Shown one piece after another: positions 1 through 64,000 of a stretch of 64,000 bases of DNA (within the stretch, counting starts at the first letter, position 1; the number at the start of each line of letters is the position of its first letter). The stretch comes from Lyngbya sp. CCAP 1446/10. GTDB taxonomy: Bacteria; Cyanobacteriota; Cyanobacteriia; Cyanobacteriales; Microcoleaceae. The notes beneath the pieces are model-generated. The model made no database searches, was not told the origin of the DNA, and was given only the letters and a program-made list of their open reading frames with translations. The position numbers and the translations under genes are program-made. The stretch covers positions 62,001 to 126,000 of the forward strand of contig NZ_JAIGNI010000008.1 of NCBI RefSeq assembly GCF_026130175.1, read 5' to 3'.

Positions 1-631
1 ACAAAGAACCACCGAAGACACCAGCTACTCCCAACATATGGAAGGGGTGCATCAGGATGTTGTGTTCAGCTTGGAACACGATCATGAAGTTGAATGTGCC
101 GGAGATACCCAAAGGCATACCGTCAGAGAATGAACCTTGTCCGATCGGGTAAATCAAGAATACTGCGGTAGCGGCTGCAACTGGTGCAGAGTAAGCTACG
201 CAAATCCAAGGACGCATACCTAAGCGGTAGGACAGTTCCCATTCACGACCCATGTAGCAGAAAATGCCGATCAGGAAGTGAAAAATTACCAATTGGTAAG
301 GGCCGCCGTTGTACAACCACTCATCCAAGGAAGCAGCTTCCCAGATTGGGTAGAAGTGCAAGCCGATCGCGTTAGACGAAGGAACAACAGCACCTGTGAT
401 GATGTTGTTACCGAACATCAAGGAACCAGCAACTGGTTCGCGGATGCCGTCGATGTCCACTGGAGGGGCAGCGATGAAGGCGATTACGTAACAGATTGTT
501 GCAGTTAGCAAGGTAGGAATCATCAAGACGCCGAACCAACCTACATAGAGGCGGTTGTCGGTGCTGGTGACCCAGTTGCAAAACTGCGACCACAGATTGG
601 CGCTTTCGCGCTGCTGTAAGGTTGCTGTCAT
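1..631 (-). CDS. psbA: Photosystem II D1 protein (PsbA), 3' part cut by window edge
   Basis: Core reaction-centre subunit of photosystem II in the thylakoid membrane, binding P680 chlorophylls, pheophytin, QB and part of the Mn cluster. The minus strand reads from ATG at 629-631 and shows the D1 start [10 protein letters not shown], then [12 protein letters not shown] and [11 protein letters not shown]. About 210 of the usual 360 residues are inside the window; the C-terminal half lies beyond base 1. Residue 130 is Glu (motif GREW, codon 242-244), the state found in high-light D1 isoforms (D1:2 of Synechococcus PCC 7942, PsbA3 of Thermosynechococcus); low-light isoforms carry Gln. Cyanobacteria usually hold several psbA copies, so this is probably one of a family. 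Identification is essentially certain; the isoform reading is inference from one residue. Confidence 0.98.
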
Positions 632-696
632 TGTTTTATGATTGCTTTATTTGGTTTTCAACGTTCGTGACGGATTTGTGTTCCGCCATGTAAATA

Positions 697-725
697 AACA
701 TAAACCTTTTATTTCAATTTGTAAA
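697..725 (-). promoter_or_regulatory. Putative psbA sigma70-type promoter
   Basis: On the minus strand TTTACA (720-725) is followed after exactly 17 bases by TATGTT (697-702), placing a start site near 690 and leaving about 60 bases of leader before psbA. There is no Shine-Dalgarno-like stretch just before the ATG. The rest of the 632-995 interval is AT-rich, with one HIP1-like site near 830; no gene was found in it. Sequence match only. Confidence 0.5.
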
Positions 726-995
726 GGCCCTTTAAGCACATTTTTTGTAATGAGTGTTATAAGCATAGCTAATATAACGCTGTGATGGTTGCTGTATAAG
801 GAAAATAAAAGCAGGCTGGAGAATTTGCGGGCGATCGCACCAACAAAAAAAATGCTCATAATTTAGCTGGTAACCAGATTCGGGACAGGCATGAGTGTTA
901 AGATATATGAAGTAGTGCGATCGCCAACCGCAAAACTCACATTAAGAGATACATATATGTTGTTGGTCAAGTTCGATCGATAAAAGTCCCAACCA

Positions 996-1961
996 ATGTC
1001 CCGCACCATCACCTACAGCCCCGCTTATACTCTGGTTCCCACCTACGAGTGTTTCAACCGCTGCACCTATTGCAATTTTCGTACCCAACCGCTGCAAAGT
1101 CCTTGGCTGACACTCCCAGAAGCAGAAACACAGCTTAAGTTGCTGCTTCCTCAAGGTGTAATTGAAATTCTGATCCTCAGCGGCGAAGTACATCCCCAGA
1201 GTCAACGGCGCAAAGCTTGGTTTCAGCGGATTTACGATTTGTGCGAACTGGCACTTAGTCTCGGATTTTTGCCCCATACTAATGTAGGGCCGCTCAGCTT
1301 TGAGGAGATGGCGCAGTTAAAACAGGTGAATGTCTCGATGGGGCTGATGCTAGAACAGTTGTCGCCCGATTTGTTACAAACTGTTCACCGACACGCACCG
1401 AGTAAAGTGCCGGCGCTGCGGCTACAACAGCTAGAATTGGCCGGGGAATTACAGATTCCGTTTACAACAGGTTTGCTGTTGGGAATTGGCGAAAGTGAGG
1501 CTGATTGGATTGAGACTCTGGAGGCGATCGCCCGGATTCATTCGCGCTACAATCACATTCAAGAAGTTATCTTGCAGCCTCACAGTCCGGGAAATCAGCA
1601 AAGTTGGGACGGTGAAGTTTTTGATGCTACAAAAATGCCACAAGTAATTGCGATCGCCCGCAGCATTTTACCTGCTGAAATTTCCCTGCAAATCCCGCCA
1701 AATTTAGTTGCACAGCCGGAAATATTGCTGGCTTGTTTAGAAGCCGGTGCGACAGATTTAGGCGGAATCGGGCCATTGGATGAAGTTAATCCCGATTATC
1801 CTCACCTGCAACATCAAATTTTAACAGAAATTTTAGCAGCAGCCGGATGGCAACTCGTGCAGCGTTTGCCTGTTTATCCTCAGTACGATAACTGGCTGCC
1901 GCAAACATTACAAACTGCTGTCAAACAATGGAGAGTTAGTCGGTTAACGGTTAACGGTTAA
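996..1961 (+). CDS. cofG: 7,8-didemethyl-8-hydroxy-5-deazariboflavin synthase subunit CofG (radical SAM)
   Basis: Radical SAM half of FO synthase, which with CofH makes the 5-deazaflavin chromophore FO. In cyanobacteria FO serves as light-harvesting antenna of DNA photolyase rather than as coenzyme F420. The 321-residue protein has the CxxxCxxC iron-sulfur motif near the N-terminus (YECFNRCTYCNF, residues 18-29), a glycine-rich segment TGLLLGIGESEADW and a C-terminal region with PLDEVNPDYPHL typical of CofG. Start chosen at ATG 996. The gene diverges from psbA. Its last codons (RLTVNG) are written by a GTTAACG repeat that continues past the stop, so the C-terminus has been altered by the repeat array. 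CofH is not in the window. Confidence 0.88.
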   Translation: MSRTITYSPAYTLVPTYECFNRCTYCNFRTQPLQSPWLTLPEAETQLKLLLPQGVIEILILSGEVHPQSQRRKAWFQRIYDLCELALSLGFLPHTNVGPLSFEEMAQLKQVNVSMGLMLEQLSPDLLQTVHRHAPSKVPALRLQQLELAGELQIPFTTGLLLGIGESEADWIETLEAIARIHSRYNHIQEVILQPHSPGNQQSWDGEVFDATKMPQVIAIARSILPAEISLQIPPNLVAQPEILLACLEAGATDLGGIGPLDEVNPDYPHLQHQILTEILAAAGWQLVQRLPVYPQYDNWLPQTLQTAVKQWRVSRLTVNG

Positions 1962-2005
1962 CTGTCAACTGTTAACTGTTAACTGTCAACTGTTAACTGT
2001 CAACT
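1941..2005. repeat. Heptanucleotide tandem array (TGTTAAC/TGTCAAC)
   Basis: About nine 7-bp units alternating between GGTTAAC, TGTCAAC and TGTTAAC. The array begins inside the last codons of cofG and runs through its stop into the gap before the SDR gene. Same unit family as the arrays near 21651 and 46286. Confidence 0.85.
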
Positions 2006-2015
2006 GATTGAGCTT

Positions 2016-2792
2016 TTAAATCAAAGAACCGCCGCCATCAATCCAGACTTCAGTACCTGTGATAAAACTGGAGGTATCGGATACCAGAAATAACACTAAT
2101 TTCGCGATATCTAGGCTCGAACCAGCGGTATTATCAGTCAAAGGAATCATATCTTGAAGGCAATCGCGATCAACTGGAATGCGATCGAGATGGCGCTTAA
2201 CAGTGCTTTCATTGATCCCAGTTAGCACCCCGCCCGGACAGATAACATTGACTCTGATGTGACTCGGAGAAAGTTCTAGCGCCAGCATTTTTGCTAAAGC
2301 TACTTGGGCAGCTTTGCTGCAAGCGTAAGCTGTAGCGCCAACTTTTTTGAAGCTTCTTGTACCATTAATCGATGAGGTAATCACAATCGAACCTCCTTGT
2401 TTTTTTAAATAAGGAACTGCATATTTTACAGTCAAAAATGTTCCCGTCAGATTGGTGTTAATTGTCTGTTCCCACTCATCGAGTGCTATCTCTTCTACCG
2501 GCGACCAGATACCGTTAATCCCCGCATTGGCGAACACAATATCAATTCTTTGATATTCGTCAAAAATTGTTTGAAATGCCTGCTGCATTTGCCCAGAATG
2601 CCCCACATCTGCGGCAATTGCCAGCCCGCTGCCTCCTTCATTGATTAGTTGGCGGACTGTTTCTTGCGCCGTTTCTAAAGTTAAATCGATAATCGCAACT
2701 TTTGCGCCTTCCTTGGCCATTAACATTGCTGTTGCACGACCAATTCCCGACCCGCCGCCGGTAATAACGGCAACTTTTTCTGCAAGTTTCAT
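2016..2792 (-). CDS. SDR family NAD(P)-dependent oxidoreductase
   Basis: Classical short-chain dehydrogenase/reductase of 258 residues. Visible marks are the cofactor-binding TGGGSGIG (11-18), the NAG motif in FANAGI (about 88-92), catalytic Ser in VITSS (140-141), YxxxK with Y156 and K160, and PGG near 186. An acidic residue, D36, at the end of beta-2 (AIIDL) suggests preference for NAD(H), which is inference. The substrate cannot be told. The gene is convergent with cofG and follows its repeat array. Start ATG at 2790-2792. Confidence 0.9.
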   Translation of the reverse strand: MKLAEKVAVITGGGSGIGRATAMLMAKEGAKVAIIDLTLETAQETVRQLINEGGSGLAIAADVGHSGQMQQAFQTIFDEYQRIDIVFANAGINGIWSPVEEIALDEWEQTINTNLTGTFLTVKYAVPYLKKQGGSIVITSSINGTRSFKKVGATAYACSKAAQVALAKMLALELSPSHIRVNVICPGGVLTGINESTVKRHLDRIPVDRDCLQDMIPLTDNTAGSSLDIAKLVLFLVSDTSSFITGTEVWIDGGGSLI

Positions 2793-2847
2793 ATTTTTTT
2801 ATGTAAATATTTTTGGGGCGACGCCTATAAATATAAGTATAGAGAGA

Positions 2848-2869
2848 GAGGACTGAAGTCATCACTACG
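2848..2869. repeat. Dispersed palindrome half, GACTGAAGTC family
   Basis: Sequence GAGGACTGAAGTCATCACTACG. Its reverse complement matches the GTAGTGAGGACTTCAGTC element at 4767-4784, so it is one member of a dispersed family. Confidence 0.6.
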
Positions 2870-2930
2870 AATAGGCTTGACTCATCAAAAACAGCTAAGT
2901 AAAAATTTGTTTGATGCGATAATTATAGCG

Positions 2931-2955
2931 GTAAGGTGCGCCTCGCGCACCCTAC
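2931..2955. repeat. REP-like palindrome, GGTGCGC...GCGCACC family
   Basis: Arms GGTGCGC and GCGCACC around a 2-base core, with the common CCTAC tail. It sits just downstream of the alpha-amylase stop and could also act as a 3' hairpin of that transcript. Other members are at 25021, 39456, 41168 and 47037. Confidence 0.75.
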
Positions 2956-2991
2956 TTTAGACAGAGGATTCCGTCAAGATTACCGTCATAT

Positions 2992-4470
2992 TTACTGCTG
3001 CGGAACCCAGACAGAAACTGAACCGGCGTTACACCTAAAATCTGCCCAACCATCGTCATTAGTTACGATGGGTTCTTTGACGTGTTCCATGATGTCAATA
3101 TAAGTTCGATTAGGCTGTCCGACTTCCATAAACTTAGTGCCATCGCCTCCGTTACTTAGTACCACAGCCATGCCGCCCGGATGTTCTTCGTCTCCGAGTC
3201 GCGTCCAGCCAATTGTGTTAGCGTGGTCGAAGTAATCGTATTGATTGCCGTAGGAATAAGTTTGGCGCGCCCACAACAATTTATCCAAAATCCACTGATG
3301 TTTGTCTAACCAAATCTCGTATTCATTGCCATCGTTTGCTGTATCTTTATAGTGATCGCCGTAATAATCCGGGTAAAAAATACAGGGATATCCTTCACGC
3401 CGCAGCAGGATTAAAGCGTAAGCAAGCGGTTTAAACCAAGACTCGACAACTGATTCTAACGATTGCAAGGGTTGAGAATCGTGGTTGTCAACCAAAGTAA
3501 CGGCTAGAGTTGGTTGCTGTTGAACGAGGGTGCCGTCAAAAATTGTTCGCAAGTCGTAGCTGTTGCCGGCCTTGCTAGCAGCGTGGAAGTTATAGTGGAG
3601 TGGCGCATCAAATAAGGATACTTTACCGTCCGTTGCTTGGATGAAGTAGTGCAAAGCTTCCACTTCGTAAGACCAATATTCGCCGACGGCAAATAGGTCG
3701 CGTTTGGCATAATTGCGGACGTGTTCCAACCACTCTTGGAAAAATCCTGCTGCTACGTGTTTGACGGCATCAAAACGAAATCCGTCAACGTTTGTTGTAT
3801 CCACATACCACTCGCCCCAGTATTTTAATTCGCCGGTGACTTCTGGGTTGTCCATATCTAAGTCGCAACCCATGAGGTAGTCAAAGTTGCCTTTTTCTAG
3901 GTCTACTCCCTCATCAAATTCTTTGCCTTTTAGCAGGTAAACTGCATGGGTATCAGTGTCGTAAGCGTTGTAATCAATGGCGTCAAAATGCCACCAATGC
4001 CACTCCATACTAGAATATTTTTTGTCGCGGCCGGGGAAAGTAAAATGCGTCCAAGCCTTGATTTTTTGATATTCGCCTATTGGGGCATTCCGGTTATCCA
4101 TATCGAAGGGTGTGGCTTCAGCTTCTTCTTCTTCATCGGCACCTAATTTGTGGTTGAAGACGACATCGGCATAAATCCGAATTCCTGCATCTTGGGCAGC
4201 TTTGATTGCACGCAAATACTCATCTTTTGTACCGTATTTAGTGCGTACTGACCCTTTTTGGTCGAATTCGCCTAAATCGAATAAGTCGTAGACACCATAG
4301 CCGACATCCATACCGCCGCCCGTTCCTTTATAAGCGGGTGGCAACCACAGAGATGTAACGCCAATTTTAGCTAAATCTTTTGCTGATTCTGCTAGCTGAT
4401 TCCACAGGTTTCCGTCGTCGGGGGTGTACCAGTGGAAATACTGCATCATGACGCCATTGACTTCAGACAT
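2992..4470 (-). CDS. Alpha-amylase (GH13, cytoplasmic type)
   Basis: Endo-acting alpha-1,4-glucan hydrolase of 492 residues without a signal peptide, so probably acting on glycogen or maltodextrin inside the cell. It begins VNGVMMQYFHWYTPDDG, typical of the bacterial liquefying/AmyA-type GH13 group. The catalytic residues are visible: nucleophile D234 in GFRFDAVKH, acid/base E264 in GEYW, and D331 in VDNHDSQ. DVVFNHK (region I) is present and the C-terminal beta domain ends in VSVWVPQQ. Start ATG 4468-4470. It appears monocistronic, with a REP palindrome after the stop. Confidence 0.93.
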   Translation of the reverse strand: MSEVNGVMMQYFHWYTPDDGNLWNQLAESAKDLAKIGVTSLWLPPAYKGTGGGMDVGYGVYDLFDLGEFDQKGSVRTKYGTKDEYLRAIKAAQDAGIRIYADVVFNHKLGADEEEEAEATPFDMDNRNAPIGEYQKIKAWTHFTFPGRDKKYSSMEWHWWHFDAIDYNAYDTDTHAVYLLKGKEFDEGVDLEKGNFDYLMGCDLDMDNPEVTGELKYWGEWYVDTTNVDGFRFDAVKHVAAGFFQEWLEHVRNYAKRDLFAVGEYWSYEVEALHYFIQATDGKVSLFDAPLHYNFHAASKAGNSYDLRTIFDGTLVQQQPTLAVTLVDNHDSQPLQSLESVVESWFKPLAYALILLRREGYPCIFYPDYYGDHYKDTANDGNEYEIWLDKHQWILDKLLWARQTYSYGNQYDYFDHANTIGWTRLGDEEHPGGMAVVLSNGGDGTKFMEVGQPNRTYIDIMEHVKEPIVTNDDGWADFRCNAGSVSVWVPQQ

Positions 4471-4903
4471 ATTAAGTTTTTCCTGTTTTTTAAAGTTGCC
4501 CGATTTATTGTTGTTAGTTGCCGATCGCTCTAGCTATTTCTGCAATCTACGGTCATTACAAATGATAAAATATATGAATGAATAATAAAATATATCTTTT
4601 GACAGATTGACAATTTTGTACATTGTATAGAAATATTTTTTAGCATATGTAACAGCGCAAAAAATATGTTCTAGGGCTTGTGATTATGCGATCGCCAACC
4701 GGCTTAATATGATGTCAGCTTGAACGCAGACAATTAAATCGGTTTGTAGTGAGGATAAATCGTTTTGTAGTGAGGACTTCAGTCTTCTGAGTTTTGAGGC
4801 GGACTGAAGTCCGAACGATCGAACTTAGTAACGGTTATTTTACGGGAAATAAGATGATTCTTCGATTGGGTCGATCGCACAATCACCTCTTAAGTGTCAA
4901 ATA
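4471..4903. other. 433-bp gap with AT-rich segment and a hairpin repeat
   Basis: No convincing gene. Bases 4560-4680 are AT-rich. A dispersed repeat follows: GTAGTGAGG at 4747 and again at 4767, with arms GGACTTCAGTC (4774-4784) and GACTGAAGTCC (4802-4812) able to form a hairpin. Upstream signals of the amylase gene should lie near 4480-4600, but no clear promoter was picked out. Confidence 0.6.
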
Positions 4904-5683
4904 TCAAGATGTTGCAGGTTCTCCGGCTACTCGCTCAATCTTAGTATCCCAAGTGCCGTCGATCGCCAATTCGAGCAATCTAAATCCGGGCCCGATGGTG
5001 TCGAGGACAATCGGAGAGGTTTTGGGTAACAGTTGGATGCAGGTACTGGGCGTGCCCAAGTAGGAAACTTCGCCTCGCTGTTGGTGAAATTCTTGGTGAA
5101 TGTGGCCGCAAAGGACTATTTTGATTTGAGGATATCGATCGACAATTGCGAAAAATTCATCGGCATTGTGCAGCATCATGCTGTCCATGATCTCACAGTC
5201 GATCGCCAGCGGATGATGGTGCAAAGCAATCGTAACAAATCGATCGCCCGTTTGTTGCAGTTGAGAATCCAGCCAATCCAAAGTCTCTGGGGAAAGCCGC
5301 CCGCCGTCGCATCCGGCTTCCACACTCGAAAGCAGCAGAAATTGCCAGTTTCCCAAGTGAAATGATTTTTCTGGGGAAATCGGCGGCTTATCTAATATTT
5401 CCGCCATAACTGGAATGTTGTCGTGGTTTCCCGGTATCCAGTAGGCGGGAATTCCCAGGGGGGCGATGAGGGAGGCGAGGCGCTGGTAAGATTCGGCTGT
5501 TTCGTCTTGGGATAAATCCCCTGTCAGCAAAAGCAAGTCGGGCGGCGGCTGGATCTGTTGCAGGCGATCGAGAACTGTTTCGAGGGTGCGGGCTGTTGAA
5601 ATCCCTTTCCATTGTCGATCGAGCTCTGCAAACAGGTGAGTGTCGGTGATTTGGGCGACTCGGAGGGGAGAAACTGGTGTCAT
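4904..5683 (-). CDS. CpdA-like metallophosphoesterase (3',5'-cyclic-nucleotide phosphodiesterase type)
   Basis: Dinuclear-metal phosphoesterase of the CpdA/Icc type, predicted to hydrolyse cyclic nucleotides, though such proteins may have other phosphodiester substrates. The five metal-ligand blocks appear in order: TDTHLF, GDLSQDE, GNHDN, ALHHHPLA and GHIHQEF. ATG 5681-5683 gives a 259-residue protein that starts 11 residues before the first motif, close to normal family length. An in-frame TTG at 5854 would add 57 residues of low-complexity sequence lying almost against the tRNA gene, so the internal ATG is preferred. The gene stands alone, divergent from tRNA-Cys. Confidence 0.85.
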   Translation of the reverse strand: MTPVSPLRVAQITDTHLFAELDRQWKGISTARTLETVLDRLQQIQPPPDLLLLTGDLSQDETAESYQRLASLIAPLGIPAYWIPGNHDNIPVMAEILDKPPISPEKSFHLGNWQFLLLSSVEAGCDGGRLSPETLDWLDSQLQQTGDRFVTIALHHHPLAIDCEIMDSMMLHNADEFFAIVDRYPQIKIVLCGHIHQEFHQQRGEVSYLGTPSTCIQLLPKTSPIVLDTIGPGFRLLELAIDGTWDTKIERVAGEPATS

Positions 5684-5868
5684 GGCTGCTGTTGCGGGCG
5701 AAGCGGAGGCGATCGAGCTATTTCTACTGTAGCCTGGGATGGGGTTGTGGGGGCGATCCTCTTCGAGGGCTTCGCTAACGAACTTTGGGCGATCGAAATT
5801 TTTTAGAGATATGTTGAAATAATCAGGATTTGGTGTATTATCGTATAACGTCAATTTTCTGACGTAAC

Positions 5869-5939
<71 letters not shown>

Positions 5940-5967
5940 TTTTTAATTAAAGTGCGATCGGAAACAT

Positions 5968-6122
5968 AGTAGGGAAACGGCACTGCCGTGTCCTGTATTT
6001 TAGGATGAAACACAGTAGGGAAACGGCACTGCCGTATCCTGTATTTTAGGATGAAACACAGTAGGGAAACGGCACTGCCGTGTCCTCTCAAATAAAGTAG
6101 GGAAACGGCACTGCCGTGTCCT
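5968..6122. repeat. Four direct copies of a 27-bp REP-like palindromic repeat
   Basis: Unit AGTAGGGAAACGGCACTGCC plus GTGTCCT at 5968, 6014, 6060 and 6096 (periods 46, 46 and 36). Each contains the hairpin CGGCA/TGCCG; the first two are followed by TGTATTTTAGGATGAAACAC. The remaining bases up to 6327 show a palindromic AAACCCGGTTTCT near 6231 and no gene. Confidence 0.9.
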
Positions 6123-6327
6123 GTGGCTGATTCTGCAAGAGTTACGGAATTGTGTACAGTAAATCTAAGCTGTTACAATTGTGGGCGATCGCCAGATTGA
6201 AAGTTTAACAATCATCCGACTAAGCTAAAGAAACCCGGTTTCTCGGTGGGTGATATAATCTAACTATGACTGTGGCAAATAAAAATAATTTACCTTAATA
6301 CTCAATCAAAAAATGGAGTAATCAACC

Positions 6328-6666
6328 ATGCTGATAGAAGAATACTTTGATTTTTTAGCATCTGATGACATCAGAGTAAAAGGGACAAGAGTGGGAATAG
6401 AAAGTATCCTTTATGAATATATTTATCGGCAACGTTCACCCGAAGAAATTTTAAAACACTTTTCGACTCTGACCCTCGATCAAATTTACGCCACAATCCT
6501 TTATTATTTAACCAATAAAGAAGCTGTTGATAAGTATATCACAGACTGGTTAGAATGGTCGCACCAACAAAGAAAAGCCCAAGAATTAAATCCCCATCCA
6601 GCTTCGATTAGATTACAAAAAATCAAGATGGAAAGACAGAAAAATGGCACTAAAATATCTCATTGA
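6328..6666 (+). CDS. DUF433 domain protein, probable antitoxin
   Basis: 112-residue protein of the DUF433/VapB-like type: DIRVKGTRVGIESILYEY, then RSPEEILKHF and LTLDQIYATILYYLTNKE. The central part resembles a small winged-helix fold used for DNA binding and operator control. It overlaps the next gene by 23 bases, as usual for antitoxin-toxin pairs. Role as antitoxin of the DUF5615 partner is inferred from family and layout. It starts at ATG 6328 with GGAG twelve bases before. Confidence 0.75.
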   Translation: MLIEEYFDFLASDDIRVKGTRVGIESILYEYIYRQRSPEEILKHFSTLTLDQIYATILYYLTNKEAVDKYITDWLEWSHQQRKAQELNPHPASIRLQKIKMERQKNGTKISH

Positions 6667-7018
6667 TGAAAATGTCGATCCGATTTATCCTACTCAAATT
6701 CGGATGAGAAAACCAGAATTAGTGATTCGGGTTATTGGCGAACCTTTTATCCCACCCAAAGGAACTAAAGACCCTGAGATTTTAGAATGGTGTGAAGAAT
6801 ATGACTTTATTCTAGTCACGAATAACCGTAAATCTATGCCAGTTCATTTAAAAGATCATTTACAAGCTAATCGTCAGATTCCAGGGATATTTATTTTAAG
6901 TGCGAATTTAAGCGTTGGGCAGAACATAGATGAATTAATTTTGATTGCCGAATGTTCTTTTGTTAATGAATATCAAATTCAAATTATTCATCTACCTCTC
7001 ACTAAAATTGAAGACTAA
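6644..7018 (+). CDS. DUF5615 PIN-like protein, probable toxin
   Basis: 124 residues. It opens MALKYLIDENVDP, where the LIDENV motif supplies the first acidic residues of the PIN-like fold, and continues with DPEILEWCEEYDFILVTNNR carrying further conserved acidic residues and the TNNR turn. DUF5615 proteins are predicted ribonucleases partnering DUF433 antitoxins. The start lies inside the 3' end of the DUF433 gene, suggesting translational coupling. Toxicity and target are not shown by sequence. Confidence 0.72.
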   Translation: MALKYLIDENVDPIYPTQIRMRKPELVIRVIGEPFIPPKGTKDPEILEWCEEYDFILVTNNRKSMPVHLKDHLQANRQIPGIFILSANLSVGQNIDELILIAECSFVNEYQIQIIHLPLTKIED

Positions 7019-7062
7019 TTATTCTGATGTTAAAATAATGTTAGAACATTGGAGGTTTTCCC

Positions 7063-7671
7063 ATGATTCAAGCGATATCAAAATTAATAACGTTCGATGA
7101 CTTTTTGGAATGGAAGCCAGAAAACGGACGCTATGAACTACGTAACGGAGTTATTGTTGAGATGCCTAATCCAACTGGTAAACATTCAGTAGTCGCAGGT
7201 TTCCAGGCGCTAGAATTTGGTTTTGAAATTAGGCGTTTACAACTTCCTTACTTTATTCCCAAGGAATGTACAATTAAATTCAGCGATAACTTAGGCTACG
7301 ATCCAGATGTGATTGTATTAGATAAACAAGCCGTAGAAGTCAATGAGTCTCGATGGGAACGAGAATCAGTTATTACTCAGGGAGATTCTGTTAAGTTAAT
7401 TGTGGGAGTTGTCAGCACAAATTGGCGCGATGATTATGCACACAAGATGATCGACTATGAAGCATTAGGCATTCCTGAATACTGGATTGTCGATTATTTG
7501 GGTTTGGGAGGTAGGCGTTATATTGGTTCTCCTAAACAGCCTACTTTGTCGGTTTGTCTGTTGGTAGATGGTGAGTATCAGATTAAGCTATTTCGGGGAG
7601 ATGAGAGAATTGAGTCTGCGGTATTTCCAGAGTTGAATTTGACGGCGCAGAAAATTTTTAATGGCGGGTAA
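7063..7671 (+). CDS. Uma2 family (DUF820) PD-(D/E)XK protein with altered catalytic position
   Basis: 202-residue member of the Uma2 family, a group of restriction-endonuclease-fold proteins very numerous in filamentous cyanobacteria and of unknown cellular role. PD (residues 81-82, GYDPDVIVLD) and the C-terminal IPEYWIVDYLGL block are present. The segment that normally reads VEVVSTNWRDDY here reads VGVVSTNWRDDY: Gly115 (codon GGA, 7405-7407) stands where the catalytic Glu (GAA) is expected, so the protein may be inactive. An AGGAGG-like GGAGG sits about 9 bases before the ATG. It may belong to the same transcript as the preceding pair (44-base gap). Confidence 0.85.
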   Translation: MIQAISKLITFDDFLEWKPENGRYELRNGVIVEMPNPTGKHSVVAGFQALEFGFEIRRLQLPYFIPKECTIKFSDNLGYDPDVIVLDKQAVEVNESRWERESVITQGDSVKLIVGVVSTNWRDDYAHKMIDYEALGIPEYWIVDYLGLGGRRYIGSPKQPTLSVCLLVDGEYQIKLFRGDERIESAVFPELNLTAQKIFNGG

Positions 7672-7770
7672 ATAAACCGGGATTCTCTAATTAGCCAATC
7701 AGGTTAGTATAATGATTGTTTCTCATCAAGTCAAGTAACTTTAAGATGTTTTTTAGTAAATAATACTCAC

Positions 7771-8385
7771 TCACCATAATTCTAGATCGCTTATGACTTT
7801 TTCTAAATCAATATTTTTCGTCATATTCTTCGGCAAATAATCAAAAACTTTCTCTAAAACTTCCACAGACACATTGTTCATCAACCAATCATCACTAGAG
7901 TTATCCCCAAAATTCAAAAAATACCTTAAACGTTCCTCTATCGACTCCTTATCTCCTTTATCCACTTGTCCAACTCGCTCAAACCAATTCCCTTGCGAGT
8001 CCTTAAAGGAATTAGCATCAATACTACATATCTGATGCACTAAAGCCAATGAATTCTTGTCAAGACCATTTTTGCTGGTCGAATTAATCGGATAGGCTGT
8101 TGGCAAACCTTTACAGGTTTCTTGAAACGTTAAGGGAATCACCGTAAAAGTTTGTAGGCATTCAGCGTCATCTTGAAATTGGTCAATTTCCCAAAACAGA
8201 TAATGATGCTCTCCCCGCAAAAATCTACTAGAATTAATTATCATGGTGCAATGAACAGTCTTGCATTCAATCTCCCCTGGTTCACTTAAATCATAAATGT
8301 GATTGTGATTGTGTAGGCAACGAAGAGATACTTTCTGGGGATTTACTAAATAAATCCAACCTTGACGAGGTGTTTTTCCAGCCAC
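7771..8385 (-). CDS. PemK/MazF-like probable toxin of a Panacea toxin-antitoxin pair
   Basis: 204 residues from a GTG start at 8383-8385, four bases after the stop of the Panacea gene. The N-terminal half fits a PemK/MazF fold: GWIYLVNP at the start, TVIPLT in the middle, then GLPTAYPI and GLDKNSLALVHQICSIDANSF, which parallels the MazF segment around the conserved SxALxxQIRxxD. The C-terminal 60 residues are extra and unrecognised. MazF/PemK proteins are sequence-specific mRNA endonucleases; activity here is inferred. Confidence 0.68.
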   Translation of the reverse strand: MAGKTPRQGWIYLVNPQKVSLRCLHNHNHIYDLSEPGEIECKTVHCTMIINSSRFLRGEHHYLFWEIDQFQDDAECLQTFTVIPLTFQETCKGLPTAYPINSTSKNGLDKNSLALVHQICSIDANSFKDSQGNWFERVGQVDKGDKESIEERLRYFLNFGDNSSDDWLMNNVSVEVLEKVFDYLPKNMTKNIDLEKVISDLELW

Positions 8386-8389
8386 GTTA

Positions 8390-8872
8390 TCACCCTAATT
8401 CATCGATTAACTTTTGTCTTTCTGTCTCAAGATTCAGCCTCACCACTTGCTCTAGTTGATGGCTATCTTTAACCTCAATCATTGGCGCAGTGCTGTACAC
8501 ATACTTTAGTAACTTCTGGATTTTATCCTGTCCTGATCCTGCCCATTCTCTGCGAATGTTGTCCAGCATTAGTTTTAGTCCTACAGGTAATTCTAAATCA
8601 TCGACATTACCTGCTTCGGCACCAAGTCGGATAAATATGGTTTCTCCGACAGATTCTTGCACAATTGTTTTGCCATTCATTTGATTTAAGGTAACAATGA
8701 TGTCTTCGTTCCAAGGGCTATAGTGATAATAACGCCAATGTAGCTCTGTAAGCTGTTTGTTTGTCCATTTGACAGAATAAAGGTCGGCTAAATATAAAAA
8801 TTTGATTAATTGCGTTTTTGTAATATGACCTTTTGTGGCGTAAACAAAATACTTGATGAGGGTTTCTAGCAT
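8390..8872 (-). CDS. Panacea-domain (SocA-like, DUF4065) antitoxin
   Basis: 160 residues. The Panacea signature is visible: TKTQLIKFLYLADL near residue 20, ELHWRYYHYSPWNEDI near 45-58, and an alpha-helical C-terminus ending LETERQKLIDELG. Panacea domains are known as promiscuous antitoxin domains paired with very different toxins. The gene lies directly upstream of a PemK/MazF-like gene with a 4-base gap, the expected antitoxin-first order. Start ATG at 8870-8872. Confidence 0.8.
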   Translation of the reverse strand: MLETLIKYFVYATKGHITKTQLIKFLYLADLYSVKWTNKQLTELHWRYYHYSPWNEDIIVTLNQMNGKTIVQESVGETIFIRLGAEAGNVDDLELPVGLKLMLDNIRREWAGSGQDKIQKLLKYVYSTAPMIEVKDSHQLEQVVRLNLETERQKLIDELG

Positions 8873-8886
8873 GGCTTTGATTGTTT

Positions 8887-9067
8887 GTAGGGTGCGTCGC
8901 TATAAAAATTCATGAATTCCATCGATAATCTCATTGCGACGCACTTTGCGACTGTTGGGAAAGAGTAAAAGAGAGGGTTGTTTATTCAACCGTTGAATAA
9001 CCAAGGTGCGTCGCTGTGAGATTGTGGATTTTTATCGAGGGATTGTCGATCGCGACGCACCCTACGC
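8887..9067. repeat. Two long imperfect palindromes of the GGTGCGTCGC family
   Basis: First palindrome: GGTGCGTCGC near 8890 pairs with GCGACGCAC ending about 8945. Second: GGTGCGTCGC near 9004 pairs with GCGACGCACC ending about 9064 before CTACGCAC. Together they fill most of the 308-base gap before the DUF4079 gene, and no gene was seen there. Confidence 0.75.
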
Positions 9068-9078
9068 ACTGCGATTAA

Positions 9079-9142
9079 AGAAACCGGGTTTTTTGCAGAA
9101 TTTACGTCTACAATGCGTCTTTTCGTGAAAAACCCGGTTTCT
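9079..9142 (-). terminator. Inverted repeat AGAAACCGGGTTTT/AAAACCCGGTTTCT, possible terminator
   Basis: Arms of about 14 bases separated by about 36 bases, downstream of the DUF4079 stop. Could serve as a 3' hairpin, but it belongs to a dispersed AAACCCGGTTTCT family also present near 6231, 55668, 60868 and 63810. Confidence 0.45.
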
Positions 9143-9180
9143 GGACACCCGCGCGCAAGTCCTGAATCGTACTTTAACGG

Positions 9181-9651
9181 TTACATCTTGCTGATAATTC
9201 TTTGCACGATTTCGACGCCTGTTACCGCTTGCCAGCCAAACAGCCCTAAGAGCCCCACATTCAGAAAGATGTGAGTGTATCTGGCAACATTGTTACCTTT
9301 TTGCATCAACGGAGTCAGAGAGGCTGAAATGGCAATTATTGCGGTCATTCCCAAGCCGGCTAGCAAGTGGGCTCCCACAAATAGTTTGCCGTTGTTGATG
9401 TAGGTGACGGCCATTCCGCCGATCGCCCCTGTTACCATCAAGGCTAGCAGCAAAGATCCCATCTGGTGATGCTTAATGTTGAATTTGCCCTTAATTAACT
9501 CTTTTTTGACCTCACCTTCGGCACTTCTGGTACGGCGGATTTGAACGCCGAGATACAAAGCATACAATGAGATTGCCAGCAATACCCACATTAAAACTGG
9601 GTGGAAGAATTGGCTCCAAACTTTTACTGACTCAGGAATTTCAAGATTCAT
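9181..9651 (-). CDS. DUF4079 membrane protein
   Basis: About 156 residues from ATG 9649-9651 (MNLEIPESVKVW); an in-frame upstream start at 9672 is less likely. Four hydrophobic segments are visible: PVLMWVLLAISLYALYLG, SLLLALMVTGAIGGMAVTYI, AHLLAGLGMTAIIAISASL and THIFLNVGLLGLFGWQAVTG. The conserved histidines FHP, KHHQ and AH fit the cytochrome-b561-like look of the DUF4079 family, which is widespread in cyanobacteria and plastids. Function unknown; haem or quinone binding is only a guess. Confidence 0.82.
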   Translation of the reverse strand: MNLEIPESVKVWSQFFHPVLMWVLLAISLYALYLGVQIRRTRSAEGEVKKELIKGKFNIKHHQMGSLLLALMVTGAIGGMAVTYINNGKLFVGAHLLAGLGMTAIIAISASLTPLMQKGNNVARYTHIFLNVGLLGLFGWQAVTGVEIVQRIISKM

Positions 9652-9747
9652 GGTGTTCTCAGGATTTTTCAACTTACTTCATAAAACTTAGCATACCAGT
9701 CATGCCGTCTCATGCGACGGTAAAAATATACGGTATGAGAGACTATT

Positions 9748-11229
9748 ATGCCTGCCACTAAACAAAACGCTGTATTGATTCAAGCTGCCAAGACTGGTAA
9801 CATTATTCACGTCCAAGCTTTACTCGCTAAGGGTGTTGACGCTAACGCCAAAGACTCTGAGGGGACGACGGCTTTGATGTTTGCGGCCCAAAAGGGCTAT
9901 ACGGAAATTGTGCGTATTTTACTAAAAAATGACGCTAATGTCAACCTCGCGAGCAGGCGTTTTGGCCTGACGGCTTTGATGTTGGCTGCGGCTCACAAAC
10001 AGGCTGATGTTATGCGGCTGTTGTTGGCTGCGGGTGCTGATGTTGACGCTAAAAATGATGATGGGAGTACGGCTTTGATGGCGGCTTCTCTCAAAGGCGA
10101 TATCAATGTTGTGCGGCTTTTACTTGCTGCTAAGGCTGATGTGAATGTGCGCGATCAAGATGGAGATTCGGCTCTGAAAATAGCTGCTTTGTCCGGGTAC
10201 GAAGCTGTTGTTCAAGCTTTGGCTGATGCGAGTGCTGTTGCTGATAATTCTATGTTGTTTTCAGCTATTAGTCAAGGTAGCGCTAAAATTGTCCGAATTT
10301 TGCTTAACTGCGCTGCGGATGTTAATCTTAAAAATCTACAGAGCAAAACTCCTTTAATGCAGGCTGCTACGGCGGACAACTTGGCTGTTGTTGAGACGCT
10401 ACTAGCCGCTGGTGCTGATGTCGAAATTCGCGACAAAGAGGGCGAAACTGCTTTAACTTTGGCTGCGGATTGCGGTAATGTTGATGCGGTGCGAGCTCTG
10501 CTGGCTGCGGGTGCTAATCCGAATGTGAAAAGTGGAGATGGCGGGACGGCTTTGATGGCTGCTGCTGCTGGGGGAAATTTGCCGATCGCACATATATTAC
10601 TAGATGCTGGCGCGGATATCAACGCTAAGGACAGAGATGACGAAACTGCGTTGAATTTTGCCGTGGTTGAAGGCTGCGAAGATGTGGTGGAATTGCTCTT
10701 AAACCGAGGTGCTAGTGTGGGTGCGAGAAATCGGTTGGGCGATACGCCTTTGCTGGTGGCGGCTGTTCACGGTCATAGTGCGATCGTATCAGCTTTGCTG
10801 CAAAAAGTAAACTCAAATCAGGCTGATTTCCTGAATGCTAAAAACTTTGGGGAGACGGCTTTGACGCTGGCTGCGTTTCACGGACATACTGAGACGGTGA
10901 AAGCCTTACTTGACGGCGGTGCAGATCCGAATATCCCGGCGGATTTGGGGAAAACTGCTTTAATGAAGGCGTGCGATCGCGGTTATTTGGCGATCGTGCA
11001 AATATTAGTCGAAAAAGGCGCGGATGTCAACTTGCTGGATGATTCCGGCGCAACTGCTGTGATGTGGGCCGCCCATCGGGGTTATGCTGATTTAGTCAAG
11101 ATTTTAATCGCTGCTGGTGCAGAGTTAAATCACAAAAATCCGGGCAATTATACAGCTTTAATGTTAGCTGAATTTAAGGGTTATTCCACTGTGGTGAAAT
11201 TGCTCAAAAATGCCGGAGCACAAGAGTAA
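9748..11229 (+). CDS. Ankyrin repeat protein
   Basis: 493 residues consisting almost wholly of about fourteen 33-residue ankyrin repeats with the usual GxTALMxAA and VxxLLxAGADVN motifs, from residue 5 to the end. No signal peptide, membrane segment or catalytic domain is visible, so a cytoplasmic protein-binding scaffold is likely. One repeat (around residues 155-185, DASAVADNSMLFSAISQG) is degenerate. Start ATG 9748, with a possible -10-like TATGAGA upstream. It is divergent from the DUF4079 gene; a hairpin terminator follows at 11331. Confidence 0.93.
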   Translation: MPATKQNAVLIQAAKTGNIIHVQALLAKGVDANAKDSEGTTALMFAAQKGYTEIVRILLKNDANVNLASRRFGLTALMLAAAHKQADVMRLLLAAGADVDAKNDDGSTALMAASLKGDINVVRLLLAAKADVNVRDQDGDSALKIAALSGYEAVVQALADASAVADNSMLFSAISQGSAKIVRILLNCAADVNLKNLQSKTPLMQAATADNLAVVETLLAAGADVEIRDKEGETALTLAADCGNVDAVRALLAAGANPNVKSGDGGTALMAAAAGGNLPIAHILLDAGADINAKDRDDETALNFAVVEGCEDVVELLLNRGASVGARNRLGDTPLLVAAVHGHSAIVSALLQKVNSNQADFLNAKNFGETALTLAAFHGHTETVKALLDGGADPNIPADLGKTALMKACDRGYLAIVQILVEKGADVNLLDDSGATAVMWAAHRGYADLVKILIAAGAELNHKNPGNYTALMLAEFKGYSTVVKLLKNAGAQE

Positions 11230-11330
11230 ATATAGCATCGCGGGAGACGTAAACGGCGGTTGAAATCGTACGTCCTATCTGAGGAAAATGCGATGTCAAT
11301 AAAAAAAATCATGTTAACCGTCCATTCTTC

Positions 11331-11356
11331 AACCCGCGGAGGCGGGTTTTGTTTTT
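11331..11356 (+). terminator. Rho-independent terminator after the ankyrin gene
   Basis: Stem AACCCGC / GCGGGTT with loop GGAG, followed by TTGTTTTTG. A related REP fragment (GCGGTTTCAACCGCC) follows to about 11385. Confidence 0.7.
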
Positions 11357-11466
11357 GTAGGCGCGGTTTCAACCGCCGTTTTATCTTGAAATTATCTGCG
11401 TTTATCTCCGTTTATCTGCCTTAAATCTGCGGTTTTGCTATTCATAAAAAATTTATGCAACAAGTC

Positions 11467-12417
11467 TCAATCAGCTTTACGCACCCAGCCATTAATAGTA
11501 AAACGACTATCAGCAAAAGCTTTCGAGGGACAGCTAACTGTCAAAACTTCGTGCATATAGCGGCTTAGGAAAAATACGATGCTATTATTGCGAGGTTCCA
11601 CGGTTCTGAATGTCTCATCTGCAACATAAAAATTGTTCTCGACTTTGCTATCGTAAATCAGCAATTCGCCACCTGAAAAAGCCTTCGGTTCTCGATTGAA
11701 ATAATAAACGTAAGTAAAAAATCGGGTGGCGGTATCTGGTGAACCGCTATCGTTGTGAAGTTTATAAAAGTTGTTGTCATTGTGCAGAGTTAGCTGAGCT
11801 TCTATGTCACCAAGCGTAAATGATGGTAGATTTAATTTACGCAGCACATCGGGGAGAATTGCTTTGATGCGATTTACCATCAATTGCGAAAATTCGGGGA
11901 AGGAGTGGAGTACCATCGAACGTCGGTAATCTTCGGCATTTGTTGAGGTGCTGGTACTCACAAATTCCGATTCTTTTGCTAAAACATATTTGATGAGTTT
12001 GTTCTTTTCGGCGGCGGTGAGAAAGTTGTCAATTTGGGCGTATCGAGATATTAAGTCATCATTTACAGGCGCAGGGGCGGGAATTTTTGCGGGAATTTCT
12101 ACAGGAATTTCTACAGGAATTTCTACGGGAATTGCTAGCTGCTGCGGCTGTATTTGCTGCAATAAAATTGGGGGTTCTGTGACTAATCCGACTAGGTGTT
12201 CGGCGGGAAAGGAAAGGCTGGAACGCCCGTCGTCTATGGGGATTTGGAATAAGGTTGAAAACCCTACTGTCTGTTGCGTGCGATCGACTAATGTTTTGAC
12301 TAGGCTGTGCAATAATGGTGTGTCGGATTTGAGAATGACGGTGCACTGATGTCCGCCGGTGAGCAGGATTTTAACTTTTACGTCTTGGGGTTGAATTTGC
12401 TGTTGACTGTAAGTCAT
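11467..12417 (-). CDS. 2OG-Fe(II) oxygenase (prolyl-4-hydroxylase-like)
   Basis: About 316 residues from ATG 12415-12417; an in-frame TTG at 12447 would add ten residues. Numbered from that upstream start, the C-terminal half (about 135-326) carries the iron ligands H231 and D233 (KLHNDSG) and H299 (YMHEV), and R315 (DSRFTINGW) as likely 2-oxoglutarate ligand. YFNREPKAFSGGELLIYD is typical of the P4H-like fold. The N-terminal part is unrecognised. A linker with VEIP repeated three times then AKIP (residues 108-123) is written by a 12-bp repeat. Hydroxylation substrate unknown. Confidence 0.87.
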   Translation of the reverse strand: MTYSQQQIQPQDVKVKILLTGGHQCTVILKSDTPLLHSLVKTLVDRTQQTVGFSTLFQIPIDDGRSSLSFPAEHLVGLVTEPPILLQQIQPQQLAIPVEIPVEIPVEIPAKIPAPAPVNDDLISRYAQIDNFLTAAEKNKLIKYVLAKESEFVSTSTSTNAEDYRRSMVLHSFPEFSQLMVNRIKAILPDVLRKLNLPSFTLGDIEAQLTLHNDNNFYKLHNDSGSPDTATRFFTYVYYFNREPKAFSGGELLIYDSKVENNFYVADETFRTVEPRNNSIVFFLSRYMHEVLTVSCPSKAFADSRFTINGWVRKAD

Positions 12418-12455
12418 AATTTTTAAAGGACGCAATTTGGGAAGCAATTCTGGAA

Positions 12456-12476
12456 GGACACAACAGTGTTGTGTCC
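12456..12476. repeat. REP-like palindrome between purH and the oxygenase gene
   Basis: GGACACAAC-AGT-GTTGTGTCC followed by CTAC. It has the same frame as the 5968-6122 repeats but with a different, still complementary stem. It could terminate purH transcription. Confidence 0.65.
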
Positions 12477-12495
12477 CTACTATAGGGTATTATTC

Positions 12496-14037
12496 CTAAT
12501 GCAAGAAGTGGCGGATATCGGTAAACATCATTGTGATTCCGAGTTGGTTAGCCGCCTCAATGGAATCTTTATCGCGCATACTACCTCCCGGTTGGACGAT
12601 CGCAATTATGCCAGCCTCAGCAGCCGTTTTTACCGAATCATCGAAGGGGAAGAAGCCGTCGCTGGCCAAAATCGCTCCTTTACTCTTCTCTCCCGCTTGT
12701 TCCAATGCTAGTTTAACCGATCCCACGCGGTTCATTTGTCCCGCGCCGACACCGATTGTAGTGCGATCGCGCGTTACAACGATCGCATTAGACTTAACGT
12801 GTTTCGCTACCTTCCAAGCAAACAGCAATTCTGCCAACTCTTCAGCCGTCGGCTGCTTCTCAGTAACTGCGCGCCATTTGCTAGTTTCTTCTACTACATT
12901 ATCCGAGTCTTGCACCAGCAAACCGCCTGCGATTACTTTCACAGTTTGTGCTGGGCCTTGAGTCAAATCTGGCAAAATTAATACTCTAACTTTCGCCTTT
13001 TTCTTGATAATTGCTTCCGCTTCCGGTTCGCAGCCTGGGGCGACAATACACTCTAAAAATGTCTTAGTTAACGCCGTTGCGGTAGCAGCATCAATCGGGC
13101 GATTGAGGGCGACAATGCCACCGAAAGCTGAGACTGAATCGGTGTCGAAGGCTTTTTGATAGGCTTCGGAAATAGTTGATCCCAAGGCTGTGCCGCAAGG
13201 ATTTGTATGCTTCAGAATAGCGGCGGCGGGAGTCTCTGGAAATTCTACAATCAGCCGTCTTGCTGCTTCTAAATCTACTAAATTATTGTAGCTTAATTCT
13301 TTACCTTGCAGGATGGTGCTAGTTGTCCAGCCTGTCGGTGTAGTTCCGCTTTGATACCAGGTGGCGGCTTGGTGGGGGTTTTCGCCGTAGCGGAGTGTTT
13401 GCAACTCTGTACCTGATACACTAAACTCCTGTGGTAGCTGCGATGCTGCGGATTGGTTGCTGAGATAATTGGCGATCGCGCGATCGTAGTTTGCTGTATG
13501 TTCAAATGTTTCTAGCGCGCGCTTTTGCCGAAACTCTAAGGATGCTTCCCCGCCGTTTTGTCGCAGTTCTGCTAAATAAGTATTGTACTGGTCAGGATTG
13601 CACAAAACTGTCAAATGAGCGTGGTTTTTAGCTGAAGCCCTCAGCATCGCCGGCCCGCCGATATCGATTTGTTCAATTGCGTCTGCTAGGGTTACTCCCG
13701 GTTTAGCAATTGTCTGTTCAAACGGATACAAATTCACTACAACTAGATCGATCGCCCGAATTTGATTTTCGGCTAAATCTGCGATATCTTGCGCTACATC
13801 GCGGCGCGCTAAAATACCTCCGTGGATTCGCGGATGAAGTGTTTTGACTCGCCCGCCCAAAATTTCGGGAGAACCAGTATATTCCGCAACTTTGGTGACG
13901 GGGATTCCCGCTTCTTTGAGGGCGCTTGCTGTCCCGCCGCTGCTAATTATGTCAAATTCAAATTCTTCTACTAGACTGCGCGCTAAGTCGATTAGCCCGG
14001 TTTTGTTGGATACGCTCAGAAGTGCTAGACGTGCCAT
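12496..14037 (-). CDS. purH: Bifunctional AICAR formyltransferase/IMP cyclohydrolase
   Basis: Catalyses the last two steps of IMP synthesis. 513 residues, the usual length. The N-terminal MGS-like cyclohydrolase domain (1 to about 150) shows LLSVSNKTGL, SSGGTA, VKTLHPRIHGGIL and IDIGGPAMLR. The transformylase domain follows with LRYGENPHQAA, KELSYNNLVDLEAA and ILKHTNPCG, and ends with AIVQPGGSMRDKDSIEAAN. Start ATG 14035-14037. It stands alone between REP-type repeats. Confidence 0.98.
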   Translation of the reverse strand: MARLALLSVSNKTGLIDLARSLVEEFEFDIISSGGTASALKEAGIPVTKVAEYTGSPEILGGRVKTLHPRIHGGILARRDVAQDIADLAENQIRAIDLVVVNLYPFEQTIAKPGVTLADAIEQIDIGGPAMLRASAKNHAHLTVLCNPDQYNTYLAELRQNGGEASLEFRQKRALETFEHTANYDRAIANYLSNQSAASQLPQEFSVSGTELQTLRYGENPHQAATWYQSGTTPTGWTTSTILQGKELSYNNLVDLEAARRLIVEFPETPAAAILKHTNPCGTALGSTISEAYQKAFDTDSVSAFGGIVALNRPIDAATATALTKTFLECIVAPGCEPEAEAIIKKKAKVRVLILPDLTQGPAQTVKVIAGGLLVQDSDNVVEETSKWRAVTEKQPTAEELAELLFAWKVAKHVKSNAIVVTRDRTTIGVGAGQMNRVGSVKLALEQAGEKSKGAILASDGFFPFDDSVKTAAEAGIIAIVQPGGSMRDKDSIEAANQLGITMMFTDIRHFLH

Positions 14038-14488
14038 TGGTTTGAAATTGCGATCGCAAAAATAGACAGGTTATATTCTATATCAAATCTGGCGGTAGGG
14101 GAATAATTTGGTAGTTTTTGACTATGATTACATTATCTAAAGATGACTTGGCTTGTTGGCAGCATATTTTTTTAGAAAATATTTTTTTTTGCAGTTGATT
14201 ATAAATATTTATAACGGGCGCGTCGATCCTGTTAGATTGTCCGCTGTCAGCGGGATTGAAGCCATCTTTCCCCTTAACTGCCGTGTCCCGCGCCAGGGCC
14301 GATGCTGTTGAAATTACTTACTCAAGTGTAATAGATAATTCGATGGCGATCGCTCTAGAATCTTAAGGATATTTTAGGATTAATTATCAAATTGATGTGC
14401 TAGCATCGGTTATAAATTGTTCTATCCCTAAATTAGTGGAAAAATTGGGCGAGAGCGATATCTTAATAAAAAAATAGCAGGTTCAAAT
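14038..14488. other. 451-bp gap between divergent purH and LOV-kinase genes
   Basis: AT-rich around 14130-14210, with a run of T. A fragment of the GCCGTGTCC REP family occurs near 14279 (ACTGCCGTGTCCCG). No gene, tRNA or clear terminator was seen. Promoters of both divergent genes should be here but none stands out. Confidence 0.6.
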
Positions 14489-16399
14489 ATGTTTTTTCAA
14501 GAAGCAGATTCAGAAAAGAAGCTCAGTAATATTAGCAGTAGGCCGAAACAAACTGCTAACAACCTCACCGATCGAACAAACTATCAAGAGATGCCCCAAA
14601 ACATAACCGAGAATTCGACACAGACCAACATTTCAGAAGCTTACAGTCTGAGTTTGTGCGAAATGCAGCAGATGCAGCGAGCAATAGAACAGCTAAAGCA
14701 GGATTTGAAAGCTAGCGAATCTCGGTTTCGGAATGCGATCGAAAAGAATGCAGACGGCATGGCAATTGTCAACAAATTCGGACTTGTGTCTTTTGTAAAC
14801 CAGTCAGCAGAAGCGCTGTTCAACTGCACAGCGGAGGAACTTTTAGGTCAAGAATTTTTTGGTGGTTTGCTAGTAGAATGTTCTGCTTGCGATCTGGAGA
14901 TGAATGCAGATATTATTCCCCAAATTGGCAAAGTAGCTACAGCAGGAATTCGTGTCGTGCAAACAGAAGTTAAAGTTATTCGCAAGCAGCAAGAAAATGC
15001 TGTGGTAGAAATGCGGTTGGTGGAAACGGAATGGGAAGGAGAAATGGCTTATTTAGCGACGCTGCGGGACATTACCGATCGCAAGCGCGCCGAAGAAATA
15101 CTTTGGTTGTACGATCGGGCTATGGCAGCTACCAGCACCGGAGTTACGATTTCTGACGCCACTAATCCCGAACATCCGATTATTTACTGCAATCCCGCCT
15201 TTGAAAACATGACAGGTTATCGGCGGCCAGAAATTCTCGGAAAAAACTGCCGATTTTTGTACGGAAGCGACACCGATCCCGCAGCAGTAGAAATAATTCG
15301 CCAAGCCTTACAAACAGAGAGCGAATGCAAGGTAATATTAAAGAATTACCGCAAAGACGGAACCGCTTTCTGGAATTGTTTCTCAATATCTCCGGTGCGC
15401 GATCGAACAGGCAAATTAACTCATTTTATCGGCGTACAGAGAGACATCACCGATCGCAAAAAAGCCGAGGAAGCCTTACAAAATTCCGAAGCACAAAGCA
15501 GAGAACAAGCAGCTAAACTAGCAGCAGCAATTGACGAACTCAAAGCGACTCATTCTCAATTAGTGCAGAGTGAAAAAATGTCTAGTTTAGGATTGCTCAT
15601 TGCCGGAGTCGCTCACGAAATCAACAACCCCGTCAGCTTCATTCACGGCAATCTTGCTCACCTGAAAAATTATACTAGAGACTTGTTTAATTACCTCGAA
15701 CTTTACCAACAACACTATCCCAATCCAGTTGCAGAAATTCAACAAAAAATAGAAGAGAATGAGCTCGATTTTTTAGTTGAAGATTTCCCCAAAATCGTAT
15801 CTTCAATGAGCGTCGGTATCGAGCGGATTTGCCAGATTGTCCAGTCGTTGCAGAATTTTTCGCGGCACGACGATTCACAGATGAAACCCGTCAACCTCCA
15901 TGAAGGTATTGACAGCACGCTGTTAATACTAAATCACCGTTTGAAAGGAAACGGTGAAATGCGGCCAATTGAAATTGTTAAAAAATACGGAAACTTACCG
16001 CCTGTGGAGTGTTTTGCGGGGCCGCTCAATCAAGTTTTTATGAATATTCTCAGCAATGCGATCGATGCTTTAGGTGATGGGAATAGTCAGCGAAGTTTTC
16101 AAGAAATGCGTGAGAATCCCAGCCAGATTAAGATTTGCACAGAAGTTACGGAGAATTTTGTAGAAATCAAAATTGCGGACAACGGGCCGGGAATCACTGA
16201 GGAAGTCAAGCAGCGCATATTCGATACATTTTTTACTACCAAACCCGTTGGTAAAGGCACGGGAATGGGTTTATCTATTAGCTATCAAATTATTGTAGAA
16301 AGACACAACGGCGAATTATATTGTACTTCGGAATTGGGCAAGGGCACGGAATTTATGCTCAAAATGCCGATCGCGCATTCGTGTAGTTACCCACAATAA
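14489..16399 (+). CDS. PAS-LOV sensor histidine kinase (putative blue-light receptor)
   Basis: 636 residues, soluble. An N-terminal tail with a short coiled-coil (about 55-78) is followed by PAS 1 (about 79-200) and a LOV-type PAS 2 (about 205-325). LOV marks are complete: GKNCRFLYG with flavin-reactive Cys254, N286 in KNYRKDG, N296 in FWNCFS, and Q317 in FIGVQRD. The usual NCRFLQ has Tyr instead of Gln. A coiled-coil (330-360) leads to the kinase core: H-box H376 in GVAHEINNP, N-box NAIDAL (about 523-528), G1 DNGPGIT (564-570) and G2 GTGMGLS. Blue-light sensing through an FMN-cysteinyl adduct is known for this domain and inferred here. No response regulator gene is adjacent, so the partner is elsewhere. 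Confidence 0.92.
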   Translation: MFFQEADSEKKLSNISSRPKQTANNLTDRTNYQEMPQNITENSTQTNISEAYSLSLCEMQQMQRAIEQLKQDLKASESRFRNAIEKNADGMAIVNKFGLVSFVNQSAEALFNCTAEELLGQEFFGGLLVECSACDLEMNADIIPQIGKVATAGIRVVQTEVKVIRKQQENAVVEMRLVETEWEGEMAYLATLRDITDRKRAEEILWLYDRAMAATSTGVTISDATNPEHPIIYCNPAFENMTGYRRPEILGKNCRFLYGSDTDPAAVEIIRQALQTESECKVILKNYRKDGTAFWNCFSISPVRDRTGKLTHFIGVQRDITDRKKAEEALQNSEAQSREQAAKLAAAIDELKATHSQLVQSEKMSSLGLLIAGVAHEINNPVSFIHGNLAHLKNYTRDLFNYLELYQQHYPNPVAEIQQKIEENELDFLVEDFPKIVSSMSVGIERICQIVQSLQNFSRHDDSQMKPVNLHEGIDSTLLILNHRLKGNGEMRPIEIVKKYGNLPPVECFAGPLNQVFMNILSNAIDALGDGNSQRSFQEMRENPSQIKICTEVTENFVEIKIADNGPGITEEVKQRIFDTFFTTKPVGKGTGMGLSISYQIIVERHNGELYCTSELGKGTEFMLKMPIAHSCSYPQ

Positions 16400-16415
16400 A
16401 AATTGTTTGTAGATG

Positions 16416-16453
16416 CAGATGCAGACGGCGGTTGAAACCGCCGTCTGCATCTG
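16416..16453. terminator. 38-bp perfect palindrome between convergent genes
   Basis: Two 18-base arms, left CAGATGCAGACGGCGGTT, with a 2-base centre, between the ends of the LOV-kinase gene and glcD. Probably a shared bidirectional terminator; it also contains the dispersed GGCGGTTGAAACCGCC motif. Confidence 0.7.
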
Positions 16454-16458
16454 GGGAA

Positions 16459-17934
16459 TTAAAAAACCTCCACACCCTCCAACTTCTTCATAGTTTCAAC
16501 CTTGGCATTAGCCGCTTCCCCGCAAGTTTTCGGCGTCGGAAACATCTTTCCAGGATTCGCCAAACCTTTCGGATTAAACACATGACGCACCCACTGCATC
16601 GTCTCCAAATCTACCTCCGAAAACATATCCGGCATAAAACACTTCTTATCAGCACCGATCCCGTGTTCCCCCGAAAGACTGCCGCCGACTTTCACGCACA
16701 GCCTGAGAATTTCTCCGCCCAATTCTTCCACCTTTTCCAGCGCACCTTTTACCGAGTTATCGTACAAAATCAGCGGGTGCAAATTCCCATCTCCCGCGTG
16801 AAATACATTCGCAATTCGGTAGCCGTATTTCTCGCTCAAACCCTCAATTTCTTTCAAAACATAAGCCATTTGCGTGCGCGGAATTACGCCGTCTTGCACA
16901 TAATAATCCGGGCTGAGATGACCCGCCGCCGCAAAAGCAGCTTTCCGCCCTTTCCAAATTTTCAGCCGCGTTTCCAAGTCATGGGCCGTAGTGATATTTC
17001 GCGCTCCATTTTGCTTGCAAATATCAGCGATTCGCTGCTTATTCGTAGCAACTTCCACTTCTAAACCGTCTATTTCTATCAGTAAAATTGCCGCCGCATC
17101 GCGGGGATAACATCCTGTTGCTACTACATCTTCCACAGCATTGATGCTGATATTGTCCATGATTTCCATGCCGCCGGGAATAATCCCAGCGCTGATAATA
17201 TCGGAAACCGATTCGCCCGCTGCTTCAATGCTGGGAAAATCCGCTAACAGAACACAAATCGATTCCGGCGCTTTCAGAATTCGCAGAGTCACTTCTGTAG
17301 CGATTCCTAAAGTGCCTTCGGAACCGACAAATACACCAGTTAAATCGTAACCGGGCATTTCGGGAATTTCGCCGCCGACATCGACAATTGAACCGTCAGG
17401 AAGTACCAATTTTAATCCTAAAACGTGATTGGTCGTGACTCCGTATTTGAGGCAGTGCACGCCGCCAGAATTTTCGGCAACGTTGCCGCCAATCGAGCAT
17501 ATAATTTGACTGGAAGGGTCGGGTGCATAGTAGAAACCTGCGCCGCTAACTGCTTGCGTTACCCAGTTATTAATTACTCCCGGTTGTACGACTACTTGCT
17601 GATTTTCTAAGTCTACTTTCAGGATTTTTCGCATCAGGGCTGTGACAATCAGCACGCAGTTTTCTACGGGTAAAGCGCCGCCGGAAAGCCCGGTTCCTGC
17701 GCCTCTAGCTACCCAGGGAATGGAATTGCGATCGCATATTTTGACCGCATTTGCCACTTCCTCGGTAGTTCGTGGCAATACCACCAGGGCGGGGCGCTGG
17801 CGGTAGCTGGCGAGTCCGTCGCACTCGTATACAATCAATTCTTCACGGCGCTGCACTACGCCGTTTTTGCCGACTACAGCCTCAAATTCTTTAATAACGG
17901 GTTTCCAGTTGCGTTCGGTTGCTACGGCTATCAT
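16459..17934 (-). CDS. glcD: FAD-linked glycolate/D-lactate dehydrogenase subunit GlcD
   Basis: 491-residue flavoprotein of the FAD_binding_4 / FAD-oxidase C family, which oxidises glycolate formed by photorespiration to glyoxylate. Visible blocks are PWVARGAGTGLSGGALP (FAD-binding), CSIGGNVAENSGG with the following HCLKYG, VGSEGTLGIATE, NVFHAGDGNLHP and SGEHGIGADK. The partner subunits GlcE and GlcF are not nearby; they are often unlinked in cyanobacteria. It lies 13 bases downstream of a DUF6671-like gene on the same strand, suggesting cotranscription. Start ATG 17932-17934. D-lactate as substrate cannot be excluded. Confidence 0.94.
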   Translation of the reverse strand: MIAVATERNWKPVIKEFEAVVGKNGVVQRREELIVYECDGLASYRQRPALVVLPRTTEEVANAVKICDRNSIPWVARGAGTGLSGGALPVENCVLIVTALMRKILKVDLENQQVVVQPGVINNWVTQAVSGAGFYYAPDPSSQIICSIGGNVAENSGGVHCLKYGVTTNHVLGLKLVLPDGSIVDVGGEIPEMPGYDLTGVFVGSEGTLGIATEVTLRILKAPESICVLLADFPSIEAAGESVSDIISAGIIPGGMEIMDNISINAVEDVVATGCYPRDAAAILLIEIDGLEVEVATNKQRIADICKQNGARNITTAHDLETRLKIWKGRKAAFAAAGHLSPDYYVQDGVIPRTQMAYVLKEIEGLSEKYGYRIANVFHAGDGNLHPLILYDNSVKGALEKVEELGGEILRLCVKVGGSLSGEHGIGADKKCFMPDMFSEVDLETMQWVRHVFNPKGLANPGKMFPTPKTCGEAANAKVETMKKLEGVEVF

Positions 17935-17947
17935 TAGTAACTTAATT

Positions 17948-18832
17948 TTAAGGGTTGCAATACTGACACTGAGCTGGATCGGCAGTCTCTCGACCGTCGG
18001 GAAACAGTTCTTCTTTAGTATAACCGCAGTTTTTGCATTGATAAATTGTCGATCGCACTAACTGACTCGGAAAATAGCAAAGTCCGCAGGGCAACCCGAT
18101 TTTCCTCTCAGCAATCTCGAATCCCGGCCAACCGCACTCCGGGCAGAATTGCTGGAATTTTTTAACTAAATCGAGAGTTGCATTTTGGATATTTTTCATC
18201 CGAGTTGGATTGTACATCGCCCGCATATCTGTTTCGACATGAACTCGACCAGTTGAAGACTTGTTTAAGCCGGCTGATACAGCATCAAAAAGTTGTTTTT
18301 CTGTCGTAATGCCCTTGACAATTTCACCATTACCGAGTCCTGCCTCGCCAACTATAACCACCATTCCGTGTTCGGGAAATCCAGCTTGTTTAGCAAAATT
18401 ATCTGCTTCTTCTATACTCGAAACTAACTGGTGACTGTAATTAGTTTCCACCGACAAAGATTCACCGATTAGTTCTAGATTGTTGTCTCGATCTAATAAA
18501 ATTACGATTTCTCTATTAGCTGCCAGATACGGCATCATTGGATGAGGGCCGAAAGTGCCTTCGCTAGCAAAAGCAAGAGTTTCGCCCGCAATCTCTAGAG
18601 CTTTTTCTGCTTTCAACCGTGCTGCTTCTATTTGAGTACCTAAACGTTTAACTTCTCTGGTGAAGGTGCCGAAGATGTCAGTATCAAAATCCGCAGGTAC
18701 TAGGATTGTTACGCCTAATTCTCGTTCCAAAATAGGAGCAATCACCCGTTCTTTTTGGTGCATCGTAGCAAGAACAGCCGTGCGATTTATTAATAATTCA
18801 CTGCAATTCACATACTCAGAAATATTCGACAT
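17948..18832 (-). CDS. DUF6671-like protein with C-terminal zinc ribbons
   Basis: 294 residues. An N-terminal alpha/beta part (LGVTILVPADFDTDIFGTFT, then SEGTFGPHPMMPYLAANRE) resembles DUF6671 proteins of unknown function. The C-terminal 70 residues hold four CxxC knuckles, CPEC, CGLC, CKNC and CQYC, enough for two zinc ribbons. No signal peptide or membrane segment. The gene is just upstream of glcD on the same strand (13-base gap), so the two are probably cotranscribed. The family name is from memory and less sure than the description; function unknown. Confidence 0.7.
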   Translation of the reverse strand: MSNISEYVNCSELLINRTAVLATMHQKERVIAPILERELGVTILVPADFDTDIFGTFTREVKRLGTQIEAARLKAEKALEIAGETLAFASEGTFGPHPMMPYLAANREIVILLDRDNNLELIGESLSVETNYSHQLVSSIEEADNFAKQAGFPEHGMVVIVGEAGLGNGEIVKGITTEKQLFDAVSAGLNKSSTGRVHVETDMRAMYNPTRMKNIQNATLDLVKKFQQFCPECGWPGFEIAERKIGLPCGLCYFPSQLVRSTIYQCKNCGYTKEELFPDGRETADPAQCQYCNP

Positions 18833-18898
18833 AGAGCAGCATCATTTCATAACACAAGACTCAGATACACCCCGATAAATTTCAAATCTCAAATGGTA

Positions 18899-19291
18899 TT
18901 AATTACCTCCAGCCACTCCCCCAGCTTGACCTCTGAGTACAAAAATTACTCCCGTCATAATTAGCCCCACGCCTACCAACCGCAGCGGTGGCAAAGGTTC
19001 ATGGAATACAATTTTACCGCCCAAAACAGTAAACAAGTAACTAATTGACAGCAAAGGCGAGACTATGCTAATGTTGGCGCGAGACAAAACTACGATAAAG
19101 CCGATCGAAGAAACTGCATACAAACACAGGCCTGCAACTATCAAAGGCTGAGTTGCCATTGCGAGCACTTTTTCCACTAAATTAGCAGCGCCAATGGGCC
19201 CTAAGATTTTTGCTCCTGCTTTCAGACTAAATTGACCCACCACACTGCACAAAATAGCAGCGAGCAAAACCAGAAAAACGCCTCTATTCAT
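18899..19291 (-). CDS. Small EamA/SMR-type membrane transporter
   Basis: 130 residues with four transmembrane helices, the half-size form of the drug/metabolite transporter superfamily. It starts VFLVLLAAILCSVVGQFSLKAG and contains SPLLSISYLFTVLGGKIVFHEP, resembling ArnE/ArnF-type lipid-linked sugar flippase subunits. The next gene, divergently transcribed, is a DPM1-like GT2, which makes movement of a polyprenyl-linked sugar a reasonable but unproven role. Confidence 0.8.
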   Translation of the reverse strand: MNRGVFLVLLAAILCSVVGQFSLKAGAKILGPIGAANLVEKVLAMATQPLIVAGLCLYAVSSIGFIVVLSRANISIVSPLLSISYLFTVLGGKIVFHEPLPPLRLVGVGLIMTGVIFVLRGQAGGVAGGN

Positions 19292-19450
19292 AAGTTCACT
19301 AACCTATATTACTACAAGCAAAAATTGCCATTCCCAAAAACCTGGAAAACTTTAATTAAGTTTTGTTGAGTTTTCTTCACCACTAATAATTTAAGCATAC
19401 ATACTGGAAAAGTAAGTATTGTCGATCGCCAGCAACAGTAAAACAAACAT

Positions 19451-20629
19451 ATGGCAGAGCAGACCAACGCCAGCGGGGAATACACTCTCGAACTCTCGAT
19501 ACTCATGCCCTGCCTCAACGAAGCAGAAACTTTAGAAATCTGTATCGAGAAGGCGCAGAAGTCTCTGCGCGAACTTGATATTGCCGGCGAAGTAATCATA
19601 GCAGACAACGGCAGCACTGACGGTTCTCAAGATATCGCTACCAGAATGGGGGCGCGAGTCGTACCCGTAGCAGCCAAAGGCTACGGCAGCGCCCTGATGG
19701 GGGGCATCATCGCAGCGCGCGGAGTTTATATTATCATGGGCGACGCTGACGACAGCTACGACTTTTCCAACCTCGGCGCCTTTGTCGAAAAATTGCGGGG
19801 AGGCTGTGATTTAGTCATGGGAAACCGCTTTCAAGGAGGCATCAAACCGGGGGCAATGCCACCGCTGCACAGATATTTAGGAAATCCCGTGCTGACATGG
19901 GTTGGACAGTTATTCTTTTCAAGTCCCGCCGGGGATTTTCACTGCGGATTGCGGGGTTTTAGGAGAGACTCAATTTTGAAACTCGACTTGCAAACAACGG
20001 GTATGGAATTTGCCAGCGAAATGGTTGTCAAGGCATCTCTGTACAAGTTGGGAATCACTGAAGTCCCAACGGTACTCTCTCCCGACGGCCGCACCAGGCC
20101 ACCGCACCTGCGAACTTGGCGAGATGGCTGGCGGCACCTCAGATTTTTGCTGCTGTACAGTCCCCGGTGGTTGTTTCTGTATCCCGGTGCAGCCCTGATG
20201 ATTTTGGGTCTAATTGTTAGCATTTGGCTGTTGCCCGGTACTCAAAAAATCGGGAGTATCAACTTTGATGTAAATACACTGCTGTATGCTGCGATCGCAA
20301 TTATCGTCGGTTTTCAAGCAGTAACTTTCGCCTTCTTCACCAAAGTTTTCGCCATCAGCGAGAAACTGCTGCCCGAAGACCCCAAACTCAACAAAATATT
20401 TCGCTATGTCACCCTAGAGACAGGATTAATATTCGGAGTCACGCTAATATTAATCGGAATAGTTGGCTCGTTCTTGTCATTAACTATCTGGAGCGATACA
20501 GCTTTCGGTTCTCTAGACCCTTCTAAAACTCTCCGTTTAGTTATTCCTTCGCTCACTTGCCTGACAGTAGGTTTACAGATGGTTCTGTCCAGCTTTTTTC
20601 TCAGCGTGCTGGGCTTGAAGCGCAGATAA
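19451..20629 (+). CDS. GT2 glycosyltransferase with C-terminal membrane domain (polyprenyl-phosphate sugar type)
   Basis: 392 residues. The GT-A domain (about 14-225) shows SILMPCLNEAETL, IIADNGSTDGS, the MGDADDSYDF acidic metal site and LRGFRRDS. The C-terminal part has about four hydrophobic helices (235-258, 272-295, 322-345 and 365-388). This arrangement matches transferases that load a sugar onto polyprenyl phosphate for envelope glycan synthesis. The nucleotide-sugar donor is not evident. Start ATG 19451. A methyltransferase gene follows 129 bases downstream on the same strand. Confidence 0.88.
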   Translation: MAEQTNASGEYTLELSILMPCLNEAETLEICIEKAQKSLRELDIAGEVIIADNGSTDGSQDIATRMGARVVPVAAKGYGSALMGGIIAARGVYIIMGDADDSYDFSNLGAFVEKLRGGCDLVMGNRFQGGIKPGAMPPLHRYLGNPVLTWVGQLFFSSPAGDFHCGLRGFRRDSILKLDLQTTGMEFASEMVVKASLYKLGITEVPTVLSPDGRTRPPHLRTWRDGWRHLRFLLLYSPRWLFLYPGAALMILGLIVSIWLLPGTQKIGSINFDVNTLLYAAIAIIVGFQAVTFAFFTKVFAISEKLLPEDPKLNKIFRYVTLETGLIFGVTLILIGIVGSFLSLTIWSDTAFGSLDPSKTLRLVIPSLTCLTVGLQMVLSSFFLSVLGLKRR

Positions 20630-20758
20630 AATAATTAAATCTCAAATCTTGTTACAACTTTCATAAAGATGATTTGAATAGCTAAAAGGCTGTGTTAAAT
20701 CTGTCGATAAAAATCAGGATTTACCCATGTTGCCAGTACATCCAAAACCTCAAATCCT

Positions 20759-21439
20759 ATGACAGTAACCGAAAAAAACTCCAGCGAGTATATTGGCCCA
20801 AAACTAGGCGGTTTCGCAACTAAACTATCTTGGTACGCCCGCCAAAAAATGTTCGATTTGCTGATGGCATTAGCCAATCCCAGCGGCGACACAACTGTGC
20901 TGGATGTAGGAGTAACTTCCGACCGCCGCGAAGATTGCAATTTCTTTGAAAAACTCTATCCGTACCCTCAAAAAATTACCGCAGTCGGCATGGAAGATGC
21001 TGCCTTTTTAGAACAAGAATATCCCGGTTTAAAATACGTCCGTTCTGACGGGTTAACTTTACCATTTCCCGACAAAAGTTTTGATTTAGTCGTGAGTTTT
21101 GCCGTAATCGAACACGTCGGCAATAGGACTCAGCAAAAAGCTTTTATTCGGGAACTTTGCCGCGTCGGCAAAACTTGCTGCATCACCACTCCCAACCGCT
21201 GGTATCCAGTAGAATTTCACACTGCTGTTCCCCTAATACACTGGTTTCCCGCCTCTTGGTTTCGAGCTTTGTTGAGATTGCTCGGCAAGCACTTTTTCGC
21301 CAAAGAGGAGAATCTCAACCTTTTATCCGAGAAAGATGTGTTAAAGATGCTGCCAGCAGATGCTCAAGTTTCTACCAGACATTTCCGGCTTCTCGGATTG
21401 ATATCCAATCTCCTATTTTATGTAAAAAATCCCCTTTGA
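20759..21439 (+). CDS. Class I SAM-dependent methyltransferase
   Basis: 226 residues. SAM-binding motif I VLDVGVTSD (about 46-54) is atypical because it lacks the usual GxGxG. The post-motifs SDGLTLPFPDKSFDLVVSFAVIEHV and the RELCRVGK segment are typical of Methyltransf_11. Following the GT2 gene, it may modify a lipid-linked or surface glycan; substrate unknown. Start ATG 20759. Confidence 0.85.
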   Translation: MTVTEKNSSEYIGPKLGGFATKLSWYARQKMFDLLMALANPSGDTTVLDVGVTSDRREDCNFFEKLYPYPQKITAVGMEDAAFLEQEYPGLKYVRSDGLTLPFPDKSFDLVVSFAVIEHVGNRTQQKAFIRELCRVGKTCCITTPNRWYPVEFHTAVPLIHWFPASWFRALLRLLGKHFFAKEENLNLLSEKDVLKMLPADAQVSTRHFRLLGLISNLLFYVKNPL

Positions 21440-21692
21440 TATCATGTCCGAGTTGATCTCGCAATACGCTTGGGATCAGAGATTCCAACAGGGAAAACCT
21501 ATGAAAAATACACACTGCGATTGCTTCGTTCCTCTCTTCGGACAATCTTAAATCAACCCTATTGAGTTATCTCCTCGATACGGCGGTACTACCATATTAC
21601 GGTTAATTGACCGGACATGATATAACACTTCGACTACGCGAACGTGCAAGCTGTCAACTGTCAACTGTCAACTCACTAGGCACTTTACTTGA
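21440..21692. other. 253-bp gap with a small open frame and repeats
   Basis: A 35-codon frame at 21444-21551 starts MSELISQYAWDQRFQQGKP and may be the truncated start of a lost gene. TGATATCATGTCCG at 21437 is nearly repeated in reverse as CGGACATGATATA at 21612. A TGTCAAC array occupies 21651-21674. Confidence 0.45.
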
Positions 21693-23642
21693 TCATTTAG
21701 TTCCCAAATCCAGCACAAAATTTTCTCCGTCTTCATAAAGTTTTTTTCGAGTTTTTGCAAGTTCCTGCACGTTATCCCGAAAGTCGTGAGAGAGTTGTGC
21801 TTGCAGTCGAAACCAAGATGACAATCCAGGCCCCGAAGTATCTACATCTGCGGGATGATTGAGACTCCAAGACGAATAAGCTATGTATCGAATAGATTTT
21901 GAAACTAAATAGTTTGCCAAGGCTTCAGGGCCTTTGAATGCAGGCATACCGGGAGGCAAACTCGCTCCCCCCGGCCAGTCTGCTAGGAAAATTTGATTGC
22001 GTTTGAAATCGAGGATAAAAGGTGCATCTAATCTTGTTAAAACTGTTTCTCCCTGTGGCACAGACTCCTGCATTGCTACGTACTGCGACTTTTGCTTTGC
22101 TGTAACTAACGATGGATTTGTTAGCCCAAATTGAATATTTTTCACATAAGCTGAATAAGTCTGTTTAGTGAGAGCCCAGTCATAGCTAATTGCCAACCCG
22201 GCACAAAATACAGCAACAATAAAAAAGTTGGCTACTCCGTTTTTATTTAATGCTCCCGTGTCGGTCATTGCTACCGTGATCAATATTAAAATTGCTGGGA
22301 AAAGGTGAGAAAACGAATAGCGAAAAGGGTCAGCATTTTCAGTAAGTATGCCTACAGCAATTGTCGCCAATCCCGCTGCAATTGTCATAGATAAAACTGC
22401 TTGGCGGTTCGAGAACGAGGGTTTTTCGGGTAAATTGCCAAAATTTAGAGGTCGGATGCTCAAGCTCAAACAGCCGAGCAATATCAGTATAATAATGTAA
22501 ATGCCTCGGAAAGATGCGATCGCAGTTTTAGCAGTACCCAATAGTGTCGAACCTGATTTGAAGGTAATGCCGTAGGCGGAGGCGTGATAGCCTTTTCCTA
22601 AAAGAGGATACATTAAAGTGCCTGACGATTGATACATAGAAATCATCCAAGGCAACAGAAATATTCCGACTAACACTGTTGTCAGCACTAATTCAAGTAC
22701 AATTTTTTGTTTTGATTGAGAGCTAAAAAAGGAGAAAATGTAGCTCGCTGCCAACAGAAAGACACAGGCGGGAATTAGGGATGATTTTAAGGCACAAAGT
22801 GCCGCACCAATTAAAGCTAATATACAAGCATTTGCCGCCCAATGGTTGCGCTCTATTTCTTTGCTATCAAGCGTCCTAAACAAACTTACAAATAATGCGA
22901 CTGGCAGCATCATACTTGTAGTATTAGCTTTGGGAACTGCAATCAAAAGCAAGAATAAAATAGTGAATAAGATCCGTTTGGTTGAGGCTGTATTTTCTTT
23001 GAAAAATCCCAGAATTAGTCCGACAGTAATTATCAGGGGCAAAGCGGGGTCGATGAGGTTTAAATTAGTGTCGGAAAGCCCGCTTAAAATCAATGTATGG
23101 AGAAATGATTGCCCACCCAAAGATGTTATTCTTCGTTCGCTGAAAGGGTCTGGACCCATCGAACCGAGTTGCAGCATTTTGTGGGGAAATACTAAGTAGG
23201 CGTGGTAGTCGTCGCTGGTATTAAATCCGTCAGCATAGACCATGTTTGCAAAGTTGAGTCTACCTGTATAAAGCCATCCAGCATATTGGATTAAAATCAG
23301 TAGACTAACTATGGCAATGCCTGCTAAGATGATTTTATCTTGGCGGCATTCTTGAAATAGCTGCAAGATATTGCTAATAATTAATTGTCTATGATTTACT
23401 AAATCTACTAGACAGTAAATGAGTCCTAAACCTAAAAAAATTAGAATTGTGGTTTGGGAAATAGTCCAGGTTGCATTTAAGATGCCGCCAATTATAACGC
23501 TAAAAGCTAGACCCCAAGCGGCTCTTTGTCCCCAGTCAATTCGCTGGTTGGGAAACAGGATGTGGTTGAGGACTTTTCCCCAACCTATGAGGGATAGTAG
23601 CAGGCAAATACCGTAGGAAAATGAGATGAGGTATGACATCAT
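21693..23642 (-). CDS. Large polytopic membrane protein, possible GT-C-type enzyme
   Basis: 649 residues with roughly twelve to fourteen hydrophobic helices through residue 500 and a soluble C-terminal part of about 130 residues. The first loop region contains YADGFNTSDDYHAYLVFPHKML, acidic and extracytoplasmic-looking, and a later FKSGSTLLG loop. The layout resembles GT-C glycosyltransferases or O-antigen-type membrane enzymes, but no signature was recognised. Convergent with the GT2/methyltransferase pair, supporting an envelope-glycan context. Start ATG 23640-23642; a second Met follows immediately. Confidence 0.75.
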   Translation of the reverse strand: MMSYLISFSYGICLLLSLIGWGKVLNHILFPNQRIDWGQRAAWGLAFSVIIGGILNATWTISQTTILIFLGLGLIYCLVDLVNHRQLIISNILQLFQECRQDKIILAGIAIVSLLILIQYAGWLYTGRLNFANMVYADGFNTSDDYHAYLVFPHKMLQLGSMGPDPFSERRITSLGGQSFLHTLILSGLSDTNLNLIDPALPLIITVGLILGFFKENTASTKRILFTILFLLLIAVPKANTTSMMLPVALFVSLFRTLDSKEIERNHWAANACILALIGAALCALKSSLIPACVFLLAASYIFSFFSSQSKQKIVLELVLTTVLVGIFLLPWMISMYQSSGTLMYPLLGKGYHASAYGITFKSGSTLLGTAKTAIASFRGIYIIILILLGCLSLSIRPLNFGNLPEKPSFSNRQAVLSMTIAAGLATIAVGILTENADPFRYSFSHLFPAILILITVAMTDTGALNKNGVANFFIVAVFCAGLAISYDWALTKQTYSAYVKNIQFGLTNPSLVTAKQKSQYVAMQESVPQGETVLTRLDAPFILDFKRNQIFLADWPGGASLPPGMPAFKGPEALANYLVSKSIRYIAYSSWSLNHPADVDTSGPGLSSWFRLQAQLSHDFRDNVQELAKTRKKLYEDGENFVLDLGTK

Positions 23643-24373
23643 TGCTCGTAGGAGTTTTATCTATTAAATAGTTAACTTTTGAAGTGATTAGTTGTCAAGT
23701 ATTTGCGGTTTTGCTCTGGAGCGTTTTTGATTATACAATACGGTGTTATTATCGTCAATTTATTGTCAATACTTCGGACAGTTTTAGATCTAGTCGAGTG
23801 TCCGCAACCCAGACTGGCTATATTGTGGACTATTATTTCAAGGTTTAAGTGCAGCGCTAAGTTTCCTAAAATGCGTTAAAAATGGCAGGGCTTCCTCGCC
23901 CTCGGCTTACAGGGCCGTTAAAAAACTGTCCGAACTATTGTATTGTGGATTATTTATATTAATTAATGGTGGGAAAAAAGGCGGTTAATCGCTTGGGAAT
24001 TTATTTTTAAGTTAGAGATGGGGAAGAAAAGACCGATCGCACACTCGAACACAAAAAAGTCGATCGCCCGAACAGCAATCTCCTCTGTTGTTCGATCGAG
24101 GGAAAGGCTAGCGGGGCGATCGCATTTTACTGATTTTCGTCGGCTGTTGAGTCTGCCGGATCAAAGCGATCCTCTTCGTTGGATTCGCCCTCGTAGGGCG
24201 GGCTTTTCTGCCGTTTTACGGCGTGGGAGCATCATTACTTCTGCCGAAAGCAAAATTCCCAAATTCTGCCTTCAGCGGAGCTACTTTATGCCTTCGGAGA
24301 GAGTCAAAGCTAAAAATTAAACAAGTCTTGCCACAGCGGATCAATTACCTAACATTAAATTTTATCAGAATTA
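23643..24373. other. 731-bp gap with a MITE and HIP1-rich sequence
   Basis: Holds the element at 23767-23940. Bases 24020-24320 are rich in CGATCG sites and contain the palindromic GCCCTCGTAGGGC near 24188. A 100-codon frame at 24018-24320 has no recognisable domain and an Arg/Ser-rich composition expected of noncoding HIP1-rich DNA. Confidence 0.55.
23767..23940. mobile_element. MITE-like element, 174 bp
   Basis: Terminal inverted repeats of 19 bases (23767-23785 and 23922-23940) match at 18 positions: CAATACTTCGGACAGTTTT against CAATAGTTCGGACAGTTTT. Both outer flanks are TATTGT (23761-23766 and 23941-23946), a 6-bp target duplication. No coding capacity. Confidence 0.75.
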
Positions 24374-24454
24374 ATGGTACATTTCCGAATCTTTGAGGTA
24401 TCGTTACAATATGCTCAGATGCCATATGTAAAAAAAATTGATGGGGTAAAAACC

Positions 24455-24688
24455 ATGATCGCAAGTTGCTTAATTCCGTTTACGCTCTGCTTGATTGCTG
24501 GGCTGGTGACTGCTGGGACTGATAACAAAACGCTAGACGGGATTCCGGCTCCCATAGCTGCAATTATTGGGGTGTGTTCGTTAATTTGGTTTTTCGCGGT
24601 GTGTCCTTGGCCTGTTGAACTCGCTCTAGTCTTGGCGGTGCTGGTTTTGGGCAAAGCTTACCTGCAAGATATTTTGAAAGTAGACTGA
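24455..24688 (+). CDS. Small membrane protein, unknown function
   Basis: About 77 residues from ATG 24455 (MIASCLIPFTLCLIAGLV), preceded by GGGG about nine bases upstream; in-frame ATGs at 24374 and 24419 are alternatives giving up to 104 residues. Two or three hydrophobic segments are visible: the N-terminal one, APIAAIIGVCSLIWFFAV and ELALVLAVLVLGKAYL. No family was recognised. Clean membrane topology argues for a real gene. Confidence 0.55.
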   Translation: MIASCLIPFTLCLIAGLVTAGTDNKTLDGIPAPIAAIIGVCSLIWFFAVCPWPVELALVLAVLVLGKAYLQDILKVD

Positions 24689-25068
24689 ATTCTCAGGGCT
24701 AGCGATCCTCAAGTTGGGGGAGGGTTCACGGGTGCTTCTACTTCCTGGAAAAAATTCGCTTTTGGTGATTGTTTCGGTTGTGTTTTCAGAGGAATCTGCA
24801 ACTGCAAAAGCAACCCCAGCATTGGTAAAATTCAATTTAGGATCGCGAATTAAATCACTTACAATTTAAATTGTGATTGTGGGATGTCCCGCCCGTCCAG
24901 AAAGGGCAGAAAGGGCGGGACACCCCATAAACTTGTGTGAATTATTTAATGCGCGATCCTTAGATATTTCGGTTGAAAATTTATAAGATCAATGTGGTTG
25001 TTCGATCGCACATAATATAAGGTGCGCAATGCGCACCCTACATATCGAGCAAGTCAAATGGCGAGATG
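24689..25068. other. 380-bp gap with palindromic repeats
   Basis: A palindrome at 24881-24926 has arms GGGATGTCCCGCCC and GGGCGGGACACCCC. A REP-like GGTGCGCAATGCGCACCCTAC occurs at 25021-25041 just after the ktrA stop. No gene was seen. Confidence 0.65.
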
Positions 25069-25764
25069 TTAAATTGGCAAGCGATTGATATCTTTATTAG
25101 AACCAATTACTACCATCACTTCGCCGTTTTTCAAGCGTTCGTTTGGCTGGGGATTGATCTCGAACTTGTCGGCGCGACCAACTGCTAGCAAGTTCAAACC
25201 GTACCGGCGCCGGAGATCCAAATCGGCAATGGTTTTGCCGTCAAACTTTTCAGGAACGAGCAACTCGACAATGCTGTGATCTGGGTCGAGGTCAAAGCGT
25301 TCTAAAATGCTGGGTTTTGTAAGAATCCGAGCCAAAGAGCAGCCCATTTCTCGTTCGGGAAAAACTACATGATCGGCGCCGACTTTTTTCAAAATTTTCA
25401 AATGAGTTTCCGAGGAAGCTTTGGCTATTACGTGAGTTACCCCGCCTTCCTTAAGATTTAGGGTGGTGGTAATGCTTTCTGCTAGGTAATTGCCGATCGC
25501 CACAATCACTGTTTCAAATTCAAATATACCCGCTCCCCTAAGAGCGCTAGGCTCAGTAGAATCTAACTGCACAACGTGAGCAGCTATACGATCGTTCAAA
25601 GCTTGAGTTACTTTTTTTTCGTCGGTGTCAACCCCGAGGACTTCGTAACCCAAGTCATGCAAGGTCGAACACACAGCTTTGCCGAAGCGTCCCAAACCAA
25701 TAACGGCAAACTGCTTGTTTTCGGCGCGCAAACCGCTAAAAAAATTCAAAGATGACAGGTTCAC
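25069..25764 (-). CDS. ktrA: Potassium uptake regulatory subunit KtrA (TrkA-N/RCK)
   Basis: 231-residue cytoplasmic gating subunit of the Ktr potassium transporter. The RCK-N domain has the nucleotide motif GLGRFG followed by VDTDEK, and the TrkA-C domain occupies about 150-231 (VELLVPEKFDGKTIADLDLR). It lies 138 bases downstream of ktrB on the same strand, so the two probably form one transcript. Ktr systems support osmotic adaptation in cyanobacteria. Start ATG 25762-25764. Confidence 0.93.
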   Translation of the reverse strand: MNLSSLNFFSGLRAENKQFAVIGLGRFGKAVCSTLHDLGYEVLGVDTDEKKVTQALNDRIAAHVVQLDSTEPSALRGAGIFEFETVIVAIGNYLAESITTTLNLKEGGVTHVIAKASSETHLKILKKVGADHVVFPEREMGCSLARILTKPSILERFDLDPDHSIVELLVPEKFDGKTIADLDLRRRYGLNLLAVGRADKFEINPQPNERLKNGEVMVVIGSNKDINRLPI

Positions 25765-25902
25765 TGAATATCCAGCGCTGAGCGTCTTGCTGTTTAAATT
25801 GTAGCAAAGACAGCGCCGCCTCCTTTTGATTTTTAGGTAAATAGTAAAAGTTGATTTGGGTTGTCACCCATTGTTTAGATTATCAGCAATAAGGCAAATT
25901 TT

Positions 25903-27237
25903 TTATCCAACTAACAAACTTTCCTCAACATATTTAAAAGCTCTGGGTTTGGGGTCGCCGACAGCGGCACTCATCAGCAACAGCACCCCAACCCGACCTA
26001 TGTACATTGTAGCAATCAAAACCAACTTGCCTAGCACTGAAATCTTAGCTGTAATCCCTGCGGAAAGACCGACAGTGGCAAAAGCTGACACGGCTTCAAG
26101 CAAAACTTTGATAAAGTCTAGTTCGGGATTGGTTAGCTGAATTAAAATTGCAGATGTGAAGGTGACTAATAGGGAACCGAAGACTACGCTAATGGTTTTC
26201 AAAATCATTGCTGGCGGGATTTGACGCTGATAGCACTGCACATCTTCCTGGCCTTCGAGAACTGCTGCGGTACAGCTAAACAAGATCCTAAAAGTTGTGG
26301 TTTTGATGCCGCCGCCGGTGCTGCCGGGACTGGCACCGATAAACATTAGGGCGATCGTTATAAATAGCGCTGCGTCGCTCATTTTGCCAATGTCAATTGT
26401 ATTAAACCCCGCCGTGCGGGGAGTAACAGATTGAAACCAAGCTGCCATTACCCTTTGCGGAAAATTCAGAGAACCGAAAGTTGCCGGATTGTTGTATTCC
26501 AGTACCAAAAAGATTAGCGTTCCTAAAATTAAAAGGGCAACAGTGGTACTGGTAACAACTTTGAAGTTTAGGGAAAAAACTGTGCATACCGGGCTTTTGT
26601 TGAAGCGAGCGCGCAGCCACAGGTACATTTCCATAATTACTTGATAACCGATTCCCCCAAATATGATTAAACCGGTGACTGTGAAGTTAATCAGAGGCGA
26701 ACTGACGTAGCGAGTAAAACTATCTGAGTAGAGGCTAAAGCCGGCGTTGTTAAAGGCATTAACGCTGTGGAATACGGCAGACCAGAGACCGTCTTTAAAT
26801 CCGTATTCTGGGACAAAAACGGACATTAGCAAAAAAACTCCAGTTAATTCAAACAAAACGGTTGTTGCTAGAATTGACTGCACGAGTTGCACTACGCCGG
26901 CTAGCCCGGATTTGTCAAGTGATTGTTGCAGGGCAATTTTGTCTTTTAAGCCAAAGCGGCGGCCCAATAACAGTAGCAAGAAGGTTGTGGCTGTCATGTA
27001 GCCCAAGCCTCCTATTTGCACCAATAAAACTAGGCACAGTTGCCCCCAAAAAGAGTAATATTTTCCGACATCCACAACCGACAAGCCTGTGACGCAGACA
27101 GCGGAAGTAGAGGTAAAGATTGCTGTGACTGGATCGCTCCAAGTTCCATCACTTGTGGAAAAGGGCATCATCAGTAATAGAGCACCTAGGATAATGACGG
27201 CGAGAAAGCCCAAGCAAATGGTTCGCGAGACAGTCAT
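25903..27237 (-). CDS. ktrB: Potassium transporter membrane subunit KtrB (TrkH family)
   Basis: 444 residues with four M1-P-M2 repeats. The four selectivity-filter segments with conserved glycine are visible: SAVCVTGLSV, NAFNNAGFSL, TPRTAGFNTI and SAFATVGLSA. The M2 loop glycine-rich stretch GASPGSTGGGIKTTT is also present. Na+-dependent K+ uptake is known for cyanobacterial KtrB. Start ATG 27235-27237; ktrA follows. Confidence 0.94.
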   Translation of the reverse strand: MTVSRTICLGFLAVIILGALLLMMPFSTSDGTWSDPVTAIFTSTSAVCVTGLSVVDVGKYYSFWGQLCLVLLVQIGGLGYMTATTFLLLLLGRRFGLKDKIALQQSLDKSGLAGVVQLVQSILATTVLFELTGVFLLMSVFVPEYGFKDGLWSAVFHSVNAFNNAGFSLYSDSFTRYVSSPLINFTVTGLIIFGGIGYQVIMEMYLWLRARFNKSPVCTVFSLNFKVVTSTTVALLILGTLIFLVLEYNNPATFGSLNFPQRVMAAWFQSVTPRTAGFNTIDIGKMSDAALFITIALMFIGASPGSTGGGIKTTTFRILFSCTAAVLEGQEDVQCYQRQIPPAMILKTISVVFGSLLVTFTSAILIQLTNPELDFIKVLLEAVSAFATVGLSAGITAKISVLGKLVLIATMYIGRVGVLLLMSAAVGDPKPRAFKYVEESLLVG

Positions 27238-27268
27238 TCGATTTTAGATTTTAGATTGGGGATTTTGG

Positions 27269-27359
27269 ATTTTTTTGATTGGCGATTTGAGAGGGGATCT
27301 GCAAATCGATAAATCGATTTTTTTGATTGGCGATTTGAGAGGGGATCTGCAAATCGATA
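27269..27359. repeat. 43-bp tandem duplication
   Basis: Two copies beginning at 27269 and 27317 (period 48) of a unit starting ATTTTTTTGATTGGCGATTT and ending GATCTGCAAATCGATA. It lies between the divergent ktrB and tocopherol methyltransferase genes, so it may sit in one or both promoter regions. Confidence 0.9.
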
Positions 27360-27454
27360 TCTGTTTGCGGTTTTGTGCGATCGCCCAAAACCGGAAAAGA
27401 TGACAACATCGGGAAAATAACGGTAGAATTCCTTTAATAACTTGCGATCGTGCG

Positions 27455-28366
27455 ATGACATCAACACTTTACCAGCAAATTCAGGAACTCTACGACGCTT
27501 CTAGCGGTTTGTGGGAGCAGGTGTGGGGCGAACATATGCACCACGGCTACTACGGCGCAGATGGCAATTTGAAAAAAGAGCGCCGACAGGCTCAGATAGA
27601 TTTGATCGAAGAACTGCTGGGTTGGGCTGGAGTGCCGTCAAATCAGGCACTCTGTGAACCTTACCGCATTTTGGATGTCGGTTGCGGGATTGGTGGCAGT
27701 ACGCTGTATTTAACCGAAAAGTTTGGTTCGATCGCGCAAAATAATTTAAAGTCGGATGGTGGGGTCGATCGGGTGACAGCCACCGGCATTACGCTGAGTC
27801 CGGTACAGGCCAATAGAGCGATCGAACGTGCTAAAATCGCTGGACTGGAAAGTAATGTTAACTTTTTGGTAGCAGATGCTTTAAATATGCCTTTTCCTGA
27901 CGGGTCCTTCGACTTGGTTTGGTCACTCGAAAGTGGCGAACATATGCCCGACAAAATTAAATTTTTGCAGGAATGCTGTCGCGTGCTCAAGCCGGGAGGA
28001 ACTTTGATGTTAGCAACTTGGTGTCACCGCCCGGTGGGAGAAACGGCGGGAGAATTAACTGATGCAGAGAGAAAGGAATTGGCAGAAATTTACCGGGTTT
28101 ATGCTTTGCCTTACGTGATTTCTTTGCCGGAATATGAGGAAATTGTCCGCAGTTTGCCTTTTACAAGTATTCGCAGCGCTGATTGGTCAAAAGCAGTTGC
28201 TCCGTTTTGGGATGTGGTGATCGATTCTGCTTTGACTCCGAGCGCAATTTGGGGTTTGCTGACGAGCGGTTGGACGACTATTCAAGCTGCTCTTGCTCTC
28301 GGATTAATGAGCAGGGGATATCAGAGCGGATTGATTCGTTTCGGGCTGATTTGTGCTGTAAAATAA
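27455..28366 (+). CDS. Tocopherol O-methyltransferase (gamma-TMT)
   Basis: 303 residues. N-terminal IQELYDASSGLWEQVWGEHMHHGYY is characteristic of plant VTE4 and cyanobacterial gamma-tocopherol methyltransferase. SAM motif I is ILDVGCGIGGST, with DGSFDLVWSLESGEHMPDK and LKPGGTLMLATWCHR following. It converts gamma- to alpha-tocopherol on the membrane. The neighbouring gene encodes the committing prenyltransferase of the same pathway, which supports tocopherol over the related MPBQ substrate. Start ATG 27455. Confidence 0.88.
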   Translation: MTSTLYQQIQELYDASSGLWEQVWGEHMHHGYYGADGNLKKERRQAQIDLIEELLGWAGVPSNQALCEPYRILDVGCGIGGSTLYLTEKFGSIAQNNLKSDGGVDRVTATGITLSPVQANRAIERAKIAGLESNVNFLVADALNMPFPDGSFDLVWSLESGEHMPDKIKFLQECCRVLKPGGTLMLATWCHRPVGETAGELTDAERKELAEIYRVYALPYVISLPEYEEIVRSLPFTSIRSADWSKAVAPFWDVVIDSALTPSAIWGLLTSGWTTIQAALALGLMSRGYQSGLIRFGLICAVK

Positions 28367-28370
28367 ATCA

Positions 28371-28424
28371 GAAGGAAGAGGGAAGAAGGAAGAAGGAAGA
28401 GGGAAGAGGGAAGAAGGAAGAGGG
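28371..28424. repeat. Heptanucleotide array (GGAAGAA/GGAAGAG)
   Basis: About seven to eight imperfect 7-bp units just after the methyltransferase stop. Confidence 0.85.
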
Positions 28425-28506
28425 TATTTCTGGCTGCAAGTTCAATTAAGTAAGGTGGATAATTTACACCTTACTTAATATTATTTTTGGTGCGTTTGTA
28501 GGATTT

Positions 28507-29508
28507 ATGGAAAACGATTCGATTGGTAAGTCTGGGATTGATAAAGATAAAAATGGCTCGGCTCCGCAAAGCTGGGTGAGGGCATTTTGGGAGTTTGCTC
28601 GGCCGCATACGATTATCGGGACTACGTTGAGTGTAATGGCTTTGTACGCGATCGCCCAAAGCACCAGTTCCTTTGCGAATCCGATATTTCTGCCACTAGC
28701 TTTTGCCTGGTTGGCTTGCATTTGTGGCAATATTTATATTGTGGGATTGAACCAGTTAGAAGATGTTGAAATTGATCAGATTAATAAGCCGTATTTGCCG
28801 ATCGCCTCTGGAGCGTTTTCTCGCAAAACTGGCGAATTAATTGTAAGTGTAACCGGAATCCTAGCAGTTGTGACTGCTATTTTACAAGGCCCGTTTTTGC
28901 TGGCTACAGTTGGGGTGAGTTTGGTAATCGGGACTGCTTATTCTCTGCCGCCAATTCGGCTGAAACGGTTTCCTTTTTGGGCGGCGCTGTGCATTTTTAC
29001 GGTGCGTGGGGCGATCGTCAATTTAGGTCTGTTTCTGCACTTTAATTGGGTTTTGGGCTTGGGAAAGGCGAAAAACGCTTTCTCTGGCTGGAGTTTGGAT
29101 AGCGCGTCTTTGGCAATTCCGGCGGAAGTTTGGGTGCTGACGGTGTTTGTGATTGTGTTTACTTTTGCGATCGCCATTTTCAAAGATATCCCTGACATGG
29201 AGGGCGACAAGCAATACAATATTACTACGTTTACGATCGAGCTGGGCAAACCGGCTGTCTTTAATTTGTCTCGCTGGGTGTTGACGGTTTGCTATTTGGG
29301 CGCGACTTTAGCCGGAGTAGTCACATTGTCTAATGTTAATTTAGTATTTCTGGCAGTTGCTCATTTCGTGGCTTTGGGTTTGATGTGGTTTTGGAGTGTC
29401 AAAGTTAATTTGGACGAGCAGAAAGAAATTGCCGATTTTTATCAGTTTATCTGGAAGTTGTTTTTCTTAGAATATTTGATTTTTCCCGCTGCTTGTTTGT
29501 TAGGATAA
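28507..29508 (+). CDS. Homogentisate phytyltransferase (UbiA family)
   Basis: 333-residue membrane prenyltransferase that joins homogentisate with phytyl diphosphate, the committing step of tocopherol synthesis. ARPHTIIGTTLSV near the N-terminus, the first aspartate motif NQLEDVEIDQINKPYLP and the second, KDIPDMEGDKQY, are all present among about nine transmembrane helices. It matches the VTE2/slr1736 type. It lies 140 bases downstream of the tocopherol methyltransferase gene on the same strand, across a heptamer array. Start ATG 28507. Confidence 0.93.
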   Translation: MENDSIGKSGIDKDKNGSAPQSWVRAFWEFARPHTIIGTTLSVMALYAIAQSTSSFANPIFLPLAFAWLACICGNIYIVGLNQLEDVEIDQINKPYLPIASGAFSRKTGELIVSVTGILAVVTAILQGPFLLATVGVSLVIGTAYSLPPIRLKRFPFWAALCIFTVRGAIVNLGLFLHFNWVLGLGKAKNAFSGWSLDSASLAIPAEVWVLTVFVIVFTFAIAIFKDIPDMEGDKQYNITTFTIELGKPAVFNLSRWVLTVCYLGATLAGVVTLSNVNLVFLAVAHFVALGLMWFWSVKVNLDEQKEIADFYQFIWKLFFLEYLIFPAACLLG

Positions 29509-29702
29509 AAGAAGGAAGTTCGGCAGCGAGCAATGTACGGGATGTAACGGATTTCATGGAGGTCATTTCAGAACCCTTTTTGTAATCACTTTAATAAATT
29601 TAACGAATTTAAAGAGGTTGAGGGAAGAAAGAAGGAATAGTTAACAGATTGAAATAAGTTGGTAATGACAAGTTAGCGAACTCCCAAATAACAAAGACAA
29701 CT

Positions 29703-32700
29703 ATGGCTTCTAAGAAAAAATCGCAAAAATCTGCCGTCAAAATGCGTGCTGAAGATTCTTTGAACATAGCTTGGACACATCATCAAGCGGGGCGTTTGTT
29801 AGAAGCTGAAAATTTGTACCGGCAAATCGTGGAAGTGCAGCCGGAGTCAGCAAACGTGTTGTGTTTGTTGGGAATAGCAGTCAGACAGCAGGGAAAAGTG
29901 GCTGAGGCGATCGACTTTTACGATCGCGCGATCGCCCAAAACCCCGATTTTGTAGAAGCACATTTAAACAAAGCCCATGTTTTGATGGATGTCGGCGACA
30001 GTCAAAGGGCGATCGCCAGTTACGAACAAGTCATCCAACTTTCACCAAATACCGCACTAGCATACAATAATTTGGGCTGGATCAAACAGCAATTGGGCGA
30101 AATCGACTCGGCAATTTCATATTATCAAACAGCGCTCAAACTCGACCCAAACCTGGTTGAAGCCGCCCACAATTTAGGAAAAATATTTACAGAAAAAAAT
30201 CAACTCAACGATGCAGCAGCCTGTTATTTACACGCTTTAAAAATTAATCCTAAATTGACATATTCTCTGCTAGGCTTGGGCAGAGTTTTGCAGCAGCAAG
30301 GTAAATTAACCGAAGCTTTCAACTACTACCAGCAAGCTTTAGAAATAGAACCGCACAATCCCGACGCGCAAAACAATATCGGAGCATTTTACCACGAACA
30401 AGGCAATACAAAAACAGCCATAGACCACTACCGACAAGCATTAAGCTTAAAGCCCGACTTCGTGGATGCTATTAACAACCTCGCCCACGCTTTAGTAGAT
30501 TTAGGAGAATTTCAAGAGGCTTTTACTTGTCACCGTCGAGCCTTGGAATTGCAGCCAGACAACGCCATCGCACACCTGGAATTAGCCTTAAGTTTGCTAT
30601 TGTTCGGAGATTATCAGCGCGGTTTTGCTGAATACGAGTGGCGGTGGCGCACTCCGACACTACAACCGAGGCAATTTCAACAGCCGCTTTGGGATGGTTC
30701 CGATTTGCATTCTAAAACTATTTTACTCCACGTTGAGCAAGGTTTGGGCGATTCGATTCAGTTTATTCGCTACGCGCCGATTCTTCGCAGCCGAGGCGCT
30801 AAAGTTCTGGTGGCTTGCTATCCTGAATTAATGCGGTTGTTTGCGACTGTTGCCGGCATTGAATATTTATCAGTTAGTTTTGAGGGTTTACCAGTATTTG
30901 ACTTTCACGTACCGCTGATGAGTTTACCCAGAATTTTGGGGACAACTCTCGAAACAATACCCGCAAATGTTCCTTATTTGAGTCCGCCTGCTGAGTGCAA
31001 GTTTGCGCTGGCTTCTGATGCCAACTTGAAGGTGGGAATTGTGTGGGCGGGGAGTCCAAAACGGCGGAAAGATAATCAGCGCTCTTGCAATTTAAGCGAT
31101 TTTATTCAATTTTTGGATGTGCCAGGAATCGCTTTTTATAGTTTACAAAAAAACTTGTCGGAGTGCGATCGCACTTTATTACACCAGCATCTAGTCCCGG
31201 ATTTGAGTCCGCATCTGATCGATTTTGCTGATACGGCTTCTGCTATATCTCAATTGGATTTAGTAATTACTGTTGATACATCGGTGGCGCACTTGGCTGG
31301 TGCTTTGGGAAAACCGGTTTGGGTGCTGCTGTCTTTTGCTCCTGACTGGCGCTGGCTGCTGGAGCGCGAAGACAATCCTTGGTATCCAACTGCAAGGCTT
31401 TTTCGCCAAATTCAGCCGGAAAGTTGGCAAGAATTGTTTGATGATGTGCACGCGGCTTTGAGTTTATTTGCGATCGCAAATTCTGGTACTTTTGCCGATA
31501 TTTCTGTCGAGGATGCTGCGAAAAATCAGCCACTGGAATTGACAGCTACCAGCCCGGTTGAGGAGAGTAAACAAGTATTTGCGATCGCGGGCGAAGCGTT
31601 AGCGACTGACTCACCAGTCAAGGATTCGCAGGGGATTGAGACATCTCTGGCGATCGCAAATTCGCTGATTTTAGAGGATTTATTGCGACAAGCAGAACAT
31701 TTAATGGAAACAGGCGATAAGCAAGAAGCGATCGCCCTTTATGATCAAATAATATCTCTCGATCCAAATTGCGTGCAAGCGCGGATTAACTTTGGTTTTC
31801 TCAAACAAGAAAATGGCGAATTAGATGCAGCTATCCCGCATTATCAAGAAGCTTTAGCGATCGCTCCAAACATCCCTCAAACAGCTTATAACTTAGCCAA
31901 AATTTTTGAGGAACAAGGTAAAGTGGAAGATGCGATCGCGCATTACGAACAAGCTCTGATTGCTGAACCGGATTTCGTGCCTGCACTGATTAATTTAGCG
32001 GTGGCGCTGCAAGAAAAGGGGGAACTTTTAAGGGCGCTCGATCTGTACCGGCGGGCGCTGGAAATTCATCCCCATAGCTGGGAAGCTTACAACAATCTGG
32101 CAACTGTTTTGCAAGAACAGGGCAATTTAGAAGAGGCACTGGAGTATTATCACAAAGCTCTGGAATTGCTGCCGGACTTTGTGGAAGCTATCAACAATTT
32201 AGGCAGAACTTTTCTGGAAAAAGGCGTAGTTGAAGATGCGATAGCCTGCTACAGACGGGCGATTTATTTGAATCCAAATCATGCTAGCGCTCACCTGAAT
32301 TTGTCCTTGGCTTTGCTGTTGGCCGGAGACTTGGAAAATGGTCTCACCGAATATGAATGGCGCTGGACAATTCAAGAATTTAAAACTAGCCATTCCTGTT
32401 TTTTGACGGCACAGGGAAATACACTTTCAGCAAGAGAATACCGGCCACTGTGGGATGGTTCCGATTTGCAGGGAAAGACTGTTTTACTGCACGCTGAACA
32501 AGGTTTAGGCGATTCGATTCAGTTTATTCGCTACATTGCGATCGTCAAACAGCAAGGTGGCAAGGTAATTGTTGACTGTTATCCACAATTGCGCCGTTTG
32601 TTTGCCATGATTGATGGCATTGATTTGCTCATAGTTAGAGGTGAACCTCTGCCGGAATTTGATGTGCAAGTGCCGATGTTGAGTTTACCCTATGTTCTCG

Positions 32701-35700
32701 GTACAAAACTGGCAACAATTCCGGCAACTACTGCTTATTTATCTCCGCCTGCGGGTGCTGAATTTGCGCTTTTGCCCGATCGCAATTTGAAAGTTGGGAT
32801 TGTCTGGGCGGGGAATCCCAAACACCGCAAAAATACACAGCGTTCTTGCAGTTTGAGCAAGTTTCTGCCGCTTTTGGACGTTTCGGGGGTAACTTTTTAC
32901 AGCTTGCAGAAAGAGGTTTTAGAGACCGATCGCGCGCTGTTGAATCAAACGCCGATCGTCGATTTGAGCCCGCATTTTGGGGATTTGGCCGATACTGCGG
33001 CTGCGATCGCCAAACTGGATTTAGTGATTACTGTCGATACCGCTGTCGCCCATTTGGCGGGCGCTTTGGGCAAACCAGTGTGGATTTTGCTGGCGTTTTC
33101 CCCGGATTGGCGATGGTTGTTGGAGCGCGAAGACAGTCCTTGGTATCCGACGGCGCGGCTGTTTCGCCAACGGGAAAGGGGGGACTGGCAGGGGGTTTTT
33201 GAGCGGGTGGCGGAGGCTCTAGGCGCTGTTTCCGCAGCATTTGTGCCCTCGGATGCGGCGAATGCAGAGTTTCGCGAGGGTCGAAATTTGCAGGTGCAGG
33301 GCAATTTTGCTGGTGCGATCGAATGTTATCAGCGGGCGATCGCGATCGATCCAAATTACGCGGCAGCCCACAGCAATTTAGGCGTTGTCAAACAGCAAAG
33401 CGGGCGGTTAACAGAGGCGATCGCGCACTACCAACAAGCGCTAGAAATCGACGGGAATTTGGCGGAAACTGCGAGCAATTTGGGCAGCGCGCTGGCGGAA
33501 GCAGGGGAGACTGCACAGGCGATCGCACAATACCAGCGGGCGCTGTCTTTGAACCCGAATTGCGCCGAAGCGATGATTAATTTGGGGCTGCTGCGGGAAG
33601 AAGAAGGGAAGGTGGCGGAGGCTTGCTCGCTTTACCAGCAAGCGATTCAAGTCAATCCTGATTGCGCGGCGGCTTATTTTAATTTGGGCATTGCTTTGGA
33701 GAAACAAGGGGAGGAAACGGGCGCGGATTACGATCGCGCGATCGCGAATTACGAAAGGGCGATCGAGCTAGATCCCAATTATTTGGACGCTTTGCACAAC
33801 TTAGCATACGCCTCGATCCGCCAGGGCCGAGTTGCAGATGCGATCGCCTATTACGATCGAGCTCTGGCGCTGCAACCCGATTTGACAGCAACCGATCTCG
33901 CTTTCGGCAGTTGGCTGTCAAACCAAGATCAGTTAGATGAGGCTCTAGCCTTTTGCCAGCAAGGAATTCAGAAATATCCAGCCAGTGCGGGCGCTCGCTG
34001 CAATCTGGCAATTGTCTTGCACAAACAAGGTAAAATTCAAGATGCGATCGCCTGCTATCAGCAAGCTTTGAGCCTGAAACCCGACTTTCCCGAAGCTTTG
34101 AACAATCTCGCTAAAGCTTTTGAGGAAGCGGGAAACATGGCTGAGGCGATGGATTGTTACAATCGGGCGATCGAACTCAAACCCGGTTATATCAATTCCC
34201 TCAACGGTTTGGGAAACATTTTGCACCAAAGCGGACAATTTGCCAGTGCTGTCACCTATTACGATCGAGCAGTTGAATTCAATATCACCAACCCAGAATC
34301 TCACCTAAATTTAGCTTTAGCCTTGCTGCTGGCGGGAGATTTTCAACGCGGTTTTACAGAGTACGAATCGCGGCTGGTTGTTGAGAAAAAACAGTTCCCG
34401 CAATACAACTTTCTTCAACCGATTTGGGACGGCAAAGATTTGGATGGAAAAACAATTTTGCTTTGCCCGGAACAGGGTTTAGGCGATGCAATTCAATTTA
34501 TTCGCTACGCAGAATTAGTCAAGCAAAAAGGCGGCCGGGTAATTGTTTGGTGTTTGCCGCACTTGCAGCGCTTGTTTGCACAAGTTGCGGGAATCGATCA
34601 GTTAATAATTAGTCCAGAAGCAGCGCCGGATTTTCAAGTTCGCGCCCACCTCATGAGTTTGCCGCACCTTCTGGGAACAACTTTAGAAAGTATACCCGCC
34701 CAGGTTCCTTATTTAGCTCCACCTCCCGGCGGGGAATTTACTTTCAACCAAACTGCTAATTTGAAAGTAGGGATTGTCTGGTGTGGCAATACTAACAATT
34801 CACAAAATAAACTGCGATCGTTTCCGCTCAATTTGTTAGCCAAAATATTAGAGATTCCCGGAGCGGATTTTTACAGTTTGCAAAAGGAAATGACAGCAGA
34901 AGAACGCGCTTTGTTAGAGCAAATGCCCGTCACAGATTTAAGCTCTTATTTGTACGATTTTGCCGATACAGCGGCCGCAATATCGGCTCTGGATTTAGTA
35001 ATTTCTGTTGATACTTCTGTGGCGCACTTAGCTGGTGCTTTGGGCAAACCGGTGTGGATTTTGCTGTGTTTTGTACCGGATTGGCGGTGGATGTTGGAAC
35101 GGGAAGATAGTCCTTGGTATCCGACGGCGCGACTGTTTCGTCAGTCAACAGCGGGGGATTGGGAAGGAGTTTTAGAAAAGGTTGGTTTCGCGCTCCGAGA
35201 AAGAATTGCTCAGCATCAGAAAGCTCAACCAATAATAGAAACTCAGCTTAATTTTGACTTGGCTAAGAAACAATTCGATAGGGGAAATCTGCTGAAGTCG
35301 CAAGGAAAATTCATCGAGGCGATTTCGTATTTTGAAAATGCTTTAGTTTTGGAGCCAAATTCGATTGAAGTCGCCACCAATTTAGCGGTGACGCTGCACC
35401 AAACAGGGGATTTAGCCGAAGCTGCGACGTATTATCAGCGCGCGATCGAAATTGACCCGAACTGCGCTCAAGCGCAAAATAACTTGGGTATTTTGCTGCA
35501 AGATCGGGGGAATATAGCCGAGGCTGTAGTTTGCTTTCAAAAGGCGATCGCCCTAAATCCCGTTTATGTCAAAGCCCTGAACAATCTCGGCGCGACACTC
35601 CAGCAGCAGGGCGAGTTGTCAAGTGCGATCGCCTGTTTTAATCAAGCACTTTCCATCAATGCCAATTACGTGCCGGCTATCGTAAATTTGGGTGCGGCAA

Positions 35701-38700
35701 TGCAAGCAACAAATCAGCTAGAAGAAGCTAAACGCCTTTATTGTCTGTCAATTGAGATAGAACCTGACAGCGCCGCAGGACATTATCACCTGGGAAATTT
35801 GTTCTTAGAAATGCACCAATTCGATCGAGCTGCGGTTAGCTTAGAAAAAGCCATAACCTTACAGCCAAATTATGTAGAAGCGCTGAATAATTTAGGCACA
35901 GTTTTAGAAGCAAATCACGAAATAGACCGGGCAATTTCATTGTACAATCAAGCTATTAGTTGCGATCCAAATTGTGCAAAATCTCACTTCAATTTATCCT
36001 TAGCGCTGCTATTAACAGGTGACTTACCTCGCGGTTTTGCAGAGTACGAATGGCGCTGGCAAACCGATCAAGCAAAGAAAATACAGTGGTTGAATTTCGA
36101 TCGCCCGATTTGGGACGGTTCAGATTTGCACGGAAAAACTATTTTGATTCGCTGCGAACAAGGTTTGGGTGACGCAATTCAATTTGTGCGCTACGCGGCA
36201 ATTGTGCAGCAAAAAGGCGGCAAAGTAATCCTTTCTTGCTATCAAGAACTCAAGCGTTTATTCAAGCAGATTCCTGGCATCGAACAAGTGGCGGTGCGGA
36301 TGGACGAATTGTCCGATTTTCAAGTGCAAGTACCGCTGATGAGTTTGCCGCACATTCTGGAAACAAATTTAGAAAATATACCAGCAAATGTTCCTTATTT
36401 AGCAGCGCCGCCGCATTGGCAATTTTCCCTAAATGCCGATGGCAATTTCAAAGTTGGGATTGTCTGGGCGGGAAGTTCGGAACATTTGAAGGATTTTCAG
36501 CGATCGAGTTATTTAAGCTATTTCCTGAAATTGTTAGATATTCCCGGTGTCAGTTTTTACAGTCTTCAGAAAGAAGTGTCGGTTGCTGATCGCATTTTGT
36601 TAAATCAAACTTCTGCGATCGATTTGAGCGACAATTTGAACGATTTCGCTGATACTGCGACGGTGATATCGCAACTAGATTTAGTCATTTGCGTGGATAC
36701 TGCTGTGGCGCATTTAGCCGGTGCCTTGGGTAAACCTGTCTGGATTATGCTCTCTTTCGTGCCCGATTGGCGGTGGATGTTGCAGCGCGAAGATAGCCCT
36801 TGGTATCCCACTGCGCGGTTGTTTCGGCAGGAAACAGCGGGTGATTGGGATGGCGTGGGCGATCGGGTAAAAATAGCTTTACAAGAGTTAACAAAATCCT
36901 TGATTGCGAGTGAAACATCGCCATCGCCCAGTCTTGTCTCTGCCAAAAAACTAACAGCAGTTGATGTGGATTTTCAGATAGCAAATGCCTTACGAAAACA
37001 AGGGAAACAAGCCGAAGCAGCCAGTCGCTACGAACAAGTAATTCTCGCCTCACCAAACCACGCAGAAGCCCACAGTTATTTAGGTTATTTTAAACAGGAA
37101 AACGGGCAAATAACCGAGGCGATTTTCCACTACAACCAAGCCCTAAAAACTAATCCAAATCTCAGCGAAACTAACTTATATTTGGGTGCCGCCCTCGAAG
37201 AAGAGGGAAAATTCGCAGAGGCGATCGAATTCTACAATAAAGCAATTCAACTACGTCCAGAATCACCAAATTGGCGTTTGAGACTAGCCTTAGCTTTGCT
37301 CTTAACGGGAAATTTTGAGCGCGGCTTTGCGGAGTACGAATCGCGCTGGCAAACTCAAGAATTGGAGCCCCGATATTTCGATCAACCGCTTTGGGACGGT
37401 TCCGATTTGCAGGGGAAAACAATATTATTGCACCCAGAACAAGGTTTGGGCGACACGATTCATTTTATCCGCTACGCATCTTTAGTTAAGCAAAAAGGTG
37501 GCAAAGTTGTTGTTGCTTGTCATCAATCGTTGAAGCGTTTGTTTGAAAAAGTTGCAGGGATAGATATTGTAGCAACAAAGCCGCAAGATTTGCCGGATTT
37601 TCAAGTACAAGCGCCGCTGATGAGTTTGCCCCGAATTTTGGGAACGACTTTGGAAAATATGCCTGTAAATATTCCTTATTTAAAAGTGCCAGAGGATTGT
37701 AAATTTTCCCTAGAATCAAACAATCAGCTAAAAGTAGGTATTGTGTGGGCTGGTGGGCCGCTGCACCGCAAGAACAATGATCGATCGTGTAAGTTAAGCG
37801 ATTTTGTGAAGTTTTTAGATGTTCCGGGAGTGAGTTTTTACAGCCTGCAAAAAGATTTACCAGCGAGGGATTACGCTTTATTAAATCAACAGCAAGTTCA
37901 AGATTTGAGTCAACATTGCGTTGATTTTGCCGACACCGCAGCGATTATTTCCCAACTGGATTTAGTAATTTGCGTAGATACTTCTGTGGCGCATTTAGCC
38001 GGTGCGTTGGGGAAACCGGTGTGGATTTTGCTGTCTTTCATTGCCGATTGGCGGTGGATGTTGGAACGGGAAGATAGCCCTTGGTATCCCACTGCGCGGT
38101 TGTTTAGGCAGTCAAAACCCGGTGATTGGGATGCCGTGGGCGATCGGATAAAAGCAGCACTGCAAAACCTAATTTCTAATTCTAAAAAGGCAGAAGCGAC
38201 AACGCCCCTACAAACCCTGGCCGGGGCGGGCACGGGGGCACCGCCCCTACAAATTCCCCCAGAAACCCCGCCAAAAATAACAGGAATCGGCATCAGTTGG
38301 CCGCTCAGCCTCACCAGCGGCTGGGGAATTTACGGCATGAATTTAACACTGCAACTGCTGCGAAATCCCGCCTGGGAAGTGGCACTTTTAGTCCCGCCAT
38401 CCATCACCTCAGAATCGCTCAATCCGCTGCACAAATCGCTGTTATTACCCCTAATAGAAAAGCAGAAACATTTTCAAGAATTAGTAACCGCGAATTATGA
38501 CAAACAAATCGCTTTTAACTTTCCCGTACTTTACGGTTTGGGGAATAATTTAGTAACGTCAGGAGTAGAGAATCAACTTACCAGCGCTTGTCAAGTAGGA
38601 GTCATATTTTTTGAAGACACGCGCATCACAGCAGAAGCCGTAGAAAAAGCGAAAAAATATAGCGTAATTGTCGCCGGTTCTAACTGGAATGCGGATGTTT

Positions 38701-39455
38701 TGCGAAGCTGTGGCTTAACGAATGTGGCGATGGTAAATCAAGGAATTGACCCGACAATTTTCCATCCTGCACCCAAATCTAATCTATTTGGCGATCGCTT
38801 CGTGATATTCTCCGGTGGTAAACTAGAATATCGCAAAGGCCAAGACATAGTAATTGCCGCTTTCAAACAATTTCGCGCCCGCCATCCAGAGGCATTATTA
38901 CTAACAGCGTGGCACAACTTTTGGCCTCAATATATGCTGGGAATGGAACAAACCGGAAACGTTACCGGACTTCCCAATATTAACCGCGATGGAAGTTTAG
39001 GAATATCCCAATGGTTGGCAGCCAACGGTTTACCGATTGACTCTTTTATCGACATCGGCTTAATACCCAATCACCTCGCGGGACAAATTTTGCGAGAAGC
39101 CGACTGCGCCGTTTTTACCAACCGCTGCGAAGGTGGCACTAATTTAGTCGCAATGGAAAGTATGGCCTGCGGAATTCCGACTATTTTATCAGCAAATACT
39201 GGTCATTTAGACTTGATTTACAGCAACATTTGCTATCCTTTATCGCATCAGGGACAAGTTAAACCTACTGCTCATTTTGCTGGTGTCGAAGGTTGGGGAG
39301 AGTCTGATGTTGCAGAAGTTGTTGATGCTTTGGAGCAAGTTTATAATAATCGCGAAGTTGCCAAAAATCGCGGTTTAGCTGCGGCAAATTTTATGCTGGA
39401 TTGGACTTGGAAAAAACAGGTTAATCGATTTCTTGATGTTATTACTCTTTTGTAG
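29703..39455 (+). CDS. Giant modular TPR/glycosyltransferase: five TPR-GT9-like modules plus C-terminal GT4
   Basis: 3250 residues. Five times a block of TPR repeats (about 8, 7, 11, 8 and 4) is followed by a GT9-like (heptosyltransferase-related) GT-B domain. Each transferase domain opens with WDGxDLxxKT and EQGLGDxI (Trp at 330, 917, 1575, 2137 and 2564) and carries VDT(S/A)VAHLAGALGKPVW (Val at 524, 1111, 1769, 2331 and 2758). The spacing between these marks is 194 residues in all five, while the TPR blocks differ in length. A GT4 domain follows from about 2859, with GGKLEYRKGQD and EGGTNLVAMESMACG. No signal peptide or membrane helix is seen, so it should be cytoplasmic. TPR-GT9 proteins are common in cyanobacteria but usually single-module. 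The acceptor is unknown; protein or sheath/surface polysaccharide glycosylation is inference. Start ATG 29703. Confidence 0.9.
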   Translation: MASKKKSQKSAVKMRAEDSLNIAWTHHQAGRLLEAENLYRQIVEVQPESANVLCLLGIAVRQQGKVAEAIDFYDRAIAQNPDFVEAHLNKAHVLMDVGDSQRAIASYEQVIQLSPNTALAYNNLGWIKQQLGEIDSAISYYQTALKLDPNLVEAAHNLGKIFTEKNQLNDAAACYLHALKINPKLTYSLLGLGRVLQQQGKLTEAFNYYQQALEIEPHNPDAQNNIGAFYHEQGNTKTAIDHYRQALSLKPDFVDAINNLAHALVDLGEFQEAFTCHRRALELQPDNAIAHLELALSLLLFGDYQRGFAEYEWRWRTPTLQPRQFQQPLWDGSDLHSKTILLHVEQGLGDSIQFIRYAPILRSRGAKVLVACYPELMRLFATVAGIEYLSVSFEGLPVFDFHVPLMSLPRILGTTLETIPANVPYLSPPAECKFALASDANLKVGIVWAGSPKRRKDNQRSCNLSDFIQFLDVPGIAFYSLQKNLSECDRTLLHQHLVPDLSPHLIDFADTASAISQLDLVITVDTSVAHLAGALGKPVWVLLSFAPDWRWLLEREDNPWYPTARLFRQIQPESWQELFDDVHAALSLFAIANSGTFADISVEDAAKNQPLELTATSPVEESKQVFAIAGEALATDSPVKDSQGIETSLAIANSLILEDLLRQAEHLMETGDKQEAIALYDQIISLDPNCVQARINFGFLKQENGELDAAIPHYQEALAIAPNIPQTAYNLAKIFEEQGKVEDAIAHYEQALIAEPDFVPALINLAVALQEKGELLRALDLYRRALEIHPHSWEAYNNLATVLQEQGNLEEALEYYHKALELLPDFVEAINNLGRTFLEKGVVEDAIACYRRAIYLNPNHASAHLNLSLALLLAGDLENGLTEYEWRWTIQEFKTSHSCFLTAQGNTLSAREYRPLWDGSDLQGKTVLLHAEQGLGDSIQFIRYIAIVKQQGGKVIVDCYPQLRRLFAMIDGIDLLIVRGEPLPEFDVQVPMLSLPYVLGTKLATIPATTAYLSPPAGAEFALLPDRNLKVGIVWAGNPKHRKNTQRSCSLSKFLPLLDVSGVTFYSLQKEVLETDRALLNQTPIVDLSPHFGDLADTAAAIAKLDLVITVDTAVAHLAGALGKPVWILLAFSPDWRWLLEREDSPWYPTARLFRQRERGDWQGVFERVAEALGAVSAAFVPSDAANAEFREGRNLQVQGNFAGAIECYQRAIAIDPNYAAAHSNLGVVKQQSGRLTEAIAHYQQALEIDGNLAETASNLGSALAEAGETAQAIAQYQRALSLNPNCAEAMINLGLLREEEGKVAEACSLYQQAIQVNPDCAAAYFNLGIALEKQGEETGADYDRAIANYERAIELDPNYLDALHNLAYASIRQGRVADAIAYYDRALALQPDLTATDLAFGSWLSNQDQLDEALAFCQQGIQKYPASAGARCNLAIVLHKQGKIQDAIACYQQALSLKPDFPEALNNLAKAFEEAGNMAEAMDCYNRAIELKPGYINSLNGLGNILHQSGQFASAVTYYDRAVEFNITNPESHLNLALALLLAGDFQRGFTEYESRLVVEKKQFPQYNFLQPIWDGKDLDGKTILLCPEQGLGDAIQFIRYAELVKQKGGRVIVWCLPHLQRLFAQVAGIDQLIISPEAAPDFQVRAHLMSLPHLLGTTLESIPAQVPYLAPPPGGEFTFNQTANLKVGIVWCGNTNNSQNKLRSFPLNLLAKILEIPGADFYSLQKEMTAEERALLEQMPVTDLSSYLYDFADTAAAISALDLVISVDTSVAHLAGALGKPVWILLCFVPDWRWMLEREDSPWYPTARLFRQSTAGDWEGVLEKVGFALRERIAQHQKAQPIIETQLNFDLAKKQFDRGNLLKSQGKFIEAISYFENALVLEPNSIEVATNLAVTLHQTGDLAEAATYYQRAIEIDPNCAQAQNNLGILLQDRGNIAEAVVCFQKAIALNPVYVKALNNLGATLQQQGELSSAIACFNQALSINANYVPAIVNLGAAMQATNQLEEAKRLYCLSIEIEPDSAAGHYHLGNLFLEMHQFDRAAVSLEKAITLQPNYVEALNNLGTVLEANHEIDRAISLYNQAISCDPNCAKSHFNLSLALLLTGDLPRGFAEYEWRWQTDQAKKIQWLNFDRPIWDGSDLHGKTILIRCEQGLGDAIQFVRYAAIVQQKGGKVILSCYQELKRLFKQIPGIEQVAVRMDELSDFQVQVPLMSLPHILETNLENIPANVPYLAAPPHWQFSLNADGNFKVGIVWAGSSEHLKDFQRSSYLSYFLKLLDIPGVSFYSLQKEVSVADRILLNQTSAIDLSDNLNDFADTATVISQLDLVICVDTAVAHLAGALGKPVWIMLSFVPDWRWMLQREDSPWYPTARLFRQETAGDWDGVGDRVKIALQELTKSLIASETSPSPSLVSAKKLTAVDVDFQIANALRKQGKQAEAASRYEQVILASPNHAEAHSYLGYFKQENGQITEAIFHYNQALKTNPNLSETNLYLGAALEEEGKFAEAIEFYNKAIQLRPESPNWRLRLALALLLTGNFERGFAEYESRWQTQELEPRYFDQPLWDGSDLQGKTILLHPEQGLGDTIHFIRYASLVKQKGGKVVVACHQSLKRLFEKVAGIDIVATKPQDLPDFQVQAPLMSLPRILGTTLENMPVNIPYLKVPEDCKFSLESNNQLKVGIVWAGGPLHRKNNDRSCKLSDFVKFLDVPGVSFYSLQKDLPARDYALLNQQQVQDLSQHCVDFADTAAIISQLDLVICVDTSVAHLAGALGKPVWILLSFIADWRWMLEREDSPWYPTARLFRQSKPGDWDAVGDRIKAALQNLISNSKKAEATTPLQTLAGAGTGAPPLQIPPETPPKITGIGISWPLSLTSGWGIYGMNLTLQLLRNPAWEVALLVPPSITSESLNPLHKSLLLPLIEKQKHFQELVTANYDKQIAFNFPVLYGLGNNLVTSGVENQLTSACQVGVIFFEDTRITAEAVEKAKKYSVIVAGSNWNADVLRSCGLTNVAMVNQGIDPTIFHPAPKSNLFGDRFVIFSGGKLEYRKGQDIVIAAFKQFRARHPEALLLTAWHNFWPQYMLGMEQTGNVTGLPNINRDGSLGISQWLAANGLPIDSFIDIGLIPNHLAGQILREADCAVFTNRCEGGTNLVAMESMACGIPTILSANTGHLDLIYSNICYPLSHQGQVKPTAHFAGVEGWGESDVAEVVDALEQVYNNREVAKNRGLAAANFMLDWTWKKQVNRFLDVITLL
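38205..38255. repeat. REP-type sequence inside the coding region of the giant gene
   Basis: CGCCCCTACAAACCCTGGCC, then GGGGCGGGCACGGGGGCACC and CGCCCCTACAA: a common cyanobacterial intergenic palindrome type, here in frame. It writes the linker between the fifth module and the GT4 domain (TPLQTLAGAGTGAPPLQIPP). Confidence 0.7.
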
Positions 39456-39527
39456 GGTGCGCAATGCGCACCCTACGGGAATTAATATCATTTCAATTTT
39501 TGAAACCGGTGCGCAATGCGCACCTAG
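39456..39527. repeat. 52-bp tandem repeat derived from a gene 3' end, left part
   Basis: Unit starts GGTGCGCAATGCGCACCCTA and ends ATTTTTGAAACC. Read on the minus strand it carries the last codons (FQKLK) and stop of the gene at 41200. One full unit and part of a second lie here; the array resumes after the IS element. Confidence 0.85.
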
Positions 39528-41117
39528 CCCTGTCAAGGTGACTGCCGAGCTTGGTCTAGAAGCCTTGCTGTAGAAAGATGACGATGACGTGAGTCTACAA
39601 TCAAAGGTGGTTTCTTCTTCTTGGGGGAGCGCGGCTGCTTGAGGAAAGACTTCAAATTCACTCGCCCGGCCAAATCCAACAGAAAATCGGCTAATTGAGA
39701 TAGGGATAAAGCCTTCAAATGTGACCAATTATCAGGTTCACAGGCTATAGTCATACCCCGATAAGTCCCTTGAATTTCATCAACCAAGTAGAATTCTGAA
39801 AGACTAGACTCAATTTTACCGACACCATGTACACTGCCCAACGCTCTTCGGACTACAGCTAAAATATTGTAAGAAACCAGAGCTAGACAAAAAGAAAATA
39901 AAGCAGCTTTCGGATACCCCAAGGTTTGAATTTCGCCCTCAAAGTTCTTAGTTACGATTTGAAAGAGAGTTTCAACACTCCAACGTTCTCGATATAACTG
40001 AGTAATATCGGTAGCACTGGCAACAGTTTTAGGTAGGCTAGTAAGTATGGCAATTTCCCAATCGCCATCACGAGTAACTTTTTTCAAACGCAATACCACC
40101 CGTCGTACTTTCAAACAGCTACCCTCATAAGTGAGAGCAACTGTCTGTTCAAAAACAGAGCCTGTTTCTATATCACCTTGAAATTCCAATTCACTGATTG
40201 CTTCCTGTGGCAGAGTTTTATGTTCTCGGACTAAAAAATCAGCAGAGGCGTTACAGATACCAAAGAGAAACCCTTGAGTACACATATTGCGATCGGCAAT
40301 CCATAATTCACCAGGTTTTACCCGTTGTAATACCGACTCAAATAAAGAACGTTCCTGAGCGTGACCATCCTCACAAGGAAACACATCAATCGCCATTTTC
40401 AAGTCTGGGTCAAGTACAACCAAAGACTTACCAGGTAAAGCTTTCGCTGCATAGGGCTTCAAGGCTTCTAAACGATGATCTGTAGCAGCTAAACAGTTGC
40501 CATCAATGATTCTGATTTGATAAGGAGCTAGTAACTTTGGTGGACTATCTCCCAGAAATTCCATCACATCAGTCATAGAGGCAGCAGTTTCTCTTAACAG
40601 TGCAGCACTCACATCTAGTTCGATGCCATTAAGTTTGTCATAGACCGCTGTTCGACTGACATTAAGCTCCGATGCTTTGGCTCGGTATGCAGCATTCACG
40701 GAAGGATAGATGCCACAAACTACCAGGCTCATTAAATCTACGATGCTGGAGAATAGGAGTTCTCGCGTGTACTGGCTCTTGGCATGATTCTCAAAGATGG
40801 AGTCGAGTTGTTCTGTGTTCAATACTCGTTCCATTAAGCCTCGGACCATGACACTGACAGGACTGAGCTTGACAAATCTCTCAAAGATGGCATCTAACAT
40901 TTACGAGCGTCCTCCTAAATACTGCAAAATGGGGTGAGCCAATAGCTTGTATGCTAGTCATACAAGGTTTCAACCATTATACCGATACCCGCAAATCGAA
41001 GAGAACGGCAACAGTCGCTGATCTAAGTTTATTCGTAAGGTTGCCAAGCTTGTCGCCAGCGACCGTTGCCGTTCAAGATTCACCAAGAATGCCTGAATAA
41101 AGAACACCTTGACAGGG
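39528..41117. mobile_element. IS4-type insertion sequence, 1590 bp, complete
   Basis: Perfect 13-bp terminal inverted repeats CCCTGTCAAGGTG (39528-39540) and CACCTTGACAGGG (41105-41117), flanked by a 4-bp direct repeat CTAG (39524-39527 and 41118-41121). It contains one intact transposase gene on the minus strand. Confidence 0.92.
39533..40900 (-). CDS. IS4-family DDE transposase
   Basis: 455 residues, apparently intact. First acidic site RIIDGNCLAATDHR, second ELWIADRNMCTQGF, and the IS4-type YREK region YRERWSVETLFQIVTKNFEG with the third catalytic Glu. Its stop codon lies inside the left terminal inverted repeat. No frameshift or stop is seen, so the element may be active. Start ATG 40898-40900. 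Confidence 0.92.
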   Translation of the reverse strand: MLDAIFERFVKLSPVSVMVRGLMERVLNTEQLDSIFENHAKSQYTRELLFSSIVDLMSLVVCGIYPSVNAAYRAKASELNVSRTAVYDKLNGIELDVSAALLRETAASMTDVMEFLGDSPPKLLAPYQIRIIDGNCLAATDHRLEALKPYAAKALPGKSLVVLDPDLKMAIDVFPCEDGHAQERSLFESVLQRVKPGELWIADRNMCTQGFLFGICNASADFLVREHKTLPQEAISELEFQGDIETGSVFEQTVALTYEGSCLKVRRVVLRLKKVTRDGDWEIAILTSLPKTVASATDITQLYRERWSVETLFQIVTKNFEGEIQTLGYPKAALFSFCLALVSYNILAVVRRALGSVHGVGKIESSLSEFYLVDEIQGTYRGMTIACEPDNWSHLKALSLSQLADFLLDLAGRVNLKSFLKQPRSPKKKKPPLIVDSRHRHLSTARLLDQARQSP

Positions 41118-41219
41118 CTAGCAATGCGCACCCTACGGGAATTAATATCATTTCAATTTTTGAAACCGGTGCGCAATGCGCACCCTACGGGAATTAATAT
41201 CATTTCAATTTTTGAAACC
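41118..41219. repeat. 52-bp tandem repeat, right part, overlapping a gene 3' end
   Basis: Two further units after the IS, the second running into the last codons and stop (41200-41202) of the 1110-residue protein gene. The GTGCGCAATGCGCAC palindromes could act as its 3' hairpins. Confidence 0.85.
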
Positions 41220-44200
41220 ATACTCCTGTTTCATCAATCCTATGCAGAGAAAATGACTCACCTTTCATCTTCTCAAAATCCTGTAATGCTTGCTTGCAGC
41301 CCTCCCAATGTCCGTAATCATCCACCTGAATCAAACCATTAGCAATCACACTGTCATAAAGCGTATTAAATATATCCATTGTTGACTCATACCAATCTCC
41401 ATCAGCGTGCAGAAACGCAATACTTCCTATTGCTGACTTGTATTTGGGTAAAGTCTCGGCGAATAATCCCTTAACCGGTACCACAATATTTCTAACTTGC
41501 AGTAATTCACAAATTTTATCCAAATTTTCACTAATTGCAGCTTTGAGAGTTCCTTCGCCAAAATCTGTGAGATTGGCAGGTATTCCCTGATGTTTATCAA
41601 TCTCGGTAGGTGCCGGCATTCCTTCAAACGTATCAAAAGCATACAGCACTCTCGGACGGCGGCTGTAATGTTTAATTACAAATGCGATTAACGCCGCTGA
41701 ACCGCCTTTGCAAGTTCCGCATTCTACAAAATTTCCCGGCAAATCTTCCACACATATTTGCTTTGCTAGGGAGTATAGCGAAAACAATCGAGCTTCGCTT
41801 AATAATGTGTAAGGTTCGATCGCTAAAAGTATTGCTTGAAAATTGTCATCAAACGGCTTATTTACAACTGATGCACCGAGGGATGGCGGGGCTTTTATTT
41901 TCTTTAAAAAACCATTGGTACACCAAGTAATGTTATAGCCAAAGTAATCGCAATAATTGCTATCAATTTCATATTCGGCTTCGTGTGCGGAGAGGAACTG
42001 TTTCAATGCTTTGTGAGGGCCATTGTTATATGAAGCATCTTGCTCTAAATCTGAAATAATTCCGTCTTCAATAACAATATATTCTTCCTGCTTAAGATAC
42101 GGATGGAAGAACTCCAAGACGTGCTTGCTGGTTTCGTAGGTATGGTCAGCATCTTCTATTACCAGTAAGGGACGCGGCAATGAGTTGATAAACTCTGATG
42201 TTAATATTTCTGGTAAAGCTCGTCCGTTTCCTTCCATGTAAGTGACGCGAGGATGTTGGACTGAAGTCACTTTGAAAATATCAATAGAATAAATGTGACC
42301 GTCAATGCCAAAATTATTTAGCATATCTGCAAACCACAAAGCACTCCCACCATATTTAGATCCAATTTCAATAATTGTGAGCGGTTTTAAGTTCCAAAAT
42401 AATAGAGGGTACAGCGTAAAATCGAAGGGATTTTTGAGCATCTGTACGCCTCGATATGAATAGTTCAAAGTGGCGTTTTGAATTGACAGCAGATGTTCGC
42501 GCGGAAGAGTTGTATTCCACGAACGTTGCTGTGTGGGTATTTTTAGTTGCGGACGCAATAAAGCCCTAGTTAATTTTTCAACTTGCGCTTGTGCTTGGCG
42601 GTGGGTTGGATCGATCGCCAGTTCTACTTTAGCCGCTGCAAGTGCTTCCTGATGCCGCCCTAAATTGCTCAAACAAACTGAACGCAGGTAGTACATTCCT
42701 GGTACATTGATATTTAGTAAAGCGACTTGTTCAGCTATTCGCATAGCTTCTACGGGATTATTGCTATGGAGGAATGTAACAGCTTGCTGCATCATTTCAT
42801 GCACTTGTCGTACAGTGACTTCTCGATCTACAGATTGATTGTTTGAAATACCGCTAATTGAATAACCCTGCAAATGGGCTGGCAAATCCCAGGAAATATT
42901 GGGGTCTGGTTGATGTTGGACGGGCGTAACATTGCCACGCCAAGCTGCCCCCATAATTTGCATTGTTTGATATACTATAGTATGCCAACCTCTTTCTTTC
43001 AAGTAATCTAAACCCTTAGCAACAGCGGGAGCAGCTAAATCGTGAAATAAAATTATGGCATCTTCTTCTGCCAAGTTTTCGCACGCAATGGCATCATTTA
43101 ACGGCCCATCACCTTCGTGTTCTCCGTCAATAAAAATTAACGACCATTTGCGGTTAAATTCCTTTGCTAATTGTTCAACTCTTGGTGGGCTGTAACCGGG
43201 TACGAGCTTCACGGAAGTTTGCATGCCAGAGGCATTGAGAGCGCCTTGAATTGAATCGATGACGCTTTGTCGAATGTCTTCTCTTTCTAGCAGCGGATCG
43301 ATCACATCTAATTCAACTCCTGCGAGGGCTAAGTGACAAGCAGACCATCCCAGCCAGCAGCCTATTTCTAATGCTTTTTTCCCGGCAAATTGCAGGGCTG
43401 TATTGTAAAGAATGTGTGCTTCGTCGCGACTGAGGAATCCGACTGAACTAGCACGGCGATCGACATACCAGTTGTGCTTGATTTCCCGGCGCAGGTAGGG
43501 CCACGGACAAGTATTAGTATCCCCAACAACCATGTTGGGAAAGTACGCATCTGGAAGGATGATTTTCAATCCGGGCGAGACGTAATCTCCGGGTAACAAA
43601 GTATTGTGGGGGATTTCAGATTGTGGTTTTAATGTCATTTGCTTTGGTTTTAACTGTTGAAATACTGGGTGTTGTATCGGTTGATAGCGGAGACTAATTT
43701 CTATTTGATTTCCGTCGGTTGTTGCTAATTTTACCAAGTCGTGCTTGTGACCGGTGATGTGCAGAATGCCGATCGCCCCATGCGGCAAATACGGCTCCAC
43801 AAAACAGGCCCGTTGCTTGTCCCAGACGGGCAAACCGAAGTTGCAGCTCCAGTTACACAGAGCCTGCAGCATCTCTGTGCGATCGAACATTTCAGTGCCG
43901 TAAACCAACCGATTTAAAGCTATTTGGTCGGTCATCAAAGAAACGTGCCGCTGCAATCCCTCTGCCAGATATTCCGACCATAATTCCCAGTGCGGGGCAT
44001 CTTTTTGCAGTGCGAAAACACCTGCATTTATAGTTGGATAAGTGTGCAACTGTTGGGCAATTTCTTCGCCGAAAGCTGCTTGATAATCGCGGTAAACAAA
44101 TTCCCAATACCAAGGCAGTTTGCCGTAAGCTAAATAATAGCCTCTGTCTAATTCTGGAACAACTGCTAAACCGCGTTTTGCCGCGCCTTTAACTAACAGT

Positions 44201-44532
44201 TCAACAGCTTGCCAATCCTGCACCCAAGCATCGGCATCTATCCACAGGTAGATGTCAAAATTAGGGAAGTAGCGGCGCAAAAATGGACGTGCTAAAAGTC
44301 CTTTGAGATAGTGAGGAGCTTCGTTTTTACCGGGAAAGTCAAAGTCCCAATCAGGTTTTTGAATAAAATTAACTTGTGTTTCCAGCCACTGTAATTGTTC
44401 GGGAGTGCAGCCGAGATCGAAAAAGCCGATCGCCACCTTTGCACCCTCTGGTTTTTCCCGCACCGATAAAATAGTACCTCGCACCAGTTTAAAGTAATTT
44501 GCATCGGCGGCCGTGATGATGATAATCTGCAT
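41200..44532 (-). CDS. Four-domain fusion: GT8-like glycosyltransferase, Methyltransf_24, CmcI-like and TylF/MycF-like methyltransferases
   Basis: 1110 residues. Residues 1-290: GT-A glycosyltransferase with LWIDADAW (D99, D101) and the closing ILHITGHKH. Residues 340-535: class I SAM methyltransferase, motif ALEIGCWLGWSACH, with FIDGEHEGDG. Residues 575-660: TPR-like helices. Residues 680-880: cephalosporin-hydroxylase/CmcI-like domain, IIEIGSKYGGSALWFAD and VIEDADHTYE. Residues 895-1110: TylF/MycF-type O-methyltransferase, NFVECGTCKGGSA, FDTFEGMP and LHADGDWYEST. No signal peptide. Convergent with the giant glycosyltransferase gene, so the pair may build and methylate one glycan, which is inference. 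Start ATG 44530-44532, directly preceded by a heptamer array rather than a ribosome binding site. Confidence 0.87.
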   Translation of the reverse strand: MQIIIITAADANYFKLVRGTILSVREKPEGAKVAIGFFDLGCTPEQLQWLETQVNFIQKPDWDFDFPGKNEAPHYLKGLLARPFLRRYFPNFDIYLWIDADAWVQDWQAVELLVKGAAKRGLAVVPELDRGYYLAYGKLPWYWEFVYRDYQAAFGEEIAQQLHTYPTINAGVFALQKDAPHWELWSEYLAEGLQRHVSLMTDQIALNRLVYGTEMFDRTEMLQALCNWSCNFGLPVWDKQRACFVEPYLPHGAIGILHITGHKHDLVKLATTDGNQIEISLRYQPIQHPVFQQLKPKQMTLKPQSEIPHNTLLPGDYVSPGLKIILPDAYFPNMVVGDTNTCPWPYLRREIKHNWYVDRRASSVGFLSRDEAHILYNTALQFAGKKALEIGCWLGWSACHLALAGVELDVIDPLLEREDIRQSVIDSIQGALNASGMQTSVKLVPGYSPPRVEQLAKEFNRKWSLIFIDGEHEGDGPLNDAIACENLAEEDAIILFHDLAAPAVAKGLDYLKERGWHTIVYQTMQIMGAAWRGNVTPVQHQPDPNISWDLPAHLQGYSISGISNNQSVDREVTVRQVHEMMQQAVTFLHSNNPVEAMRIAEQVALLNINVPGMYYLRSVCLSNLGRHQEALAAAKVELAIDPTHRQAQAQVEKLTRALLRPQLKIPTQQRSWNTTLPREHLLSIQNATLNYSYRGVQMLKNPFDFTLYPLLFWNLKPLTIIEIGSKYGGSALWFADMLNNFGIDGHIYSIDIFKVTSVQHPRVTYMEGNGRALPEILTSEFINSLPRPLLVIEDADHTYETSKHVLEFFHPYLKQEEYIVIEDGIISDLEQDASYNNGPHKALKQFLSAHEAEYEIDSNYCDYFGYNITWCTNGFLKKIKAPPSLGASVVNKPFDDNFQAILLAIEPYTLLSEARLFSLYSLAKQICVEDLPGNFVECGTCKGGSAALIAFVIKHYSRRPRVLYAFDTFEGMPAPTEIDKHQGIPANLTDFGEGTLKAAISENLDKICELLQVRNIVVPVKGLFAETLPKYKSAIGSIAFLHADGDWYESTMDIFNTLYDSVIANGLIQVDDYGHWEGCKQALQDFEKMKGESFSLHRIDETGVWFQKLK

Positions 44533-44533
44533 A

Positions 44534-44577
44534 AGAAGGAAGAAGGAAGAAGGAAGAAGGAAGAAGGAAGAAGGAAA
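44534..44577. repeat. Heptanucleotide array (GAAGGAA) abutting a start codon
   Basis: Six 7-bp units fill half of the 85-bp gap between divergent genes. On the minus strand the array ends one base before the ATG of the 1110-residue protein gene. Confidence 0.92.
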
Positions 44578-44617
44578 AATGTTTATACAGCATAAAGTAT
44601 ACTACTGAGGATGACTT

Positions 44618-46186
44618 ATGAAAAGCCAAAAAGGGAAAGTTTATCTAGTCGGTGCGGGGCCCGGAGATTGTAACTTGATGACAGTGCGATCGCAAAAACT
44701 GCTCTCCCAAGCCGAAGTCTTAATCTACGACGCTCTCATCGACATCCCGCAACTCGACTTAATCCCAGTAACTTGTCGGAAAATCGAAGTCGGAAAACGC
44801 GGCGGCAAACCTTCTACACAGCAGCAAGAAATTAACCGTTTGCTGGTAGAACAGTGCAAACTAGGCAAACAAGTAGTGCGCTTAAAAAGCGGTGATCCGT
44901 TTATTTTTGGTCGCTCCAGTTCCGAAATTCAAGCGTTGATCACAGCAGGGTGCGAGTTTGAAGTAATCCCCGGAATTTCATCAGCATTAGCCGCCCCAAT
45001 ACTAGCAGGAATTCCCCTCACAGATCCGGTGATGAGCCGCTGTTTTGCAGTGATGAGTGCCCACGAACCGGATGCTTTGGAATGGGAAGCATTAGTGCGG
45101 ATTGAAACTTTGGTAATCTTGATGGGAGGGCGCAATTTAAGCGAGATAATTTGGCAATTGCAAAAACACGGACGATCGCCCGAAACTCCGATCGCAATTA
45201 TCCGAGATTGCAGCCGCCCCGAACAGAAAATTTGGCTCGGCACTCTCTTCAACATCGTACAGCAAACAGCAGGTCAATCTCTATCGCCTTGCGCGATCGT
45301 CATTGGAGAAGTAGTCAGATTGCGCGAATATTTAATCGGATCGGAAAGTACAAACATGAGCGATACACCAGTCATTTCTAACAACAGCCAGCCGCTAGCA
45401 GGAAAAACGATTTTAGTCACCCGCGCAGCTTCCCAGTCCGGTCAATTTAGCGATCGACTCCAGCAACTAGGAGCCCGCGCGATCGAAATGCCCGCCTTGG
45501 TAATTGGTGCGCCGTCCACTTGGGAACCATTAGACAGGGCGATCGCCCAAATGTCAAGCTTTCACTGGTTAATTCTCACTTCCCACAACGCTGTAGATTG
45601 CTTTTTTCAACGCTTACAAGCAAAAGGCAAAGACGCGCGCAGCTTATTTGGCATTAAAATCGCAGTTGTCGGCAAAAAAACAGCAGAAAGTTTGCGCTCG
45701 CACTCTCTACAACCAGACTTTATTCCCCCCAACTTTGTCGCCGATTCCCTCGTCGAAAACTTCCCAGACAACTTGCAAAACTGCAAAATTCTATTTCCCA
45801 GAGTAGAAAGTGGCGGGAGAGAAGTTTTAGTTAAAGAATTTACCGCCAAAGGAGCGCAAGTAATCGAAGTGCCAGCCTATCAATCTTGCTGTCCCGAAAC
45901 TATCGATCCGATCGCCCGACGCGCACTCCAAAATCAAGCCATAGATATCATAACCTTTGCCAGTTCCAAAACTGTACATAACTTTTGCCACCTGATCGAA
46001 AAAGCCCCAGAATTTTCCTTGTCTAAGGATTGGCTAGAAAGCGTTTGCATCGCATCCATCGGCCCGGAAACTTCCAAAAGCTGCCAAAATTTATTGGGCA
46101 AGTTAGACGTAGAAGCCACAGAATACACCTTAGATGGGTTGACTGAGGCGATCGTCCAATGGGCAACAAAATATCAAACTTTGTAA
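44618..46186 (+). CDS. cobA-hemD: Fused uroporphyrinogen-III C-methyltransferase / uroporphyrinogen-III synthase
   Basis: 522 residues. Residues 1 to about 245 form the SUMT (CobA) domain: YLVGAGPGD, VGKRGGK, RLKSGDPFIFGR, PGISSALAAP and the AIVIGEVV end. After a short linker, residues about 263-520 form uroporphyrinogen-III synthase: KTILVTRAASQSGQFSDRL, ILTSHNAVDCFF and ITFASSKTVHNF. HemD closes the tetrapyrrole ring and CobA takes its product towards sirohaem/B12, so the fusion links the branch point. Most cyanobacteria keep the genes separate. Start ATG 44618 with GAGGA eight bases upstream. Confidence 0.93.
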   Translation: MKSQKGKVYLVGAGPGDCNLMTVRSQKLLSQAEVLIYDALIDIPQLDLIPVTCRKIEVGKRGGKPSTQQQEINRLLVEQCKLGKQVVRLKSGDPFIFGRSSSEIQALITAGCEFEVIPGISSALAAPILAGIPLTDPVMSRCFAVMSAHEPDALEWEALVRIETLVILMGGRNLSEIIWQLQKHGRSPETPIAIIRDCSRPEQKIWLGTLFNIVQQTAGQSLSPCAIVIGEVVRLREYLIGSESTNMSDTPVISNNSQPLAGKTILVTRAASQSGQFSDRLQQLGARAIEMPALVIGAPSTWEPLDRAIAQMSSFHWLILTSHNAVDCFFQRLQAKGKDARSLFGIKIAVVGKKTAESLRSHSLQPDFIPPNFVADSLVENFPDNLQNCKILFPRVESGGREVLVKEFTAKGAQVIEVPAYQSCCPETIDPIARRALQNQAIDIITFASSKTVHNFCHLIEKAPEFSLSKDWLESVCIASIGPETSKSCQNLLGKLDVEATEYTLDGLTEAIVQWATKYQTL

Positions 46187-46285
46187 TCTAACTTTACTCT
46201 ACTCTTCAGTCGGCGGAGGCCGACTACCCTTCGGGAAGGCTAACGCCTACGTTTGTGTAGACGCGGTTTCAAGAGCCGAGTTTTA

Positions 46286-46364
46286 CTGTCAACCGTCAAC
46301 TGTCAACTGTCAACTGTCAACTGTCAACTGTCAACTGTCAACTGTCAACTGTCAACTGTCAACT
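46286..46364. repeat. Heptanucleotide array (TGTCAAC), about 11 units
   Basis: One unit is CGTCAAC, the others exact TGTCAAC. It lies between cobA-hemD and the DUF2281/Doc pair. Upstream, 46200-46285, are palindromic fragments (GTCGGCGGAGGCCGAC and a GACGCGGTTTCAAGAGCC REP relative). Confidence 0.92.
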
Positions 46365-46434
46365 GAATGAAGGGTAGCCCTTGATTATCTGCTCTGTAAG
46401 TTGTAAAATGGTTGTAAAATAACTAGGAGGAAAA

Positions 46435-46626
46435 ATGACCGCAAAAGACCAACTTCTCCAAGAAATTGACCAAGTACCAGAACCTCTGTTGAAAGAAGTG
46501 CTTGAGTTTGTACTAGCCCTCAAAGCAAAACATCCTGTAAAATCAGAGAAAAGTGATGTTTGGAATGCTTATCTAGCATCTAAAAAAGAACGAGAGGAGG
46601 TTTATCGTCGCCTTGCAAACTCCTAG
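46435..46626 (+). CDS. DUF2281-like small protein, probable antitoxin
   Basis: 63 residues: MTAKDQLLQEIDQVPEPLLKEVLEFVLALK, the typical DUF2281 helix pattern, then a charged tail. The gene overlaps the following Doc gene by 14 bases. AGGAGG ends six bases before the ATG. Antitoxin role is inferred from size, order and overlap. Confidence 0.75.
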   Translation: MTAKDQLLQEIDQVPEPLLKEVLEFVLALKAKHPVKSEKSDVWNAYLASKKEREEVYRRLANS

Positions 46627-47005
46627 ATTTATATCCATAGATGAAGTGCTAGAACTTCATGAAGACCAAATTTCTAGTTTTGGCGGTACTTCCGGTGTTA
46701 GAGATGAAGGCTTGTTAGAGTCAGCTTTGGCTCAACCTCAAGCAACTTTTGGCGGTCAATTTTTGCATCCAACAATTAGCGAACAAGCTGCCGCCTATCT
46801 CTACCACATAGCGATGAATCATCCATTTATTGATGGCAACAAAAGAACCGCTTTTGCGGTGGCAGATACCTTTTTGCGTTTAAATGGCTGGACTCTGAAT
46901 TTAACGGACGATCGAGCTTATGATTTAGTCATGCAAGTCGCACGGGGAACGATGACGAAAGAAGAACTAAGCACTGAGTTTGAGTCATGTATTGTTGAGT
47001 TTTAA
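46613..47005 (+). CDS. Doc-type death-on-curing toxin (Fic fold)
   Basis: 130 residues from a TTG start at 46613; no in-frame ATG occurs near the N-terminus, and AGGAGG lies twelve bases upstream inside the antitoxin gene. The full Fic motif HPFIDGNKRTA (H70) is present, preceded by SGVRDEGLLESALAQP, typical of Doc. Known Doc proteins phosphorylate elongation factor Tu and stop translation. The motif is intact, so the toxin is probably functional. Confidence 0.88.
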   Translation: MQTPRFISIDEVLELHEDQISSFGGTSGVRDEGLLESALAQPQATFGGQFLHPTISEQAAAYLYHIAMNHPFIDGNKRTAFAVADTFLRLNGWTLNLTDDRAYDLVMQVARGTMTKEELSTEFESCIVEF

Positions 47006-47171
47006 TAAGTTGGTAAATCTACTTTGAAATTAAGAAGGTGCGCAGTGCACACCCTACTTTGAGGCAATGCCGTGTCCGGCGTAGGCAAGCAGGGGATCGC
47101 GGAACAAAAAAGCGAGTAAAATGATCAGTAAATAACAAAGCCGATCGCCTTTACGTCAAATCACTAATACC

Positions 47172-48362
47172 ATGAATATAAATTTTTCTCGTTACAACAC
47201 CTTAAGCACCTTGCTAGCAGGAACCACCGCAGCCTTAACCATAGTCATTAGCCAACCTGCGATCGCCAAAACACCGCAACAAGTCGCCAGCATCGCCGGG
47301 CCGCTGACAGTACAAATTAATAGTTCCCTAGGAGACGGTTCTGGCGTAATTATTGCCAAAAATGGCAAAACTTACACAGTTTTAACCGTCAATCACGTTG
47401 TAGAAAAGGCAGAAGTGAAGTATACCGTTCGCACATCGATCGGCAAAAACTACCAAGCAACCGCAGTCACTCGCTTACAAACAACCCCAACAGACCCGGA
47501 TTTAGCCATAGTCAAATTTGAAAGTCCCGAAGAATATCCAGTCGCGACGCTTGCAGATTCCGATCAAGCCGTCATCGGCACTCAAATCTTCGTTTACGGC
47601 TATCCCGCTACCGGCGGACTTTTCGGCGCCGAACGAGAACCCGAACTGTCTCCCGGACTCGTTACCAGCCGCCCACGCAGCCGATCGGAAGGTTACACTC
47701 TGCGGTATCAGGCAGTAACTTGGAGTGGCATGAGTGGCGGGCCAGTTTTTGACTCCGAAGGCCGAGTCATCGGTTTACACGGACAAGGCGAATTCGGTTT
47801 TGCCCAAACCAGTTCCGGCGAAGTCGCGCCGATTAAAACTGGATTTAATGCAGCAGTTCCAATTAATACTTTTATCGGAAAACTGGTAGCGGCGGGAATG
47901 AACAAATCCGAGTTGAAAGTAGACAATACTCCCTCAACTAGCGGCCCCGTATCCACCGCCAATCCGCAAGATGCCCAAGCCTATTATTTTCGAGGACTTT
48001 CGCGCTTAGATCAAGGAGATGCTTGGGAGGCGATCGCCGATTTCAACAGAGCACTCGCTTTCAAGCCCAAATATACCCCAGAATTGTATTTTAATATCGG
48101 TAATGCCCGCACTTTCATCACTTCCGGCTTGCCCCAAACCGAACCCACCCGCGGTTCCACTGCTATTCAAGCATACACGCAGGCGATCGCAGCCAATCCC
48201 GGTTTTGCTGATGCCTATTACAACCGAGCTTTAGCTTACCTAGCAACAGAAGACAAACCGAAAGCAATTGCCGACTTTCAAAAAGCAGCAGAACTTTACA
48301 ACCAAGGCGGCAGAACCAGTGCATATCAAGACGCGCTGAACAGAATCAAACAAGTGCAGTAA
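47172..48362 (+). CDS. Secreted trypsin-like serine protease with C-terminal TPR
   Basis: 396 residues. Signal peptide 1-32 ending in QPAIA. The HtrA/trypsin-like domain (about 35-240) has catalytic His75 (VNHVV), Asp110 (DPDLAIVKF) and Ser188 (SGMSGGPVFD). From about 265 to 395 come TPR repeats (DAQAYYFRGLSRLDQGD, GFADAYYNRALAYL). No PDZ domain is seen, which separates it from HtrA/Deg proteases. Periplasmic or extracellular proteolysis is likely. Start ATG 47172. A TTGACAG array and hairpins follow the stop. Confidence 0.9.
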   Translation: MNINFSRYNTLSTLLAGTTAALTIVISQPAIAKTPQQVASIAGPLTVQINSSLGDGSGVIIAKNGKTYTVLTVNHVVEKAEVKYTVRTSIGKNYQATAVTRLQTTPTDPDLAIVKFESPEEYPVATLADSDQAVIGTQIFVYGYPATGGLFGAEREPELSPGLVTSRPRSRSEGYTLRYQAVTWSGMSGGPVFDSEGRVIGLHGQGEFGFAQTSSGEVAPIKTGFNAAVPINTFIGKLVAAGMNKSELKVDNTPSTSGPVSTANPQDAQAYYFRGLSRLDQGDAWEAIADFNRALAFKPKYTPELYFNIGNARTFITSGLPQTEPTRGSTAIQAYTQAIAANPGFADAYYNRALAYLATEDKPKAIADFQKAAELYNQGGRTSAYQDALNRIKQVQ

Positions 48363-48470
48363 CAGTTGACAGTTGACAGTTGACAGTTGACAGCGAAGTT
48401 TTTAGGCAGGGGATTTAAGCCCCAGCCTAAAAACAATCCACCTAAAGGTGGGAGCTTAAATCCCCTGTGC
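48363..48470. repeat. TTGACAG array plus nested palindromes
   Basis: Four TTGACAG units (48363-48393). Then TTAGGC...GCCTAA (48402-48430), CCACC/GGTGG near 48439-48451, and outer arms GGGGATTTAAGC (48409-48420) and GCTTAAATCCCC (48454-48465). Likely a terminator or a small dispersed element. Confidence 0.75.
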
Positions 48471-48569
48471 AGTAAAATTAGAAGTTAAGGATTAAGAATT
48501 AAGAATTAAAAATGGGATAATTCATTTTTAATTTTTAATCTAGTTCATACAAACAGCAGGTAAATAAGA

Positions 48570-48812
48570 ATGACTGCTATCACATTAAACCTCAATTCCA
48601 TTATCAAAATAACTTCCGAACAGTTCTACCAACTGTGCGAATAACACCGCGATCTACAATTAGAACGCAACGCCAATGGACAATTGATCGTCATGCCACC
48701 AACCGGAGGAAAAACAGGAAAAAGCAACTCAAGATTTAACTTACAAATTGGACTTTGGAACGAACAAGCCGAACTCGGTGAAGCCTTTGATTCCTCTTAC
48801 AAAAGATTTGGA
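48570..48812 (+). pseudogene. Uma2 family pseudogene
   Basis: From ATG 48570 the frame reads MTAITLNLNSIIKITSEQFY then QLCE and a TAA stop at 48642-48644. It continues in frame with HRDLQLERNANGQLIVMPPT and later LWNEQAELGEAFDSS, the usual Uma2 N-terminal half. After DSS the homology ends, so the catalytic part is gone. The stop most simply arose from CAA to TAA. The intact endonuclease-like gene at 48827 begins right after. Confidence 0.8.
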
Positions 48813-48826
48813 ATTAGTTTAAAATT

Positions 48827-49459
48827 ATGGTTCAAACAATCCAAGCTAAAAATGTCACATTAGCAGAATTAAAAACACTTTTTGACCTGCAACTTGTCAC
48901 AGACGACCAATTTTTTCGAGAATGGCAAGACGAGTTGCCAGAAATCACTGAATTTCAACAACGACAGCTAGATCAGATCAAAGCGGGTTACTTCAATTTG
49001 CTGGAGTATCCGCCGATGCTGGAAAAAACCATCAGTTTGTCGATCGTCTCTCCGCTGTTATTTGCTGGCGAGTTTTACCTGCATCCTTTCTACATTAAAC
49101 CAGAAAAATCTGTCGAAATTTCCGAAGAAGACGAAGGGGTAATCATCAAAGGTAGCATAGACACTTTAGTTTTGAAAGACCAGTTTTGGCTGATGGTAAT
49201 TGAGTCGAAACGAGTTTCGTTTTCCATCGAAGCGGGATTGGCGCAAATCTTAGCTTATATGCTGGCCAATCCGAATCCCGACAAACCCAGTTACGGCATG
49301 ATTGCTACAGGCGGCAGTTTCATATTTGTTAAATTAGTCAATGGAGAATCACCGCGATATACCACATCTAAAGGGTATCTCACTCGCAACCCCGGTAACG
49401 AACTTTATGATGTCCTCCGCATCCTCAAACGCTTGAGTCAAATAGCAGCTAGCAATTAG
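48827..49459 (+). CDS. Restriction endonuclease-like protein (HsdR-N type, PD-(D/E)XK)
   Basis: 210 residues. The predicted nuclease core is IKGSIDTLVLKDQFWLMVIESKR with D112 and E126-x-K128, fitting PD-(D/E)XK. The flanks LLEYPPMLEKTISLSIVSPLL and AGLAQILAYMLANPNPDKPSYGMIATGG are typical of small cyanobacterial proteins annotated as restriction endonuclease subunit R. No helicase or methylase partner is near, so it is not a complete restriction system. Start ATG 48827. Confidence 0.8.
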   Translation: MVQTIQAKNVTLAELKTLFDLQLVTDDQFFREWQDELPEITEFQQRQLDQIKAGYFNLLEYPPMLEKTISLSIVSPLLFAGEFYLHPFYIKPEKSVEISEEDEGVIIKGSIDTLVLKDQFWLMVIESKRVSFSIEAGLAQILAYMLANPNPDKPSYGMIATGGSFIFVKLVNGESPRYTTSKGYLTRNPGNELYDVLRILKRLSQIAASN

Positions 49460-49506
49460 TCATTAGTCAGTAGTCATCAGTCATTAGTCATCAGTCATTA
49501 GTCATA
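49455..49506. repeat. Heptanucleotide array (GTCATTA/GTCATCA)
   Basis: About seven 7-bp units beginning at the stop codon of the endonuclease-like gene. Confidence 0.85.
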
Positions 49507-49628
49507 CCAATTTCATAAAGTAGCGCTAGATATTACCCCCCCAACCCCCCCGCGAGTTCGGGGTGGCTCAGAATTCATCAATAGCATATCTTTAGAAAAA
49601 TGGTATCAGTTTGCACGATCGCACCATT

Positions 49629-49657
49629 CTTCCTTCTTCCCTCTTCCTTCTTCCTTC
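49629..49657. repeat. Heptanucleotide array (TTCCTTC/TTCCCTC)
   Basis: Four units just past the stop of the TPS-CHAT gene, the reverse complement of the GAAGGAA family. Confidence 0.85.
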
Positions 49658-49661
49658 GCAA

Positions 49662-52600
49662 TTACCAAGGCGAACCAATCATCGTAAAAGCAGCCCAATA
49701 ATAAGGATGCGACAAATTTTTATCGCCCCTGGCGGCCAATTCCGCAGGCAAAGGCAGAGCTTGATTATTACCCGATCGCACCAAATAACCATCCTGCAAC
49801 CGCACTTCCCCGCGCAGCATCGCCAACTGCGCTTGCCGCAAAGCCTCAGCCTTAATCGGCGCCGTGCGCAACTGCTGGTAAAACTCAGTCATCAGCCCCA
49901 AAGTTCCAGCATCGCTGACATACCACAAACTCGCCAAAGCCGATTTTACCCCAGCGTGCACCGCCAACCCCGCAAACCCCAACTCAGCTTGTTCGTCACC
50001 CACCGCCGTAGTACACGCACTCAAAACCAACAACTCCACCTGCGGGTTAGATAACTTCAACTCACCCAACTGATTTAACCGCAACTTAGTATCCCAAAAC
50101 TGAATGTAAGAATTTTCCGATCCCCCTGGCTGAAAATCGCCGTGAGTAGCCAAGTGAATAATTTTGTATTGCGGTTGATTGCGCTTATTCTTCAAATTTG
50201 CCAAGGTAAAAGCTTCATTGAGAAAAGACGCACCAGGCCAAATCTTGCCCACAATTGTTGATATTTCCAGGGGCACAGCAGGCAAAGGATTTTGATCGTA
50301 TTTTTCGGGAAACTTCGACGCACCCATCGCCAAAACTTCAGAACCTTTAACATCGGCATAGCGAGTATCAGTCAAACTCAAACTGGGAATCAACCCCAAA
50401 CTATACTTTTCTACCAAGAACTGTTTGCCATCAAAAAGAGCAGCTAAAGGCAAAGTTCGCAAACCGGCATCCATTGAAAACACCAAGGTGTCAATTTTGT
50501 TAGCCTCCAATTCCGCTTGCATCGGTGCAATTAACCACTGATAAAGTTCCTGGCCAGGTTCCTTGTAATCAGTAGCATTCAATCTCTTAGGAGATCTCAC
50601 AGCATTAGTGAATTCTTTAGCAACTTGCAGAACAGTTTCGCGGCTTGCAGACACAGTTTTAAAAATATTTTTGCCGTCTGGCAATAACAACACAAGTTCT
50701 AAATGTTGCTCTTTCGCCCACACATAAACGATCGCGGGTTTAACCCCAGTCAATCGATTGACACTGCTGAGAGTATCTCGGATACTTTGTGGTGTGACTG
50801 ACTTTTGATCGAGATTGCCACCAAAATAACGTTCAAATTCCCGGCCCTGAGCTCTATCCCTTTGCTGCACTGCGTCGATCGGACTTATTTGCATCGCACT
50901 CGATCGAGAAATCTCAGGAAACCTCAAATTCCCGACATTTTCTGAATTTCCACCACTCGCGGGCTTCTGTGCCGTTGCCACAGTGCCACCGTTTTCTGTC
51001 GCCACAGGTGTGCCCAGATTGTCTTTTAACACAAACGGCGATAGCAGTACCGACCCGGTTGCAGTCTCATTCGATCCCCCCTCAACAGGTACAGCAGTCC
51101 CTCCTGGCGAGACATTTACGATACCGCTCTTTGACTCAGACACTGCGGGAGTCTGAGTGACAATTTGTGGAGAATTGCCTGTAGTTTTTAGTGCCACGGT
51201 GGTGGTAGTTGTTGCTGGACTCGGCAGACTGAGCACTGGGCTGGTAACACTTGAGGTGGCAGAGTTCGACTTCGAGTTTCCCGTGCCAACAGTTGCCACC
51301 GTGCAGGCTCCTAACGGGCAAGAGCTTTGTAGCAGAGTCAGCGAACCCGATCGCACCTGCCCATCTGTAGAAATGCTAACGCTGGCGCGATCGGCAGTCG
51401 TTCCCGTTCCTGCAGCCCGAAACGTTCCCCCAGCATCGATTGCCACATCGCCGCCCGTATTGCCATTAGCTTTGATCGAAACAACTTCCACATCTTTCTG
51501 CCCATTAATCTTGCTCGAACCGGCACTTCCCGACTGCGAACTCGAATTGATCACTCCTGTCACGATCCGGCCCGGCGCCACGATCGAGATATCTCCGCCA
51601 CTTTTTGCACCGAAAGCATTGACATTGCCAGATTCTACCGCACCCGCGCTGCGGATGTTGATATCGCCCGCCGTCCCGTTTGCCGATCGAGATGACACAA
51701 CACCAGCAGTCACATTACCTTGACTGCTAGTGATGTTAATCCCCGCATTCGAGGTAACGTCTCCGACTGTCACAGTACCGCCCATCAGAGCGATGCTAGC
51801 GTTATCAATTCCCACGATCGCACCCGTTCCCATGATCGCACCCATTCCCAAGGGCGAGCGAATCGTCGTCGGATCTTGAAATGTCACCGCCGGCGTTGAA
51901 TCTGAGGCTGTGGTTGCCGGAGTAATCACAATTTGGCCGCTACCGTCAGCACGCCCGATTGCTACGGAAGCAAAGCCATTCCGCAGCGAGTTCAATTCCG
52001 CAGCAGTCAAATCCAAAGCCTCAGTCTCAGCAGCACCGGCAATCGTCACATTTTGAGCCGGATCGGACGGTTGCAGCACCAGATTGCCGTTGCTGCCGAT
52101 CGAATTATTGCCACCAGTCAAATCAATTTCATTGCCTGTCAGAGTAATATTTCCCCCTGTTTCCGAGCCGCCAGCTTGGATCGCCTCAGCAGTCACTCCG
52201 TTGCGCCCTGTTAGCGTCACATTTCCCGCGCGATCGCCCCTCGTGTCGATCGCAGCCACTGTTACCGTACCCTCTGCGGTAACGCTTACATCACCCCCCG
52301 ACGTGCGTGGCACTTTGGCAGAATTGACAGAAGTGCTGATGCTGGGCGGATTTCCCGTGCGTAGCTTAGCCGTAGTGACATTACCCGCCGTGCTCGTGAT
52401 CCGAATTTCCTGATTGTTGGTAGTGATATTTCCCGTGCGGATATTGCCCTCAGCTTTCAGAGTAATTGAGGCATTGTCCGCCCCTGTCAGGGAACTTGTG
52501 CTCGTGATTGTTCCCAAACCCGCCGGCGATTGAATCATTAGCGGGTCATAAAATGTGAAATCATTAGCAATCAGAATCGAACCAGTACCGTTGCGGAGGC

Positions 52601-54788
52601 CGATCGTAATTCCAGCAAACCCATTTTGCAAACTTCCGAGATCGCTTGCCGTCAGATTCAGATAAGTAGTAGTCCCGACATCTCCTGAACCAGCGATTAC
52701 AATATTTTGACCAGGGCTCCAAGGTTGGAGTACCAACAAGCCCGTGCCACTGACCGAATTTTTGTCGCCTGTCAAATTAATTTCATTACCAGTCAAAGTA
52801 ATATTTCCCGAACCCGCTGCGATCGAACTAACTCCCAGAACATTCCCAGCCGTCAAAGTTACATTTGCCGACGATTGAGAACCGCTAGCATCAAGTTTTT
52901 GGGCCGTGACATTCAGGCCTTCGAGCAGAATATTGCCACTGCTACCGCTGCTAGGATTCGATGCAGAAATATTGTTTGCAACCGTCGTTCCCGGACTAAT
53001 CAAACTAATATTTCCGCCGTTGCTTGACAAATTGCCCGCAGTAATTTGACTTCCCGAAATGGTGATCGCGCCACCTTGAGTGCTAATTGTATCTTGAGCA
53101 TTCATCGAAAAAACACCCGCACCATTGCGATCGGCATCTGCTCTCAATGTCACCGATCCAGTAGTTGCCGAAAAGCTCAACTGATTGTCCGCCAAATCAG
53201 CAATTTTAATATCATTCAGCGCTTCCAGAACCAGATTTGTCGTCGCCGAGATACTTTCCAAAGCTCTTCTGGAAATTGTCAGCGAAGGATCAGAATTGTC
53301 TTGCTGCTGTCCTGATGGCGTTCCGGTTGCCAAAATATTACTGTTAGCAATAACTGCCGCATCCCCCGCAGCTTCTGAGGAATCTGTAATTAAAATATTT
53401 TCCGGATCGAACAGCAAAGTCCCCAAACCATTTGTCCCGGAAGTATCGACAGTGCCATTAAAAATCAATCTTTGCTTACCGGAAATTTCCACAAATCCGC
53501 CAACACCTGTGCTGGAAGTTGCAGAAACACCAGTCGCGCTGATGTTGCCGAAAAATGCTGTCGTGTTGTTCGCCCAGACAAAAACTCTGCCACCATTACC
53601 TGTGCTAGTTGCGTTGGCTGCGATCGAGCTTTTGCCATCCACATAAGTCATCGTGGCATTCGGCACCGTTCCCTCGCCACGGTAATCTCCCCCGATCCGC
53701 ACCATGCCACCGCCCAGAGGCCCCGAAGCCTCAATCTTCGCTCCCAACAGCCCTACCTTCTCGCCCAACACGTTCACACTGCCTCCCGCACCCCCCCTGG
53801 CAGACACGTCCACAGCACCCGATACTAGAGCAGTTCTGGCACCTGCGGGTAATGTTGTGCCGCCGGTCAGTACGACTTCACCGCGATCGTTCGTAGTTAA
53901 ACCAGTAGCGTTAGCCACGCCGGAACCCGATAGTAGCTTTGGCAAACTCAGGGGAGAGAAGGGAAGAGCTTCCGAACCAGCCACTCCCGCAGCCGGAGTA
54001 ACTTCCAAACTCAGCAAAAGTCCGTTTTGACTCAACCGCACCAGATTTTCGCCCGGAACCGCCGCCACCGTAATTTGACCACCGGGCGCCGAAAGTTTCC
54101 CCGTACTAATCACCGTACCGCTGAGCAAAGTCAAATTTTGACCAGTCTCCACAGCCAAGTCACCGGCATTGACAATACTCCCCGGCTGTGAGCCAAAAGC
54201 AAAAGTATTCGGTGTGCCCAGTAGATCTGCGTAGTTGTTTGCCCCAGTACCGTTAAACCAGCCGCTATCAAAACCGATACCGCTAGCGGTGGTAGCAAAA
54301 AAAGACCCGGACACGTCGAGTCGGGCATTATTGCCAAAAATAATCCCTGCGGGGTTGATCAAGTACAAGTTAGAATTGCCACCACTAACTTGAATTAGAC
54401 CGTTAATTAAGGAAGCGTCGCCGCCGACAACGCGGCCGAGGATATTTTTAATGTTTGGGTTGGAGAGGAAATTGGCAGTTTCGCCAGAATTCAGACCAAA
54501 GCGAGTAAAACTATGGAACAGATTTGCTCCGTCTCTGGAGGGTGTGCCGCCTTTAATGTCGTAGCGAGAGGGGGCTCCTGTACCAGGTGTGATGGTGGTT
54601 CCGGTGCCGTCTGGAGCTGCAATAATCGGCCCGGCCTGGGCACTTTGAGGTTGGGGATAAATTGCCAGAATCACCCATCCGCTTCTATCTCCTTGGAGGA
54701 AAACCAGGTTGGGGAAAAAATCTAATATCAAAAATCCAGCAAGGGGAATTGCTGCCAGAATCGATCGCACAGCACGTTGAGCATTCAT
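49662..54788 (-). CDS. Two-partner-secretion (filamentous haemagglutinin N-domain) protein with C-terminal CHAT protease domain
   Basis: 1708 residues. An unusually long signal region (1-52, ending SAQA) is followed by a TPS/haemagglutination activity domain (about 55-300: GGTPSRDGANLFHSFTRFGL, NPNIKNILGRVVGG, NLYLINPAGIIFG). Then comes a long beta-helix with repeats such as GNITLTGNEIDLTG. The C-terminal 330 residues form a CHAT caspase-like domain with His1549 (IHLATHGDF) and Cys1592 (LVLSACTTAVG), ending HPYYWAAFTMIGSPW. The N-domain suggests export by a TpsB porin, not present in the window. A caspase-like protease on an exported adhesin-type stalk is the notable point. Start ATG 54786-54788. 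Confidence 0.9.
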   Translation of the reverse strand: MNAQRAVRSILAAIPLAGFLILDFFPNLVFLQGDRSGWVILAIYPQPQSAQAGPIIAAPDGTGTTITPGTGAPSRYDIKGGTPSRDGANLFHSFTRFGLNSGETANFLSNPNIKNILGRVVGGDASLINGLIQVSGGNSNLYLINPAGIIFGNNARLDVSGSFFATTASGIGFDSGWFNGTGANNYADLLGTPNTFAFGSQPGSIVNAGDLAVETGQNLTLLSGTVISTGKLSAPGGQITVAAVPGENLVRLSQNGLLLSLEVTPAAGVAGSEALPFSPLSLPKLLSGSGVANATGLTTNDRGEVVLTGGTTLPAGARTALVSGAVDVSARGGAGGSVNVLGEKVGLLGAKIEASGPLGGGMVRIGGDYRGEGTVPNATMTYVDGKSSIAANATSTGNGGRVFVWANNTTAFFGNISATGVSATSSTGVGGFVEISGKQRLIFNGTVDTSGTNGLGTLLFDPENILITDSSEAAGDAAVIANSNILATGTPSGQQQDNSDPSLTISRRALESISATTNLVLEALNDIKIADLADNQLSFSATTGSVTLRADADRNGAGVFSMNAQDTISTQGGAITISGSQITAGNLSSNGGNISLISPGTTVANNISASNPSSGSSGNILLEGLNVTAQKLDASGSQSSANVTLTAGNVLGVSSIAAGSGNITLTGNEINLTGDKNSVSGTGLLVLQPWSPGQNIVIAGSGDVGTTTYLNLTASDLGSLQNGFAGITIGLRNGTGSILIANDFTFYDPLMIQSPAGLGTITSTSSLTGADNASITLKAEGNIRTGNITTNNQEIRITSTAGNVTTAKLRTGNPPSISTSVNSAKVPRTSGGDVSVTAEGTVTVAAIDTRGDRAGNVTLTGRNGVTAEAIQAGGSETGGNITLTGNEIDLTGGNNSIGSNGNLVLQPSDPAQNVTIAGAAETEALDLTAAELNSLRNGFASVAIGRADGSGQIVITPATTASDSTPAVTFQDPTTIRSPLGMGAIMGTGAIVGIDNASIALMGGTVTVGDVTSNAGINITSSQGNVTAGVVSSRSANGTAGDINIRSAGAVESGNVNAFGAKSGGDISIVAPGRIVTGVINSSSQSGSAGSSKINGQKDVEVVSIKANGNTGGDVAIDAGGTFRAAGTGTTADRASVSISTDGQVRSGSLTLLQSSCPLGACTVATVGTGNSKSNSATSSVTSPVLSLPSPATTTTTVALKTTGNSPQIVTQTPAVSESKSGIVNVSPGGTAVPVEGGSNETATGSVLLSPFVLKDNLGTPVATENGGTVATAQKPASGGNSENVGNLRFPEISRSSAMQISPIDAVQQRDRAQGREFERYFGGNLDQKSVTPQSIRDTLSSVNRLTGVKPAIVYVWAKEQHLELVLLLPDGKNIFKTVSASRETVLQVAKEFTNAVRSPKRLNATDYKEPGQELYQWLIAPMQAELEANKIDTLVFSMDAGLRTLPLAALFDGKQFLVEKYSLGLIPSLSLTDTRYADVKGSEVLAMGASKFPEKYDQNPLPAVPLEISTIVGKIWPGASFLNEAFTLANLKNKRNQPQYKIIHLATHGDFQPGGSENSYIQFWDTKLRLNQLGELKLSNPQVELLVLSACTTAVGDEQAELGFAGLAVHAGVKSALASLWYVSDAGTLGLMTEFYQQLRTAPIKAEALRQAQLAMLRGEVRLQDGYLVRSGNNQALPLPAELAARGDKNLSHPYYWAAFTMIGSPW

Positions 54789-54995
54789 AAGATTTGCCTC
54801 GATCTAGACCTGAATTCGAGCTTTAAATGGAGATTTTAGGTAAAAAATAGTCGATCGCACCCCAATGCTGACAATTCCTAACGCTAACTCTCGATCGCAA
54901 ATTTCAAATTTTAAGTCGAATTTTGATTGTGTCACCAACATAGCAAAGACATACAGTAAGTGTCGAAACACCAGAAGTTAAAACGCCAGAAAATT

Positions 54996-55625
54996 ATGAG
55001 TGATCGAATTGTCCGTGCGATCGGTTTAACTGGGGGCATCGCCACCGGGAAAACCGCCATATCTAATTATCTGGCAGATACCTGTGGATTTCCGATTTTA
55101 GATGCCGATATTTACGCCCGCGAAGCTGTGCACCCAGGTTCGCCAATACTGGACTCTATTGTAGAACGATATGGCGCGGTTATTTTGCTCCCCGACGGCA
55201 ATTTAAATCGCCCCGAGTTGGGAAATATTATTTTTTGTAACCCATCCGAACGGCAGTGGTTGGAACAACAGATTCACCCTTATGTGCGCCGCCGGTTAGT
55301 GGAGGGAACTCAAAGCTGTATTTCTGCATCGAATCCGGTATCGCCAAACACATTGACTGTGGTTTTGGTAGTACCACTGCTGTTTGAAGCTAACATGACT
55401 GATTTGTGTACCGAAATTTGGGTGGTATACTGTTCGCCCGAAGTGCAGTTACAACGACTGATGCAGCGAGATGGCTTGAATTGCGATCGAGCCTCGGCCC
55501 GCATTAACGCCCAGATGCCGCTAGCTCAAAAATGCCAAAAAGCTGATGTTGTTTTGGACAACTCATCAACCCTCGACTCGCTATTCGCGCAAATAGATAT
55601 GCAACTCAGTCGATTTTCCATTTGA
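54996..55625 (+). CDS. coaE: Dephospho-CoA kinase
   Basis: Last step of coenzyme A synthesis. About 209 residues from ATG 54996 (MSDRIVRAIGLTGGIATGKT); an in-frame GTG at 54960 would add twelve residues. P-loop GGIATGKT, DADIYAREAVHPG and VPLLFEANM are characteristic, and RDGLNCDRASARINAQM forms the lid region. The stop codon TGA is itself part of a TTTGAGA heptamer array. Confidence 0.95.
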   Translation: MSDRIVRAIGLTGGIATGKTAISNYLADTCGFPILDADIYAREAVHPGSPILDSIVERYGAVILLPDGNLNRPELGNIIFCNPSERQWLEQQIHPYVRRRLVEGTQSCISASNPVSPNTLTVVLVVPLLFEANMTDLCTEIWVVYCSPEVQLQRLMQRDGLNCDRASARINAQMPLAQKCQKADVVLDNSSTLDSLFAQIDMQLSRFSI

Positions 55626-55650
55626 GATTTGAGATTTGAGATTTGAGATT
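55620..55650. repeat. Heptanucleotide array (TTTGAGA)
   Basis: Four units overlapping the coaE stop codon. The rest of the gap to 56037 holds an AAACCCGGTTTCT copy near 55668 and the palindrome at 55889; no other gene was seen. Confidence 0.85.
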
Positions 55651-55888
55651 AACTGGCGATATGGGTTGAAAAACCCGGTTTCTATAATCCCTGCGCGCAA
55701 TTCTTGAATGGTTGCGTCCTCATATCAATAAATTATGAAGTTAATCTGAATAGTCGTAAAAATTTATAATTTGCGGTTGTCGTTTCCTGGTTTGAAGAGC
55801 ATTTAAAGAGGATTGCAGGGGTTGAATTCTGCTTGTTGCCCGCAAACAGCAGGCAACTCGAACTTATGAGCGAACAAGCGAGTTAGAT

Positions 55889-55903
55889 GAGGGGTTTTAC
55901 CCC
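55889..55903. promoter_or_regulatory. HetR-type palindrome candidate upstream of the PatX-like gene
   Basis: GAGGGGTTTTACCCC, about 135 bases before the likely start. From memory, the HetR site upstream of Anabaena hetP has the core GAGGGGTCTAACCCCTC; 13 of 17 positions agree here. It could equally be a simple hairpin. Confidence 0.4.
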
Positions 55904-56037
55904 GTTTTGACGAAAAATCAAAAAAATTGCAGGTATTGTCAATTACTAATTGATGATTTCGCGCCAATTCAATTTTTTCCCCTGATAGCAGAGTAGAGGC
56001 TGTGTATCAAGAAGTGGAAAATACGACACGGAACTCT

Positions 56038-56241
56038 ATGATGCGCCTCTACTCTTCTATCCTGATGTCAAGCCTGTTACTGAGCGGCACCGCAGTTAAG
56101 GCTCAAAGCATGGAAACTCGATCGACCTTTTTCTCTCAAAACAACTCTGCTCCCGAAACGATCGCCACTTTCACCGACACTCAGATCTTTTACGAAGATA
56201 AGGATAAGGATACCTTGCCCGAACGAGGCAGCGGGAGATAA
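56038..56241 (+). CDS. patX: PatX-like peptide precursor ending in ERGSGR
   Basis: 67 residues from ATG 56038 (MMRLYSSILMSSLLLSG); an in-frame GTG at 56002 would add twelve. A signal-peptide-like hydrophobic N-terminus ends near VKAQS. A hydrophilic acidic middle (FYEDKDKDTLP) follows and the protein ends exactly with ERGSGR. RGSGR is the HetR-binding pentapeptide of PatS, HetN and PatX; PatX has just this layout of hydrophobic N-terminus plus RGSGR and accompanies HetR in filamentous cyanobacteria, including those without heterocysts. A strong hairpin terminator follows. Processing, export and HetR binding are inferred; hetR is not in the window. Confidence 0.82.
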   Translation: MMRLYSSILMSSLLLSGTAVKAQSMETRSTFFSQNNSAPETIATFTDTQIFYEDKDKDTLPERGSGR

Positions 56242-56266
56242 ATCCGAAAAAATGGATAATTTTGCC

Positions 56267-56318
56267 AAAAAGAAGCAAATATACTGAATTATTACTTTTA
56301 GTATGTTTGCTTCTTTTT
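56267..56318 (+). terminator. Rho-independent terminator after patX
   Basis: AAAAAGAAGCAAATATAC pairs with GTATGTTTGCTTCTTTTTT across a short loop and ends in a T run. Confidence 0.75.
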
Positions 56319-56332
56319 TATTGTCGGGACAA

Positions 56333-56446
56333 TTTCAATACGGTTCACTTAACGCTTTTTTGTCATTGCGATCGCAGAGAGAGCAAACAAGAGTGCCTAT
56401 TTTTCACATCGTTTTTCCAACGGACTGTCTTAATTGAACCGTATTG
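56333..56446. mobile_element. MITE-like element, about 114 bp
   Basis: Inverted repeats CAATACGGTTCACTTAA (56336-56352) and TTAATTGAACCGTATTG (56430-56446) match at 16 of 17 positions. GGGACAA occurs at 56326-56332 and 56447-56453 as a 7-bp direct flank. No coding capacity. Confidence 0.7.
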
Positions 56447-56527
56447 GGGACAACTCGGTAAAAAAATCAAAGTAAAGCGCGAGTAGGAATCTTCGGCTTT
56501 ACCTGAATTTTTTAAACTTTTTAAGCT

Positions 56528-57931
56528 TCAATCTTCCGCAGCTTCGCCGCCAACAACCACATCGCGAATCCGCAAACTGGGCCCACCGCAGCCCACGGGT
56601 AAACCGCTTTGTCCTCCTTTACCGCAGCCGCCGGATTCATCCCAGTAGAAATCGTCGCCGATCGCCTCAATATCCGCTAAAGTGCTAAAAACATTACCCG
56701 AAAGAGTCACATCCCGCACAGGATTGTCCAGTTTGCCATCGCGAATCATCCAAGCTTCGCCAGCACTGAAAGTAAACATTTCGCCGTTAGTCATGCCGCC
56801 TTGCCAATTGCGCGCATAAACACCCTCTTTGATCCCAGAAAATAAATCAGCAACAGGTGTATCGCCCCTTTCGATCCAAGTATTCGTCATGCGGACGATC
56901 GGCGGATAGTGATAATTTAAACAGCGAGCATTACCCGTAGGCGTTTCTCCCAACTTACCCGCAGTTTCCCGCGAGTGCAGCCGCCCGACTAAAGCGCCGT
57001 CTTTAATTAACTGAGTCGTAGTCGCCGGAGTCCCTTCATCGTCATAGAAATAGCTGCCTCGGTGTCCCTGTGGCGCTGCACCGTCGAAAATTTGCAAGTT
57101 TTTGGGCCCAAACTGGCGGCCCAGGGTCATAATTTCCAAGATGTCGGGATTTTCGTAGGCCATGTCGGCTTCGGAGAGGTGTCCGAAGGCTTCGTGGACG
57201 AATAATCCGCTGAGAATTGGGTCGATGACGACGGTGTAGGTGTTGCCTTGGACGGAGGGCAAGGCTAGGGAATCTACGGCGCGCTGAGCGGCGCTGCGAA
57301 CTTGGGTGTCAAGTTCGGTTAAATCTTCGTAAGCTTTGCGGGAACCGGTGGTTTCGCGGCCGGTTTGTACGGTTTCCCCGCTGCGGGCGGTAGCTGCAAA
57401 GCGCATTTCCATGTCTACCCAACCTTGTTCGAGCATGGTACCTTCGGAGGTGGCCAGGATCATGCGCTGGGTGCTGTCGCCGTAGCGCACGGAGATGGTG
57501 GCAATACGGGGGTCTATGCTACGCAAAATGGCTGCGTAGCGATCGCACAATTGCTTTTTCTCAATTAGCGGCACTAAACGCGGATCTGTTCCTGTCAACG
57601 GTAGGAAGCAAATGTCTTGTACTGGCTTAACTGGCGCGAGAATCGTTTCTTCTTCGCCGATCAGTTTGGCTGCGGCGATGGCTTCTTCGATTCTTTCGGC
57701 GAGGGTGGAAAGTCGGTTAAAACTGGCAAAGCCCCAGCCACCTTTGTGACAGGCTCGGACTTGGCCTCCAATTGAGACTCCTTCGCTGAGGGTTTCAATT
57801 TTTTCGCCCCGCAGCAGGATGTCTGTGCCTTCGGCTTCTTCGAGTCGAATTGCTAGATAATCTACTTGGTTGCGGTAGCGTGCCATTAAGTCTGACAGCA
57901 GATTTTTTGAGTCGGCGATCGAGGTGGGCAT
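56528..57931 (-). CDS. tldD: Metalloprotease TldD
   Basis: 467 residues. The zinc-binding HExxxH appears as HEAFGH (246-251) within VIDPILSGLFVHEAFGHLSE, followed by GSYFYDDEGTPATTTQLIKDG and the C-terminal GGCGKGGQSGLPVGCGGP. TldD works with TldE/PmbA in trimming peptides; a pmbA partner is not adjacent. Start ATG 57929-57931; the Met is followed by PTSIADSKNLL. Confidence 0.95.
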   Translation of the reverse strand: MPTSIADSKNLLSDLMARYRNQVDYLAIRLEEAEGTDILLRGEKIETLSEGVSIGGQVRACHKGGWGFASFNRLSTLAERIEEAIAAAKLIGEEETILAPVKPVQDICFLPLTGTDPRLVPLIEKKQLCDRYAAILRSIDPRIATISVRYGDSTQRMILATSEGTMLEQGWVDMEMRFAATARSGETVQTGRETTGSRKAYEDLTELDTQVRSAAQRAVDSLALPSVQGNTYTVVIDPILSGLFVHEAFGHLSEADMAYENPDILEIMTLGRQFGPKNLQIFDGAAPQGHRGSYFYDDEGTPATTTQLIKDGALVGRLHSRETAGKLGETPTGNARCLNYHYPPIVRMTNTWIERGDTPVADLFSGIKEGVYARNWQGGMTNGEMFTFSAGEAWMIRDGKLDNPVRDVTLSGNVFSTLADIEAIGDDFYWDESGGCGKGGQSGLPVGCGGPSLRIRDVVVGGEAAED

Positions 57932-58210
57932 GAATTTGCACTATTTAACTGCATCCATTTTGCACTTTTGTTAGGGCGATCGGGCTTGTTGGTGCAAAAT
58001 ATCCACTCCTTGCGCGGAGATTGCGACTTATTGGTACGGTTCTGCCAATATCGTTAGTTGACAAATATAGATATCCTGTGGGTTAGGGGCAAGACGCAAG
58101 AAATTAGGCTGGTTGTTTCCGTCCTACTGGTGCTTAAATTCTCGCTCCTAAACATTCCTATAAATAAATACTTCATTCTTCACGTCTGTGAAGGTGGGCT
58201 TATAACTACT

Positions 58211-59776
58211 GTGAATACTTACTTTCTACCAACAATCAGCGAAATTTTAGCCTCCGAAGGCTCTGAAAATGACCTCACTCCCGATCCGAGGTCGATCGCC
58301 CAAATCGGTCGCCCGAAGTGTCCTGGGAGTCGTGCGGCTGCTAGACAGAAGGCTGAACGGGAATGGTATGGGGCGATCGCAACTTTGAATCAAATGCTCG
58401 ATCGGCAAAAACACTGTCTCTCCCCAAATCCCACTTCTTGTCAGGGATTGGTTTTGTCCGGGCCGTCTTCGGTTTTGACAGAGCCCGCTGTCGCTTCCGG
58501 TTTTGCTAATTGGATTTTTACCAGTATTCCCGACAACGATGCAGGTTTGTGGTCTTTTCGTGCTAGACAAACTTTAGCTTTGCTACCGGCGGCCCAGCAG
58601 CAAATATCTGTACCGGAGGCTGCCCCGGCTTTAGCTTTGGCGATCGGCGATCCTTTGGCAAACGAGCAGTTTTGTTTGGTTTTAACTGCTACTTTTAGTC
58701 TGGTGATGGTTTTGGGTGAAAATTCGGCTGGAATGCCGGCTTTTCTATTTTCTTTCGACCCGCAAATCGCCGCCAAAGCTTGGGAAGTTTTGCGGAGCAG
58801 GGTGACTGAAAGCGATTGTTTGCTTGCCAATTCTGACGGCGGGATCAATTTGCCAGTCAGCCAATTAACTCATAATTCTACGAAATTAGACGCGCTGTTC
58901 CAGCAGTTTTTGCCTGTAGATCCAAACTATCAAACAGTCGCGCAGTTCACCCGCTTGCTGCTGCATAATTTGCCCATTGGGAAAGACGAAGTGTCGAGGG
59001 GAAAACACGAAAGAGTTGATGATAGCTTGAAAGGGCAGCAAAATATCAATTGTAAGTCTCATCTGCCTCATGCTACCAAAGAAGTGGAATTGCTACAGGC
59101 GATCGCCCACGAAGTCCGCACTCCTTTGGCCACCATCCGCACCCTGACTCGGCTGCTGCTGAAACGCCCCAAACTCGAACCGGTGGTGGTGAAGCGTTTG
59201 GAAATGATTGATGCTGAGTGTACCGCTCAGATCGATCGCTTCGGTTTAATTTTCCGCGCCGTAGAAATGGAAATGTCCCAAGCAAAAAATTCTGCGATGC
59301 AGCTAACAGCAATGTCCCTCGGTGAAGTGCTCCAAAATAGCATTCCGCGCTGGCAAAAGCAGGCGAGTCAGCGCCATCACACTTTAGATGTGATTATACC
59401 GAAAAAATTGCCAGCGGTAGTCAGCGATCCGACGATGTTGGATCAGGTTTTAAGTAATTTAATTGAGAATTTTACTCGCACTTTGCGATCGGGGAGTCGC
59501 ATTCAGGTGGAGGTGACTTTAGCAGGGAGTCAGTTAAAGTTGCAGTTGGAATCGGAACACTTATCTGAAGGTAAAGGCGTATCGACTTTTGCAGAATCGG
59601 CGAATGCTCCTTTGCGATCGATCGGACCTTTGTTGATGGTGCAGCCGGAGACGGGAAGTTTGAGTTTAAATTTGAGCGTGACTAAGAATTTATTTCGGGC
59701 TGCTGGCGGCAAGTTGGTAATTCGTCAGCGCCCAGAAAAGGGTGAGGTGATGACGGTATTTTTGCCACTGCAATAG
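58211..59776 (+). CDS. Histidine-kinase-like protein with decayed ATP-binding domain
   Basis: About 521 residues from GTG 58211 (VNTYFLPTISEIL). An in-frame TTG at 58058 would add 51 residues that look untranslated. The N-terminal 300 residues include a sensory region (LAIGDPLANEQFCLVLTATF). The H-box ELLQAIAHEVRTPLATIRT and the N-box-like DQVLSNLIEN are present. The G1 motif (usually DxGxG) and G2 (GxGLGL) are not: the matching stretches read ESEHLSEGKG and TGSLSLNLSV. It may dimerise or accept phosphate without ATP use, or belong to a divergent cyanobacterial kinase family; sequence alone cannot decide. Confidence 0.8.
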   Translation: MNTYFLPTISEILASEGSENDLTPDPRSIAQIGRPKCPGSRAAARQKAEREWYGAIATLNQMLDRQKHCLSPNPTSCQGLVLSGPSSVLTEPAVASGFANWIFTSIPDNDAGLWSFRARQTLALLPAAQQQISVPEAAPALALAIGDPLANEQFCLVLTATFSLVMVLGENSAGMPAFLFSFDPQIAAKAWEVLRSRVTESDCLLANSDGGINLPVSQLTHNSTKLDALFQQFLPVDPNYQTVAQFTRLLLHNLPIGKDEVSRGKHERVDDSLKGQQNINCKSHLPHATKEVELLQAIAHEVRTPLATIRTLTRLLLKRPKLEPVVVKRLEMIDAECTAQIDRFGLIFRAVEMEMSQAKNSAMQLTAMSLGEVLQNSIPRWQKQASQRHHTLDVIIPKKLPAVVSDPTMLDQVLSNLIENFTRTLRSGSRIQVEVTLAGSQLKLQLESEHLSEGKGVSTFAESANAPLRSIGPLLMVQPETGSLSLNLSVTKNLFRAAGGKLVIRQRPEKGEVMTVFLPLQ

Positions 59777-59784
59777 TCGATAGC

Positions 59785-59870
59785 AGAAGGAAGAAGGAAG
59801 AAGGAAGAAGGAAGAAGGAAGAAGGAAGAAGGAAGAAGGAAGAAGGAAGAAGGAAGAAGGAAGAAGGAAA
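59785..59870. repeat. Heptanucleotide array (GAAGGAA), about 12 perfect units
   Basis: The longest and purest array in the window, nine bases after the preceding stop. Confidence 0.95.
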
Positions 59871-59984
59871 AAGTGAGCATCCTGATGAGTGTAAAAAGCG
59901 TGTTTTAGGAGTGCGAACTCCTAAAATTATGATTCGGATGGCAACGGAAACGATATCGATCGACTGAACGCGATGTGATACTTT

Positions 59985-60317
59985 TTACACCGGAATCTCG
60001 ATCGCAAATTCTGTCCCTTCTCCCAATGCAGAAATACAACTCAGTTTTCCGCCGTGTTTTTCTTCTACAATCTGACGGGCGATTGCCAATCCCAATCCCG
60101 TTCCTTTTCCAACCTCTTTTGTAGTAAACAGGTAGTCGAATATCCGCAATTTTACTGAATCGGACATACCCAGGCCGTTATCTCTGATGCGAATTACTAC
60201 GGTTGAAAGGTCGATCGACATTTCAGTACAAATCATAATGCGCCCAGGTTCGGCCTGTAATTCCGCAAAAGTTCGTCCAACGCTCGCTGCGTCCAAAGCA
60301 TCGATCGCGTTAGCGAG
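59985..60317 (-). pseudogene. C-terminal remnant of a histidine kinase (HATPase domain)
   Basis: The minus-strand frame begins right after a TAA at 60318-60320 with LANAIDALDAAS, the N-box, and continues through IRDNGLGMSD (G1) and GKGTGLGLAIARQIVEEKHGG (G2) to EFAIEIPV. The sensor and H-box parts are missing. A Met at 60296 could start a 103-residue product, but it lacks the N-box and looks like debris of a kinase related to the LOV kinase at 14489. Confidence 0.78.
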
Positions 60318-60478
60318 TTACAACCCACTTTCCGCCTTAACATAAAATCGCGAATTTTTGGCTAAAAAATGGCTATCTTCCATTCTATACAAGCGTTATA
60401 GCCCCTGTATGAAAATATTAATTTTTCTTGATAATTATTTTTCTACGATCGATTTTTTGGGATTATTAAGAAGTATTC

Positions 60479-60742
60479 TCAAATTAAATCTCTAGAATGA
60501 CGTTTTTTTATCAAAATATTTTTAACTGTGTTAAGAAGTGCGGAATGTGGGCTCAAAAATTCTCGCATTTCATTAGCTTGTTCTTCTGTCAATGCCGGGT
60601 AATAAAGTAACTCAACCCAAGTAATCGGACAGTAGAAAGCCTCTGCATCTCCAGCTTTAATTTCATCAAATATAGACTGAACTTCCGGCTCATCATTGAA
60701 GTAATAAATCAGGATGTTGGTATCGAGAAGATATTTAGGCGT
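60479..60742 (-). pseudogene. PIN-domain (VapC-like) toxin remnant
   Basis: The frame reads KYLLDTNILIYYFNDEPEV then FYCPITWVELLYYPALTEEQ and ends RHSRDLI. DTNILIYY and the following Glu are PIN-domain marks. There is no ATG/GTG/TTG start (TAA-GCA-ACG precede), and the C-terminal half with the later acidic residues is missing. The 5' end coincides with the terminus of the MITE at 60738. Too decayed to be functional. Confidence 0.78.
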
Positions 60743-60850
60743 TGCTTAATCAGGGTATGAAAAAGAACTAGGCAAAAATCCAGAAGTTTTGTGAAAAATG
60801 GTTTTTATGATTTGCCTATTTAGCCGTTCATACCGTAAATCAGCAACGCC
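60738..60850. mobile_element. MITE-like element, 113 bp, at the 5' end of the PIN remnant
   Basis: Ends GGCGTTGCTTAATCAGGGTA plus TGAA (60738-60761) and the reverse of GGCGTTGCTGATTTACGGTA plus TGAA (60827-60850) agree at 20 of 24 positions. Flanks ATATTTA and ATATTTT suggest a 7-bp target duplication with one change. No coding capacity. Confidence 0.7.
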
Positions 60851-60860
60851 ATATTTTTTA

Positions 60861-60899
60861 ATTAAAAACCCGGTTACTGCAAGAAACCGGGTTTTTAAT
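60861..60899 (-). terminator. Hairpin after clpC
   Basis: ATTAAAAACCCGGTT and AGAAACCGGGTTTTTAAT form a near-perfect stem. On the clpC strand it ends in TTTTTAATT. Also a member of the AAACCCGGTTTCT family. Confidence 0.6.
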
Positions 60900-60930
60900 C
60901 AGACGTTATTTATCGCTTTGTCGATCGCAA

Positions 60931-63402
60931 TTAATGACTCAATGCCAATTCAGGCAATTTCGGCTCAGATGAACCATCGGGTAACACCTTAACCTGACCG
61001 TTTTCATCCACATCAACGATCGCACTTTGGCCTTCTTTCAGCTTCCCAGACAGCATTTCCTCAGCCAGTACATCTTCCAACAACCGCATGATAGCGCGGC
61101 GCAAAGGTCGAGCACCATAGCTAGGATTGTAGCCTTCTGTAACTAACAAGTCCTTGAACTTGTCTGTCACCGACAAAGTAATACCCTGTTCGGTTAAGCG
61201 GCCGAAGACTTGCTGCAACAGGATATCTGCAATCTGCTTGACTTCTTCCTTGTTCAACTGGCGGAAGACGATAATTTCATCCAAGCGGTTGATAAATTCG
61301 GGACGGAAGAACTGTTTCAATTCTTCGTTTACCAAGTTGCGAACGCGGCTGTACTGCGCGTCTGCGGCACCTTCAGCAAACTCGAAACCGAGACCACCGC
61401 CGCCTTTTTCAATCACTCGTGAACCGATGTTTGATGTCATGATCAGCAGCGTATTCTTAAAGTCTACCGTCCGACCTTTAGCATCGGTCAAACGGCCGTC
61501 TTCCAAGATTTGCAGCATCATGTTGAAGACATCCGGGTGAGCTTTTTCGATTTCGTCGAATAAGATCACTGTGTAAGGACGACGACGCACTGCTTCTGTT
61601 AGTTGACCGCCTTCGTCGTAGCCGACGTAACCCGGAGGCGAACCGATGAGTTTAGAAACAGTGTGGCGTTCCATAAACTCGGACATATCTAACCGAATCA
61701 TCGCTTCTTCGGAACCGAAGAAATATGTGGCTAAGGCTTTTGTCAGTTCGGTTTTGCCGACGCCTGTGGGCCCGGAAAAGATGAAACTGGCGATCGGGCG
61801 ATTGGGATTTTTCAAGCCAACCCGCGCGCGGCGGATGGCGCGAGAAACTGCGCTGACAGCTTCTTCTTGACCGATCAAGCGCTGGTGCAATGTGTCTTCC
61901 ATGTGCAGCAGCAATTCCGATTCCGATTCTGTCAGCTTGCTAACTGGTACTCCCGTCCAATTTGCCACGATGTGGGCGATGTCTTCTTCGGTGACGATGG
62001 GAGAGATTCTGATCTGGCTTTTGTTGATCGTAGCTTCGGCAATTTGGGCTTCGATTTCTAATTCGCGATCGCGCAATTTTCCAGCTTTATCAAAGTCTTG
62101 TTCCCGCACAGCAGCATCTTTTTCTTTGCTGACGGCCGGAAGTTGTTTTTTGAGTTCTTTAACTTCGGGCGGGGTTTGCGAGTTCAGAACGTGGACGCGG
62201 GAACCTGCTTCGTCAATTAGGTCGATCGCCTTATCTGGCAAAAATCGATCGTTAATGTACCTGTCTGACAGTGTAGCCGCTGCTTCTATAGCTGCATCGG
62301 AAATTGTCAGTCGGTGGTGCTGTTCGTAGGCCGATCGCAAGCCGTACAATATTTCTATTGTTTCAGCCACACTCGGTTCGCCGACTTTAATTGGTTGGAA
62401 GCGGCGTTCTAGGGCAGCATCGCGCTCAATGTATTTGCGATATTCGTCCAAGGTAGTTGCGCCGACACACTGCAATTCTCCTCTAGCAAGAGCCGGTTTG
62501 AGCATATTGGAGGCATCCATGCTGCCTTGAATCGCGCCTGCACCAACTAAGGTATGAATTTCATCAATTACCAGAATGATGTTGCCTGCTGCGCGAATTT
62601 CCGCCATAATTTTCGTCAGCCGTTCCTCAAATTCGCCTCGGAATTTCGTACCAGCAATCAGCGAACCCATATCGAGGCTGATTACTTGTTTGTCTTCTAA
62701 AATTTCCGGGACGTTTCTGTTAACAATTCGCTGGGCGAGGCCTTCGGCGAGGGCTGTTTTGCCGACTCCCGGTTCGCCTACTAACACCGGATTGTTCTTC
62801 GTGCGGCGTCCGAGCACTTGGATCACGCGCTCGATTTCATTTTCGCGGCCCACGACTGGATCTAGTTTGCCGGCGGCTGCTAGCTTAGTTAGGTTGGTGC
62901 CGAATTCTTCTAAAGTCGGGATTTTACGATCGCCACCGCTATCTCCTCGGCCTCCGGGTACTGCCGCGACTTCTCCCACGGCACGAATTACCTGCGTGCG
63001 GACTCTCTGGCGATCGATTCCCAGGTTTTGCAGCACCTTCGCCGCCACACCTTCATCGTCTTGAATCAGCCCCAGCAGGATGTGCTCTGTGCCGATGTAA
63101 TTGTGTCCTAACTGTCGCGCTTCGTTCAGCGCCGTCTCAAAAATGCGCTTGACGCGGGGGGTAAACGGAATTTCCGGCGGGAGGAACCCGGAACCTCTAC
63201 CGATAATATTTTCGATTTCATTGCGCGCCTCTTTCAAGTTGAGGCCCATATCCAGTAATACTTTTGCAGCGATTCCAGTGCCTTCGCCGACGAGTCCCAA
63301 AAGGATTTGCTCGGTGCCTACAAAATTGTGTCCGAGGCGCCGCGCTTCCTCTTGGGCTAGCATGATTGCTTTAATGGCTTGTTCTGTAAAGCGTTCAAAC
63401 AT
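60931..63402 (-). CDS. clpC: ATP-dependent Clp protease ATP-binding subunit ClpC
   Basis: 823-residue HSP100 unfoldase that feeds substrates to ClpP/ClpR. Two Clp N-repeats (1-150: [35 protein letters not shown]) are followed by AAA domain 1 with [13 protein letters not shown]. The UVR-type linker is [23 protein letters not shown] domain 2 has [28 protein letters not shown] and the C-terminal ClpB-D2 region. Full length and start (ATG 63400-63402) match other cyanobacterial ClpC, which is essential in studied strains. A TATAAT at 63475-63480 on the minus strand may be its -10 box, with no good -35. Confidence 0.98.
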
Positions 63403-64000
63403 ATTTTTTCTATCCTACTGTCTTGGCGAGGGTTGTATCGCTGCTGGTGAGGAGCGATTTGGATCACTACACAAATTATATATGTAAATTTTTGTGTATT
63501 TCCTTTAATTCAATGTATCGCTACTAAGAGGAGGCGGACAGTGGGGAGAGCCGAATAGTTGGGGTGTGTTTGCCGTCTGGCTGTGCGATCGAACTGTGCC
63601 AATGCAAATTAATGTTATCAATCACGATTTCACTCATTTCCCAACATACTGTGTTGCCGCTCCCCTGTCAAGCATTCTCTTAAAGCGAGCTATCGACAAT
63701 GTTTCTTCGGGCGGGGGAATGCTTTTGTTTCAAATTACGTACTTTGAGCAAAAGTATTGCACCCCAAAGCAATTTTATTGTAACAGTTTGACTTACGCAC
63801 GGGCGGTCAGAAACCGGGTTTTCTACTAAAATCCTTCGTTGCAGCCTGTAGATTTGGTAAAAAACACGGTTTATTGGGGCTTTGTGCGTCCAGGAATCTA
63901 CAGGTTAAGGGACTTATGGGCGATCGCCATTCCCAAATTAGCTGCCTTTTGAAATTGCTATTAATCGCCTACTTGCAAAATCTACGATCGAGACTTGAAG
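63403..64000. other. 598-bp region upstream of clpC, no gene recognised
   Basis: Contains the possible clpC promoter (TATAAT, minus strand 63475-63480) and a degenerate AGAAACCGGGTTTTCT hairpin near 63808. A short frame from ATG 63919 runs off the window end through a HIP1 site; too short to judge. Confidence 0.5.

Follow-up and report, generated by a model that had tools for sequence, protein, structure and literature searches.

A giant cyanobacterial TPR-GT9 array fused to a GT4 domain: a candidate multi-active-site protein glycosyltransferase

What does a single bacterial polypeptide do with five like glycosyltransferase domains in a row, are all five alive, and on what would they act? To our knowledge, the TPR-tethered glycosyltransferases that modify flagellins or pilins have one catalytic domain each. 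The locus that raises these questions lies in a stretch of 64,000 nucleotides from Lyngbya sp. CCAP 1446/10, the whole of which is here called the window. Within it, a single stop-free open frame on the forward strand (29703-39455) encodes 3250 amino acids in the order TPR-(GT9)5-GT4. Its parts and two of its neighbours are as follows:

28507..29508, + strand: UbiA-family prenyltransferase gene, presumably homogentisate phytyltransferase-like; syntenic marker upstream of the giant gene
29703..39455, + strand: TPR-(GT9)5-GT4 gene; single open frame, 3250 aa, with orthologues
29760..30560, + strand: TPR block 1, 8 units, aa 20-286 (home-made TPR profile)
30558..31475, + strand: GT9 domain 1, aa 286-591 (motifs and orthologues)
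31701..32279, + strand: TPR block 2, 6 units, aa 667-859 (home-made TPR profile)
32277..33230, + strand: GT9 domain 2, aa 859-1176 (motifs and orthologues)
33288..34349, + strand: TPR block 3, 10 units, aa 1196-1549 (home-made TPR profile)
34290..35216, + strand: GT9 domain 3, aa 1530-1838 (motifs and orthologues)
35283..35972, + strand: TPR block 4, 7 units, aa 1861-2090 (home-made TPR profile)
35970..36893, + strand: GT9 domain 4, aa 2090-2397 (motifs and orthologues)
36960..37259, + strand: TPR block 5, 3 units, aa 2420-2519 (home-made TPR profile)
37260..38180, + strand: GT9 domain 5, aa 2520-2826 (motifs and orthologues; modelled with TPR block 5 as aa 2412-2826)
38268..39452, + strand: C-terminal GT4-type domain, aa 2856-3250 (Pfam; fused in 22/22 long genus frames)
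41200..44532, - strand: convergent partner, 1110 aa; Methyltransf_24, then RMNT/CmcI and TylF methyltransferase domains (Pfam)

One frame, five modules

An earlier note on this DNA had described five GT9-like domains, each with two motifs exactly 194 residues apart, separated by TPR blocks of unequal length and capped by a GT4 domain in the same polypeptide, and this architecture was reproduced in full. The motif WDGxDLxxKT lies at aa 330, 917, 1575, 2137 and 2564 and VDT(S/A)VAHLAGALGKP at aa 524, 1111, 1769, 2331 and 2758, which gives 194 residues in 5/5 domains; pairwise identity among the five is 59-65%. Against a gathering score of 22, the Pfam GT9 model PF01075 matches the whole protein with 101.5 bits and is the sole Pfam match of domain 5 taken alone (28.8 bits), and the C-terminal part matches the GT4 models PF00534 and PF13692 above cut-off. 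The home-made profile places 34 TPR units in the protein, 8, 6, 10, 7 and 3 of them preceding GT9 domains 1 to 5. Across the 171 contigs of the host genome, the GT9-type domain is matched in this gene alone, at five places.

That so large a frame might be an artefact of assembly, joining what are really separate genes or reading through stops, has something in its favour: a frame change splits the gene in three metagenome-derived loci (L070, L071, L077). Against it, 22/22 long genus frames examined (that of the window and 21 fetched) each hold the GT4 domain and all five GT9 domains, including two from genomes that consist of a single contig (G019, G020), and an artefact is thereby refuted. 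The 21 fetched frames were picked for length, since frames of 3129-3381 aa were listed, and copies that are short, split or cut at an edge (G002, G003, G006, G015, G024, G027) fall outside the set. Among the matches listed, the GT9-type domain occurs in 27 of 28 other genus genomes, with exactly five matches in 23; the deviants have four (G002, G003), three (G006), eleven (G015, contamination 7%) or none (G009, 84% complete). The loci of relatives compared here come from the best 80 of 573 matches, which fall at 75 distinct places. One of them, in Tychonema bourrellyi (L073), is a natural short form inside the host genus, with a frame of 1920 aa and three GT9 domains, without GT4.

The earlier note had also seen in the spacing a catalytic unit held at constant length while the TPRs grew and shrank. 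The second half of this stands: across the 22 orthologues the distance from module 1 to 2 is 524-606 residues, from 2 to 3 586-662 and from 4 to 5 418-464, and that from 3 to 4 is 562 in 20 of the 22. The first half does not carry the weight given to it. Constant spacing of 194 residues is what is expected of homologous domains that align without gaps, and implies no special ruler. Measured from EQGLGD to VDT in the 110 genus GT9 domains, the distance is 179 in 92, 187 in nine, and 195 and 180 in one each, the pattern being unscored in seven. At each of ten loci (L035, L036, L038, L042, L044, L045, L046, L047, L050, L053) a single module, m3, m4 or m5, carries the extra 8 residues (once 16), which look like the insertion of an 8-residue unit.

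Conservation and history of the modules

None of the five domains looks dead, as had been proposed from the window. The VDTxxxH motif keeps its D and H (D2759 and H2764 in domain 5) in 110/110 genus domains, and seven comparisons gave dN/dS values of 0.10-0.30 in the GT9 domains, 0.10-0.16 in GT4 and 0.08-0.52 in the TPR blocks; on these substitution ratios the GT9 domains are under purifying selection. Block 2 is the slowest-evolving of the TPR blocks (0.08-0.18), and in most of the comparisons blocks 1, 3, 4 and 5 outpace the adjoining glycosyltransferase domains. The alignment of the genus domains has 310 columns, of which 90 are invariant across all five positions and 10, including one gap, are constant within each position and differ between positions. 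Mean identity among Microcoleus domains is 57-64% between positions vs 79-86% within a position.

A tree of 129 GT9 domains, for which an EQG.GD-like anchor was required (with the effect of trimming one outgroup domain, L057 m2), separates the five positions into five groups of 22 rows each with SH-aLRT values of 99-100, and a branch with a value of 99 divides all genus modules from 19 domains of four family or order relatives. Because domains group so strictly by position, the multiplication must predate the genus, with no exchange of positions after it. A wider, unrooted tree holds 147 domains from chosen loci, limited to lengths of 280-345 aa, and because of this limit fewer domains were kept from some proteins (L057 and L098 three of four, L097 two of three, L169 five of seven, Geobacter four of six). 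In it, 15 Microcoleus-type domains join the single GT9 domain of L082 in one group (99); modules group by protein in Telmatospirillum (eight modules, all seen in one frame; 99), in G327 (five; 97) and in L170 (three; 98); those of Trichodesmium and Okeania fall into two clusters (99, 100), as do those of Geobacter (86, 100). Since modules cluster by lineage or protein, several lineages have multiplied the unit separately, the number of such amplifications being unsure in an unrooted tree with 52 weak branches among its 144 inner ones. The catalytic unit has thus been multiplied several times over, reaching eight or more copies within a single frame, and its positions have afterwards stayed fixed for as long as the genus has existed.

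The chromosomal slot beside the UbiA-family gene holds a series of such forms, with one GT9 domain in L082 (the same place as L139, fetched twice), three in L097, four in L098, five in Microcoleus and six in L091. The GT4 domain is fused C-terminally in frames with 1, 2, 3, 4, 5 and 7 GT9 domains, other cyanobacteria included; a domain search did not find it in the L091 frame nor in the Geobacter frames. Multi-module forms recur in other cyanobacteria, in relatives of Geobacter and in alphaproteobacteria, and single-module forms are also common, so that the suggestion that the multi-module form is exceptional was not borne out. What is new is the multiplied, position-frozen array with its GT4 domain, together with the length series at one locus, the GT9 fold and TPR-tethered protein glycosylation being known. 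No description of multi-module TPR-GT9 proteins was found in the open-licence literature searched, so far as its text was available, and in the available part of PMC2613160 only other TPR- and glycosyltransferase-methyltransferase fusions are tabulated.

Neighbours, flagellin linkage and the acceptor

The UbiA-family gene lies upstream of the giant gene in 22/22 genus loci. The multi-domain enzyme at 41200, which had been named alongside it as part of a possible system, holds up as a conserved neighbour, downstream and convergent in 16 of the 18 genus loci whose sequence continues for 2 kb or more past the giant gene. In the genus the first 560 aa of this enzyme are conserved, and its second half swaps by species: TylF with or without an RMNT methyltransferase, or GT2 with or without a methyltransferase (by Pfam on nine genes, the rest judged by BLAST); this half is missing in L045, and in L055 the gene is broken into pieces. 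An array of transferases that stays the same, next to a tailoring enzyme that is swapped, would be in keeping with a species-variable surface glycan. For aa 1-300 of the partner, sequence searches gave no Pfam family and no solved structure, and a predicted model from nine sequences reached a mean pLDDT of 38.4; our impression is of a GT-A domain. Between the giant gene and its partner lies a DDE transposase (39533-40900, - strand), present in the window only (1/22 loci). Neighbours common to at least 12 of the 22 genus loci are two genes that we take to be tocopherol-type, the partner, HemD, TrkH and TrkA; an acceptor gene was sought in these 22 loci, and no shared neighbour resembles a surface protein.

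A pointer to an acceptor comes from relatives of Geobacter, in which a gene of ~2240 aa encodes four whole GT9 domains followed by two half domains in reversed order. This array ends with domain 4, the C-half, a TPR-like stretch and the N-half (L125 6956-13687 and five orthologous frames), a layout seen in 6/6 Geobacter frames, one of them cut by the contig end. Flagellin lies directly downstream in the five loci with downstream sequence (L106, L117, L121, L125, L126). In 26 Geobacter-family genomes, out of 40, that were checked for this linkage, a TPR-GT9 gene, single-module forms included, is directly upstream of flagellin in 18, ten of them with a multi-module array, and in all ten Geobacter-family genomes whose best match exceeds 60% identity flagellin begins 142-207 nt past the last GT9 match. 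In three of these ten genomes (G349, G357, G369) the array runs over two adjacent frames, and two of the ten have shorter frames, of 1851 and 1904 aa. The other eight of the 26 genomes lack tight linkage; the multi-module frames of G353, G360 and G377 are 1742-2186 aa long and 15-20 kb from flagellin. Because these genomes are related, the linkage is one conserved association, not 18 independent cases. The L125 stretch also holds a TPR-GT41 gene and an FkbM methyltransferase.

Flagellin is not, for all that, the general acceptor, because among the matches listed 14 of 20 small-genome relatives from the phylum with TPR-GT9 genes have no flagellin, and the other six have TPR-GT9 matches and flagellins on different contigs, with no linkage found. 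A search of the host genome likewise found no flagellin, and among the matches listed the giant gene's contig has no RTX acceptor candidate. Elsewhere, a single genome (G327, locus L169) has an RTX calcium-binding gene ~2.6 kb downstream, an isolated case to which we give no weight, and in Azospirillum sp. TSH100 (L165 1-6735) the TPR-GT9 cluster has close to it a 19.9-kb gene whose annotated product, an Ig-like domain protein, is a possible giant surface acceptor. For gliding cyanobacteria one may guess that arrays of this kind are candidate machinery for surface glycoproteins such as oscillin, described in the available part of PMC4284465 as a fibril glycoprotein of Phormidium.

Fold, known systems and possible modes of action

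Modelling of module 5 (TPR block 5 and GT9 domain 5, aa 2412-2826), from an alignment of the host protein with 103 others, taken from the 165 that were non-redundant among 211 candidates, gave a confident predicted TPR and GT-B fold. Its neighbours in the fold search are the GT9 enzymes WaaC, WaaF and Veillonella 3tov, together with TibC, so the one module modelled does take a predicted GT-B fold close to solved GT9 enzymes, as the glycosyltransferase reading needs. Neither a single domain nor a five-domain profile gave a significant hit when searched by sequence against the Protein Data Bank. With hhalign, D2759 and H2764 align with the E. coli WaaC residues D261 and H266 (31 columns, probability 75.5; 68.9 with WaaF added); this alignment covered the C-terminal motif only, and at the other end GLGD resembles SMGD of WaaC, whose D13 we take to be the N-terminal catalytic Asp. 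WaaC and WaaF are single, TPR-free enzymes that act on the lipopolysaccharide core. The giant protein thus shares with them and with 3tov the PF01075 match, the predicted GT-B fold and the WaaC D261/H266 pair, and differs from WaaC and WaaF in being built of five TPR-GT9 units; because WaaC and WaaF act on lipopolysaccharide, the fold does not decide for a protein acceptor. TibC, a bacterial autotransporter heptosyltransferase, is by its entry title an iron-containing dodecamer, and the TPR array lies outside the match to it.

Closer in plan are the TPR-tethered enzymes. According to the available part of PMC7591256, FlmG of Caulobacter is needed for flagellin glycosylation, binds flagellin through its TPR part and so exemplifies cytoplasmic protein O-glycosylation of a TPR-bound acceptor. 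In layout and size, FlmG (596 aa; N-terminal TPR and C-terminal GT-B-type domain) resembles the single-module relatives of 596, 601 and 598 aa (L113, L118, L130). The giant protein, by contrast, has five modules to FlmG's one, carries GT4, and sits in a genome that lacks the flagellin acceptor. O-GlcNAc transferase and SPINDLY (GT41) likewise have a TPR superhelix preceding a GT-B domain and a protein acceptor, and a cyanobacterial Ogt of this family modifies pilin (PMC12288463, available part), but the GT41 model PF13844 has no match at the giant gene. It matches at 11 places elsewhere in the host genome; contigs C118, C83 and C95 (G000) hold GT41-type matches in frames of 2339, 1491 and 1311 aa.

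Our best explanation, in which we place moderate confidence, is that the giant protein is a cytoplasmic multi-active-site protein glycosyltransferase that acts on a long polypeptide bound for the cell surface. Each TPR block would form a groove gripping a stretch of this polypeptide before its export; we infer that each following GT9-type GT-B domain is catalytically active and would transfer one sugar from a nucleotide donor to the polypeptide, the presumed acceptor in the host, or to a sugar already placed; the fused GT4 would add a further, different sugar, and the convergent partner probably tailors the product, for example by O-methylation of a sugar. The basis of the glycosyltransferase reading is the domain content, the five conserved positions, purifying selection, the GT-B fold predicted for one module, the recurrent amplification and the flagellin linkage of relatives. 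The modules might work in parallel, all five adding the same sugar at different sites of a long repetitive acceptor, an arrangement that would raise throughput or processivity. We regard this as possible, if on the unlikely side: it is consistent with the same conserved residues in all modules, with the faster divergence of TPR blocks 1, 3, 4 and 5 (block 2 being slow) and with the clustering of the eight Telmatospirillum modules, as expected for copies of one activity, but position-specific roles are suggested because identity within positions exceeds that between them. A little more doubtful is an ordered assembly line, in which modules would add sugars in turn to one chain, their number and order programming how long the glycan becomes and which sugars it contains, with GT4 adding the terminal one. 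Module positions frozen within the genus and separately conserved, a slot that holds 1, 3, 4, 5 or 6 modules, a GT4 that is C-terminal wherever found, and the three of ten flagellin-linked Geobacter arrays split in two frames, as assembly lines can be, all argue for order; against it, the modules may well share one specificity, because only 10 columns are position-specific vs 90 fixed and identical. The choice between the two is about even, slightly favouring parallel action; both are halves of the best explanation, and their probabilities overlap.

Readings outside that explanation fare worse. The substrate could be a lipid-linked or free polysaccharide, with the TPRs merely scaffolding other enzymes, and the presence of WaaC and WaaF among the fold neighbours and of ordinary glycosyltransferases and methyltransferases next to the gene in some relatives would agree with this; we consider it improbable in view of the flagellin linkage in Geobacter relatives and of the protein-modifying enzymes that head the whole-chain fold matches of the modelled module. 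That the modules are largely non-catalytic scaffolds is very improbable, the odd redundancy of five like domains being all that speaks for it, against conserved residues at every position, the low dN/dS of the GT9 domains and the confident model of one module.

Should the modules of the proposed multi-active-site glycosyltransferase act in order, the array would serve as the template from which a protein-bound glycan is built. We offer, as a speculation less likely still than ordered action itself, a principle like that of polyketide synthases, whereby tandem modules act in sequence, their number (from one to at least eight per frame) and order write the glycan of a protein, lineages edit it by duplicating or losing modules at a fixed locus, and a neighbour swaps tailoring cassettes. 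In that event the natural series of 1, 3, 4, 5 and 6 modules at one locus would make module number directly testable against glycan length. Elsewhere in the window, a 1708-aa protein encoded at 49662-54788 (- strand) combines a TPS secretion domain with a C-terminal CHAT domain, and Uma2, PemK-like and SocA-like genes lie side by side at 7063-8872 in a toxin-antitoxin-like arrangement.
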